Shown one piece after another: positions 1-64,000 of a DNA stretch of 64,000 nt. A program made the translations under genes and the position numbers. The notes beneath the pieces were generated by a model. That model worked only from the letters and a program-made list of their open reading frames with translations. It did no database searches and was not told the origin of the DNA. The DNA lies in assembly GCA_964035015.1 (NCBI GenBank), contig OZ035999.1:17162179-17226178 (forward strand), given 5' to 3'. The stretch comes from Corallium rubrum (lineage: Eukaryota; Cnidaria; Anthozoa; Scleralcyonacea; Coralliidae). How positions within the stretch are numbered: the stretch's first letter is position 1; every line of letters starts with the position of its first letter.

Positions 1-2616
1 AGAGCTTTCACAGGTTTTAGAAACATCATGCCAACCATCATGATTGGAAATAATGAGATAGTGTTTCCAGCCATATACATAATAAATAACGTCATAGGAA
101 TCTGCTTCAGAGGACCAATAGCAATATCCCAAGATTTCTATAGAATTACGAAAAATAGAAATATCTTCACAATTTTGTAACTCTTCAGTATAGCCCTGAT
201 TCTGGATGAGCTATAATGGAATTTCTACTTATGAATTGCAGATGTCTCTCAAGCATTTCATTTCTGAATGCTTGATGTGAGGTGACTGTATTTGCAGGCC
301 ATAAATCTCAGGCATGGATGTCCATTGTGGTATGGACCAATGGGACTCAGCCAATGGCTACCCATTGTTTCAAGGCCAAATATGGTACAATGGCCAGTCC
401 ATGCAAGCCTGGCTAATCTCTATTGTAACAGAACCATGGTATATCGATAATTATTGTGTTTTTTCAAATACCAATTACTCGGTATTTCAATTTTCAAATA
501 TCGATAATACCGAACTTTTTTATATAATCGGTAAATTTCGGTATTATTGGTACGGTACTACATTTATGTTTTACTTATTAAAAATGTCGTATCACTAATT
601 CCAACTATTGATGGGGATGATGACCCTGCAACTTCCCCATGCTCAGTAAGCTTGTACAGAAATAGTCTTGCAATTCCAGCCAGCACTTCGCCGTCCGAGA
701 GTTCAGCAAAGCCGGTCAGGTTATAACTCCACAGCGAGCCCAGTTGAAGCCTGATAAAGCAATCATGTTGGTGTTTCTTGCAGAAAATATGTGATTGCCA
801 AACTTAATATTAATATCTAAAACTTCTAGATTTGTAACAAAACTTTAATTTTACAAAATCTAATGTTGAATGTTTAAATATGGCCATTAACACAAATAAC
901 ACAGAGCCAAATCATCAGACTTGTGTAATTGTTAGTATTTTTATCTTAATTGGATAATGTTATTTCTGTAGACTTTGCCGCAATTGAAAAAACACAGGTT
1001 TTTCTGCCTGTGGAACAGGTTGTATTATCCGAAATAAAGCCAGATTTACACTATGAAAAAAGGTGAACTTTTTTGTGAAAACCTGCGACATTTTTGTCAT
1101 TCAGTGGAAAAATACACATTAAGTTTCTATTGCGGTGATATATCGGTATTTTTCTTCCGGTATCGGTATTTGTTTTTTTTTCAATACCGCATCAGCCTAG
1201 GCCATGTTCAGTTGTCTAGCAATTGAGGCCAACAAACAAGTTTGATTGTATATCAGCAATAGGCTCCTCCACAGACAACTCTGTGGTCTTGCGTGCATGA
1301 AGACTAGTGGGTGAGGGATGCCATGGAACTGGGAGAGGGGCACGGAAGAGGGACTGAGGAGAAGGACTGACTTAGTTGACTGATTCAGCCTGCAGTTTCT
1401 GATTTGAGATACTTGTGGAGGAGGCTACAGTAATCGCTATACCAGCAAGTCTTTATCTCCCATACAAACTGAATTGAATTGAATTGCTCATTATAAATGC
1501 ACGGTCTTTATCTCTGTAAAGCCCAGCGAAGTGTACAGATAAAGACAAAACCATGTGAAATTTGAACTAAATTAGTTAATTACCTTAAACCTCAGCATTA
1601 AGCCTATACTTCCCTCAGTGCTACACAGCTCAGGAAGTATTTGACTTAACACTTTGAAGCCTGACATGGAGTCTTTAAGGTTTATTCTGGTTAACACAAG
1701 ACAATTTTATTCAGCACAGGGAGAGGTCCAGGCCTCAAAGTATTAATGCCTTGGTTCTTGGTAATTAACTCTTACTTCTTTATGGTTGTACTAATTAGAG
1801 CTGTTGTTTACGATAAAGTGTGGTCAGTGACATGATAAATTCCCCATGACAGAGATGAAACTTTACAACATAATTAAACTTAACCTTTGTGACAAGATTA
1901 TGATCAATTTCGTGCGCATCCTACAAAAAGAAAAATAACAGTAAAATTACTAATACTGAAGCTATAAGTTAGCCAAGCATTTTTTATTTATTTTTTCTGT
2001 ATGATAACTTTCAGACAAATTTTTATGAAATTTTGCAAATTTTCAATGAAAATTTATTAGATTGGTCCTTGGTATATGGCCAACGAGACTGATGGATATT
2101 CTGCATACAGAAAAACAACGTATCAAACAGACAGACAAACAAACAAACAAACAAACAAACAAACAAACAAACAAACAAACAAACAAACAAACAAACAAAC
2201 AAACAAACAAACAAACAAGTAAAAAATAAATATGGTGGAAATAAATATTATAACTAATTAACTATAGATTATAAATATACTTACTGTACTTGTTAACTGC
2301 TTGTCTGTGTACCCCACTGGAGCAGCGAGATCTAAAGCCTGATGGTTGTATTTTTCTACTGTATATTTTGGTCTAAAAAGAACGAACACTTCTCGTTTAT
2401 ACAGTATAAATCAATAAATGTACAATTATAGTTTAAAGTTCACTAGAAGTTGGTAGTTTTTTGTGTGTGGAAAAAACTAACTTAAACAGAAATACATTTT
2501 TTTCTTAAAACACACTAAAGTCAAATGTAAATGCTTCCTTTCACTCACCTGGACGTCAAATCTAGAGACCATTTCGAAATGTTTCGTCCCCTTGTAGATA
2601 AACTTCGACCCGCCAT
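1..2616 (-). CDS. EMC4: EMC4, ER membrane protein complex subunit 4 (5' part, gene runs off the left edge)
   Basis: Four exons are visible on the minus strand: 2616-2549, 2372-2285, 1920-1885 and 137-1 (continuing outside). All join in phase with GT-AG introns. The protein starts [16 protein letters not shown], corresponding to the RGR..KW start of animal EMC4. It continues [10 protein letters not shown] and then [15 protein letters not shown], followed by [12 protein letters not shown] and FPIMMVGMM, the first transmembrane region of the EMC4 family. EMC4 is a small multi-pass subunit of the ER membrane complex, which inserts transmembrane segments into the ER membrane. An upstream in-frame ATG exists at 2739, but the 2616 ATG sits in a strong TISU-like context (CAAGATGGCGGG) and matches the family N-terminus. 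The last part, including the second half of the membrane domain, is outside the window. Identification rests on remembered family sequence; the match in exon 4 is very close. Confidence 0.9.
138..1884 (-). other. EMC4 intron 3
   Basis: A 1.7-kb intron between EMC4 exons 3 and 4. It holds AT-rich sequence in which GGTATCGATA/CGGTATT-type motifs recur at about 430-560 and 1135-1190, probably the decayed ends of an AT-rich MITE. No other gene is seen. Confidence 0.6.
2113..2218. repeat. (ACAA)n tetranucleotide microsatellite
   Basis: About 100 bp of AAAC/ACAA repeat inside EMC4 intron 2. The Phe/Cys/Leu reading frame on the minus strand is only a shadow of the repeat. Confidence 0.95.
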
Positions 2617-2620
2617 CTTG
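2609..2620 (-). promoter_or_regulatory. TISU / YY1-type initiator at the EMC4 start codon
   Basis: On the minus strand the start codon is embedded in CAAGATGGCGGG, 11 of 12 positions of the TISU consensus SAASATGGCGGC. TISU elements combine a YY1 site with efficient initiation on very short 5' UTRs and are typical of housekeeping and mitochondrial/ER genes. Confidence 0.6.
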
Positions 2621-2942
2621 GCATCTTTATTAGAAAGACCGAGCGCCGTCTTGAAGAGCCTGGAATGGAGTAAAAGTCCCGGATAGCATTTTTCGGCGGG
2701 AAAGTTCGAACGTGTGACCGGAAAGCCAAGTCGTCTCAAAATGCAAGCTTTTGACGTTTGTTTTATGGGTTAACCGGCGTTTTCAAGTTGTGGTTTGGGC
2801 AATAGAAAGAGGAAAGACATTAAGGGCTTATTTAGGAGTGTTTGTGATCGTATAAACAAGTCGTGGCATGTATCTGGGGAACGTACACGTGATGAAATTG
2901 GCGAAGTAGATATTCAATATATCTTTCGATTTTGGCACTCAG
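2617..2942. promoter_or_regulatory. Divergent EMC4 / ANKRD promoter and ANKRD first exon
   Basis: The EMC4 ATG on the minus strand and the plus-strand ANKRD exon 1 (GT donor at 2943) are separated by at most about 200-300 bp, so a shared bidirectional promoter is likely. Exon 1 is open after a stop near 2774 but has no in-frame ATG, so it is most simply 5' UTR. A short upstream reading frame starts at 2741. No TATA box is evident. Confidence 0.5.
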
Positions 2943-3913
2943 GTAAGCATTGTTTGATATTTTAATTCTGCTACTGATTGTGGGATATTTAGTGGTTTAG
3001 TTTAAAATTCAACAATTCTGCAGAATAGATAAATAAATTTGTATTCGTTTTTGGCTTCTGTCTGGTCTCTTCGTATATAAACTTTATATACTAAGTGAAA
3101 CCGAAATTTCGATATCAATGTGTAACAATCGCTATGAGTTAACATTATCATATTGATACAAGATGTTGATGAAACAGGTTTTTGTGACCTTAAAGTTTTG
3201 TATTATTTGGTGTTCAACAGCATTTAATGAACTATTGTGGTTTGTGTGATTGGTTGAAAATCATCCCTACCCTACCCCCCTGATTAAGGGTGATCAGATT
3301 TAGTCTAGGCCAATAACATGCACATAGGTGAGTTGGCCTGCTTAACTGTGATGAGAGATTTTATTCGATATCAATGGTTTTGTTAACTGCATTAAACAAA
3401 GGTGGTAATTAAACTGCCAATTTATAACATATTTGAAAACCCTCACCAAGCTCTATCCAATGGTGTTGGTCCGATGAGCTATCAGTATTTCATTACTAAA
3501 AACCTTGGCAGCTTACCATCCTGATCTTTTCACTTTCATTTACTCTGAAATACTTCCTATACAACACTGTACTTTTTTAACTGCATTGAGGCAGATTTTC
3601 ACTCATCAATTTTTGTCACAACAAGAATGGACAGATAGATTTTCTTTGTTTTAAAACCATTACCTATAATTTATTCAAGAGAGCTTACAAGATGGTTTGA
3701 GTAAAATTTTTTTATAGCAGGCTACAGTTACTTGCACCTAAGTCAAGTGGAAACACCACCCATCAAATTAATCATGTTTTATGTCAATGTCAAACATAAA
3801 TGTTTTCCTTAGAAACATATTATGTTTCCTTTCGATATGTACATGTTTGTGTTCTTAGCCAATCACATCTTAAACGGTTAACTTTTGAACATGTTTTGAT
3901 GGGTGTTGTTTCC

Positions 3914-4157
3914 ATAGAGATCATACAAATACTAGAGGGGGTATTGGCGGGAAAATTTGGTAACCACATGGGGGCCGCCATTACCTATGATATTTCAGTC
4001 AATTGGTTGGCAAATGTACTAGACCCAGTCCTTTGCCAACCAATGCACCTAATGTTTGCCTCCAAAAAAAATCCAAGATGGCGGTGTTCAATTGGTTACC
4101 CGTGGTTGGCTAAAATTAAGATAGGATGCCCCCTCTAGTATTTATATGATCTCTGTG
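3914..4157. mobile_element. 244-bp MITE with 9-bp target duplication (Mutator-like)
   Basis: Terminal inverted repeats of about 28 bp (AGAGATCATACAAATACTAG at the left, its complement at the right) are flanked on both sides by GTTGTTTCC (3905-3913 and 4158-4166). A 9-bp duplication is typical of Mutator-like elements. The MITE sits inside an older inverted repeat whose arms (TTACTTGCACCTAAG and complement) lie near 3727 and 4170. Confidence 0.65.
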
Positions 4158-4269
4158 GTTGTTTCCACTTAGGTGCAAATGACAGTAATTCCCCAAGACC
4201 ATTGGGAAATTTAGGCACAGCCCTAGAGTTGCCTTCTCTAGAAAACTAGTATTACTCAGTGCTGCCTAA

Positions 4270-4431
4270 AGCCCGTTCTCCACTAGGCGTATTTGTTCGC
4301 GCGAAGCGAATTCTCCAGCAATATGATTGGCAAGTAAGAAAATTGGTGCAAAAACTAGCAGCACCAACCAATTACATGAATGGGTATTTATTCGATTCGC
4401 GTGAACAAATTTGCCTAGTGGAGAACCGGCT
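4270..4431. mobile_element. 162-bp Harbinger-type MITE, TAA target duplication
   Basis: The 19-bp inverted ends AGCCCGTTCTCCACTAGGC / complement are flanked by TAA (4267-4269 and 4432-4434), in line with the 3-bp TWA duplications of Harbinger elements. It lies in the ANKRD intron before exon 2. Confidence 0.7.
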
Positions 4432-4616
4432 TAACCCTTGCCTAACCCTTAGCCTAGAACTCAGATCTACAGACCAACAAGTGAAGGGGCAGCAGACTGG
4501 GTGCTTAATGCTTATGTAATGTAGTGGAGAAGCCAAAAAGTTACCATGATGTTAAAAGTCAAACTCTCATTGACTCTTTAATACTGTTTATTTCAGGAAC
4601 TCAGGAAAGGAATTCA

Positions 4617-7492
4617 ATGGAATCTAGTCCTGTTCAGGAAGACACTGTAGAAGTTGATGTCTACACTCCTTCAGACATTAGTTCTATTAAAGTACATTGT
4701 CAAGAGACTACACCTGAAGATGACAAAAAAGTTGAAACAACATTATCTTTACCCAGACCTAACAAAGTACAGTATACTTGTATTTTTTACTTTAATTAAA
4801 ATATCAATTCAATTTTTTTTATTCTTTTCACTGCTCAAGTGTATCAATTGTTATAAAATTTTAAAAAAAAATTGGATAATTGTCCCACTGCTATAAGTTT
4901 CTAATAACAGTTATGATAATGATTTGACAGATGAACATTTTTTTGATCTATAATAACTTCTGGTTTAAATTTATTTGTATATTATATGTGCTATAGGTAT
5001 TTGCTGTAGATAAGATCAAGTCACTAAAAGAAAAAGTTCACAAGTTGTCAAAACGAAAATTGTTTCCAGGACAAATTGCAAATGCAATATCAGGTAAGAG
5101 CACCTTCTGATCTACCATGCAGCATCCCCTGACCTACCATGCAACAGCCCCTGACCTACCATGCAGCATCCCCTAACCTACCATGCAGCATCCCCTAACC
5201 TACCATGCAACAACCCCTGATATACCATGCAGCATCCCCTGACCTACCATGCAGCATCCCCTGACCTACCATGCAGCATCCCCTAACCGACCATGCAGCC
5301 TGCCCTAACCTACTATGCAGCATCCCCTAACCGACCATGCAGCATCCCCTAACCTACCATGCAGCATCCCCTAACCTACCATGCAGCATCCCCTAACCTA
5401 CTATGCAGCATTCCCCTGTCAGCTACTATGCAGCTTCTCCTGACATACCATGCAGCATCCCCTGACCTACTATGCAGCATCCCCTGACCTACCATGCAGC
5501 ATCCCCTAACCTACCATGCAGCATCCCCTAACCGACCATGCAGCATCCCCTAACCTACTATGCAGCATCCCCTGACCTACCATGCAGCATCCCCTAACCT
5601 ACCATGCAGCTTCTCCTGACCTACCATGCAGCATCCCCTGACCTACTATGCAGCATTCCCCTGTCAGCTACTATGCAGCTTCTCCTGACCTACCATGCAG
5701 CATCCCCTGACCTACTATGCAGCATCCCCTAACCGACCATGCAGCATCCCCTAACCTACTATGCATCATCCCCTAACCGACCATGCAGCATCCCCTAACC
5801 TACCATGCAGCATCCCCTAACCTACTATGCAGCATTCCCCTGTCAGCTACTATGCAGCATCCCCTGACATACCATGCAGCATCCCCTACCCTACTATGCA
5901 GCATCCCCTGATCTACCATGCAGCATCCCCTGATCTACCATGCAGCAACCCCTGATATACCATGCAGCATCCCCTAACCTACCATGCAGCATCCCCTGAC
6001 CTACCATGCAGCAACCCCTAACCTACCATGCAGCATCCCCTAACCTACCATGCAGCATCCCCCTGACCTACCATGCAGCATCCCCTAACCTACCATGCAG
6101 CAACCCCTGATATACCATGCAGCATCCCCTAACCAACCATGCAGCATCCCCTAACCTACCATGCAGCATCCCCTAACCTACTATGCAGCATCCCCTGACC
6201 TACTATGCAGCATCCCCTGACCTACTATGCAGCATTTCCCTGTCAGCTACTATGCAGCTTCTCCTGACCTACCATGCAGCATCTCGGCATCCCCTTACCT
6301 ACCATGCAGCATCCCCTAACCTACCATGCAGCATCCCCTAACCTACCATGCAGCATCCCCTACCCTACTATGCAACAACCCCTGACCCACCATGCACTGC
6401 AGTCCCTGCTCTATCATGCAACATCCCTTGACCTACCATGCTGCGTTACCTGATCTACCATGCAGTATCTTCATCCACCATGCAGCATCATATAGCATCA
6501 CCGACACCATGCAGCATCTTACATCCCCAATACCATGTAGCATCACGCCATCACCATCATCTACCAAGCAGCATCCCCTTTATCTACCATACGGCATCTT
6601 GCATTCCCATCATCTACCCTGCAGTATCCCTATCAGGCTGCAATATAATCCAAACATAATTTTCCATAGGCGATGAAAGTGTTTGCGGTACGGCTGAGAA
6701 AAGGCGAAAATCAGACGACAATGCGAAAACAAGTGCAAATGATGGTAAAAATACAGGGAGCTGCTCATTAAAACGTCCTCTTACAGAACGTCAACAACTT
6801 GCCTTCCTTCTGGAGGTGACAAGCACCCAGTCTCAGTTTACTTCTGATCAGTCGCACGAAGAAAGCGGCAAAGGAAAGTTCACCAAGCTTAAAGCGCGAA
6901 AAGGTTCAAAGAAAAGCAAGAAGTCTGTAGTTAATCCACGCGTGTATCGTCGCAACGAGCGTGGAGAGACACCTTTACATATTGCAGCCATGAAAGGAGA
7001 TATTACTGGAATTACAAAATTGATCAAGGACGGAGCTGAAGTTAGTGTCACGGACTACGCTGGTAGGAAGTAATCTTTTAAGATTTGTCACTACAATAAG
7101 TTTGTCAATCGTTATTCTAAGAAAATGGAAATAGTGATTCAAAGTTGTGTTGTTCAACCTTTGTGATGTACTTTTTTAAGGTTGGACAGCGCTTCATGAA
7201 GCATGTAATCATGGAAATTTGGCTGCAGCGAGGGTGCTTCTTGACCGTGGAGCCGCCGTCAACGTGCCAGGTTTTGAAGGTGACACACCTCTTCATGATG
7301 CCGTGATAAACAACCATGTTGAGGTAACAGTTTGCTTTTTAGTTTGTTGGTTGGCAGGCGGTCGGACAGTGAGTGAGTGAGTGAGTGAGTGAGTGAGTGA
7401 GTCAGTGAGTGAGTGAGTGAGTCAGTGAGTGAGTGTGAGTCAGTCAGTCAGTCAGTCAGTCAGTCCGTCCGTCCGTCCGTCCGTCCGTCCGT

Positions 7493-7524
<32 letters not shown>

Positions 7525-10500
7525 CAGTCAGTCAGTCAGTCAGTCAGTCAGTCAGTCAGTCAGTCAGTTAGTCAGTCAGTTAGTCAGTAAATCAGTCAGT
7601 GAAATCTTTATTGCCTCCAAATATAAAGAGTATACAAAACTGAGCATAAAAAAGAAAAAACAACAACAGTAGATTACCCCGCACATCCAGCGGAAATATG
7701 TGAAGAATGTTGACGTCATAGGGGTGTGCGCACAGGTGTGCGCACATCCCCCCACTATTAGTATTCAAATATCACTTGCCATAACACAGTGACAACCTAT
7801 AAGATAACGGTCGATATATTGTTTTTAACTAGAAATCAACACGTACTGAAAGTCATTATGCGTTCCTCTAATTTCTATTGTGATGTTCTATACGAACTAT
7901 TATGGGAAGACGTTGAGAATTGGATTTATGATTTTGACGATGATGATGATGATGGTAAAGAAAGAATATTTACGGATCATAGACTCATTATGAAGGTTTG
8001 GTACGCATGCGTTAAGCATGGATATATCGCTAAAGAAAATACCATGGTAGGGATTGACAAAATGAAATTTATCTCCCATAACTTCTTTGAAGAGTTTCGG
8101 GACAAGCGTGCTCGTGGTGATGATGGATACACCCCTAAAGAGAATATCGCGGCGGGGAAACCTATTGACAAAAAGTGAGAGGTTTAAGAACATTGTTAAT
8201 CAAAATAAAAGATACCAATGGATAACGAAAAAAAAACACAATCTATAGTTAACAAGAGTTACCTAAACTATTATTATGGATAAAACAATCATACAGAACT
8301 AAAAAACTCTTTTTAATTAAAAGTGTTTATACTTTTTTAAGAACTTCTATAAACCTTTTTAAGGGAAAATGTTAAATTGTAAGTTAAAATTATTAATAAA
8401 AGATCTCTCATACGTCTTTTTAATGAGAAAATGTTGTTGTTTATTACAATCGTTATGTACACCCCTTTGTGCGCACACCCCTTCGTACGCACTATCGCGT
8501 GGAAAATGCGTGGGGTCCACGCATTGCGGGATTTGGCGCGCACACATTAAACACACAAAAAAGGAATTATTTAAATAAATATATTTATTTAAAAGAAATT
8601 ATTTTACAATATAAAAATTTTTTAGAACATGGTGCGCACAAAGAGCGCTCGCGGGCTACCTTCCGACGGCTATTTTCGGAACGCACTCGGGTTTCCTTCG
8701 GTCATCATCGTATTACTCAAAATGGGCGAAGATATACAAAAAACATTCGAACAGTTTGGCTTGCTTTTTTGGCAAAGATGAAAAAAGAGGCAAAGAAAAG
8801 GAAACAGTGCGATATTTGTGGAAAGCATCCATGGAGCTTAACAAGACACCGAAAAGCACACACAGGGGAGAAGCCATTCCCTTGTAGATTGTGTGGGAAA
8901 AAGTTTGCACGATGATTATTAAAAATAATTGTTCATTGTTGAAAACGTTTATATTGAAAATGATTGTTCATTATAAAAGATTATTAAAAATAATTGTTCA
9001 TTGTTGAAAACGATTATATTAAAAAATGATTGTTCATTATAAAAGATTATTAAAAATAATTGTTCATTATAAACGAATATTAAAAAATGATTGTTCATTA
9101 TAAATAATTATTGAGTTCACTATATACTTTTGAATAATTCACTCAGCCATGTGTTGTTTACCGTTGCATCTAACCAGCTAAGGTCAATAGTTTCGTCTGC
9201 CTGTAGTGTGTTGTCGTCTTGGTTTTCAGGAACGAACAGGAGTTGTTGTGGTCCAGTATTGACGGTGTTAGGTTCACCATTACTGACGGTTTCACTAGTG
9301 TCGGTGCTAGGGTCAGATGACTGTAAAGTTCTGTAAACCACTTCAAACTCATCGAGTAGTTTTGGATATTTCCCAGCACGTAAGTACGGAGTGCCCTTAA
9401 CTTTACCAACTCTTCTTTCTTCCTTTTTCGCATTTTTTTAAACCGTTCTGCAGAGTTACGTTGTTTCTTATCCATTTCGGTAAGATATGTGCGCACACTA
9501 TAATCATTATGTACTTCGTGTAAGAATAATATAATGGTTCCTAAAAAGGGCGGGAAATTGAATTGGATAAGACCCCTTCTAAACGTCAGCGCTCTTTGTG
9601 CGCACATATCTTACCGAAATGGATAAGAAACAACGTAACTCTGCAGAACGGTTTAAAAAAATGCGAAAAAGAAAGAAAGAAGAGTTGGTAAAGTTAAGGG
9701 CACTCCGTACTTACGTGCTGGGAAGTATCCAAAACTACTCGATGAGTTTGAAGTGGTTTACAGAACTTTACTTTCATCTGACCCTAGCACCGACACTAGT
9801 GAAACCGTCAGTATAAATGATGAACCTAACACCGTCAATACTGGACCACAGCAACTCCTGTTCGTTCCTGAAAACCAAGACGACAACACACTACAGGCAG
9901 ACGAAACTATTGACCTTAGCTGGTTAGATGCAACGGTAAACAACACATGGCTGAGTGAATTATTCAAAAGTATATAGTGAACTCAATAATTATTTATAAT
10001 GAACAATCATTTTTTAATATTCGTTTATAATGAACAATTATTTTTAATAATCTTTTATAATGAACAATCATTTTTTAATATAATCGTTTTCAACAATGAA
10101 CAATTATTTTTAATAATCTTTTATAATGAACAATCATTTTCAATATAAACGTTTTCAACAATGAACAATTATTTTTAATAATCATCGTGCAAACTTTTTC
10201 CCACACAATCTACAAGGGAACGGCTTCTCCCCTGTGTGTGCTTTTCGGTGTCTTGTTAAGCTCCATGGATGCTTTCCACAAATATCGCACTGTTTCCTTT
10301 TCTTTGCCTCTTTTTTCATCTTTGCCAAAAAAGCAAGCCAAACTGTTCGAATGTTTTTTGTATATCTTCGCCCATTTTGAGTAATACGATGATGACCGAA
10401 GGAAACCCGAGTGCGTTCCGAAAATAGCCGTCGGAAGGTAGCCCGCGAGCGCTCTTTGTGCGTACCATGTTCTAAAAAATTTTTATATTGTAAAATAATT

Positions 10501-13500
10501 TCTTTTAAATAAATATGTTTATTTAAAAAATCCCTTTTTTTGTGTTTAATGATGTGTGCGCGCCAAATCCCGCAATGCGTGGACCCCACGCATTTTCCAC
10601 GCGATAGTGCGTACGAAGGGGTGTGCGCACAAAGGGGTGTACATAACGATTGTAATAAACAACAACATTTTCTCATTAAAAAGACGTATGAGAGATCTTT
10701 TATTAATAATTTTAACTTACAATGTTAACATTTTCCCTTAAAAAGGTTTATAGAAGTTCTTAAGGAACGCATACTGACTTTCAGTACGTGTTGATTTCTA
10801 GTTAAAACAATATATCGACCGTTATCTTATAGGTTGTCACTGTGTTATGGCAAGTGATATTTGAATACTAATAGTGGGGGGGATGTGCGCACACCTGTGC
10901 GCACACCCCTATGACGTCAACATTCTTCACATATTTCCGCTGGATGTGCGGAGTAATCTACTAACAACAAAACTAAACTATATACATGACAATTTGTAAA
11001 ATAATCTAATACGGTCTAGTTATTTTTGAACGGGTCGAAAGTCGAGTTTTGTACACAGTACGAGATATATGTAACACACTGCATGAATGATTTCCCAGTA
11101 AGGTCTTAATAAAACTGTGATCATCTAAAGAATTGAAAGTGAGTGAGTGAGTGAGTGAGTGAGTGAGTGAGTGAGTGAGTGAGTGAGTGAGTGAGTGAGT
11201 GAGTGAGTGAGTGAGTGAGTGAGTGAGTGAGTGCGTCAGTCAGTCAGTCAGTCAGTCAGTCGGTCGGTCGGTCGGTCGGTCGGTCGGTCGGTCGGTCGGT
11301 CGGTCGGTCGGTCGGTCGGTCGGTCGGTCGGTCGGTCGGTCGGTCGGTCGGTCGGTCAGTCAGTCAGTCAGTCAGCCGAAACTATTGAACGTAGTTTCTA
11401 ACGTTTCGAGCGAAGGCCCTTCGTCAGAGAGAAACGTGCTTTTATACACGGTATAGCTTTGTCAGCTAATAATAACGACGACAACTACATCAACAATGAC
11501 TACAACAACAACAGTCTTTGTAAAGACTATACACACTAACTAAATCAAACTATTTTGCCTTGAGCAACCCTTTCCGATGACTTCTATTCAAGGTTGTTGA
11601 TATGCTGTTGTCCTCCGGTGCAAGTCCACATCAGTCAAACACAAGAGGTAAAAACCCAACCGATTTGATCAACACTGAAGAAATGAGAAAAGTGTTTGCC
11701 TCACATGGAGTGCAACTCCAAGCAATATGTGATGTAGGCAATCATTTCGATGGAAGTAAGATCCTCGCAGATTCCAACAAAGGCAAAACATATATGGAAG
11801 GACAAAATGAGCACCACAACAAGGATTTGATACCAGGGAAGGAATTTCAAAGTAAAATCCCAGAATCAAACGAAGCGAAAGCAATGGAAGGACAAGGTGA
11901 AAGTCGCAATAAGGATTCGATACTAGGGAGCGAAATCCAAAATATGATCTTAGAATCAAACAAAGGTAAAACTATGGAAGGAAAAAATGAGCACTACAAC
12001 AAGGATTTGACACCAGGGAAGGAATTTCGAAATATAATCCCTGAATCAAACAAAGGCAAAACTTTGCAAGGACAAAGTGGACAATACAATAAGGATTTGA
12101 TACTAGGGAACGAAATTCAAATCCCAGAACCAAACAAGGGCAAAACTATGAAAAGAGAAAGTGAACGTCACAACAAAGATTTGATACCAGAGACGGAAAT
12201 CCAAATTAAAATCTCAGAATTCAAAGGTGGAAAAAACGTGGAAGGCCAAAGTAAGCACCACAACAAGGGTGCGACACTAGGGAATGCAATTCAGGATAAC
12301 ATCACAGAATCAAAGAATGGTAAAAACGTGGAAGTCCACCAAAGAGAGCTCCACAATAACGGTACGATACTAGGAAATGAAACCCAAAACAAGATCCAAG
12401 AAGCAGACAAGAACAGAAACGTGGAAAGACAAAACGAACACTACAACAAAGGGTCGATACTAGGGAATGAATTTCAAAGGAAGCAAACTCAAGGAGAATC
12501 AAAGATGGAGAAACCCGTTATGTATATTTGTAAGTTGGCTCCTGGTCAATGGAACGAAGAAATGACTGTACAAACGACTCAGGTAAATCAAGTTTTTCTC
12601 GAAAAACCGGTTGGAGTTCCCAAGATGCCTGAGGCACCTGAGTTAGAAAGCAGATCAGAGAGCGAATTGGAGTCGGTGGTGTTACCTGAGGCTAAAGACC
12701 TTACTGTGGTCAACAAAGAGAAGACGTCTCCCCCAACAGAAGACAAATCTGGGGAAGTGCCCGGCGATAGCGTTGAAGAAGAAGCTCACAGCGACAAAGA
12801 CATTCCAGACCCAAAGTTGCCACAAAGTACAACCGCTTCCCTAGAACGTGAAACCGTGGCGCCATTTTCAGAGGAGAATATAGCTATCGGGGTAACTGAT
12901 ATCGGGGGATTACCCAACTCAGATTCGGCGCGACCAGAAACCCAGTTGGCTTCTCGGGAAAATCTTTCATTTGATCAAGAGAAGACAATACCTTATAAAT
13001 TAAAAAAAAGTGAAGCTGAAAAGGGAATTGAGATAAATGTGGTAGAAGAAAACATGAAAGAAGTGTCAGAGCTCCCAGAAGAAAATAACAGAGCTGACAC
13101 TCCTAGAGACATTACTTTCCTCGGGACTTCTTCAGAGCTTAGAAACACTTCTCTTGACCAGAAAGTACGTGGTGTAAATGACGTTGAAAAAGCTGGTGGT
13201 GAAACCGAATTCACGTTTGTTCTTGGAGACCGGAGACTAGTTTCAACAAATCCACAGGGATTTGACCAAGCTAGCAAAGAAACTGGTTCAAGAAGTGCAG
13301 TTTTAAAGAATGAAGCTATCTACGCGAATCAAGAAGCAAGGACGTTTGACAGACTTGTTTGCACTGACAGCGCAAGCCAAGACGAGTCAAGTCAGATTTA
13401 TAAAACGCACAGAGTTGTGCCAGTTGGTGATCAGTCACATGGAAGATGTGAACTGGGTTCAAAGAACAGCAAGGGAAATGAGAGAGTTGTTTCTGGTCGT

Positions 13501-15907
13501 CGTACTGCAGTGTCAAGGCCGCGAAGGCCTACGATAACATGGAGGTCCTTAATGGCCAAGGGTAGACGTAACTTGTCCGAACTAAGGGTTCCGTATTACG
13601 ATCAGTTTTTGATCAACACTAAAAATTACCAACTTGCGACCGGTGCAGATGATCCAGGTCTTGAACAGGTGTGTATGTTAAGTTGTTTGGTTTTACGTTG
13701 GGATTATGGAAATGTAGCTGCTAATGAACTAGAAGAGCTAACGAATGGTTAACAGACGTTTTCTATATTCCAATTATTTTATCAGACGGTCAAGGCTCTA
13801 CCATTCGGACTGGGTGACAAGAAAGAAGAATTGATTTTGAAACAGGAGAGATCAGAAGAAGAACTCACAAGAAAGCAGAAAAGCGAAGAGGTAGGGTCAT
13901 CATCATCACCACTGTCGTACGTCATCTTCACCGACATCACCAACATCACCACCACCATCATCAACAACACCATCATCGTCACCACCATCATCGTACCATC
14001 ATCATTGTCACCATCATCACTATCATCATCATCACCATCACCACCACCACCATCAACACCATCATCAACATCATCTTCATCACCATCACCAACATCGCTA
14101 CCATCATCACCACCATCATCACCATCATCATCACCACCACCACCACCATCATCATCATCACCACCACCACCACCACAATCATCATCACCATCATCATTAC
14201 CACCACCATCATCACCAATATCATCATCACCACCACCATCATTGTCATCACCACCACCATCATCATCATAACCATCATCTTTACCATCACCAACATTATC
14301 ACCACCATCATCATCACTAACATCATCACCACCATCATTAACATCATCTTCACCATCATGATCGCCACCATCATCACCATCACCACCACCATCATCACTA
14401 CCACCATCATTGTCACCATCATCATTGTCACCATCATCACCACCATCATCACCACTACCAACAACAACATCGTCACCATCATCATCACCACCACCATCAT
14501 CGTCACCATCATCACCAACATCACCACCACCTTTATCACCAAGATTATCACCACCACCATCATCAACACCACCATCATCAATACCACCATCATCGTCATC
14601 ACCGTCAATCATCACCACAATCACCAACATTACCACCATCGTCATTTTACCTTTATTTCTCTACAATAAAGGATAAGCTACAGTTATGTATGGAACAAGA
14701 GATAGTGAGATTTTATGCAAAGAATGCGTACTCATCACTGAAATATCGAGCGCCACCTGGGGTATGCGCTGCCTTGTGTTGGCAAAGGATGGCTCCACAG
14801 CAGCTCAAAATCGAGGTAGGCACAATTGCAACCTTAGCTTTCCATCTGAACCTCGGTATAGCTTGGCAGTAGTATTCGAGCAGAGTATTCGAACTGACGA
14901 ACGTCCACCAAACATCTGTTACTATAATGTATATAGCTCTTTACATTTTGGATGTATTCACAACCAACTCTTTTGCAGAAAAAGAAGCTGTCCCAAAGAC
15001 GTCCTTCAGAACCAAGTAAAGCTTTACCAACAAGCTACCACGAAATTGTCAACAAGTACGATCAACTAAAGGTACATGGATAAAATACAGAATTACCTAC
15101 TTCCTACCTCACCCCCATCCACCTACACCCTCCTCCCTAACCACCACCTACCCTCTTACGATTGCGCAACGATTACAAAAACTTGTCTCGTACGATTTCG
15201 ACAATTCCACAGCATATTACACGCTGCAATGCTTCATTTAAAGTGTATATGAAACGAAAATTAAGTTTGTCTTATTGGAAAGAACTCTTAAAATAATGGG
15301 GAATATCAATTTACAGCTTTTTCATATTTTACTTAGTTCTCGAGATATTTAGACTTATGTGATATTTCAAATGAGATAACTTATGGTTCGTTTTTTTCTA
15401 ATTAACATATTCGAAAATCGTGAATATTTTTTAAGATTATTGATCAAAATCACTTGTAACTTGTCTTTCATGTTTAGTTACATGAACTGTAGCAATATGC
15501 AAAGTTTCAAGTGATTTTGTTCAATAATCTTAAAAATATTCGTGATTTTCGAATATGATAATTAGTGAAAAAACGAACCATAAGTTATCTCATTTGAATA
15601 TCACATAAGTCTAAATATCTCAAGAACTAAGTAAAATATGAAAAAGCTGTAAATTGATATTCCCCATTATTTTAAGAGTTCTTTCAAATAAGACAAACTT
15701 AATTTTCGTTTCATATACATTTAACTTTCTTGCAACGATACGTCAATGCCGTTACGCGTGTAGTGTACACTCTTTGGAATTTTAGTAAATTTAAACTCAC
15801 TATGTTATTTCGTATTATTCTCTGTTCAGAGGTTGATGTCCACAAGGCACAGACACGAACAGCAAGCGTTGGACGCCGTAGCCAAACGAGAGCTACAGAC
15901 CGCATAG
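4617..15907 (+). CDS. ANKRD11/ANKRD12-like ankyrin repeat protein
   Basis: Ten exons: a 5' exon ending at 2942, then 4597-4766 (ATG at 4617), 4997-5093, 6670-7062, 7181-7323, 11593-13668, 13786-13890, 14672-14815, 14979-15071 and 15830-15907. All phases agree; the product is about 1092 residues. Residues from about 150 carry [15 protein letters not shown], the motif preceding the ankyrin repeats in vertebrate ANKRD11/12. Ankyrin repeats follow at about 175-300 ([41 protein letters not shown]). The C-terminus has the other family hallmark: [17 protein letters not shown], then [25 protein letters not shown]11/12 are nuclear cofactors that bind p160 coactivators and HDACs; that role is inferred, not shown. 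It is less than half the length of the vertebrate proteins and lacks their Lys/Glu-rich middle. Instead it has a repeat-bearing 692-codon exon. No polyadenylation signal was assigned. Confidence 0.85.
5100..6640. repeat. 22-bp minisatellite in ANKRD intron 3
   Basis: About 65-70 imperfect copies of CTACCATGCAGCATCCCCTA+AC fill nearly the whole intron, degenerating after about 6400. No gene is present; frames across it are repeat artefacts. Confidence 0.95.
7366..7606. repeat. Tetranucleotide array GTGA / GTCA / GTCC
   Basis: Consecutive blocks of (GTGA)n, (GTCA)n, (GTCC)n and again (GTCA)n in the intron after ANKRD exon 5. It precedes the palindromic element. Confidence 0.95.
7858..8178 (+). 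CDS. Unrecognised acidic small protein, present only in the left arm of the palindromic element
   Basis: Predicted 106 residues starting [20 protein letters not shown], with a run of six Asp ([11 protein letters not shown]) and a basic, Gly-rich end. The equivalent segment is deleted from the right arm between the homologues of about 7868 and 8337. No domain recognised; translation is unproven. Confidence 0.35.
   Translation: MRSSNFYCDVLYELLWEDVENWIYDFDDDDDDGKERIFTDHRLIMKVWYACVKHGYIAKENTMVGIDKMKFISHNFFEEFRDKRARGDDGYTPKENIAAGKPIDKK
8629..8781 (+). CDS. Small frame upstream of and overlapping the zinc-finger gene (left arm)
   Basis: A 50-codon frame starting [16 protein letters not shown]. 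It ends in TGA that overlaps the start of the next frame as ATGA. The same arrangement is in the other arm (10468-10316, minus). No domain recognised. The ATGA overlap resembles compact viral or transposon gene packing but could be chance. Confidence 0.3.
8778..8915 (+). CDS. Tiny C2H2 zinc-finger protein (left arm)
   Basis: Predicted 45 residues: a basic leader MKKEAKKRK, a first finger [18 protein letters not shown], the classical TGEKPF linker, then the [10 protein letters not shown] start of a second finger, where the frame stops. A longer open frame in phase extends upstream to 8469 and could add N-terminal sequence. Probably DNA-binding (inferred from the finger and linker). Confidence 0.5.
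9120..9475 (-). CDS. bZIP-like basic protein in two overlapping frames (left arm)
   Basis: From the ATG at 9475 the frame reads [20 protein letters not shown] then EELVKLRAL, a basic region with bZIP character (N-x-A/S spacing, Arg/Lys-rich, then leucines). A second frame (-1 relative) is open downstream. It reads [20 protein letters not shown] and ends WLSELFKSI at 9120, an acidic, Asp/Thr-rich tail. Either a frameshift, an unseen splice or two separate products would be needed. Confidence 0.4.
9619..9977 (+). CDS. bZIP-like basic protein in two overlapping frames (right arm copy)
   Basis: Inverted copy of the frames at 9120-9475. The basic frame runs from 9619 to 9816 and the acidic -1 frame continues to 9977. 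The two arms differ by an indel of three bases in the acidic frame (VSINDEPN here, VSNGEPN on the left), which keeps that frame open. Confidence 0.4.
10182..10319 (-). CDS. Tiny C2H2 zinc-finger protein (right arm copy)
   Basis: Inverted copy of 8778-8915 with the same 45-residue product and the same ATGA overlap with the frame 10468-10316. Confidence 0.5.
   Translation of the reverse strand: MKKEAKKRKQCDICGKHPWSLTRHRKAHTGEKPFPCRLCGKKFAR
11138..11376. repeat. Tetranucleotide array GAGT / CAGT / CGGT
   Basis: About 240 bp of pure four-base repeats that switch unit from GAGT to CAGT to CGGT and back. They lie downstream of the palindromic element in the same ANKRD intron and mirror the array at 7366-7606. 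Confidence 0.95.
11767..12490 (+). repeat. Coding tandem repeat in the large ANKRD exon (about 8 units of about 30 aa)
   Basis: The sequence around [11 protein letters not shown] recurs about eight times ([77 protein letters not shown]), spaced about 90 bp. It is alternately acidic and basic, Asn/Gly/Lys/Glu-rich and probably disordered. The remainder of the exon to 13668 is a Glu/Ser-rich low-complexity stretch. No known domain is recognised in it. Confidence 0.8.
13891..14655. repeat. (ATC/ACC)n trinucleotide repeat filling ANKRD intron 7
   Basis: About 750 bp of CAT/CAC triplets occupy almost the whole intron between 13890 and 14672. Long Asp/Gly, Met/Val, Ser/Pro and Thr/Ile frames in all phases are artefacts. 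Confidence 0.95.
15242..15720. mobile_element. TTAA-flanked hairpin element, family A copy 1
   Basis: Near-perfect palindrome of about 480 bp. Ends AGTGTATATGAAACGAAAAT and ...GTTTCATATACAT are flanked by TTAA on both sides (15238-15241, 15721-15724). It lies in the last ANKRD intron. The TTAA duplication is typical of piggyBac (also Kolobok). Confidence 0.75.
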
Positions 15908-15953
15908 CCAGCGGTAAGTTGCTTGAGTTTGCCAGTATTTCTCAGGTATTTAA

Positions 15954-16191
15954 CAAATAGATTCCATTTTGCCATTGTCTGTTCAGTTTTATAACATAGC
16001 TTTGATATAGCAATGTTTTTGATTGGCTGTCGTGCGTGCTCCATAACTCGATGGAGCACGCTAAACCATGAGCCATTTCTTAAATAGATGCACAGAAAAC
16101 GTCACAACGTGGTAAGACTTCTTACCACGTTGTGACGTCTCTGTGCATCTATAACTGAACAGACAACCAGACAATGGAATCTATTTGTTTT
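15954..16191. repeat. Foldback MITE just downstream of the ANKRD stop
   Basis: Inverted ends AACAAATAGATTCCATT / complement, with a second internal hairpin (ACGTCACAACGTGGTAAG and complement) around 16096-16136. Confidence 0.6.
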
Positions 16192-16427
16192 ATACAATAC
16201 AAAAATATGCTTCGAAAGGTTTTTATCAAAACTCTTGCTGGATTTGGGGACATGAAGAAAGAAAAAATCAAGTCAGCTGACGTGATCCATGTGTCGGTCC
16301 TCTAATAGATCATGGGCAACAACCAATGAAAACACGCATAGCAACCAGGGTATTGTATAAACAATATTAGAGGATTGCAGTGGGAGTACTCGAGTTAGAA
16401 GCAGATATTGAACATGATAATACTTAA

Positions 16428-17274
16428 AGTGTATATGAAACTAAAATTAAGTTTGTCTTATTTGAAAGAACTCTTAAAATAATGGGGAATATCAATTTAC
16501 AGCTTTTTCATATTTTACTCAGTTCTTGAGATATTTAGACTTATGTGATATTCAAATGAGATAACTTATGGTTCGTTTTTTCACTAATTAACATATTCGA
16601 AAATCGTGAATATTTTTAAGATTATTGAACAAAATCACTTGAAACTTTGCATATTGCTACAGTTCATGCAACTAAACATGAAAGACAAGTTACAAGTGAT
16701 TTTGATCAATAATCTTAAAAAATATTCACGATTTTCGAATATGTTAATTAGAAAAAAACGAACCATAAGTTATCTCATTTGAAATATCACATAAGTCTAA
16801 ATATCTCGAGAACTAAGTAAAATATGAAAAAACTGTAAATTGATATTCCCCATTACAGTAAAACCCCGCATATAAGAACCTGGTTTTTAAGAACCTGTTA
16901 GGCTAAGATTGTCCATTTAGACCCCCTTACATAAGAACCTGTTTTAGCCTAAAATTTGAAAAGGTTCTTATTTTATAATTTACTACCAAGAATAGGTTTC
17001 TATTTGTTAAGATTGAAGTCATTTAGACATAATTATATTCATTTTTTGTATAAATAATAGGCTGTACCAGTATTCTTCCAGGAACCACATTTTTTCCCTT
17101 AAGAAAATAAGAACCTGTTTAAGAACCTAAATAGCCTAATTTCCCAGTAAGCACCAATTATATAAGAACCTTTTTAGGCTAACTTGAAAAATACAGGTTC
17201 TTATATGCGGGGTTTTACTGTATTTTAAGAGTTCTTTCAAATAAGACAATCTTAATTTTAGTTTCATATACACT
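16428..17274. mobile_element. TTAA-flanked hairpin element, family A copy 2, interrupted
   Basis: Same element as 15242-15720, flanked by TTAA at 16424-16427 and 17275-17278. Its right arm is interrupted by a TA-flanked MITE at 16856-17220. Confidence 0.75.
16856..17220. mobile_element. 365-bp TA-flanked MITE (Tc1/mariner-type)
   Basis: Inverted ends CAGTAAAACCCCGCATATAA / complement, flanked by TA on both sides. The host hairpin's other copy at 15242-15720 keeps the uninterrupted sequence CCCCATTATTTTAAG, which directly proves the TA duplication. Confidence 0.85.
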
Positions 17275-17706
17275 TTAAGAAATTCTATAGAAATTTAAGA
17301 AATTCTATCGAATTATGGGTGCACGCGGGAAGTTGAGAGCCCGAAAAAAAAGTGGTAAGAGTTGCTCGAGGCGATAGCCAAGATTTTTGAGTGCTCTTTC
17401 AATTTTCTAAGTGCATTCTTAGACCTCAGTCGATGGAGCATGTTATAAAAGAAATGGTTCATGGTTTAGCGTATATAGAATAAGACTCAAAATCATGATA
17501 AACGTGGCTTAAAATCAACGTATGTCGCAGAAAGTGTTTCGGTTGTGTTTTCTGTTTACTGTTTGTTGCTTCAACCGCTTTACATTTATTTTAAACATTT
17601 CCTAGGCCTCCACCTAATCTTTAAATGTTGCCACAGACCAGTTGGTAGTTTATTTGCTTTTGGCCAGTGTTTCTTTCTTCTCTCCAAAAAACCAATCAGG
17701 AACGCT

Positions 17707-18841
17707 GTAAAGCCTTGGTTCTCACTTGTCGTAAGAATCGGGGAATTTTCCTATCCCCGATCGTCTGGGATTGTTACAAGTGTGAACATGGTTGAAGTAA
17801 GGTCCCGGAATCATTTCTATTTTGAAAATGCATCCCAGACGGTCGCTGACGATCGGGGATTCTTACGACTAGTTACGACATGTGTGAACACTGAAGCACG
17901 CTGAAATCACTCGTCTGGGACAATCGGGGACAGGAAAAATCCCCGATTCTACAGCCTGGTTTTCATTTGTCGCATATCATCGCCGATGCTCACATTTGCG
18001 ACGATCGGGGATTGTCTGGGATGATCGCCGATCATCCCAGACAGTCGCCGTCGATAACCGATCAATGCGGGAAAATAATATTTTTTTGTCAAAATGGGCG
18101 CCCCCTAAACAACAGATTATTACTCTATACGAAGCTTTCACTCGTCATAGCGCTGGTACTGTGTAAGAAATATAGAAAGAAGAGTTTCTGGGTGCGAAAA
18201 ATATTTGAGACAAGGGAAGAACCGAAGAATCATGGCAATTTCGTGCATGTTTGAAGTGCTTGGTTTTCTTCCAGAGACTGCATGGGTCCTAATTTGTCTT
18301 ATTTCATCCATAGTCAATCGAGATATGGTCTGGAAATTCGGCAAACTTCAAAGCGCCTATAATGAGCTGCGATTTTATGTTGAACCGTACCTTACACCGT
18401 GCACATCCTTTGTTTTAGGTTTATTAATATTTAAATAGCACGGTTGAGTGATTGAACTGAAACGTTGCTATTGGCCAATTCGTTCATTATACTAAAATAC
18501 AATGTGTTCAGTGACCGTGCACCGTGCACAAAAATGCATAAAGGCGAACAAAAAGATAGACCAAAGACTTTAGCTGAGTTTCCAGACCACCTACTTGAAT
18601 GACTATGGATATAAGAAGTCAAGACAATGTGAGATCTTTTAAAAAATATTTAAATCGTAGTTAGGTTATTATAGTTATCAGGTATTATTATAAATAATTT
18701 ATATGTACTCTATATATTTGTAATTGTTTGTTGTTGTTTTTTTGTTTTTTGTTTTTTATATATTTGTAGTTATTCTTAAAAATTGTACACGGCTCACTGG
18801 AAGAGCATGTATTAATGAAGTGATACCGTGTTTAAATAAAG

Positions 18842-18902
<61 letters not shown>

Positions 18903-18972
18903 GAAATCGTAAGAATCGGGGACAGTTCTGTCCGCGATTATCGGCGATTCTTACAACAAGTGAGAACTAGGT
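17707..18972. mobile_element. Composite AGCCTGG...-type MITE with nested repeats
   Basis: The left end is GGTTCTCACTTGTCGTAAGA (about 17717). An inverted counterpart, CTTACAACAAGTGAGAACTA, lies near 18950-18970. A related unit starts at about 17950, and CGATCGGGGATT motifs recur. A LINE tail is inserted within (see 18560-18901). Confidence 0.5.
18560..18901 (+). mobile_element. 3' end of a non-LTR retrotransposon with (GATT)n tail
   Basis: The sequence ends AAATAAAGATGATTGATTGA and continues as a pure GATT microsatellite (about 18842-18900). This is the usual form of a 5'-truncated LINE whose tail is a short repeat. No coding part is left. Confidence 0.55.
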
Positions 18973-19127
18973 TACATTTTAGTCCATGACCCACTATCGT
19001 TAGTATAAATACTTTTTCGTATTTTTGACTTTTCCAGGTTCTGGTTTTTGGAACTTCTTGCTTGCAGCACGCTACACAGCAAGTACACTTTCTTATGTAT
19101 TTTTATATTGTTAAAGTTGTGCATGTA

Positions 19128-19690
19128 ATAAGGACTTATTAACCGAGTGCGAGGTCTGTACGGGAAAGTATTTGCCTGAGGTTTTCGTACAGACCGAGCG
19201 ACGAAGGAGCGAGGTTTGTGCGATAAAACCGAGGGCAAATACTTTCCAGTACAGACCGAGCAAACGAGGTTAATAAGGAATTTATTATATGGCTATTGGT
19301 TCATTTTATTTTTAAGTTCCGAGCGTTGTTTTTGTCTGTTTTTGTCTTCGAAGTATGATGTTTACCTTACCTGTTAACTTTTTCGTGTCGCTTCTTGGCC
19401 TTCTTATTTACACCAGTTCGGCTTTTATTTGTCGTTATTTTAGATAAACAGCTTTAAAGAAAACTAGCAGTGATGTTCCAACACATTTTATTGTTCAGAA
19501 TATTTGAATAAAGATACCTATTTCTCTTTTATTTGTATTCAAATCAACTCAGAAATGTTCCCGCCAAAACTTACAGGGCCGAGAAAAAAGCGTATTGACC
19601 GGTCGGTCAATATCGTAAAATCCCGACCTCTCTGGAACCAATCAGCGTGCGTCGTTTTGCGTACGGACCGGAAATCAAACCCAGCCATAT
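19128..19690 (+). repeat. Interspersed repeat family E, copy 1
   Basis: Begins with a foldback of TTAACCGAGTGCGAGG and its complement, continues TTTATTATATGGC and ends GCCATATAATAA. The inner 400 bp has a near-identical inverted copy at about 33113-33530. Shorter relatives lie at 30598-31350 and 38490-39020. Confidence 0.7.
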
Positions 19691-19848
19691 AATAATATAC
19701 ACTTGTTGACTGGCGCCGAGGGAAACATCGAGTTTTACGGACCCGAAGGCTTCAATGTCACCCGAGGGCTTTAGCCCGAGGGCGACATTGAAGCCTGAGG
19801 GACCGTAAAACTCGATGTTTCTCGAGGCAAAAGTCAACAAGCGTTTTG

Positions 19849-20368
19849 TTATATACCAAAGACTTTTAAAATACAAGATACCAAATGACTCGAAACTTGC
19901 AAAAGGCAAAAAGACTTACCAAAACAGTTTGACTTTGTCTTCGTGATTTCGATTCAACTAAACAAATACACCAGACTCAACAAGTACAAAGAACAGCTTT
20001 AAATTTATCCAGGTTTTCTTCAGACCTTCTTTGAAGATATGTATAGCCATTCTTTCCTTTGGAAAGTGAATTATTTCGTACCAAACAAGCTCGAAACAGC
20101 ATGATTAAAGCTGACGTCAGAGGGAAACATTGCACTGTTTCCTTCTTCGTTGTTGACGTCAGAGGGAAACATTGCACTGTTTCCTTCTTCGTTGCTGACG
20201 TCAGAGGGAAACATTGCACTGTTTCCTTCTTCGTTGTTGACGTCAGAGGGAAACAGTGCCATGTTTCCCTCGGCAAAAAGAAACATTGAGTTTGTTGAAC
20301 AACACGTGACCATGATTTGACCAATAGGATTTCATCTTTGGCAAACGAAAGTCTTTGGTATATAACAA
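19849..20368. repeat. Inverted-end repeat with internal GGAAACATTGCACTG tandem
   Basis: Ends GTTATATACCAAAGACTTT and AAGTCTTTGGTATATAAC are inverted. The centre (20112-20270) has four copies of a roughly 43-bp unit containing GACGTCAGAGGGAAACA. A related decayed copy lies near 53630-53880. Confidence 0.6.
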
Positions 20369-20554
20369 TACTTTATACTACACACTGTTAAAGCCTGGCT
20401 CTCACTTGTCGTAAGAATCATAAGAATCGTTTGGGATTGTTACGACAGGTGTGAACATGGTTGAAGTGGCGTCGCCGATCTGATCGGAAGCATCCATTTC
20501 TATTTGGAAAATGCATCCCAGACGGTCACCGACGATCGGGGATTCTTAGGACTA

Positions 20555-20898
20555 CACACGTAAAAACGCGCAAGCTGTTACAGACCTGCAAGCAAGTTGT
20601 TACAAGGCTGTTCAACAGGCTGTCACCGTCATGTGTTCGCACTGGCTGTCCCAGTCTGTTAACAAGACTGTAACATATTGTTGACAACTTGTAACAAGGC
20701 TGATGACTCCAACAGCCTGATGACAAGTTGTTCCAACAACCTGTTACCGCTCTGCACTCAACAAGTTGTTAACAGGTTGATGCTAACAAGGTTGTAGCAG
20801 CTTCTTGAATGAACAGCATTGTTACAACCTGTTAACAGCCTTGCTACAAGCCTGTTGCGAACACATCCTGTTGACAAGCTGTGAGATTTTTACGTGTG
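20555..20898. mobile_element. 344-bp TA-flanked MITE
   Basis: Inverted ends CACACGTAAAAAC / GTTTTTACGTGTG type (right end slightly changed), flanked by TA. The related repeat at about 17859-17885 has the unfilled sequence GACTAGTTACGACATG. The interior contains many AACAAG/CTTGTTA words. Confidence 0.75.
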
Positions 20899-21160
20899 TA
20901 GTTACAACATGCGTGAACACTGAAACCTAGCTCAAAACCTATACGTCAAATTCTCTTCAAATGTTTAGGAATGCTCTTGCCATGCTCCGCTGTTCGATAA
21001 ATAAAAAATACCATCGAGTTTTTCACTTCATACAGACACCATAAAAATATCTGTTTGATTACAAGCGTTGTCACTATCGCTTAGCCTCTGTAATTCCTAT
21101 ACCATTAGAAAGACAATATTCATTTATATTTATATTATGGTTTATTATTAATTTATTAAC

Positions 21161-24100
21161 TCATGTTCTTTTCATATTATACAACTGTCTAATAAATGCT
21201 TTTAAGTTATTAATATTCGTGCCGTATTTCCCAGACACTCTAATTAAAGGCAACGGTATCTCATTTTCAGTTGTATCACATTTCCCTTCGGAATGGCCTT
21301 TTAGCGTATCTATTTTATTGGCCACGACAGCGGCTGGTAAAGACGACAAGCCGGGCTTGTACATATCGAGTTCTTTTTGCAACATACTGAGGTGTGCTGC
21401 GGGGTTGTCCTGAGAGATGTCTATGACGTACAATAAGCAACGGCATCTTTCAATGTGACGTAAAAACGAGTGTCCCAGTCCTTTGTTCATATGCGCGCCT
21501 TCAATTAAGCCAGGGATGTCAGCAACTGGAGTTAAAAAATAGATACACGAATTAAATCCTACTTTTAAGTTTACACTTATAAAATTTCTCAGGCACATGA
21601 AGAGTTTTAACCAAACAACGATGAAACTCGTACTGGATTGCAGGAATAGTAGTAGTTCGACACCTCTGCGATGTGTAAAGTGAAGAACGACCGGCAGATC
21701 GGCCAGTAAAGACGGTCAAATTCGAACGGTTTTGTTGAATCTTTTCAAAACTTTATCCCTTTCTTTCTTGCTCTCACTTGACATAGGGGCCTACGGTGGC
21801 GTGACTACAACAACTACAGCTATCGCCACCAGAATGCTTTTCCAGTATTTTGGTGCTGCCCAAAAATAGAGGATACTGGCAAAGCATTCTGGTTGTGGCA
21901 GCCAACGCCATTATGCAAATTGCCGTTTGAACAATTAGAGTAAAACCTGGACTCATGGCAGCTAGGAACCTTGTAACGATAGTGACAAAACAGTAAAGAC
22001 ATGCACGCATTGCGTACCTGTTTTTATGTATTGAGACTATTGTTGAGGTGTCAGGTTACAATGGTCTCGTGACGTGTTTACGTCGCTTGTAGGACGTGCA
22101 ATGTAGGATACATTTATTTGTGGGATTATTACCAGGAGAATTACCCTACACAGGCTTCGAGGGAAAGTGGGCTCTACCAACAAACTTGATATTTCTTTTT
22201 GAGCATGCGTGAACGGGTGCCAAGATACTATCTTGGGTCCAGGCTCTAATGCGTCATTTCCTATTTTCCTGCTTACGTGTGTTCGTAAACTAGAACTTGT
22301 TTGACCAGTTTAAAACCTGACTGACTTGCCCCAAACTTGGGGTAAAGATCAAGTTTGTTGGCAGAGTCCACTTTCCCCCTAGCTTGCGTAGGTTGGAAAG
22401 GGGCTCTGACTTGCAGGGTACAGGGGAATAGACAAGGGCAGTAATCACTATTGCCTTGCAGTGTGGAATATGATACATGTGAATCAGGCCTAGCTCACCT
22501 GCTACTTGGAGATAGTCCTCATACTCCACCATACCAACATATGGATTGCGAGTAGTGAATGGGTAAGCAGCAACAGCTGGCTTTGCATTAGATATTGCTC
22601 TCAACAATGTAGACTTGCCTGCATTTGGAAAACCAACCTGAAAAAAGTGACATTTTTATTTAAGAAACAAAATATGTCCTACAGTCATACCCTTCTACAG
22701 TATATACTACAGTACTGGTCAGAATTTTTGGGACACCATAAAGTACCATACTCGCTTACCAAACCCACATCTGCAATAGTTTTCAACTCTAGTTCCACTG
22801 TCTTCTCTTCTCCTTGTTCTCCTTTAGTGAATTCCAATGGACGTCGATTTAATGCTGATTTAAAATGGACATTCCCATAGCCACCTGTGCCTCCAACACT
22901 CACAACAAATTGCTCTTGGTTCTTTTTTAAATCCCCAACTAACAAACCATTGCATTTAACACTGGTTCCTGGTGGTACCTAGAAAAGAGAATAGTTTTGT
23001 CACTATGAGAGTGATAACCCATTCCTGCCTGAGCCAGCCAAAAACAGTCCCTTTATTGTTTTACTCTGTCAAACACCAGATGATTTTACTTATCAGAGAG
23101 AACGTCAGGCATCCTAGGCAGCAATTGGTTAAAGTGCCTATGAAATGAAATTTTTTATTGTTTCATTTGAAAGAGCATCAAAAAGTAGGACAATATGCAG
23201 TTTACCATTCCTTGATATCTTTTATAGTTCCAGAGTTATAAAGATTTAAAGATGTCAAAATGAAGAAAAAATGTGGCAAACAAATTGCTGATTCAGCACA
23301 AATTGTGACGTCATGTGGTTTGCATGTTAATTTGGTGAATGTTTAAATGAACTATAGCTCAGTTACTATGTGTTAGAATCAAATGAACCTTTGCACACAT
23401 ATAGTACAAGATGAAACACAGTTGATAATATCACAAATTTTGTTGTCAAGGTAACACTGTTGTACCCAGGCCCCTTGCATGGATTTTATAAAACACCATG
23501 TATTTATCTCTGGGCATAATTTTCAAATTATTATAGTATACACATATTTTAGGCATGCATAGGCATGACAAGCACATGTCTAATATTATTTTATCCTTAT
23601 CAGGACAGAGAAGGTGGTTTATATATAAAATCTGTGTAAGGGGCCTGGGTACAACAGTGTTACCTTAACAACAAAATTGGTGATATTATCAACTGTGTTT
23701 CATCTTGTACTGTATGTGTGCAAAGGTTCATTTGATTCTGACACATAGTAACTGAGCTATAGTTCATTTAAACATTCACCAAATTAACATGCAAACCACA
23801 TGCATGACATCACAATTTGCACTGAATCAGCAATTTGTTTGTGCCATATTTTTTCTTCCTTTTGACATCTTTAAATCTTTATAACTCTGGAACTATAAAA
23901 TATATCAAGGAACGGTAAACTGCCTATTGTCATACTTTTTGATGCTCTTTCAAATGAAGCAATAAAAAATTTCATTTCACAGGAACTTTAAATAATTAAA
24001 TGTTCTGTACCTTTACAATTAAGTGCCTTCCATTTCTTCCATGACAACAGTCTGTTCGTCCAGGGCCACCATTTTCAGCTTTCAAATGTTTGTTTATATG

Positions 24101-25315
24101 TCGTAGTTGTTTTACAGAAATGTCTGCTTCCAGCACAACACTGCCACCAACACCACCATTTCCACCATCAGGGCCTGCTCTTCGGTTGCCACTTTAAATT
24201 ATGAATTGTTGAACAAAGGTGATGTTACATGATTTTTAATGATAAAGTTTATTAATGTACTTATTCCTGCTGAAGGGCTTCCCAGAGGCAAATAAAATGA
24301 CATCAAAATAGAATTCTAAAGATTGGACATAAAAGAGTTAGGTTTGTGACTCTTTCCCAATTTTAGATTCCTTAATAAGCAATATCTCAAAAATCACTTT
24401 TTAACACTCTTTCAAACTGTAAAACAAAAATCATTTTAGTGGTGTTTGGTGTGCTTTAACTTACGCTGTCCTTAAAAGATGTGCACAACCATCGCCTCCA
24501 TCACCTGCTTTGATAAGAACACGCCTCCAGTCAATGAACTGAAAGTCCTATGAAGAAAATACATAGGAAGGTGTAGTTGCACGTTGATGCCTTTCAATGA
24601 TTTTGATCATTTGTGATTTTGATATAGAGTGGTGGTTAGTGTCCCTTGCAGATAATTGACCCCCTGTGAATAGTGTCCCCATGCAGATAATTTGCCCCCT
24701 GTGGGTAGTGTCCTCTCACAGATAGTTGAGGGCCCCCGTGGATAGTGTCCTTTCACAGATTGTTGGGGCCCCTGTGGATAGTGGCCTCTTACAGATAGTT
24801 GTGCTGCCTGTGGATAATGTCCCCTCACGAATAGTTGGGGCCTCTATGGATAGTGTCCCCTCACAGATAGTTGGGGCCTCTATGGATAGTGCCCCCTCAC
24901 AGATAGTTGGGCACCCCTGTGGATAGTGTCCTCTTACAGATAGTTGGGCATCCTGTGGGTAGTGTCCTCTTACAGATAGTTGGGCCCCCTGTGGATAATG
25001 TCCTCTTACAGATAGTTGGGCACCCTGTGGATAGTGTCCCCTTACAGATAGTTGGGCACCCCTGTGGATAGTGTCCTCTTACAGATAGTTGGGCACCCTG
25101 TGGATAATGTCCTCTTACAGATAGTTGGGCACCTGTGGATAATGTCCTCTTACAGATAGTTGGGCACCCTGTGGATAGTGTCCTCTTACAGATAGTTGGG
25201 CCCCCTATGGATAGTGTCTGCGCCTCGATTTCCGAGATGGTTAAAAAAGTTAATGAGAGACTGCCAAGAGTCCAGCGCCTACCTTGCTGGATTTTCCAGA
25301 AAGACGTCGTAACAT
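21161..25315 (-). CDS. MTG2: MTG2 (GTPBP5), mitochondrial Obg-type GTPase
   Basis: Six exons: 25315-25283, 24547-24465, 24191-24011, 22978-22760, 22637-22499 and 21525-21161. All phases agree and give 339 residues. The Obg domain (about 12-172) shows [23 protein letters not shown] and [14 protein letters not shown], the Gly-rich six-strand fold. The G domain follows: P-loop GFPNAGKST (about 174-182), DIPG (221-224), NKID (288-291) and VSGKYG near the end. GTPBP5/MTG2 assists assembly of the mitochondrial large ribosomal subunit at the inner membrane. The start codon is supported by an in-frame TAA upstream. The 11-residue first exon ([11 protein letters not shown]) is short and basic, a minimal targeting sequence. 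The human protein is about 406 residues, the difference being at both ends. AATAAA on the minus strand (21152-21157) lies immediately beyond the stop, so the 3' UTR is very short. GTPBP10 is the alternative, but the HLQ/YLQVAVADIPG and RHIERCR match favours MTG2. Confidence 0.9.
23133..23987. mobile_element. TTAA-flanked hairpin element, family B
   Basis: Ends AGTGCCTATGAAATG and its imperfect complement, arms of about 250 bp or more, flanked by TTAA at 23129-23132 and 23988-23991. It lies within an MTG2 intron. The middle has a second inverted pair around GGCCCCTTGCATGG. Confidence 0.75.
24633..25222. repeat. About 36-bp minisatellite in MTG2 intron 1
   Basis: Roughly 16 copies of ACAGATAGTTGGGCACCCTG followed by TGGATAGTGTCCTCTT. 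Frames across it are artefacts. Confidence 0.9.
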
Positions 25316-25728
25316 GCCTTCCAAGTAATTACTGGAATTTTAAATAAGAACTAAAAGAATATTCTTATTAATATTGTGGGATTCCTGGTTGCTTTTGACT
25401 ATGCACAGACTCGTCGCACAAAACCTGCGAATACTTTCCCAAACTGCAAATCAGCTTGGAACAGTCAGATCCATAGAAAAATATGCAGCCACGATCAGCG
25501 CTAAGGAAAAAGTGGTTTGCTCAGGAAAGCAAAAATAATCCAAGAGTTGAACGTCTGACACTCTGACTGCATTTTGCTACTGCAGTGCATGTGACCCGCG
25601 GTTGACCACGTAAGACGGGGGGTGAGAGACATGACCTGACATTCTCCGCACTTGAGTAAGAAAAGGATTTTGTCTTCTTCTTTTGAGGACATTTTCACCA
25701 ATATTTCTCCCGTTTGCCCTTGTTAGCA
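25316..25728. promoter_or_regulatory. Bidirectional MTG2 / JARID2 promoter region
   Basis: 413 bp separate the two start codons of this head-to-head pair. There is no TATA box in a convincing position. The stretch includes both 5' UTRs. Confidence 0.6.
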
Positions 25729-28700
25729 ATGGAAAGACCAAAACGAAGAATAACGTCCCGTTGTTTGGTAAGTAGAGCTTTCTAAAAGTTGTATTTCGCG
25801 AAATATCGTACGGGACTACTGTAGTTTATTTATATGAATTTTAAATGAACTACAGACACATGGCCCAATTTTTAAAATGCCGTCACTTTGATTGTTTGAA
25901 AACGTAATAGCTGTGTCGTTGAAGATAGAAATAGTTGAACAACGTGTTTATTCTTGGTTTCCTGCTAGTTTTAATATGTTCTAAACTTGTAGCTTTTTGT
26001 GTCAATATTTCCATGTGTGTTGGGGACATATTTTGACTTGACTTTTCACATGGCTAATTGCGTTTGGGTCGCCAGGGTGGGTTTGCAAACTTTAAGTAAA
26101 CACTTCCAAATCCGTTTAAGTTTGTCTGTTTGCATTAGGTTATATTTATAATAAACACTTAATATTTTAATACTGTCATCTAATTTGTAACACTGGCATC
26201 TACAGTAATTTGTAACACTGGGCAGAGGAAGGACCCCAAAACACTGCTTTCTTGAGCTAAGGCTAAACATGTGTTGTTATAAGTATTGGGTGTCAAATGA
26301 CCACAAAAATGGGTATCACACACTTAACCCCCTCCCCCTGAAAGAAGAGTTAGATCATTAAGGATATGCTCCCTCCGCAGTGATGATATACCTGTTCTCA
26401 CCTGAGCCAACCAAGACTGTTCGTTCTTTTATTGTTTTACTGGCTCTGTCTAACACTGAGGGGTGAATCACTTTTTTTTGATTTTCAAAATCCCATGAGA
26501 TTTTTTTGGGAATTTTTTCAGATTATTTGGGAATTTTTGGTGATTTTTTAAGATTTTTGGATTTTTGGATTCTGGTGTTAACACCAGACGATTTTACTCA
26601 TAGTTGTTTACAACTCACTTTTTGCTCTGAAGTTTGCAAGTTTGTTGGGAAGTTCGTAGTTTGTTTTGAACTTCGCATTTGATTGGTTGCTTGGTTCTTA
26701 GTAGTCAATCAAATGCTTAATTCAAAATGAACTTTGAACTTCCCAATGAACTTGCAAACTTCAGAAGGAACTTCCAAAGATTTGGGTGAAAAGTGATTTG
26801 CCAATGTCTGTAAAGGCAGGGGTGTGGCAACTGAGGTGTGTGTGTGTGCGAACCCCCCCCCCCCCCCCCCAATAATTCTAAATATCAAATAGTTGGGCAA
26901 ACGAGGAATTGCTGCTACTTTTTACCACTGTAATTGTTAAACATGTTTTCCACTTTATTGGTTACTTTTAGATTAATATTCAGAACACTTTCATGAGTTT
27001 CAGTGACTTTTGATTGTTTCCATAAAAATAAAATGTTTTATTTTTAAAAACATTTTATAATGTTTCAAAACAGCAAAATAACTTATTAACTAACTTTTTT
27101 GATCTATTTAAATATGTTAAAATCCCACAAGTGATATAAGCACTTTAATTAAATGTCTTTGTATAAATTAGGAATACAACAATGGCATGCTTCATGAAGA
27201 AGAGCTAGCATTACGACGGGCTTTACAAGCTTCACTTACCAAGACTTCAAGCCAGCTTCCAAAACCTAAGAATGTCACTAAAAGAACAAAAGATGATGAT
27301 TCAGCCATGAAGGAGGACAAGGCTTTGGTGGATAACAAAAAAGAGAAGAAACCAAATGGGAGAGGTGTGAAAAGAAAATTAGGAGATGGCAAGAATCCAG
27401 TGCAGACCAAAAGACCAAAGAAGCTTTTGGTTCGAATAATTCCAAAAGCTGTGAAAACAGCTGGGAAAAGAATGGTGCCAAAGGAAAGTCAGAAACGGAA
27501 AGTAGTGCATCGTAAGGATAACAAAAAGTTGAAAGACAAAGCTGAAAAGAAAAAGAAAAATATTGGTGTTACATCTAATGTGGAGGTGGATAACAAGAAA
27601 ACAAATGAAGGGTTTGTGGAAATTTTAAATTTAACAAATTATAAAATTTTATTAAAGTATTGGAAAATTATAAAAATAATTATAGAAATGGGGAGTAATA
27701 CATGGATGTGCGGAAATATGAAATTTATTTTGTGTGTTGACCAGGATATCTCACGAGTGAGGGAAGTGAACGAGTAAGATATCTTGGTCAACACGAGAAA
27801 TAAATCTCATATTTCCACACATCCATGTATTGTTCTGTTTATTATATTAAAAAATTGTCCTATTGCCTTACAAAAATTGCATTAAACTATAATGCTTATT
27901 CAACGATAATCGTCACATGTGAGATTATCATGAGTAATCACACATGTGAGATTTATATCATTTTTATTAGTGGCAGAAAAATCAATAAACACTCTACTTT
28001 ATATAATAAATTATGATATATGATTTTTATTTAATTTTCAAATATAATATACAATCATGTATTATGTAATGTTTAAAAAATTAGCAGCAGTGTTTTATCA
28101 GATCTATTAAAAGTACTTAGTACATACTGTGAATGTTCTGAATAGCTTCCAAAATGACTCATTTGGTAAGTTTATTGCCATAGTAATTTTGAAAGACGAT
28201 GTTGTCTAAAGCCTGGTTTCTGTGAGATCGTCTCGATTGCCCTAATTGTTCTGATTGCCTGAGTTTATCCAATCCGATTGGGTGATTACTGATTAGAGAT
28301 TGTCTATTCTGATTGGTGAAATTTTGGCAATCAGGGTGATCAAGACGATTAGGACGATCTTTTGGAATCCAGGCTTATGCTGAGAAAATCAAGGCTAAAG
28401 TTTATGCAAATCAGGTGGTACTATTTCCTTTGTGTGGTTTTCCTCATGAATTATTGATGACATTTTTAAGTGATGTTTAATAAATGAGTAGCAGTTTCAA
28501 ACCATGGTACAAGGATGTTTCAAAAGGTCACAATCTTAAGATATAGGACAGAATTATATTTTCATTACATTTTTCTTTTCAGTCCACCTCGTGTTGTTCA
28601 CGCCCAGAGAAAGTTCGCTCAAAGTAATCCATCCAGTCCAAGAAGGTGTGCTTGCCTAGAGCTGTGTGGCTGGCTTTTATTTTGTTTTTATAAGCTGCAT

Positions 28701-28738
28701 GATTGCAACATGTAACATGTAACAAAATCTTTAGATGT

Positions 28739-28783
<45 letters not shown>

Positions 28784-31700
28784 AGGTCTAGTAACATAAG
28801 GTCTCACAACGTAACGTAAAGTCTCACAATGTAACGCTCTAACGCAAAGGTTTACAATGCAACATAAGGTCTCGCAACGTAACGTGACGTTGGTCTCACA
28901 ACGTAACGTAAAGTCTCACAATGTAACGCTCTAACGCAAATTAAGTTCACAATAGTGCAACATAAGGTCTCACAACGTAACGTAAAGTCTCACAATGTAA
29001 CGCTCTAACCCAAATTAAGTTCACAATAGTGCAACATAAGGTCTCGCAACGTAACGTAAAGTCTCACAATGTAACGTAAAGTCTCACAATGTAACGCTCT
29101 AACGCAAAGGTTTGCAATGCAACATAAGGTCTCGCAACGTAACGTAACGTTGGTCTCACAACGTAACGTAAAGTCTCCCAATGTAACGCTTTAACGCAAA
29201 GGTTTACAATGCAACATAAGGTCTCGCAACGTAACGTAGCGTTTCACAATGCTTTACGTTCTAACGCAAAGGTTCACAATGCAACGTAAGGTCTCGCAAC
29301 GTAACGTAAAGTCTCACAATGTAACGCTCTAACGCAAAGGTTTACAATGCAACATAAGGTCTCGCAACGTAACGTAACGTCGGTCTCGCAACGTAACGTA
29401 ACGTAACGTCGGTCTCACAACGTAACGTAAAGTCTGCCAATGTAACGCTTTAACGCAAAGGTTTACAATGCAACATAAGGTCTCGCAACGTAACGTAGCG
29501 TTTCACAATGCTTTACGCTCTAACGCAAAGGTTCACAAGTCACAACGCAACATAAAGTCTCACAATGTAACGCTTTAACGCAAAGGTTTACAATGCAACA
29601 TAAGGTCTCGCAACGTAACGTAGCGTTTCACAATGCTTTACGCTCTAACGCAAAGGTTCACAATGCAACATAAGGTCTCGCAACGTAACGTAAAGTCTCA
29701 CAATGTAACGCTCTAACGCAAAGGTTTACAATGCAACATAAGGTCTCGCAACGTAATCGCTAACGTCGGTCTCACAACGTAACATAAAGTCTCACAATGT
29801 AACGCTTTAACACAAATTAAGTTCACAATAGTGCAACATAAGGTCTCTAACGCAAATTAGGTTTACATATCAGAGAACATATTTCATTTGCATAACATCA
29901 CTGTATATCAATTTGTTGATCTTCTAGCTTGTTACTCTATCAAAGCCAAATGCAACCACTGAAGACCCGAGCCAAAACAGAAGACTTTCTGGACTTTCTT
30001 TGTCTCCGAGGTAAGTTAGACTTGCTCCAAGTCCGCCTCTCAGCGCTAGTTTTTGCGGGCGAGCGGAAAAGCGGGAGGAAAGAGGCGGACTTGTTTCGCT
30101 TGCAGGTTTTTGAATCTAATTAAATATTCTGGCGGGAAATCGCTGAAATGTACATCGCCCTGTTTTGACGTGTTTCGGGTTGTCGTAAATGCAATGGAAA
30201 GTGATTCTACCCCTACTAAAACGTTTTCAAGAGTCTGTTTAACTCCAACTTCCAAAGATAGCACTTGCATAGCAATTTAGCCTGAATATAATTACTTCCC
30301 GAATTACATCACGCGCTGCAGGTGGGAAAAGTCCTTTTCAACGAGGAACCGAAAGGTCAAAAATGTTTGAAAAGGACTTCGAGAAAGTCTAGGTAAGTGT
30401 TTGCTACATGTAGGACAATTATTTAACTCATGGAAGAATTCGCAGCCAGCTGCCAGCCTATAGGGTTAAGAATCTAGAATGGCAAGTTTGAGCCGGTCAA
30501 AAACAGCTGTTTTATTTTCTCTATTAAACACCACATGATCCAGGACGCCCTAGGCCTAGGATAAAAAGTGGACGGCTTTGGACGCCCAAAATTTAAAAAA
30601 TAATAATTACTTATTGACCGAGCGTGAGGTCTGTACCAGTGAAATATCGGACCGATGTTTTTTTAGTACGGGCCGAGACGAGCGCAGCGAGTTGAGGTCT
30701 GTGCAAAAAACAGAGGTCCGATATTTCACTAGTACAGACCGAACAAGCGAGGTCAATAAGTAGTTTATTATTATATGGCCATAAATGTTGTGAACGTTCT
30801 GTGAAAACTCGATCTATCTTTCTTGCGAACTAAACGAAAATGGCAGACATTTTCCCATTTTTAAAGTACTTTCCGTTGAGTTAGAATTCTGAACTTTCTA
30901 CCCCAAATAGTATTTTTCAATTGCTTTTGTTTGACATATTGCTCAAGATCGTACGTTAAGTAGTTGAATAAAAAAGCATCTGAAATTCTAATACTTGTGA
31001 GAAGTAAATGTTATATTATTACGAACAATGTTACGAACGTTTTGGACATTTTAAAAACGTTTACAATTACAAAACGTGGAAACTCGAACTATACATCAAA
31101 TGAAAGCTTCTAAAATTTCTAACAACATACCTGCACGATATATTTCAACAATGAGTATTCTAAAATTATAATCCATCTTGTTGCTGATATACTGACATGA
31201 CTGCCATTTTGTTTATAAAATTAACTTATGGTCCCGAACGGCAGCTTCCGCTCTGAGCGGGCGGATACGGGAAATATCCGACCGCTTATGAACCAATCAA
31301 ATTACAGGATTTCCGTATTCGGACCTCTCAGCGCTGCTGCCATATAATAAAGGACCTTATTCTCCATGATTTGCCTAAGATATAGATTTTTACCAAAAGT
31401 AGCTTATCAATATCGCTAAATCAAGAGTCACTGCAATTTAATGCATGACGACGCAAAGTCGAGAATGTTCGAACTGTGAATGAATCTGATGTTATACTTT
31501 AGCGCCACACAGACGCTGACAAAAGTTACTTCCTTATTAATATCGCTGTACTAAAGTTTGTGAGAAATTTCTGGACATTTTTGGGAAAGGAGAGTTGGGG
31601 AAATTGGAATCGAAATTGGACGCCCTCACATAAAATCCTGGCTATAAGCCTGAATGGATTATACCCATCCTTGTTGCTACTGCTGTTGGTGTTGCTACAA

Positions 31701-34700
31701 TATTTCTGCTGTTTATGTCTGAATGGCTTTGTTCTAAATGTAATTTATGATTTGTTCTTAAAGGGAGCGATCGGATGCCAAAGTACTTGGAACTCTTCAA
31801 CAATCCATCTGCTCCACTATCACCTTTGACAGACGAAGAAAACTCCACACCTTCGAAGATCCCAAGCAGCGATCAGAACGCGCAAAGCCCTCAGGAACCT
31901 GGTGGTGAATCATCTGCCAAGCGCAGTCTTAACATGCCTTCCTCTGAAGAACTTCAGTCAGTGGCTAGCTCCAGTTCTCACTCCTCCGTATCGTCTCCTG
32001 TATCAACTAGAGTCCAGCCCCACGCGGTCCTTCCACAGTTCACTAACGCCAAAACCAACTACGGGGTCCTCACCCATATCCCAACTCCAATCCCGTACCC
32101 CCGGGCAAACTTCTCACCTCTCACTCCCCCCGGACCACATGGGCTCGATGCATATGGATTGCCCAGCACAAGTTCGAGTTTGCTACCAGTCTCTTCTTAC
32201 CATCCACGTATGTCATCGGTTGCTATGGAAATGCATAAAGTGCCATCTTGTTACCCGGGTGGAAGACAAGGTTTTTGTCCTGTGACGTCTCACAGCTGTG
32301 TCGATATGGCGCCTGGTAACCTTCAGCCTGAATCTAGCCTGAATACACCCGATCAAACCTTCAGCAAAAGTTCGATAAGTCCAAACAAAAATCCGAACAA
32401 AAGTCCAAACAAAAGTCCAAACAAAAGTCCAAACAAAAGTCCAAACAAAAGTCCAAACAAGAGTCCAAGCAAGGGGTCACTGAGGGGTGGTGGTGGTAAC
32501 AAGGGAACCTCGAGGAACTCTGAGAACACCTCAGCTGGTGTACCGATGGTCCTTGCTGGAAAACAGATCGAAAGTCATGTTCCAGTTGGTCAAGGTTTAG
32601 ATGAAGTACCGCTGTTTACGCCGACGGAGCTAGAATTTAAGAATCCGCTGCGGTACATTGAGTCAATAGCACCACGAGCTGCGCCACTTGGTATTTGTGT
32701 TGTTGTGCCTCCTGAATCATGGAAGGTAAGATAACTTGTTACCCTGTTTCTATTTTGGTCTGTAGCACTGACATTGAGTGATATTACTTGTAAACGACCT
32801 ACATGTATATAACCTGTCTCATCTTATGGTTTTTGTAATATTCTGATTTCTGATTGGTCAACGCACGGTCTGTAAGAATGCGTATCTGACGGTCCATCTT
32901 TTTCCATGTTCGGACCACTGTCCCAGATGTTAATTTTTCTGGCGCGAATTTTAATACAATAAGTATCGAAACACTTGGAATAGTTATATTAATAAATGAT
33001 TTATTAATCTCGTTTACTCAATTTCTACGGGAAAATATCAGATCTCGGTCGTTTTGGTACGAGTTTCGCCTAGTCGCCTTCGGCTCGGTTGGTATACTGT
33101 CAAGACCTTGGTCTAATGTACCGACCTCGTTCTCAGGTTTGATTTCCGGTCCGTACGCAAAACGACGCGCGCTGATTGGTTCCTGAGAGGTCGGGATTTT
33201 ACGATATTGACCGACCGGTCAATACGCTTTTTTCTCGGCCCTGTAAGTTTTGGCGGGAACATTTCTGAGTTGATTTGAATACAAATAAAAGAGAAATAGG
33301 TATCTTTATTCAAATATTCTGAACAAGAAAATGTGTTGGAACATCACTGCTGGTTTCCTTTAAAGCTGTTTATCTAAAAATACGACAAATAAAACCCGAA
33401 CTGGTGTAAATAAGAAGGCCAAGAAGCGACACGAAAAAGTCAACAGGTAAGGTAAACAGCATACTCCGAAGACGAAAACAACGTTCGAAGCTTAAAAATA
33501 AAGTGAACCAATAGCCATATAATAAATTCCTTATTAACCTCGTTTGCTCGGTCTGTACGGGAAAGTATTTGCCCTCGGTTTTATCGCACAAACCTCGCTC
33601 CTTCGCGCTCGGTCTGTACGAAAATCTCAGGCAAATACTTTCCCGTACAGACCTCGCACTCGGTTAATAGGTCTTTAATGTAACCAAGTCAGTCGAAAGC
33701 ATATATTAAAGGCGCTCCACACTTGTCAGAGCTTGGAGCACGGCTAATTTTGTAAGTGTTGGTTTTCAGAGGGAGAAAAACCGTCGCGCCCTGAGAAAAA
33801 CCTATAGCTAAAGCACGTGGAGAGACCAACACAACATCGTCATAATTTTCCTGTATAATGACTACATAAATCGTAAAAAAACCGGACAATAAACAAATGA
33901 CTGATGAACTTACAATTTCATTCACAAAAATATCAAACTTCAACGAAAACATTTTTCAACTTTAATTTTATTTTTGACTTTTGCACTATCCATCTATTGC
34001 AGTATGTCGTAAATTTCGCCGCCCATCAGTATACTGCGAAGTTTCCATGGAAATTCTACACGAATGATAAGACGGTTTTACGGTTTTCAAAACATAAACT
34101 AAAAAAGCCGTTTTAATAATACAAATAGTGAAATAAAAGTAGCGTGCTGCGTAGGCAGTGTAGAAACAACAATCGAAATATAGTAAGGTTATATATACTG
34201 CCGAAACAGAACGTAGGAGCCTAACGTTTCGAGCGAAGGCCCTTCGTTTCTCTCTGACGAAGGCTCCTACGTTCTCTGTTTCGGCAGTATATCTAACCTT
34301 ATTCTATTTCGGTTTAATAACAACTGAGAAATACCTAATGCTAAACCGTTGAAAATTATAGTTAGGTTTAAGGGCTTCTCTCTTATCTTCTTTCCTTAGC
34401 CTGACTTCTACCTCTCTGACGAAATACGTTTCACAACGAAATTTCAATACATCCATCGTCTCAGCAACAGGTAAGGAGAAAACTTCTCAAACTCGACAAC
34501 AGAAAGTTTTTCTAACTACCTAACGCAACTTTCACGAAAAAATGTTTTGATAATATTTGGTAATTCAATAAGTTCTATTACACCAAGTATAAAGGTAAGA
34601 GAGGGAATTATATAGTAATGAGTCAGTCCTATATCATAATTTCACTTCAATTCTTTCTTTAATAATGAGCGATAGCCAATCACCAAACGATACCCATAGC

Positions 34701-37700
34701 ACGTGACATATCGCGAGTTTTTTTTCTAAAAACCCTTGGCAGTTCACCATTATTTGGTTTTGCTTTTTCTAAAACACTGGCATTCTACTTTTCAAACAAA
34801 AATGGTGTAAAATGACCGGTGCAGTCAGGTTGGGTCTGGCCAGACCAGGTCTGGTTTGGTGTAGCCTAGGCTGGTCAAGTCTGGTCTGGTCTGGTCTGGT
34901 CTGACCATGCTTGGTCTGGTCTGGTCTGACCATGCTTGCTCTGGTCTGGTCTGGTCTGACCATGCTTGGTCTGGTCTGGTCTGGTCTGACCATGCTTGAT
35001 CTGGTCTGACCATGTCTGGTCTGGTCTGGTCTGACCATGCTTGGTCTGGTCTGGTCTGGTCTGGTCTGGTCTGGTCTGGTCTGGTCTGAGCATGCTTGGT
35101 CTGGTCTGAGCATGCTTGGTCTGGTCTGGTGTCGCAAAGTCTATTCTGGTCTGGCCATGTCTGTCCTGGTCCATCTTAAATGACGTGAAAGAATTGTGAA
35201 TGAACTTGCGTTTATTTTTGTAGATGTGCCGCAGTGGAACTGGAGTTAGCTGCTATTAGAAAACATCTGGAACATCAAGGCATTTCTCTCACCATCATGC
35301 CACAGGTAAAGGATTTTCTAAGTCTTATTAACCGAATGTGAGGTTTATACGAGAAAGTATTTGCCTGAGGTTGTTATATACTGTATATGTCATTTAATTT
35401 TTCTCTTCTCAGATTGCTGGATGTGAACTTGATCTTCCTTACATGTCTAAAGTTGTGCAGGATTTTGGAGGTCTACAACAGGTAGCTTGTTTTCTCTGCT
35501 GGTTTTGTGGTAATGATGATGGTAGCCATCAGGTTAATGGAAATGAGTATGATGATGGTATAGTGATTGATGGTATGGTAATGTGGTGTGATTTGTGATG
35601 GTGATCTTAGTAATGGTGATGGTCATAGTAATAGTGGTGGTCATAGTAATGGTGATGGTCATAGTAATGGTGATGGTCATAGTAATGGTGATGGTCATAG
35701 TAATGGTGATGGTCATAGTAATGGTGATGGTCATAGTAATGGTGATGGTCATAGTAATAGTGATGTTCATAGTAATGGTGATGGTCATAGTAATGGTGAT
35801 GGTCACGATCATAGTAATAGTGATGGTCATAGTAATGATGGTGGTGATAGTAATAGTGATGGTCATAGTAATGGTGATGGTCACGATCATAGTAATAGTG
35901 ATGGTCATAGTAATGATGGTGGTGATAGTAATAGTGATGGTCATAGTAATGGTCATGATCATAGTAATGGTGATGGTCATAGTAATGGTGGTGGTCATAG
36001 TAATGGTGATGGTCATAGTAATGGTGGTGGTCATAGTAATGGTGATGGTCATAGTAATGATGGTGGTGATAGTAATAGTGATGGTCATAGTAATAGTGAT
36101 GGTCATAGTAATGGTGATGGTCATGATCATAATAATAGTGATGGTCATAGTAATGGTGATGGTCATAGTAATGGTGGTGGTGATAGTAATAGTGATGGTC
36201 ATAGTAATGGTGATGGTCATGATCATAGTAATGGTGATGGTCATAGTAATGGTGGTGGTCATAGTAATGGTGATGGTCATAGTAATGGTGGTGGTGATAG
36301 TAATAGTGATGGTCATAGTAATGGTGATGGTCATGATCATAGTAATGGTGATGGTCATAGTAATGGTGGTGGTCATAGTAATGGTGATGGTCATAGTAAT
36401 GGTGATGGTCATAGTAATAGTGATGGTCATAGTAATGGTGATGATCATGTGGTCATAGTAATGGTGATGGTCATAGTAATGTCATAGTAATGGTGTGGTC
36501 ATAGTAATGGTGGTCATAGGTGATGGTCATAGTAATGGTGATGGTCATAGTAATGGTGATGGTCATAGTAATGGTGATGGTCATGTGATGGTCATAGTAA
36601 TAGTGATGGTCATAGTAATGGTGATGGTCATAGTAATGGTGATGGTCATAGTAATGGTGATGGTCATAGTAATGGTGATGGTCATAGTAATGGTGATGGT
36701 CATAGTAATGGTGATGGTCATAGTAATGGTGATGGTCATAGTAATAGTGATGGTCATAGTAATGGTGATGGTCATGATAATAGTGATGGTCATAGTAATG
36801 GTGATGGTCATTGTAATGGTGATGGCCATAGTAATGGTGATGGTCATAGTAATGGTGGTGGTGATAGTAATAGTAATGGTGATGGTCATAGTCAATGGTG
36901 ATGGTCATAGTAATGGTGATGGTCATAATCATAATGGTGGTGGTCATAGTAATGGTGTGTATAGTAATGTGTGGTCATAGTAATGGTGATGGTCATAGTA
37001 ATGGTGATGGTCATAGTAATAATGGTGATGGTCATAGTAATGGTGATGGTCATAGTAATGGTGGTGGTCATAGTAATGGTGATGGTCATAGTAATGGTGA
37101 TGGTCATAGTAATGGTGATGGTCATAGTAATGGTGATGGTCATAGTAATAGTGATGGTCATAGTAATGGTGATGGTCATAGTAATGGTGATGGTCATAGT
37201 AATGGTGATGGTCATAGTAATGGTGATGGTCATAGTAATGGTGATGGTCATGATCATAGTAATAGTGATGGTCATAGTAATGGTGATGGTCATAGTAATG
37301 GTGATGGCCATAGTAATGGTGATGGTCATAGTAATGGTGGTGGTGATAGTAATAGTGATGGTCATAGTAATGGTGATGGTCATGATCATAGTAATGGTGA
37401 TGGTCATAGTAATGGTGATGGTCATAGTAATGGTGATGGTCATAGTAATGGTGATGGTCATAGTAATGGTGATGGTCATAGTAATGGTGATGGTCATAGT
37501 AATGGTGATGGTCATAGTAATGGTGATGGTCATAGTAATGGTGATGGTCATAGTAATGGTGGTGGTCATAGTAATGGTGATGGTAATGGTGATGGTCATA
37601 GTAATAATGGTGATGGTCATAGTAATGGTGGTGGTCATAGTAATGGTGGTGGTCATAGTAATGGTGGTGGTCATAGTAATGGTGATGGTCATAGTAATGG

Positions 37701-40700
37701 TGATGGTCATAGTAATGGTGATGGTCATGATCATAGTAATAGTGATGGTCGTAGTAATGGTGATGGTCATAGTAATGGTGATGGTCATAGTAATGGTGAT
37801 GGTCATAGTAATGGTGATGTTCATAGTAATGGTGATGGTCATAGTAATGGTGATGGTCGTAGTAATGGTGATGGTCATAGTAATGGTGATGGTCATAGTA
37901 ATGGTGATGGTCATGATCATAGTAATAGTGATGGTCATAGTAATGGTGATGGTCATAGTAATGGTGATGGCCATAGTAATGGTGATGGTCATAGTAATGG
38001 TGGTGGTGATAGTAATAGTGATGGTCATAGTAATGGTGATGGTCATGATCATAGTAATGGTGGTGGTCATAGTAATGGTGATGGTCATAGTAATGGTGAT
38101 GGTCATAGTAATGGTGATGGTCATAGTAATGGTGATGGTCATAGTAATGGTGGTGGTCATAGTAATGGTGATGGTAATGGTGATGGTCATAGTAATAGTG
38201 ATGGTCATAGTAATGGTGATGGTGATGGCCTTAGTAATAGTGATGATCGTGGTGATGGTCATGGCAATGGTGACGATGATGTACATTGCTGTGGTGATGG
38301 TTATGCTCACCACATTTATGTAATGGTAGTGGTCATGGTCTTGCTAATGGTAACAGAAATGGTAATTATTTATCTATTCAGTTGTGTGTATATTTTTTAG
38401 ATTATTGACAGACGAAAATGGGGTAAAGTTGCCGATTTGTTGAAAATTCCCAAAACAGTTGAGTGTTCATCTTAATTTTACTATTAATAGCTTCTTATTA
38501 ACCGAATGCGAGGTCTTTACAGAGAAATATCGGACCGAGGTCTTTTTGGTACAGACCGAGCCCGTAGGGCGAAGTTTGTACACAAAGACCGAGGTCTGAT
38601 ATTTCTCTGTAAAGACCGAGCAAGCGAGGTTAATAAAAAGTTTATTATATGGCATTTTGAAACAACAAACCTTACATTTATACCTTAATTGTCATGATAC
38701 GTACTTTAGTCAGTTTAGTGTGACCTCGAGCGTGTGACATAAACTCATCGTTTTCAATGTTGTTGCTTTTGTTGTCATCGCTTCCGGACTCCTAAACTCG
38801 CTTCCAGATTGCTCTCGTCCCAATCATACATAATTTAGTCCTCAGGTTGTTGAATTCACAAAATTCTTGCGGTTTTCTTTCGTTGTTTAGTTGCAAACAA
38901 CATGGCTGACAATATCCGTAATCGACCGGTCGATTATGGAAAATAATCGACCGGCACGTGACACGTCTCGGCCAATGAGAACACACGATTTCAACGGAAG
39001 TAACTTGTGCCATATAATAATGTCCGATAACGCCCCGTAAAAAAGGATAGATTATGTAATTCAACTATGTTCTCTGTTGTACTTTTTTATGCATATGTTC
39101 AGGCAGTCGAACGTAGTGGTAAACTGGAGCAGATCTACTGCAAATATTTGTTATCATTTGATTTACTCTCACAGGTAAACTTTTGTTTTATCTTTTTTTC
39201 TCTGCTTAGTGTTGTTTTTTTGATATATTACTTCTCAAATCATTCATAATTCATAATCTGAACTCGAAAACGAAGGAGGACATTACATAAATTAAGCAAA
39301 CTTTTACCTCCGTTTTCTCTTAAAGTACTTATGCAGTGAAAAAATCACTTCAAAATAATCTCTCTTACTGGAAAGAACTATAGAAACTATAAAGATTGGC
39401 GTTTACAACGCTTCCAAATCTCATGTAGTTCATGAGATATTAGGATTTGTTTGATATGCAAATGATCCTCACTGTGCGTCACACTGCATAATGACTTACT
39501 AAAAAAGCCTGTATATATGGATTGTATAACGAAATTGTGAAACTGTGCATGTGCGTGTGAGAGTGTACCCAATGATACTAAAACGTTGGCTTACTATTCA
39601 AGTGCCATGTGTGACGAATGTAAATTAACAATTAGTTAGCAGAATTAGCGCGTAAAAGCATGATATAGCAAATTGCGGTAAACGCTCCCTTTCCTGTAAC
39701 ACCCTTCCTTTACATAGGTCATGTATATACGTAGTAGTTGTATCTCTATATTTGATTATTTGTTTGTAACGCTCAACTTGGAGCTAGGGTATAAAAGTAA
39801 CGATACTGTTAAAATAAAGGAGGTTCTGTCTGACTGAAAGTCGTGAAGTCTATTCATTGGGTAGCTCGGTACGTTACACATGGTTTAATACTCTCAAAGA
39901 TATACAGGCCTTTTTAGTAAGTCATTATGCAGTGTGTCGTCACAGTGAGGATCATTTGCATATCAAACAAATCTTAATATCTCATGAACTATGAGATTTG
40001 GAAGAGTTGTAAACGCCAATCTTTATACTTTCTGTAGTTCTTTCAAGTGAGAGAGTTTATTTTGAAGTGATTTTTTCACTGCATAAGCACTTTAAAATAC
40101 TGATTTGTTTGAGATGCTATATTAAACACTCGGAAGAGTATTTCGTCAGGATATCCAAACACGTGGAAATTTCAAGTTTCAGTTGTACAAGCTATACGAG
40201 CTCCAGACGGATTGGAACCCACAGCTTTCCGAGTACTAGCCGGACGCTCGTGCTCGTAGGGATAATAGGGGGTATGCGAGGACGCCAGGTGGTAAAGTCG
40301 CGTACCATACCGCCTGGCTTCCTTGCGTGCCTCCGTTATCCCTCACGAGCGTCGGAAAACCTCTGGCACCCAGGGTACCCTAGCCATTGAGCCATTGAGC
40401 CACTAGAACTCAGATGGCGGACCGATGTTGTTTTATGATATTTATACCTGGGAACGAGTCGAACCATACGTGTTTCACAAGTACTTGTTAGGCTACAAGC
40501 CGCATTGTGTCAATTTTCAGTTGAATGGTTGGAGCGTCCGACTAGTACTCTGTACCCAGAGAGTTGTGGGTCGAGTCCACTGATCTCTTTATACAACTGG
40601 GTGGGCCATTGGGCTGGATTTTGCGTGCCAGTTGTATGATGACGTGACCACTACCCAAGATGGCTGCCACTGAAGTTCATAGCTTTCGTAGATTGAAAAC

Positions 40701-43700
40701 AGACAAAAAGAGTTATTTTAAGAAAATTTAAACGAATGTAAGGACACAAGAAGTACTTAACAAGGTTTAAGACGTTAATTTCTTGTATTTGTTTCTGTTA
40801 CTGAGCTATAAAACCTTTAAATTTCGTTGTTTTTCTTCAGTGCCGACAACAAAGGAACTTCACGATAATATAAACTGAAAAACTACGAAGAATTCAATTT
40901 CAAGTCTTTTATAGTAATCTTAATGCCTTAACAATATTTCGTGTTGTGTACTTGCCATTGTTTGACTGTAACTAAACGAACCGGCATCTGTTGTTTGCTT
41001 TACGGCTTTTCCGACTCCCCCGGCACTGCACACATAGTATTCCTACCCCCGGATAATCTGACCGTGCCAAACGTCAAGATTGCTTATGCCAGTCAACTTT
41101 GGGATTGGGAACAAGTTCTTAGGCCGCAATGCGTCATATGTTCCACTACGTAAGATGGCGGCGACTGCCACGAAATGTTTGACCGCTGACCATAGGGAAT
41201 GGCCTATCCAGTCTCGTCTGCATGGAGCTCAGGGTTTTCTGTGTTTAACTATACTTACGACAGCTTGTACAGCAAAAACGACTGACATTTTAACAACTTC
41301 AAGCTGAAAACAATTTACGTACGTACCTGGAAATGTGTCAACAAACGTCTCGGTGTTTAGAAATCCTGATGAAACACTCCTCATGAACACCACTGCCAAA
41401 CGTTTTGCGCATGCGCGACGTCCGAGCTCGTCCCAGTCTCGTCCTCGGAAAAAGAGCGGGAAAACACTGAAATATTTGGACTGGTTTGAGAGTCCGACAT
41501 AAAAATTAAAATTATAAGCATACTACCAAAAAGATAAGGTAGGTAATTTGTGCATGGCTTCTTTGTCAATATTGTAACATATTCTGAATTTACCCCTTCG
41601 TAATTTTCTTTACCCTTTTTTTAAAAACGCAAATGAATAGTCGAGCCTTACCTAGTTTTCGCTGTCTGGTTGTTGTCGCCACGGCTAGTTCCCACTTCTC
41701 TTGCAATGTTTATTCTAGCGAATTCACGTTGTAAAGATTCATGTGGTCACGAGATTACGTTTGGATATCCTGGCGAGTGTTGCATAATGTTACAGCTCAA
41801 TCGTGTTTTTATTCTACATTGTTTTTAGCAAGAAAAGGAAAAGCTAATGGAGAGCGTAAAAGACGAATATAATTCACATTCACATTCAGGTCTGAAGTTT
41901 TGATATTCACATTCTTGCAACCCGCAACTGGTTATTTGTGGATTTCTCAACAAAACTAAATTAATACTATGACTGAATACAACTGTCAAAATCATTGTCT
42001 ATTAGCGTTAGAATACTGGCAAGGGTATTCTGGTAGTTGTAGTCACATAACGGTATTGAACGTTTAGAAGACATTTCCATTACGCGCGCTTTCCCCTCGC
42101 GGACGGAGCGGATTTGAAAGTTAGAAATTTTCAACTTCCAAAGCGAACGGAACAATGCACGCTCCACCCGCGCCACAGTCTTGGCAGAGCGTGGGCACCC
42201 TGTGGCACACATGATCGTGGTGTGTATTGGAAAATAATAAAGGGATGAAGCACGAATTCTTCCTTGTTTTGAACATCGCTTTAAGCGCCTATAGGTATTA
42301 AAATTGTAAGACAATTGAGCGAAGTAGTTGTGATAATGATTCATTTATCAAAATATAATCAAAATGAGGCAAAATCTCACCTTTTAGCCGTGATTTTGCA
42401 GCTAAATTACATATCGTATTTTCGAGGGATGTGTTCCGCAAGTAGCTAGGACACTACATCATCGTTGACACTTCGGATAGCTACGAAATCCTACGATAAG
42501 CTTTTTGGATAAAGCGGGAAGTCTCAAGATTATTGATTTATTGCACGTTCATCTGACTCTGAGTTTCAGTCGGTTTCAGTATTCCAACGGTGGCTCCCGA
42601 CGATACGAGATGTCCTGGCTACTTGCGGAACACATTCCACGTTGAACGTTTGGTGTTTCATCCCTTATATTTTTTCCTCTCCCTCCCACCCCCCTTTCCC
42701 CCCACTTCCCCCCCCCCCCTTCTTTCCGCCTTTTTTCTCGCTTCCAGTAACCGTTTTTCGTTTTTTAAATCCCCTGCCACAGTCCCCCGCGCGTCTTTCG
42801 AGTCCGCCACAGGTGCCCACGCGCTTTTTGGCATGACGAATTGCCAAGATGGGCAATTCGTCCATGATCCAGTTTATATAGAGATCGGTGGTCTAACCCT
42901 GAAATCTTTTCTGAGTATTTTAGTCTGACGAACGTCCACCAGACGTCTGTTACATATTACAACAAGCCAGGAATTATTTTAAGGAATTTTTATCACTACA
43001 CAAACAGCTGAAAAAGGCATAAAATCTAACTTCAGTAGCACGTTAAACAGCGATGGAGCACTGGGTAGCTCGTCAATAATCAACTAGTCATACTGTCATA
43101 GTATACCGAAAGCGGCCCTCCTTTTCCCAATTTTAGCATTTTCAAAATAACGATGGTCAAACAGTAGCACACGGGCACAGACGCATCGACTGCATGAGAG
43201 AAGCCTCAAGCATGTTATGTGGAGTTGGCTGGTTGGCGAAATAGTAACTAACACTAGAGTTTTGTTGATTAGGGCGGTAGGGCCTGCTATAGTATATATA
43301 CTCATGTATCTTGAAAGTTGAAATTAAGGGCATAAGGCTGTTAGTTTATGGTATTTGCTAATTTAATATTGATATTAAATAGTATATGTTGAAATGTAGT
43401 ACGTATACTGTGCCTTTGAACATAATTTCTGATGTAATCCTTTCACGAATAACACCCATTCTTAAATATTAAAGAAAAATTTATCACTGCACAAAATTGC
43501 GCTTATCACTGCACAAATCTCATTTATCACTGCACAAATCTCATTTATCACTGCACGTTAAAATAATCCCTGCAACAAGCTCTTGCAAACGTACCACATG
43601 TTACAACTCATAAGATCTACTCTAGCTCAGTCTTGCGGTTTTGTGTTTTTGTAGATACGGTGACAAAATCTGGTCAAGAATATATGTCGAAGGTTAGTAA

Positions 43701-46700
43701 GAAGAACATGGTGCCAAAGTAGCAAGAAAGAGACAAAACCAAGATTTAGTTCGAAGTTTATTTGAGAGGCGGAATTTCTGGATGTCGCGTATATTTTGAG
43801 AAAAGTGCTCAAAACTTAGTAGCCTTTCAAATTTGTTATGCTGACGTCATTCTCGTAGCGCGAGGGTCTGGGTACGAGAATTTGCCGACGTCAGTTAAAA
43901 AGAAGCGGGAAAACAGCAAGAATAGTCAAACAGGGTAGTATCTCTAGTTTTAACACTAATCTTCTAACAATTAATTTTTTCATTATTATTTTAGGGTCGT
44001 TCAATGTCTCTTTCCGGCTTCCAGCGAACGGCAAAGAACATTATGGAACATCATTTGAGACCTAACTCTGGCGTAAACAACGTTGAGGTAATTAAGGGGC
44101 TGTTTATATGGAAGGCGGGACGGGACGTTTTTCATCCCGGGTTTGCAACAAGCATCTCTAGTTCATGTTGGACATGTTCGGTATTTCACTTTTTTTAAGA
44201 AAACTAAGCTATTTGGTCGGATAAACTGTACGTATGTTGTAGCAAGATGAATTATCTTTCTTCCAGTATATTTGAAGCTACTACAGTGGTTTATTTCTCG
44301 AGAAAACATTCGGAGAAAACAGATTATAGTACATACGGGGGAAAAATTCAAAATAGCGGCCGCTATTATGATTTGGACATGTTCGGTATTTCGCTTTTTT
44401 TAGGGAAACTAAGCTATTTGGTCGGATAAACTGTACGTATGTTGTAGCAAGATGAATTATCTTCCTTCCAGTATATTTGAAGCTACTACAGTGGTTTATT
44501 TCTCGAGAAAACATTCGGAGAAGACAGATTATAATACATACGGGGAAAAAATTCAAAACAACAGCCGCTATTATGATTTGGACATGTTCGGTATTTCGCT
44601 TTTTTTAGGGAAACTAAGCTATTTGGTCGGATAAAGGGAAACTAAGCTATTTGGTCGGATAAACTGTAGGTATGTTGTAGCAAGGTGAATTATCTTTCTG
44701 CCAATATATTTTATAACTTCTACAGTGGATTATTTCTTGAGAAAACGTTCGGAGTACACGGACTAGACAAATTTTGTCAGAATTTTCAATCAGAATTCTA
44801 GTCAGCATAATATCGTCCTGGCAAAGCGGGACGGAGTGTTTACATGAGAAAAATTGGCTTGCATTTGCCGGAATCCCGTCTGAGCGAACCGGGATCCCGC
44901 TTTGCTGGGACGGGACGGAAAACGTCCTGGGAAAATTCTTTCCATATAAACGGAACGGGACAAATAAGAGATATATACATGCATGGCGGGATCCCGGCAA
45001 ACGTTTCGTCCCGCCTCCCAATGTAAACAGCCCCTAAATAACGGAGGCAGGTAGCACGTGATGTTATATAGCGCGCTGCTTCTTACCGCCGAGCTCTGAC
45101 ACCGACGTACTTATATAACTGGACTGCTAGTGCCCTATATCAATGACTGATAAATGGTGACCCTGGGTTTTATCGATCCTTTCTTTCAAAGTAGTAACCG
45201 CTGACCTTCCTCTGATAAATGAATTTATAACTGGATTAATCGGACCTCGGGCGCGCCGAGCCCACAGTCAAGTTAACGTATTGGGCGGAATATGGGCAGC
45301 GGTTGCTGCCATGATAGATAAGACGCATATTTCCGTCATTTTGTTCGATTACTTTTTTCAACATCGGAACCCGCAGTCCAGTTATTATTATAGACATTAG
45401 ACATGTGTGGTAAGCGCTCTAGTTCAAATGACTCAAAAATATTGCAATAATGTTAATAAATGGCGAAAATCGTAGAGTTTGTAAGGTTTTTAGTGACTTC
45501 GTGACACTACGTCAAATTGAGGCAACCAAAGGCTGGTGTGGACCTGCCATTTATATCTAGCTATTTACAAGATAAAACTATAATATATAAAAACGATTAA
45601 AAATATAAGAATTCAGATTTTTTAGAGTTTACTATACACGCTTCCTTCTCGAACTGAATCGAGTCTATTTCCCTTGAAGCGAGTTTAAGGTTCTTCTTAA
45701 ACAGTTCGAGTGAGGTTGCATTTCTAATGTGTTCAGGGATAGTCTTCCAAACCACTGGACCTCTCTGTACCTTACACTATTTCTACCTCAGTATCATGAC
45801 TTATTACTGGCAACTCTAGCCTGGCAATGGGAAATATCCGAACATCCTTTTAGTATTGGTTGTCGTTAAAACGGACAGCTAAAAAGGACCCTCTAAATTG
45901 TTTCCGGCTTTTGCCAGCTTCGTTATAATTATTTGAAAACAACTTTACCTTCAAAATCCGTGACTCACTTATTTACTTTGATTTTCATGTGGCTAAATGT
46001 GATTTAGGCAAGGTAAAAAAGGAGACAATGCTAATCAGCAGACACTCACTATAATATATGGGGATTATCTCAGCGCTCATCAAAGTCGTGTCAGTGTGAT
46101 CTGAGCTTGACTGGTTTGCGCGCGCTTATAATACGTGGTATTATAATCAGCACTCATCAAAGTCTTGTCAGCGTGGTCTGAGCTTGACTGGTTTGCGCGC
46201 GCTTATAATACGTGGTATTATCTCAGCACTCATCAAAGTCTTGTCAGCGTGATCTGAGCTTGACTGGTTTGCGCACGCTATCTATGTAATAGATACTTGG
46301 TCAGCGGTCACTCATATATAATATGTGGTGATTATCTCAACGCTCATCAGAGTCTTGTCAGCGTGGTCTGAGCTTGACTGGTTTTGCGCGCGCTGTTCAT
46401 TAAGTTAATACGTGGGGATTCTTGCTTTGCATTGTGTTGACCCACCCACCCACTCCTGATAGAATGCAAGGTAAGTATATATATTTCCGCTGCTTGACAG
46501 TGTAACTGGTGCCTGGAGGTGGGCTGTGGCGGGGTTGCCATGGTTACCTCTGATCAGGGGGGTGGCATCCCCGTGGGGCTTGGCACCAATCCACGAATAA
46601 TGCCTATTGGCGAATTCTTTTTCTTCTCTAGAAAACATATTGGCGAATAGCAGACGAAGGCCAGAGATATGTTGTTGTACATTCAGCTCAACTATCTAAT

Positions 46701-49700
46701 ACTGCATTTCCAACGACGAAGGGAACACCATATTCCAAGTAACTATAAACTGGGGCATTTGCGAAGTTTAAAATTTTTATAATGTGAATGATGAAGTAAC
46801 TTCATTTCCTTTTAGGTCGAAGTGGAATTTAAACGTTTTACCGAAAGTTAATGGATCAGCTGTTAGAGATCTGACTGATGTGGAAGGTATGAGGCTCCTT
46901 TGAACAGGACCGTCGCGAAGGGGGTTGAGCGGAAGGGAGGGGGGGGGGGGGAGGTGTGAGCATTAATTTTGCCGATAAATGGGCGTGGTTATTGGGTGTG
47001 GTCATTCAAAAGTAATAAACCCACAATAGGTGACATGAAAATTGTCTAATTTTAAAACGACCAAACTACCAGAAACTCCGACTGTCTTACAGGAAAGATG
47101 CATGTAACTATAGTTATATTGGCTTCAAGGGGGTCAATGAAGACCGTGGGGCTCCACTACTACAAAAGAATAGCCTACTCTGACTACTCTTTCTATAGTT
47201 TGGATCTCGTTTAAGCTTCAATCAGTTCTTCAAAAAATACGTTCTAACATAGTAATATAATAAGGTTAGTGTACTGCTGAAACATGGAATGTTAATTGTT
47301 AAGGTCTAACGTTTAGAGCGAAGGGCCTTCACTCGAAGCGTTAGACATCTACGACTACATTCCATGTTCCAGAAGACAAAATGGTGGCACATTTCATTGT
47401 CGATGAAAGAGAACGAGACACTGTCTACAAGAGAAAGCGACACCCTGGATAAAAGCATAGTCCCTAGAATTATATTGTCTGGAAACGCAGCGAACATCAA
47501 AGCGGTTGACAATGAGCTACAATTTAGGTTGAGGGTTGCAAATAAGGTGCACAATCTTTTGTTTTACGTTCATTAATATTTATAAAGCAACGCTGCTATT
47601 GGTTGATTGCTTCATTATACCAAAAATACAATGTGTTCAGCAAGCGTTAAGGTGAAATAAGGTGCACAAACGTGAACAAAAACCTTGAACAAAGACTTTG
47701 GCCGCGTTTCCAGACAATTTATTTCTAGGGACTATGATAAAAGCAAGTAGCAACGATAATCTTTAAGGTAGCAAAAAGTGTATTTATAACTATAGTTCCT
47801 CACACCTCAGTTCCTCTTCTGTACATCTCGTGATTACGGTGCTTTCGAATGGTAATTTGCAGTCTTGCCGAAAAAAGATTTGCCGACAAAAGTTTCATTT
47901 GCCGACAGCAGTTTTGCTGGGGGTGGGGTGGGGGGGGGGGGGGGGTGTCACTCCCCACGCCTTCCCCCCCCCCCCCCCCTCCCCACACGCCTCCCCCACT
48001 CCCCTTCGCGACGGCCCTGCGTCTAAAATTAAGTATTATCAAGATCAAACTCGTTTTCTGCCGAAGACTGACCTCAATAATATCTAATACAAGAGTGGAT
48101 CGAGCAACTATTGTTTGGAAGATGAAGCCAGCATCCACCATTACTAAGCGACCAGCTGCATGTGTGAAATGTCGCTACGGAGTTTGTTCTTGCTCATTAT
48201 TACTCTTTTTTCGCTTTTTAAAATTAAGATCACAGCATTGTGTCCCGAATTTTCCATGCATCTTCGTATTGATCTATGATAAGTTGTACGTATACATGTA
48301 GTGCATGTGGTACGTTTGCGAGCTTGGTGTAATGTAACAGACGTTTGGTAGAAGTTCGTCAAGCTCAATGGACCTTTTCACCAATAGCGGCGCCATCTTG
48401 AATTCGCAATGCATTGTGGTCTATCCAGGGTAATAAGCTCAATTAAAAGGGTGATTGCTTAGTGTTGAGACACAATGCGCTAATTTTATCTTGATAAACA
48501 CTTTCATGGCAACAATGTCTAGATATGATCGTTGTCATATTGGTAAAAGCAATAATTCTCGTACGTATAAGGATACATTTGTCATGAATCTATCCTTACA
48601 CGTCCGAGAATTGTTGCTTTTACCAATATGGCAATTATTATATTTAGATATTGTTGCCACGAAAGTATTTATAAAGAAAAAATTACCGCATTGTCTATCA
48701 ACACTACGCAATCGCCCTTTTAATGGAGCTTGTTGCCTTGGATAGACCATAATGCATTGCGAATTCAAGATGGCACCGCCATTGATGAAAAGGTCTATTA
48801 CTCAGAAACGATTTCTGAGCCCCAGACAGGGTTCCAACCTGCAACCTTTTAATGATCGGTTAGACGCTCTAACCATTGAGCCACTGTGGCTCAGATGGAG
48901 AGCTATAAGGTTGCAAATTCATAGTCGTATTTGCTCCTTCGTGGTAGCGTTTGCTGAGTAATTGAGCTTGATGAACGTCCACCAAACGTCTGTTACATTA
49001 CACCAAGCTCGCAAACGTACAGTGGCGGAAATTCACTTTTTCAGGTCGGGGGCAAAGCCTCAAATATATCCGACAAATCTAATAAATATCCGACAAATGC
49101 ACGAAAAGCGCTGGATTTTGACTGGTTTTTGCCCTTTTTGTCGAATATTTCCGACAAATTGACTATTTTGACATGGATGTGGGGGGCGGCTTCCCCCACC
49201 CCGCCACAATTTCCGCCACTGCAAACATACCACGTGCACTACATGTATACGTACAACTTATCATGTACTGTAGAGACAGCATGCGCAGTAGATACAAAAA
49301 TGGTTCAATACTTTCGTGAGTCATTGTAAACGGGAACACCACTGGGCTAGCCTGTAGTACAATATAACCTGATCCGATAACATATATTTTTTTAGGTATT
49401 TCGTCACCTTTGGTTAAAATTGAGATGATGTTGTCGACTGAAGTTTGGCAAACTCCACCACACGCATTGTACAACGTAGATTACTTACATCAAGGATCGG
49501 ATAAAATATGGTAGGAATGAAAATTGGGTTTTTTTGCTGCTCGTGAAATGTTAATACACGTGCGATTTTTCTCGCGCCGGCAACGCAACGTGTCAAGTTT
49601 CATTGCATTGTTGACGCAAGAGAGCAAATCGCGCATGTATCATATCTCGCGCGGCAACGCAATTGACCGTACCGAAAAATGGCGACTTGTACATTTAACC

Positions 49701-52700
49701 ACAATCCTTTGCGTGCAGTAAATATTGTTTCTTGCAGAATTATTGGAAGATATGGTTTTAAAACGATCAACTTTGGTAGGAATGAAGTTCTTGCTTACTT
49801 TATCCATCTTAGTGATAAACAATGTTTAGTTGTTACTTGAGCTGATTTGAGTTCGCAAAGCATTGTGGTTAAATGTACCGCCGCCATCTTTTTCTGTAAC
49901 GTCAATTGTAACCTGACGCCCTTCGCAATCGTTGCCGAAAGTTAAAATGGTTTAACTTTCCGCAACGATTACCGAAAGTATTAAATTACATGGCATTGTT
50001 TTAGCCTGGTTGTAACAGGAAACACAGTATTTATAGTGCTTATTTTAGACTCGACTAGAATTTTTCTCTACTTGGTATGGTTTGTAACTTGGAGTAACAC
50101 CTAGTATCAATAATTATTCAGACAACGTAAGAGAGAGAGAGTTAAGTCCCTCGATATTGAATAAACTAGATTTCAGTATTGAACCAGGTATGGTTCGTCA
50201 TTCGGAGTAGCACCTAATTCCCAATTCTATTTTAATGATAGGTACTCCATTCCTAGCTTGAGCAAGGAGAAATATTTAGAGGTCGTCACAGCTGAGTTTA
50301 ATGGGAGAGCTGATGATATGAAAAATCACATGGTGAGCGAAACACATTTTGTCAGTGGCAGGCTGACTGGGTAGTCGCCGAGGGGGGCGACAGGTCTGAG
50401 CTCTGATTCGAGCGAAGTAGCTAACCAAACGTGATGACTCAACATGGGCCAAATTTCACGCTTAACAGTGCTCTGATCACTGAGCCACAGAATAGACACT
50501 CAACCCGAAGTCCAACTTTCGTGAAAACTTGTCCCATTATTTTTATGCGCATGCGCGAAATTCGTCATTCTGTGACGTCACTCAGCAAGCGTGCCATAGA
50601 TGGGCGAGGCAACATGCGTTGGACTTTTAGGTTGAGTATCTATTCTGTGACTGAGCTACGGAAGCCATTGCCGACGGAGAGCTCCGTTAATGCGGAGTTT
50701 TCTAGACCTTAAGATCTACGACGGCAACTTCGAGGTCAACGTCCTTCAAACAAAAACATTCTTCTTGCAAAACAAAGATAATGAATAATTTCTAGTCCCA
50801 AGAGTAATCTGAACACCGTCCTCGCTCTGTATACAACGCCACTCAGAGCATTTTCACGTCTTCAGGACGACGTTGACTCGTGGGGTGATGAGAACTGTTG
50901 TCTGAGATTGCCTTAACACAGACACTGCAACCGTTTTAACACTTTGAAAATTATAAAACAAGCTTCAAGTATTGAATACAGTAGTCACTCAGTTAACCGT
51001 GACTTCTTTTTAATGCTAAAATTTGAATTGCTTTTTAACCGCTTTGTCTTGGCTAATTAGTTCCACTCGAGACAAAAGAAAATGTCGCTTCGCGCGACAT
51101 TTTTCGCCCAGTGGAAAACCGCCTTAAGCCCGGCGCACACTAGTGCAAGTTGCACGCACAGATGTCATTCGTGACCAATTACGTACGACGAAAATCCTAG
51201 TGTGCGGGGAAAATATACAGGATTTTTGTCACTCGTGTCGTGAACAACAAATATCAAACATGTTTGATATTTTCTGTCATTCGTGACAAAAATTCCTAGT
51301 GTGCGGCAAAAACCTAACTCGCAACTCTTCGCAGCAAAGAAGTGCGGATAGTGAACAAGATGATTTGTCAGACGACGAAGATATCTTGCTATTTATTTTG
51401 CTGATACGGAGACGTCGAAGACGTCTGAGGGCGGCTAATCGCCAGTTATGGACGAAACGATGGATTTTGAGAAGACAAAGGCAAGGAGTCTATGATAATC
51501 TTATTCAAGAACTGAACGCAGAGGATCCTGAAAAATTCCGTCAATATCATCGGCTTGATAGGCAATCCTTTGAGGATATCTTACGTATGGTCTCGCCGTA
51601 TATTTCTAAACAGCGTTATCTCGTAAATCTCTGTTTTTGAAGTCAGATGACCGAACATCATACAAACAGGGATATTCGGGCCAGATATCTACCAATTTAT
51701 CCTCCAAAATTGCTTCGGTGACCAGTTCACTACGAGGTTCACTAGTATGTTCACTATCCGCCATGTTGTTTTGGGGAATAACACGCATGCGCACTTCTTT
51801 GCTGCGAAGAGTTGCGAGTTAGGTTTTTGCCGCACACTAGGAATTTTTGTCACGAATGACAGAAAATATCAAACATGTTTGATATTTGTTGTTCACGACA
51901 CGAGTGACAAAAATCCTGTATATTTTCCCCGCACACTAGGATTTTCGTCGCACGCAATTGGTCACGAATGACATCTGTGCGTGCAACTTGCACTAGTGTG
52001 CGCCGGGCTTTAAGGTCCCTAATGACAAAAAGGAATTTGGTCTTTGGGCACTTGTTTGGGTACCTCGTTAATAAAATCAATACTACAAAATTTATACTAC
52101 GCCAGCACTTATTGAAAATTTCCCGCTATATACGTATAGTTTGGGAGAATTGAAAACTTTAGGTACATTTTTTACTTGAGATAACTCAAACACCCAATGG
52201 TTTTCCGTGCATGATACTGTGATCCGAACACTTGAGATTTGACTCAACTAAAAAAACAACTTGCCAAGCAGCTCGTGTTTCTACCAGAGTATCCTACACG
52301 AAAAACCATTTTGGACTTTTTTCAATTCGTCGTAGCCCTAAGCGGGAGTGTTGTATTTCTTTATAGATGTCTCCTGTTTCGTTAATGAAGACTGGAGTTC
52401 CTGTGTATACAGTCACTCAGGAACCTGGACAGTTCATTATTAGATTCCCCGGAGTAAGTTGGTCGAAACATTTCTTTGTCACAAAAAAGCCATGATATCC
52501 AAAACTTAAGGTCTTCGTTAAGGTTTTCAGGGTCATTTCTGTAAAGCGCTCTCAATTTGTCAGAATTTATGCCACAAAAATAAAATAGATATTGTTAGAA
52601 AGCTATGAATTTGTAGAATACAATGGTGTCTTTGGTTTCACGATAAACACAAACCGTTAATAGTTGTGAGTTTTTAAATTAAAACCAGAGGGCTTCACTC

Positions 52701-54508
52701 GGGGCGATTTAAGAACAAAGCGTTTCATTTTGTTCAAAAAAATTTTTCGCAGTTCGATTCCGAGATAAATGTCCAGCAAAACGGTGTCAGCGTTTTTTTA
52801 TTTATTGCCTGGTTTCCAATTTATGACTTATTTTGTCCGAATGTTGGTCGAAAAACAGCATTTTTAACTTTGGTCGTCAATAAAATCGGCAAAACTCGAC
52901 ATATCAGGTCTGCTGTTGTGCTTTTTTTTAGTGTTTTTGTAAATATAGTTAGTACTTAGTTATGCAACCCCTCACCTCGAATAGCTTGCTAAATGTGGGT
53001 GGGTTGTTATTGTATGTTTTATTTTATATAATAAAAATGATGTTGATGTTGATGTTGTTGACATTGACACCGTTTTGCTGGAAATGTATCTCGGAATCAA
53101 AATACAAAAAAACATTTTGAACAAATAAAACGCTTTTTACTCGAGTCGCCCCGAGTGAAGCCCTCTGGTTAATTAAAAAATTCACAACTATTAACGGTTT
53201 GTGTTTATCGCGAAACCAAAGACACCATCGTATTTTACAAATTAATAGCTTTCTAACGATATCTATTTTATTTTTGTGGCTTAAATTCTGACGAATTGAG
53301 AGCGCTTTACAGAAATGACCCTGAAAACCTATACGAAGACCTTAATACAAGTTAATGAAATAATACTAGTCCAATGCTCTACCAACTGAGCTACAGGTCA
53401 AGTTGGGAGCTGGTGGTCGAATGATGATACTGGTATTTGATATTTTGAAACGGACTAGTTTCTTCAATATCTAGACAATAGTCTGTAGCTCAGTTGGTAG
53501 AGCATCGGACTAGTAAACCGAAGGTCGCGGGTTCGAATCCCAGCCGAGCCAAGTAGAGTTTTCTCTACTTGTCCAGTATGGTTCGTCACTCCGAGTAACA
53601 CTATACACTTAATGTCTGCTCCCGAGGGAAACAGTTTTGTTTTCCCGCTTGATGTTTCCCGAGACGAAGTTTCACTGAATAATTTCGTTGTTTATCAAGG
53701 GAAAGTACACAAAAGACGAACTGAAAGACTTACCAAAACATTCGCCTGGCTCCGTAATTTCACTTCAACCATACAAATATGAGTCTCAGGACAAAAGAAC
53801 AGCAAGACGTTTCTCCAGTAATCTTCACACATGCGTTAAAGACCTATAAATATTCCTTTTTTCGTACCAAACAAGCTTTTGTTTATAGGATGCGGCATAC
53901 CGTGAGGAGTTCAAAGTTCTAGCATGCAACAATTGAGAACTTATTGCCCGAGCAGGCAATAAGTTCTCAATTGTTGCCCGCTCGGTCTACATTGAAATTT
54001 AGCTAAGGTCTGTGACCACAAGCCAACCAATGACAGTCATCGTTGTATCCAGCGAAACTCAAGCTATATAACAATTTATTATTATTCTCCACTCGATCTC
54101 ACTGCCCCATAATAATTATTCGAAACAGTTGCTGAAAGTTGTTCATTGATTTTGGATTGCACTTATGCATGGAGCTGAAGAGGGAAAGACGCTAGAAATA
54201 GCGAGTAGTTTCATAAAACATGTTTTTAGTTTTTGTAGTATGACTTGTCTAAAAAATATTAAATTCATAATGTCAAATTCATTGTCTATACGACATTTTA
54301 AATTGTTTGTTTTTTATCTTTTATTTCTTTTTTAATGTTTATTTATATTTCCTTTTATTTTATTTTAGTTTAGTTGAGTTTAGTTTAGTTTAGTTTAGTT
54401 TAGTTTAGTTTAGTTTAGTTTAGTTTAGTTTAGTTTAGTTTAGTTTAGTTTAGTTTAGATTAGTTTAGTTTAGTTTAGTTTAGTTTAGTTTAGTTTAGTT
54501 TAGTTTAG

Positions 54509-54539
<31 letters not shown>

Positions 54540-57500
54540 TTATTTTATTTTATTTTATTTTATTTTAAAGGCTTATCATTCTTCTATCTCATCTGGGTAT
54601 GCTGTCTCGGAGACTGTTTCTTTTGCTCCTTTATCGCACATTCAACACATCAAGGCTTCTTTTCAGGTAAGAAGTAGTGTCAGAGAAAATTACAGGATTG
54701 CCCATTAAGGTGAAGTAATACGAGCAACAAATTGCTGCAACATTGTTGCGTTGCAAGTTGAATAGCGTTGTTGCACGTATTACCACCCACCTTAAACATT
54801 GTCACGCAACAATGATTTTTGTTGCAAGTTGAATCAGCATGTTGCAGCAAGTAGAACTGGAGTCTACTTTTTCAAAAAAAATTTCAACTTGCAACAAAAT
54901 CATTGTTGCGTAACAATGTTTAAGGCGGGTGGTAATACATGCAACAACGCCGCTTTTCAAAACGTTAAAGAACGTTGTTTGTTTTGTTTTGTTTTGTTTT
55001 GTTTTGTTTTGTTTTGTTTTGTTTTGTTTTGTTTTGTTTTGTTTTGTTTGTTTGTTTGTTTGTTTATTGTTGGTGGTGGTGGTTTGGTGTTGTTGATGGT
55101 GGTGTATGTGTTGGTGTGGTTGATGTCGTTGTTGTGGTTGTTGGTGGTGGTGGTGTTGCTGTTGGTCGTGTCGTCGGTGGTGATGTTATTTGTTGGTGTT
55201 GGTGTTGGTGGTGTTGGTGTTATTGTATGTGTTGATGTTGATGTTGGTGTTGTTGTTGGTGTTGGAATGTTGGTTCTTGGGAATTGAGAATCTCTTCTGT
55301 TTTTATTTCGTGAAATACTCATATTCTGTTCTATTCTATTCTTAGTCAATTGTCGTGCAGCCCAAAGTGGAACACTTGTTTAGCTGGGAGAGTTTGGTTG
55401 TGTCTTCTGTAAAAGAAGAGGTAAGTAAAACGTTTAATTAAGAAAGCAGAGGGTAGACACTAGACAGTTGGTAAGAAGTGTGATGTTGTTGCTGTGGTGG
55501 TGTTGTAGTGTGGTAGTGATAGTTGTTGTTGTGGTGGTGATATTGTTATATTGGTGATAGTGTGGTGTTGTTGTAGTGGTGGTGGTGGTTTGTTGAGTGG
55601 CTGCGGTCGTGTTCTATTGGTGATGGTGCTGTTGTGGTGGTGGTGTTGTAGTGGCTGTGACAATGTTGTATTGGTAATGGTGCTGTTGTGCATGGTGGTG
55701 GTGTTGTAGTGGCTGTGACAGTGTTGTATTGGTGATGGTGCTGTTGTGTTGGTGGTGTAGTGGCTGTGACAGTGTTGTATTGGTGACAGTGTTGTATTGG
55801 TGATGGTGCTGTTGTTGTGGTGGTGTCGTAGTGGCTGCATGTAACAGTGTTGTATTGGTGATGGTGCTGTTGTGGTGGTGTTGTAGTGGCTGTGACAGTG
55901 TTGTATTGGTGATGGTGCTGTTGTGTTGGTGGTGTAGTGGCTGTGACAGTGTTGTATTGGTGATGGTGCTGTTGTGGTGGTGGTGTCGTAGTGGCTGCAT
56001 GTGACAGTGTTGTGTTGGTGTTGGTGATGGTGATGGTGTTGTGGTAATGCTCAGATGTTGTTGGAGGTGGTAGTTGTTGGTGATTGTATTGTTTTTGTGG
56101 TGGTATGTTTTGTGTTTTACAGTTTCCAAAACTTTACTTTGGACATGCAACAAGACCATCTCTCTGCGATTCACAATTGGTGTATAGCTAATTAGTCCTT
56201 TGCATCTTTAGCTACATAGAAACAGCAGTGAAGAAACACTAAAAAAATTGATCTCGGAACTCGAAGAGTTGAAGTGAGTGTTATCTATCAGTTGATATTT
56301 GTGTTTGGTCTGTTTGCACGTTAAGAGAAACCTTTGAAGATTCGAGTCACCAGCAAAAATTTTAAAATGTTTGAAGACTTAGGGGGTGTTTACACGAGGC
56401 CGGCCCGAACATTTGTTTCTACCAATACGCTAGAAACTGTTTATAAAGCTCTAGTCCAACCTTATTTTGACTACTGTTCCCCTCTTTGGGATAACTGTGG
56501 AAAACTCCTTAAAGATAAGCTACAAAGATTTCAGTCTCGAGCTGCTAGAGTTCTAACAGGTGCCAGTTACGATATAAGGTCGGCTGATGTACTTGATACC
56601 ATCTCATGGGACACGCTTGATACAAGGCGGACCTACGCCAAATCGGTTTTAATGTACAACATACTGAATGACCACACCGCACCGGGCCTTAAATATTCTT
56701 TTGAGAAGAGTCAATATGTTAGTCAATATAATTACAATCTTCGCAATAATGCGACAGACCTAACACTGTCAAAGCCAAAAAGAGAATTTTTAAAAAAGAC
56801 ATTTAAATATAGCGGCGCTGTGCTTTGGAATCAGCTTTCCTGTGAGGCGAAAACAGCCGAGTCGCTATACAGGTTCAAAAGCAATATTAGGCCTTAGTTG
56901 GGTCACATCTTCATCTTCTTTCTTTTTGATAACTTTTAGTTTTTAGCTTAGTTTTTGTAATGTAATTTTAGTGAACATTTGTATTTCTTTATTTTAATAA
57001 TTAATTTGTATTATACCATTTATATCTCTTATATTGTACAGACACGCCCTCCATGGAAATCAGCTAATGTTGTTGGGGCTAGCGTGTTTCTTTTAAATAA
57101 AGATTTGCATAACTGAGACCGGACTGAATTTTGCATTTTCGGTTTTGTTTACATGAGGCAGATCTTGAAATTATATGGCCTTGGTTCCTATTACGTTGGT
57201 TAAAAAGCTTTTTTTTTTCGTAGTCCGAATCGGTTCGAATTAGACTTATTAGATGGATTCTGCTCACATGGAAAGCCAGTCTGGAGTTAGGGCGGCCTCA
57301 AAATTTCAGTTCGGTCTAGCAGACGACCTGAGATTAGACCAACGTGAACTGAATCTCAGGCCGGACTCATGAAAACGATGTATAGTAAAAACACTACAAC
57401 CAGCCTAAAGTAAGGGGTTTACATGAGGCCCGCTCGAACTCAATTGGACTGATTTCGGGTCGGTTGTATAGTGTTTTTAATTTTACTGTAGATCGTTTTT

Positions 57501-58470
57501 ATGAGTCTGGACTGAGATTCAGTTCACGCCGGCCTAATCTCAGGTCGCCCGCTAGACCGAACTGAAGCACTTTCACCTTTCAAACCCAATACGTTGTTTT
57601 AAATAAAAAGGGTGTCAAATCGACATAAGATAATGATTGTCCGGCGGTCACGAGCTGTAAGGCAATTGACACAAATCTTGGAGCAACAGTGAAACCAAGC
57701 AGGGGAGTCGAAAGGGGGGGGCCAGAATATGTCCCCCCCCCCCCACACACACACACACACACACACACTTTTAACAAGGCCAGTAATAAACAACAATCGA
57801 AATATAGTAAGGTTAGATATACTGCCGAAACAGAGAACGTAGGAGTCTAACGTTTCGAGCGAAGGCCCTTCTCTCTGACGTTTTTCTCTGACGAAGAAGG
57901 GCCTTCGCTCGAAACGTTAGACTCCTACGTTGTGTAATAAAAGTAGTGTGCTGTAGTATTGTTAAGTAGTATTGTTGTGTAATAAAAGTAGTGTGCTGTA
58001 GTATTGCTAAGTAGTATTGTTGTTTCTACACTGCCTACGCAGCACGCTACTTTTATTACAGTAATAAACAAGGCCAGTAATAAAGTTATGATTAACAAAA
58101 TCACTAACCCACGGCTTTGAATAAAGATATAATAAAGAAATTTGAGTGCAGATATTCAATGTCCGGAAAAGTGTTGTCTTTTGCGTATTTTATGACGTTT
58201 TTGGACCTTTAGAATTCTATAAATCCTTGTCCTAAAATGCAGGAAATGGCATTTCAGAGACTCTAGATTTCAAAATTTCACTGATAACAAGCAAACCTTT
58301 AAAGATTTCTTATAATACCAGGGCAATTTTCAAATTTGGAAAGTAACGAACTGTGAATTAGGATAAAATTGATGATTATTCCAATTATAGGTCTTGTGAA
58401 GCGGAGTTAAGAAACAAATTGTTGAAATGTGGAGTTGATGTAAAGAAATCAAAGAACGACGATTCACCAG
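25729..58470 (+). CDS. JARID2: JARID2, PRC2 accessory subunit (3' end outside window)
   Basis: Twenty-two coding exons in consistent phase: 25729-25767, 27172-27611, 28583-28645, 29928-30010, 31764-32725, 34400-34470, 35224-35305, 35413-35481, 38401-38457, 39103-39174, 41829-41889, 43655-43692, 43995-44087, 46632-46738, 46816-46886, 49396-49510, 50242-50332, 52367-52453, 54571-54666, 55346-55420, 56212-56273 and 58391-58470. This gives 971 residues plus one base. In order: MERPKRRITS start; ubiquitin-interacting motif (22-35); AQRKFAQSNPSSP (167-179); KTEDFLDFLCLRG (196-208); SPNK repeats; JmjN (about 487-529, PLRYIESIAP); ARID (about 530-646, IAGCELDLPYM, KWGKVADLLKIPKT); GRSMSLSGFQRTAKNIM (from 680); JmjC (about 735-905). 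JARID2 recruits and stimulates PRC2 (H3K27 methylation) and lacks demethylase activity in mammals. JmjC ligands are partly lost here (see findings). The C5HC2 zinc finger is not in the window. Confidence 0.92.
26850..26871. repeat. Poly-C tract
   Basis: Run of C after a short GT repeat in JARID2 intron 1. The rest of that intron (25768-27171) shows no recognisable gene. Confidence 0.8.
28208..28377. mobile_element. Short AGCCTGG-type MITE in JARID2 intron 2
   Basis: Inverted ends AAGCCTGGTTTC and GAATCCAGGCTTA, with internal inverted GATCGTCT/AGACGAT words. Terminal similarity to the 17707 family. Confidence 0.5.
28741..28782. repeat. (CA)n microsatellite
   Basis: About 40 bp of CA repeat at the left edge of the minisatellite in JARID2 intron 3. 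Confidence 0.95.
28786..29870. repeat. About 68-bp higher-order minisatellite (GTCTCRCAACGTAACG)
   Basis: Units such as AAGGTCTCGCAACGTAACG, AAAGTCTCACAATGTAACG and CTCTAACGCAAAGG alternate in a roughly 68-bp higher-order pattern filling JARID2 intron 3. CpG-rich compared with its surroundings. Confidence 0.9.
30598..31350 (+). repeat. Interspersed repeat family E, copy 2
   Basis: Starts with the ACTTATTGACCGAGCGTGAG foldback and TTATTATATGGC, and ends GCCATATAATAAAGG. Lies in JARID2 intron 4. Confidence 0.6.
32384..32473 (+). repeat. Coding 12-bp repeat (SPNK)n in JARID2
   Basis: AGTCCAAACAAA repeated about seven times encodes SPNK tetrapeptides. The tract is flanked by variants NPNK and SPSK, within exon 5, before the JmjN region. 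Likely polymorphic. Confidence 0.9.
33113..33680 (-). repeat. Interspersed repeat family E, copy 3 (inverted)
   Basis: Reverse-complement copy of 19128-19690, including GCCATATAATAA and the TTAACCGAGTGCGAGG end. Region 32990-33112 holds related decayed sequence. All in JARID2 intron 5. Confidence 0.75.
34150..34315. repeat. Foldback repeat family F (AACGTTTCGAGCGAAGGCCC), copy 1
   Basis: Contains TATACTGCCGAAACAGA...AACGTTTCGAGCGAAGGCCC and the inverted return. Other copies are at 11376-11455, 47236-47362 and 57786-58075. Confidence 0.7.
34810..35170. repeat. (TCTGG)n minisatellite
   Basis: TCTGG pentamers interspersed with TCTGACCATGCTTGG in JARID2 intron 6, ending about 55 bp before exon 7. 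Frames across it are artefacts. Confidence 0.95.
35560..38320. repeat. 2.7-kb 18-bp minisatellite filling JARID2 intron 8
   Basis: About 150 copies of GGTGATGGTCATAGTAAT. Variants carry GATCAT or GGTGGTGAT insertions that form larger duplicated blocks; for example, the pattern near 37257 recurs near 37918. Long frames in all phases are artefacts of a unit divisible by three. Confidence 0.95.
38490..39020 (+). repeat. Interspersed repeat family E, copy 4
   Basis: Starts CTTATTAACCGAATGCGAGG, has TTTATTATATGGC, and ends GCCATATAATAATG. An internal palindrome AATCGACCGGTCGATT lies near 38921. In JARID2 intron 9. Confidence 0.65.
39324..40091. mobile_element. TTAA-flanked hairpin element, family C
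   Basis: Ends AGTACTTATGCAGTGAAAAA and TTTTTTCACTGCATAAGCACT. Arms of about 190 bp are flanked by TTAA at 39320-39323 and 40092-40095. Between the arms (about 39520-39890) there is unrelated sequence without a gene. Confidence 0.75.
40198..40620. repeat. tRNA-derived SINE fragments interrupted by a MITE
   Basis: GGATTGGAACCCACAG and TAGCCATTGAGCCATTGAGC are inverted tRNA-like B- and A-box sequences. They are split by an inverted-repeat insert (about 40235-40365, GGATAATAGGGGG and GTTATCCCTCACGAGCG). A second tRNA-like unit follows at 40520-40585. Confidence 0.5.
42431..42633. mobile_element. Small foldback MITE, GTGTTCCGCAAGTAGC ends
   Basis: GTGTTCCGCAAGTAGCTAGG at the left and its imperfect complement at the right, in JARID2 intron 11. 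The rest of that intron (41890-43654) contains pyrimidine-rich and poly-C stretches (42660-42725), a GACGAACGTCCACC-type SINE end (42926-42960) and a short repeat of TTTATCACTGCACAAA (43481-43560). Confidence 0.6.
44096..45034. mobile_element. 939-bp MITE immediately after a JARID2 splice donor
   Basis: Ends GGGGCTGTTTATATGGAAGG and ...CCAATGTAAACAGCCCC, flanked by TAA (44093-44095, 45035-45037). It starts eight bases into the intron after exon 13. The interior contains about 2.5 tandem copies of a roughly 206-bp unit (44170-44690) and GGGACGGGACG / ATCCCGG words. Confidence 0.75.
46075..46400. repeat. Tandem repeat of about 75-110 bp (CTCATCAAAGTCTTGTCAGC)
   Basis: Four copies of CATCAAAGTCTTGTCAGCG followed by TGAGCTTGACTGGTTTGCGC and an AT-rich spacer, in JARID2 intron 13. 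Confidence 0.8.
47236..47362. repeat. Foldback repeat family F, copy 2
   Basis: AACATGGAATGT...GGTCTAACGTTTAGAGCGAA and inverted return, as at 34150. Confidence 0.65.
48370..48796. mobile_element. 427-bp MITE with AT target duplication
   Basis: Long imperfect inverted ends (GACCTTTTCACCAATAGCGG / complement), flanked by AT on both sides. The empty site CAAGCTCAATTACTCAGAA is present at about 58620, in the other SINE copy. Confidence 0.75.
49020..49221. mobile_element. 202-bp hAT-type MITE
   Basis: Inverted ends CAGTGGCGGAAATT / AATTTCCGCCACTG, flanked by CAAACGTA (49012-49019) and CAAACATA (49222-49229). An 8-bp duplication and CAGTGGCG ends are classic for hAT. Confidence 0.85.
50486..50652. 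mobile_element. Small MITE inserted in a tRNA-like repeat
   Basis: Inverted ends CAGAATAGACACTCAACC / GGTTGAGTATCTATTCTG, with ACTGAGC on both sides. Located in the intron after JARID2 exon 17. Confidence 0.6.
51299..51640 (+). pseudogene. Harbinger transposase N-terminal fragment
   Basis: Encodes an acidic start, an Arg run (IRRRRRRLRAANRQ), WTKRWILRRQRQGVYDNLIQ and then FEDILRMVSPYISK, the usual N-terminal region of HARBI1-type transposases. The DDE catalytic part is missing; the frame ends at 51640 shortly after the internal deletion joint. Confidence 0.75.
51606..51764 (-). pseudogene. MADF-domain protein N-terminal fragment
   Basis: From ATG 51764 (MADSEHTSEP) it reads EDKLVDIWPEYPCLYDVRS and DFKNRDLRDNAV, the first half of a MADF (Myb/SANT-like) domain. 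MADF or Myb proteins are the normal second gene of Harbinger elements. Truncated at the same joint as the transposase. Confidence 0.75.
52510..53341. mobile_element. TTAA-flanked hairpin element, family D
   Basis: Ends GGTCTTCGTTAAGG type and complement (CGAAGACC), arms of about 240 bp, flanked by TTAA at 52506-52509 and 53342-53345. The middle carries a (GATGTT)n stretch. Confidence 0.75.
53481..53551 (+). repeat. tRNA-like SINE head (Thr-AGT-like)
   Basis: TAGCTCAGTTGGTAGAGC (A box) and GGTTCGAATCC (B box) are intact, and the anticodon loop CTAGTAA would read AGT. The acceptor stem does not pair and the T stem is weak. The downstream CTCTACTTG...GTATGGTTCGTCACTC sequence recurs at 50070 and 50190. 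This fits a tRNA-derived SINE rather than a working tRNA gene. An inverted partial copy is at 53372-53395. Confidence 0.65.
54366..54567. repeat. (TTTAG)n / (TTTTA)n microsatellite adjoining a splice acceptor
   Basis: Pentamer repeat of about 200 bp running to within a few bases of the acceptor of JARID2 exon 19 (exon starts 54571). Confidence 0.95.
54700..54965. repeat. Inverted repeat with GCAACAATG words
   Basis: GGTGGTAATAC / GTATTACCACCCACC and AAACATTGT.ACGCAACAATG are inverted around about 54860. Confidence 0.6.
54975..55265. repeat. (GTTTT)n followed by GGT/GTT low-complexity repeat
   Basis: Pentamer run to about 55060, then G/T trinucleotides. In JARID2 intron 19. Confidence 0.95.
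55480..56090. repeat. G/T-rich minisatellite in JARID2 intron 20
   Basis: Units of about 60 bp around GTGGCTGTGACAGTGTTGTA and TTGGTGATGGTGCTGTTGTG. Confidence 0.9.
56391..57110 (+). pseudogene. 5'-truncated LINE, C-terminal end of the reverse-transcriptase protein
   Basis: Frame to 56897 encodes the tail typical of LINE ORF2: TLETVYKALVQPYFDYCSPL, WDNCGKLLKDKLQRFQSRAA and RRTYAKSVLMYNILN, ending FKSNIRP with a stop. The reverse-transcriptase core and endonuclease are missing. A 3' region with AAATAAAG near 57095 follows. Probably CR1/L2/jockey-like; not resolved further. Confidence 0.8.
57305..57565. repeat. Foldback repeat with TTCAGTTCGGTCTAGC arms
   Basis: Two arms of about 100 bp (TTCAGTTCGGTCTAGCAGAC and complement) around a GGGTTTACATGAGGCC centre. 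The same GTTTACA.GAGGCC word occurs at 56386. Confidence 0.6.
57719..57770. repeat. Poly-C plus (CA)n microsatellite
   Basis: Short homopolymer and dinucleotide run preceding foldback family F copy 3 (57786-58075). Confidence 0.9.
57786..58075. repeat. Foldback repeat family F, copy 3
   Basis: ACTGCCGAAACAGAGAACGT, AACGTTTCGAGCGAAGGCCC and inverted return, followed by a duplicated AATAAAAGTAGTGTGCTGTA unit. Confidence 0.65.
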
Positions 58471-58871
58471 GTACGACGACTCTTCTTGTATATTTTTTTT
58501 GTTTAATTTGTGAAAAAAATTTTCGAGAAAACCTAGGTATAAGTTGTACGTATACATGTAGTGCATGTGGTATGTTTGCGAGCTTGGTGCAATGTAAGAG
58601 ACGTTCGGTGGACGTTCGTCAAGCTCAATTACTCAGAAAAGATTTCTGAGCCCCAGACAGGGTTCGAACCTGCAACCTTCTAATGACCGGTTAGGCCTGG
58701 TTTAGGGGCCGTTCACACTTCGCTCACTTTGAGATCGATCTAAAGTAGATCGATCTCAAACCGATCCGAGATCGCTTTTGTCGCACTTTGTCGAGCGTTC
58801 ACACTTGTATTGCCTAAGTTGCCTGATCTGGTCGTTCCCAGACCCTGCTGTGGCTGCGCGCCATTTAAAAA

Positions 58872-61260
58872 ATGGCGGATTTGGGTGTCGAAATTGCATG
58901 GCTGGCTCTTCTCTTTAAGGATTCCCAGGAGAGAATTAAACGACGGCACGAGGTATCTAAAGGACGTTTAAAAATGATACTGAACCATTTGCGCCGGAGG
59001 AAAAGACGCGGCACTTTGCTACTGAGACTAAATGAAATTAATCGTCGACGAGAAATAGTGGAAAGACGGTTCTGGCGAGAGCCAAGCCGAGGCCAGTGCT
59101 TATTTTGGGAAAGAACTGTAAGCATGTGGACAGATGAGAAACTTTGGATTGAGAATTTTCGTATGTCAAAACCATCTTTCTCCTTAATCTGTACAGAGTT
59201 GCGTGAAGCCTTAATTAAAAAGGATACAAGGTTTCGAAAAGCAATAACAGTCGAAAAACGAGTGGCTGTTTGTCTTTGGCATCTTGCAACAGGGGAAGAT
59301 ATGAGGTCCTTAAGTTGGCGATTTGATATTGGCAAAAGTACAGCTTGTGAAATTGTTAATGAGGTCTGCCAAGCGATAGTTGACGTGCTCTTGCCCAGTG
59401 TCATTAGATGGCCGACAGGAGTGGAGCTGGAATCAGTTTTAAATGGATTTGCAAAGGAATGGAATTTTCCACAGTGTGGTGGCGCTATCGATGGTACACA
59501 TATTCCTATTACTGCCCCACCAGAGTATTCTGCCAATTACTTTAATAGAAAAAGTTTCTACTCAATTATCATGCAAGTTGTGGTGGATCATGCATACAGG
59601 TAAGCATACTAACTATCAGAGTGTTAGCTAGGATTTCATATTGTGCGAGTGTTTTGTTCTTTTTTAAACACAGGGTATGAAATTGTGGAGATTATCATTT
59701 AAATTATCTTGTTTGGAGGTTCAATCTTGCCGTGTTTTTCAGTTCTTTGCCGTGCTAACACAGCCATGCCACATGGCTGGCTAGCTAGGACTAGTGCTTA
59801 CTATGTATAAATGTAATCCAACACAGGACAAAAATGATTGGTTTTGTGATATAGCTATTGCTTTACCTATTTTTATATTTTGACCTTTTTTCCCTTACAG
59901 GTTCACAGACATTTACATAAAATGGCCTGGAAAGGTACATGATGCTCGGGTGTTTTCCAATTCAGGACTATTTCTTAAAGGTCAACAAGGAGAACTTTTC
60001 CCTGATGTTAGTACTGTACAGCATCTATTATTTTCTTGACAGCTACAGTATAACAAAAATCTTAATTATGTTATTTATTTCACCAGTGCCATTGTAACCA
60101 CCTTAAAATGGGTCATTCCAGAAAACATCCACACCTCCCCCACAGAGGAAATGTGAAGTTGACCTCCTCCCCCCTTCGGATGTCCTAGTACATTTTACTA
60201 TTATCAGAAGTAGATTTACCCCCCTCCCCTCCCCTCCCCAGATGGCACAAATTTCCTTTCTGGGAGAGGTATGGATCTTTTCTGGAATGACCCAATATCT
60301 TAAATTAATACTGACCTTATTTTGTACATTGTAGCTAATAATAAATACACTTGATCTTAATAAGGAAATAACATTTTTAAAGCCTTAGAAAATCAAAAAC
60401 TTCTCAAGGGACCCCCAGATGCTTGTAGCACCTTCAGAGTTTACAAATTTAAGTTGCATTTAACCCATCCCCACAAGCTTTCTAAACACTAAATTTTAAC
60501 TAAAACAATTACTTTATGACTTTGAAACTTGATGACATGATAGTTGGCTTTGGCTTCACCCTCGTCACAGTACCTATCACTTCACCAAACATATCTAGTA
60601 GTTATTGTATTACAACAGGTACTTCACAGGTGCAGATGTAGTAGATACCCTGTATCCATTCTAGCATTACTAGGGCCAGTTTCCAGGTAGGCCAGTGTTG
60701 GGCTGTGATACATAAATAATTTTTTTTGGTTTTAATGGTTTGTGTTTGGCATTTTGATAGATTTCAAGAATTAAAGATAATTTTCAAGAAGTCAAGAAAT
60801 GAAGTTTATACCAAAATTAAATATTTTTATGACTTTTTAGTGGACAGAAAACATTAGCAACTGTGAGGTGCCTGTTACACTAATTGGAGATGCAGCCTAC
60901 CCTTTATTGCCATGGGTAATGAAGGGTTTTCAAGATGATGGAAATCTGACTCAAGCTCAAGCCCGATTCAATAAATGCCTTAGCAGTGCACGAATGGTGG
61001 TAGAAGGAGCACTTGGTCGCTTGAAATGTAGATTCCGCTGTCTTCTTAAGAGGAATGACACAAGTCTGGAATACCTACCTGTCAAAATAGCAGCATGTTG
61101 TGTTCTACATAACATATGTGAAGTTACCGGAGACATGTTTCAGCAGGAATGGTTAATAAATGGTTTGAATAACAATGTGAACAATGTCGATGATGTACAT
61201 CATCAAGACACTACTGCCATAGAAATTCGGGAAGCACTAACTAATTTCTTAAGTGCATAG
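58872..61260 (+). CDS. Harbinger DDE transposase (HARBI1 family), three exons
   Basis: Exons 58872-59599, 59901-60006 and 60841-61260 join in phase to 417 residues. The nuclease (DDE_Tnp_4) signatures are all present: GAIDGTHI (Asp207), WPGKVHDARVF (Asp257), IGDAAYPLLPW (Asp295) and RMVVEGALGRLKCRF (Glu333). The N-terminal half has a helix-turn-helix-like stretch (AVCLWHLATGEDMRSLSWRF). It cuts and pastes DNA together with its partner protein, which brings it to the nucleus and the ends. Intron 2 uses the weak donor GTTAGT. AATAAA at 61327-61332 is a likely polyadenylation signal. Length and residues match functional family members. Confidence 0.92.
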
Positions 61261-61464
61261 CAAACTTTACTAATACAGTATCTGACATACTTTATAAACA
61301 ATTTACTTTATTACTGTATGTCCTTTAATAAAGATAAACATTGTTTTCATGACATACATATAATAAAGAAAACTACAACAATACCAGAATTATAATGATG
61401 TTTTAAACAAACTTAAAGGAAACTACAGAGTACATAATTATAGTCATTATGTTAAACTTTTGTT

Positions 61465-63073
61465 TTACAATTTGTAGTATGTCTTGTTATTTCTTTCGTC
61501 TTCAAAGAAAAACTGATTACTGGGCTGGTCCACTGCTTGTTGGTGTCTGCTGGATATAGCATTCGCCATTAGGGCCATGGAATCAGTATAGGCCTTTAAT
61601 TCTTCTTTTCTCAGCTTGGTCTCCACCTTAGCCTGCTGTTTCATTTCTTCAAGGAATTTATCATCTGACTCTTTCTGATACTTGGTGTATTGCTCCATGC
61701 AATTTTTAAATTCTTCCTGTTTAGATAATCTTTGTTTTTTTTTAGTGCTTCCCTTTGCTCCTCCATCCTTGTCCCTTTTCCCATTTGGTGCTTCTGATAC
61801 AAGAGCTTTTGAGCCAGAAGGTTTTTCTGTGCCAGATGCAATTTCTGAGAGCATGGCATTGTCATCAACTGTTTTGAAAATAATTATTTATGAGAAAAGA
61901 TTACAATTACTATAGTGGAACACCAATTATTATGTAGGCAATAAAGCCTGGTTGTCAGTCTATTGTAAATTTGCCTTTTTACTGTACATGTACAGTATAG
62001 GTTTCACAATAGTGTTCGGCTGTTCACCCTACTTGAAAAGTGGCCGCCACTATCATGAAACCTTTGTTTTCAGGTATTATACCTTTTCTATTTTATACAT
62101 TTCCACACATTTACCTTCTTCAGTGTCTTCAGTGAAGCCACATGCAGGGCAACAAAATTCATCATCCTCACAGAATACTCCAATACTCCCACCCTCTCCA
62201 ACATGGACACCACCTGTTCGCAATTCACTAACATGTCCACACTTCTGGCATTCCTTTTCAATAATTTTTCCCTCTCCATATTTTTCAAACAGTTCCAACT
62301 CTAAAAAATCATAAGAAAAGAGTTAACTGAAACTTCACAATTATTAAGTATAAATGAAGGCTAGACTACAGCTTAGCAGTCACAGAATAGAGAAGTGACA
62401 CAGTTGTCTGTTGACAACCCAACAAAGTAATTAGAGTAAAGTTAGGGTTTATGTTTGGGTTGAGTACCAAAGACACATAAACTGCAGTTTTACCTTAAGG
62501 GAGTTGAGATACTCCCTTTCAAAACAAATGTCACGTAGGAAACAACAGCAAAAAAGAACTTGTACTGTCGCTTACACACATCGATAATACCATCAAATTA
62601 ATATAATGTATACAAAAAACAAAAAACAAATCAAGAACTGATATATGACCTATAAGTTATAGTAAGAATAATCTACACCTAACAAAGCTCTATTTGTACT
62701 TGCCTTGGTCTCTCTTTTCTGTTTCTTTGGAACTGGAAGTGTCAATGGCTCCATCTATTCCAATTGCCTCTGGATAGTCTCCAAGAAAGATGTCTAGCTG
62801 GTCAAAATACCGGGGAGCTTTCATCCTTCCGGCCCCTGAATGAGCTAAGGCATCTTTATATTTTTTGTATGTGCTTTTCAAATGCTTAACCTTTGTTCGG
62901 CATTGATTGTAGTCGCGGTGGAATCCCAGAGCTTCCATTTTCGCACTCATCTTTCCATAGATATCAGCGTTCTTGTGGCATTTCTCCAGCATTTTTAAAA
63001 TTTCTTCTTGGCTCCAAATCGAAATCAGTGCTAAAACCTCTTCATCACTCCAAGTTTCCCCTCGTTTGGACAT
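61465..63073 (-). CDS. Harbinger Myb/SANT-like partner protein with zinc ribbon, three exons
   Basis: Exons 63073-62704, 62300-62115 and 61868-61465 join in phase to 319 residues. Exon 1 is a Myb/SANT-like (trihelix-type) domain: GETWSDEEVLALISIW, YGKMSAKMEALG, CRTKVKHLKSTYKKYKDA. Exon 2 adds a CX2C...CX2C pair (ECQKCGH at 141-144, CCPACGF at 174-177), a zinc-ribbon-like insert not usual for this protein. Exon 3 is a charged coiled-coil tail (KKKQRLSKQEEFKNCMEQYT). The first intron has a GC donor (CAAG|GCAAGT), required by phase. These partner proteins bind the transposon ends and carry the transposase into the nucleus. The gene is tail-to-tail with the transposase, with about 200 bp between the stops. 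Confidence 0.85.
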
Positions 63074-63416
63074 GATAAACAGTTATAACAGAAACAGTTA
63101 ACAGCTTAACGCAGCAGATACTTACAGATACTTGCAAGAAGCAATATGGCGGGTGAAGAAGTCCCGCGGGAAGCGTGAAAAAGCGCGCGAGATCACTGCC
63201 AGGTCGCTAAGCTAGTGAACTAGATCGATTCAGTCGGAACACTGGCGTTCACACTTAAAGCGGTTTAATGTAAAGCGATCCGAGACCACCTCATGAGGTG
63301 GTCTAGTTTAGATCGATCTCGGGTCGATCTCGGCTCACTTTCGGCTGTCCACACTCAGCACACTTTGACTTTAGATCGATCTCGGATCGATCTAACTCGC
63401 TAGTGTGAACGGCCCC

Positions 63417-64000
63417 TTTAGACGTCGAAGTTCCGTCGCATTTAATTCGTCGAATTTAATGCGGCGACGATTATGCGACAGAAGTGACACAGTTCGGTTT
63501 AGACGTCGAATTTAATGTGTCGCATTTAACGTTACGGTTGAAATTTAACGCCAAATGGCTCTTAAGGTTGGTGTTTCGAGTTTCGAATTACCGCGCGTTC
63601 CAATTTGCATGGCACCCACCTGTTAAGAGAAACGCCATGTTTTTATCTTCAAGTGAGTATATCAAAAAGGTAAAAGACCTTGAGAGGCTCTCTGTGTTTC
63701 GACATGTGTCGTTTGGTCGCCCGTTTGTCGTTAGTGAATGTATAAGCTTTCGCTTAAAGCCCTCTCATTCTTAAAACTCGATTAATATGTTGCTTTCGGC
63801 TAGTTCGACAGTTTTCTTCACAGAAATCTCCAATACCTTTTATTGCCACCCATGCAACTTCATATACTAATTGTTTTCGTCCGTCACCAAACATTCTGGA
63901 CGATACAAACGAGTACGCCATGTTGAAAATGATCTTCGTGGGGCCCACGAACTGTAAAATTGTTGGGTATTGAGGGATACTGTAGGATAGAAAAAGTGAT
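63417..64000. other. Region right of the Harbinger element
   Basis: TTTAGACGTCGAA...TTTAATGCGGCGACGA motifs recur twice (63417-63475, 63495-63560), probably a MITE into which the Harbinger inserted. No further JARID2 exon is recognised before the window ends. Confidence 0.5.

What the first reader, a model, noticed from the sequence alone, without database searches (positions are those of the whole stretch)
7668..10962. Near-palindromic 3.3-kb mobile element carrying two copies of its own small genes
The element is essentially one gene block present twice head to head, with a short unique centre. Most non-autonomous elements carry no genes. This one retains open frames in both arms for a zinc-finger mini-protein and a bZIP-like protein, both regulatory in look, with no transposase. 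The recurrence of GTGCGCAC near ends and centre suggests protein-binding sites. I do not recognise the family.
Basis: partly seen in the sequence, partly recalled or inferred. Interest (0 to 1): 0.82.

Follow-up and report, generated by a model that had tools for sequence, protein, structure and literature searches.

The report
Folded-back, gene-bearing Polinton remnant
This near-palindrome is one end of a virus-like transposon (a Polinton, also called Maverick) copied twice head to head, most likely made when its DNA folded back on itself during copying, and it is one of at least twenty short elements with inverted arms in the same animal genome.

Summary
The 3,295-nt element (7668-10962) has AGTAG...CTACT ends and a perfect 6-bp target duplication, AACAAC. 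It is a non-autonomous derivative of Polintons (Mavericks); full-length copies with protein-primed polymerase and rve integrase lie in the same genome. In three of them the continuous terminal repeats are about 150-170 nt; the window's 1.4-1.8 kb arms are an inverted duplication of the polymerase-side end with small accessory genes. The 99-nt "unique" centre is the leader of one of these genes, between two GTGCGCAC sites 109 nt apart here and 106-110 nt apart in 6 of the 7 relatives where the pair could be measured (11 scanned). This fits a single strand that folded back and primed its own copying. A palindromic Polinton of another lineage has a similar junction (11 of 12 nt). Of 75 paired ends, 54 span 2-5 kb; all 20 of these that I fetched carry inverted arms. 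Gene 3 ("bZIP") is split over two frames in both arms and the bZIP reading found no support; the zinc-finger frame is open but short. An assembly artefact is very unlikely. Verdict: new variant of a known kind.

The parts
7662..7667 (.). left target-site duplication AACAAC
   Evidence: equals 10963-10968
10963..10968 (.). right target-site duplication AACAAC
7668..9487 (+). left arm: copy of the polymerase-side end of a Polinton; starts AGTAG
   Evidence: relatives
9598..10962 (-). right arm: inverted copy of the same end; ends CTACT; lacks about 470 nt present in the left arm
9488..9497 (.). left fold site, TGTGCGCACA (self-complementary)
   Evidence: its GTGCGCAC is 109 nt from the other
9498..9596 (.). 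loop: 5' leader of gene 3, the only part present once apart from gene 1
   Evidence: alignment with 8 Polinton-end loci
9597..9606 (.). right fold site, TGTGCGCACA; lies just before the start of gene 3
7711..7718 (.). TGACGTCA (CRE-like) in left terminus, next to two GTGCGCAC (7726, 7738)
10912..10919 (.). TGACGTCA in right terminus, next to two GTGCGCAC (10885, 10897)
7858..8178 (+). gene 1: open 106-aa acidic ORF, left arm only; distant homologues lie beside the integrase gene in larger Polintons
8778..8915 (+). gene 2: open 45-aa C2H2 zinc-finger frame, left arm; shorter than in relatives
10182..10319 (-). gene 2: same frame, right arm
9120..9475 (-). gene 3, left arm: basic N-terminal part and acidic C-terminal part in two frames
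9619..9977 (+). gene 3, right arm: same two frames
8914..9112 (.). A+T-rich tandem repeats (66-nt period) between genes 2 and 3, left arm
9985..10183 (.). same repeats, right arm

Best explanation
A non-autonomous derivative of a Polinton (Maverick). Shown: it has Polinton-type ends and a 6-bp target duplication, and consists of the polymerase-side end of a Polinton (terminal repeat, accessory genes, leader of gene 3) present twice in inverted orientation around a 99-nt loop. Inferred: during protein-primed, strand-displacement replication, a single strand ending in the distal GTGCGCAC site folded back, paired with the proximal GTGCGCAC site 109 nt away, primed its own copying back to the end, and so made a linear palindrome with two terminal origins and no core genes. 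The Polinton integrase then inserted it. It would depend on full-length Polintons for copying and insertion, as a snapback defective genome depends on its virus.
For: Ends and 6-bp duplication of Maverick type (PMC8097293, passages). Larger relatives in the same genome with pPolB (PF03175, 1.8e-25) and integrase (rve 3.1e-13, chromo 7.1e-12). Three full-length copies read at both ends: continuous inverted repeats of 149, 149 and 168 aligned nt, perfect 6-bp duplications. The window's centre aligns with the gene-3 leader of 8 loci. Site spacing 109 nt here; 106-110 in 6 of the 7 loci, among 11 scanned, where the proximal site was found. Second case: a palindromic Polinton of another lineage (C20) with two pPolB genes, TSD TATATT, loop about 300 nt, fold at an inverted repeat matching 11 of 12 in relative L060. 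75 paired ends: 54 of 2-5 kb, 10 of 13-20 kb; 20 of 20 short ones fetched have inverted arms.
Against: No replication intermediate was seen; the fold could have arisen by another template switch or by repair in the chromosome. Relatives have a third GTGCGCAC 135-138 nt from the proximal site that could have served as well. Of 20 short elements only the window's was traced to its fold; the others' centres are of unknown origin, and one (L045) has arms that include sequence of the other Polinton end. Among the matches shown (40 of 304 candidates scored) there is no second palindromic copy with these genes, so mobility of this palindrome after folding is not shown. One of the three full-length copies has a second inverted stretch (100 nt, 98%) some 190 nt further in, so parental inverted repeats can be longer than 170 nt. 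The three copies read at both ends lack gene 2 and have only weak matches to gene 3; the closer relative (C52) was not read at its other end.
Confidence: 0.8

Rival explanations
1. A full-length Polinton inserted normally and then, in the chromosome, lost its core and had one end replaced by an inverted copy of the other (gene conversion or break repair).
For: No second palindromic copy with these genes among the matches shown; such an event would keep the target duplication.
Against: The fold lies at paired GTGCGCAC sites with the parental spacing; 20 short elements at different sites carry inverted arms with their own duplications, and many of them resemble one another, so palindromes appear to insert as units in this group.
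Confidence: 0.13
2. An ordinary MITE or foldback transposon of a cut-and-paste superfamily with long terminal repeats.
For: Size, inverted arms, absence of a transposase; this window has other long inverted repeats.
Against: 6-bp duplication, AGTAG ends, and arms shared with elements that carry pPolB and integrase.
Confidence: 0.02
3. Assembly artefact (foldback read).
For: Foldback reads do make false palindromes (recalled); no reads were available to check.
Against: Palindrome ends at the element boundary, flanks differ, target duplication, 13 substitutions and a 470-nt indel between arms, and 19 further short elements with inverted arms.
Confidence: 0.01
4. A retained regulatory cassette: the two gene copies are kept because their products act on GTGCGCAC/TGACGTCA sites.
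For: The sites recur in termini and in the gene 3/pPolB intergenic region of relatives; gene 1 (left arm) and the 45-aa zinc-finger frame (both arms) are open.
Against: Gene 3 is split over two frames in both arms, gene 1 is lost from the right arm, and gene 2 is shorter than in relatives.
Confidence: 0.04

Closest known systems
Polinton / Maverick (polintoviruses)
   Same: AGTAG...CTACT ends, 6-bp target duplication; larger relatives in this genome have protein-primed polymerase and rve integrase (PMC8097293 and PMC6431247, passages seen)
   Different: No match to the polymerase, integrase or candidate capsid protein in the window element; arms about ten times longer than the continuous terminal repeats of three full-length copies; palindromic. 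Ends are AGTAGN, close to but not the same as the (AGT)2 and (AG)3 motifs reported for vertebrates
Snapback defective interfering genomes of adeno-associated virus
   Same: One genome end duplicated in inverted orientation, also in asymmetric form (PMC8235507, passages seen)
   Different: AAV is a parvovirus with hairpin ends (recalled); here the parent has a protein-primed type polymerase and the product sits in a chromosome; interference was not tested
Defective adenovirus DNA from the left genome end
   Same: Protein-primed linear DNA; light particles hold left-end DNA (PMC5033970, passages seen, citing Daniell 1976). That such DNA can be inverted-duplicated is recalled; the original paper is not held
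   Different: Adenovirus; not integrated with target duplications
Coral MITEs (CMITE)
   Same: Short non-autonomous elements in animal genomes (PMC2872659, abstract seen)
   Different: Linked there to piggyBac-like transposons, not to Polintons

Membership tests
Polinton/Maverick (window element as derivative) | 5'-AGT...ACT-3' ends | tested here: met
   AGTAG...CTACT. PMC8097293 gives (AGT)2 or (AG)3 for vertebrates; here AGTAGN, so similar, not identical
Polinton/Maverick (window element as derivative) | 6-bp target-site duplication | tested here: met
   AACAAC twice; 17 of 20 short elements perfect, 3 of 20 with one mismatch
Polinton/Maverick (window element as derivative) | protein-primed DNA polymerase B | tested here: not met
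   tblastn with the relative's polymerase finds nothing in the element; present in relatives (PF03175 1.8e-25; 199 matches in the genome, 0 of 14 control genomes)
Polinton/Maverick (window element as derivative) | rve integrase | tested here: not met
   tblastn finds none in the element; present in L029 with chromodomain and in L053, L054. Hence 'non-autonomous derivative', not 'a Polinton'
Polinton/Maverick (window element as derivative) | capsid proteins, FtsK-type ATPase, protease | tested here: inconclusive
   candidate capsid ORF of L029 (5843-6808) has no match in the element and itself no significant Pfam match (best 0.088); ATPase and protease not searched
Snapback (defective interfering) genome | inverted duplication of one genome end only | tested here: met
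   beyond position 250 the window arm matches 10 of 13 polymerase-end loci and 0 of 3 other-end loci; the other end of its closest full-length relative (C52) was not read
Snapback (defective interfering) genome | loop bounded by short inverted repeats of the parent | tested here: met
   TGTGCGCACA pair, 109 nt apart; 106-110 in 6 of 7 loci with the proximal site (11 scanned)
Snapback (defective interfering) genome | copied with a helper and interferes with it | not testable with these tools
   no replication data
bZIP transcription factor (gene 3) | basic region followed by leucine heptads | tested here: inconclusive
   no support: no Pfam bZIP match in the window pieces or in L010, L017; PDB profile search gave no bZIP, best E 1.4; model has a basic helix 8-35, pLDDT 62 overall, and an invariant proline follows. 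Heptads judged by eye only
C2H2 zinc-finger protein (gene 2) | C2H2 fingers | tested here: met
   relative L017 above cut-off (zf-H2C2_2, 48.5 bits, 7.3e-13); window frame matches below the cut-off (33.6 of 40 bits, 4.2e-8)

The most novel reading that the evidence does not exclude
Short palindromic Polintons are a self-sustaining class of endogenised snapback genomes. They arise repeatedly when protein-primed replication folds back, outnumber their full-length parents, carry two origins, and restrain the parents, both by competing for polymerase and integrase and by making double-stranded RNA from the inverted arms.
Probability: 0.35. Interest if true: 0.82.

Novelty: new variant of a known kind. 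Interest (0 to 1): 0.64.

Why it matters
That Polintons replicate by protein priming is, as far as I recall, inferred from their genes. A fold-back scar at the expected distance between two parental sites, with a similar one in a second lineage, would be an indirect trace of single-stranded replication intermediates, left in the chromosome. It also offers a simple origin for short non-autonomous Polintons, and raises a testable question: do such palindromes act as defective interfering genomes or as sources of silencing RNA against their parents? In the literature searches made here (open-access papers only) I saw no description of palindromic Polintons. I judged these papers from listings, except for passages of PMC6431247, PMC8097293 and PMC12220804 and the abstract of PMC2872659.

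Tried and rejected
Viral contigs (IMG/VR): two terminal DNA patterns, the zinc-finger frame and the integrase gave no relatives. Phage records: one 38-nt match only. PHROGs: nothing of weight, best E 0.019. PDB with gene 1: nothing at E up to 1. AlphaFold models of gene 3 and gene 1 are low in confidence (pLDDT 62 and 65), so no fold search was run.

Considered and disfavoured: MITE of a cut-and-paste family, assembly artefact, bZIP, and the idea that the 19-kb element on C47 is the autonomous parent. Its ORFs look like Penelope-type reverse transcriptase (my reading of the ORFs; no family search), so I read it as a short element with nested insertions; it is nevertheless counted among the ten pairs of 13-20 kb. 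Of those ten, polymerase or integrase sequence was seen in five (C52, C18, C12:5585567, C1:87801945, C1:76678852); the other four were not looked at.

Rows dropped: gene-3 rows of L021 and L011 held stop codons at the coordinates given; L013 and L016 were left out with them, untested; the alignment used 6 rows. In one search, ends without an adjacent partner were not counted (209 ends, 75 pairs). Pairing assumes that neighbouring ends belong together; two pairs under 1 kb and four of 20-60 kb may be wrong or nested. The 20 short elements were chosen by me, not at random, from the 54 in the 2-5 kb bin. Of four converging pPolB pairs that I noticed in the cut list, two were fetched; both are palindromic. 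In one search the fold was readable in relative L060 only; for L061 and L062 my script printed the wrong side.
Full report
What is there. The element occupies 7668-10962 and is flanked by the direct repeat AACAAC. Its two arms differ by 13 substitutions in 1348 aligned bases and 8 gap runs, one of 470 nt. The 470-nt stretch, in the left arm only, holds most of a 106-aa acidic ORF (gene 1); its start codon lies in the part that both arms share, so the right arm has lost it. Each arm also has a C2H2 zinc-finger frame (gene 2) and, on the other strand, a gene with a basic N-terminal and an acidic C-terminal part (gene 3). The centre is 99 nt. Upstream lies an ankyrin-repeat ORF (Ank 5.1e-5 at 6660-7070); from the frames on both sides I think that the element lies in an intron of that host gene (my reading, not tested).

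What it is. In the same genome (474 Mb, 312 contigs, unnamed) the element gave 195 match rows, with 40 of 304 candidates scored and palindromic matches counted in both directions. Four other elements with inverted arms had the same type of ends and perfect 6-bp target duplications (GTTGAT, GAGGTG, GGCAAA, AGTGCC). Other matches proved to be ends of larger elements. At C52:4764205-4782311 (18.1 kb between pattern-matched ends) the arm-like sequence is followed by a family B DNA polymerase (PF03175, 1.8e-25) and then an rve integrase with a chromodomain (3.1e-13, 7.1e-12). With AGTAG ends and 6-bp duplications, close to what PMC8097293 describes for vertebrate Mavericks (passages), this is a Polinton. 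Three other full-length copies were read at both ends: continuous inverted repeats of 149, 149 and 168 aligned nt and perfect duplications ACCGTC, CACACC and AACATG; the third has one more inverted stretch (100 nt, 98%) further in. The other end of the C52 copy was not read.

Which part was duplicated. Beyond position 250 the window's left arm matches 10 of 13 polymerase-end loci and 0 of 3 other-end loci. Eleven loci, apart from the window and L009, hold matches to both gene 2 and gene 3; in L010 and L015 the polymerase ORF follows. In the three copies gene 3 is only weakly recognisable (E 6e-5 to 1e-3) and gene 2 is not found, so accessory genes vary. In L010 gene 3 faces away from the polymerase gene, and between them lie TGACGTCA and GTGCGCAC. 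The window's centre aligns with the leader of gene 3 in 8 loci. Gene 1 has two distant homologues (48-51% over about 72 aa), both in Polinton DNA beside polymerase and integrase sequence, and a 97% homologue in L009. All three genes are thus Polinton accessory genes.

How it arose. Of 11 relatives scanned, 7 show the GTGCGCAC next to gene 3; in 6 of these 7 the next GTGCGCAC lies 106-110 nt away, in the seventh (L014) that site is mutated and the next is at 137 nt. In the window the two sites are 109 nt apart. Relatives also have a further site at 135-138 nt, which the window lacks. GTGCGCAC is its own reverse complement, so a single strand ending at the distal site can pair with the proximal one; copying from there back to the end gives exactly this element, with the leader as loop. 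That this happened on a displaced strand during protein-primed replication is inference. A second case supports it: on C20 and C49 lie palindromic Polintons of another lineage (11.4 and 12.3 kb), each with two converging polymerase matches, arms 98.6-99.7% identical in the stretches compared, and duplications TATATT and GACCTC. In C20 the fold lies where the relative L060 has an inverted repeat matching 11 of 12 nt, with a loop of about 300 nt. The fold in C49 was not traced.

How common. A terminal pattern has 209 matches and 0 for the reversed control (the lists hold 79, 80, 23 and 27). They form 75 adjacent pairs: 54 of 2-5 kb, 10 of 13-20 kb, 11 others. I fetched 20 of the 54 short ones: 20 of 20 have inverted arms along 41-85% of their length; 17 of 20 have perfect target duplications and 3 of 20 one mismatch. 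Beyond position 250, arms of 11 of the first 12 clearly match polymerase-end loci and 0 of 12 the other end; the twelfth (L032) has only a 35-nt match. Of the next 8, 8 match polymerase-end loci, L051 only one of them; 2 of 8 also match the other end, L045 over 230-260 nt and L052 over some 40-50 nt. In one search all 11 other short elements share more with one another than with the window, so many are probably copies of a few ancestors and the 54 are not 54 independent folds. Palindrome fraction in the 34 short elements not fetched is unknown.

State of the genes. Gene 3 lies in two frames in both window arms; L010, L012, L014 and L017 have it in one frame, while L011, L015, L020 and L021 show breaks of their own. 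The break shared by both window arms means that gene 3 was broken before the duplication, or that the arms have been homogenised since. The zinc-finger frame of 45 aa is open in both arms; in L009 it is continuous with 51 more upstream residues and in L017 it is longer, with more fingers. Whether the 45-aa form is a whole protein is open. Gene 1 is open. The bZIP reading found no support. The element is best seen as carried along by its ends and by helper Polintons, not by its own proteins.

Function. Inferred: two terminal origins and short length would favour it in replication; integrase in trans would insert it. AAV snapback genomes contain one end in inverted form and can inhibit the parent when in excess (PMC8235507, passages); whether these elements interfere with Polintons is unknown. 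Inverted arms could yield double-stranded RNA; no RNA data were available.

Limits. I had no reads, no RNA and no related genomes. The replication mode is inferred from genes. The literature searched is the open-access part only. On checking this report against the calls I corrected the state of gene 2, the denominator of the spacing test and the length of the parental terminal repeats; the odds did not need to change.

Noticed in passing
G000 C49:8475191-8487475 and C20:2810809-2822245 (L043, L044, L055-L058): Palindromic Polintons of a second lineage with two converging polymerase matches; on C49 both lie in open frames of 1201 aa. Two more converging pairs, on C25 (668822/676577) and C1 (17719949/17726560), were not fetched.
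   Followed up: partly
L053:2977-3402, L054:1361-1786, L029:2122-2538, L017:1439-1912: A recurring Polinton accessory ORF with a cysteine/histidine motif (NGC...HPSQ..HDCLMM-like), function unknown.
   Followed up: no
window 58869-61257 and 62690-63082: PIF/Harbinger-like DDE transposase pieces (PF13359, best 1.5e-15; superfamily name recalled) and a Myb/SANT-like ORF (PF13837, 3.5e-20) nearby.
   Followed up: no
window 15241-16855, 19129-19681 with 33136-33677, 23123-23997, 48367-48799, 51126-52010, 52506-53345: Further long inverted repeats of 87-99%, without the Polinton terminal pattern; probably other MITE-like elements.
   Followed up: no
window 7367-7600 and 11138-11375: Four-base tandem repeats on both sides of the element.
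   Followed up: no
window 48818-48890 (-) and 53484-53546 (+): Two tRNA matches in Rfam, which may be tRNA-derived SINEs.
   Followed up: no
G000 C47:314323-333360 (L024-L026): An element with these ends, apparently a short one split by nested insertions whose ORFs look like Penelope-type reverse transcriptase, between ORFs that look like leucine-rich repeats.
   Followed up: partly
window 31751-32731: JmjN domain ORF (4.9e-12): probable exon of a host gene of the histone-demethylase type.
   Followed up: no
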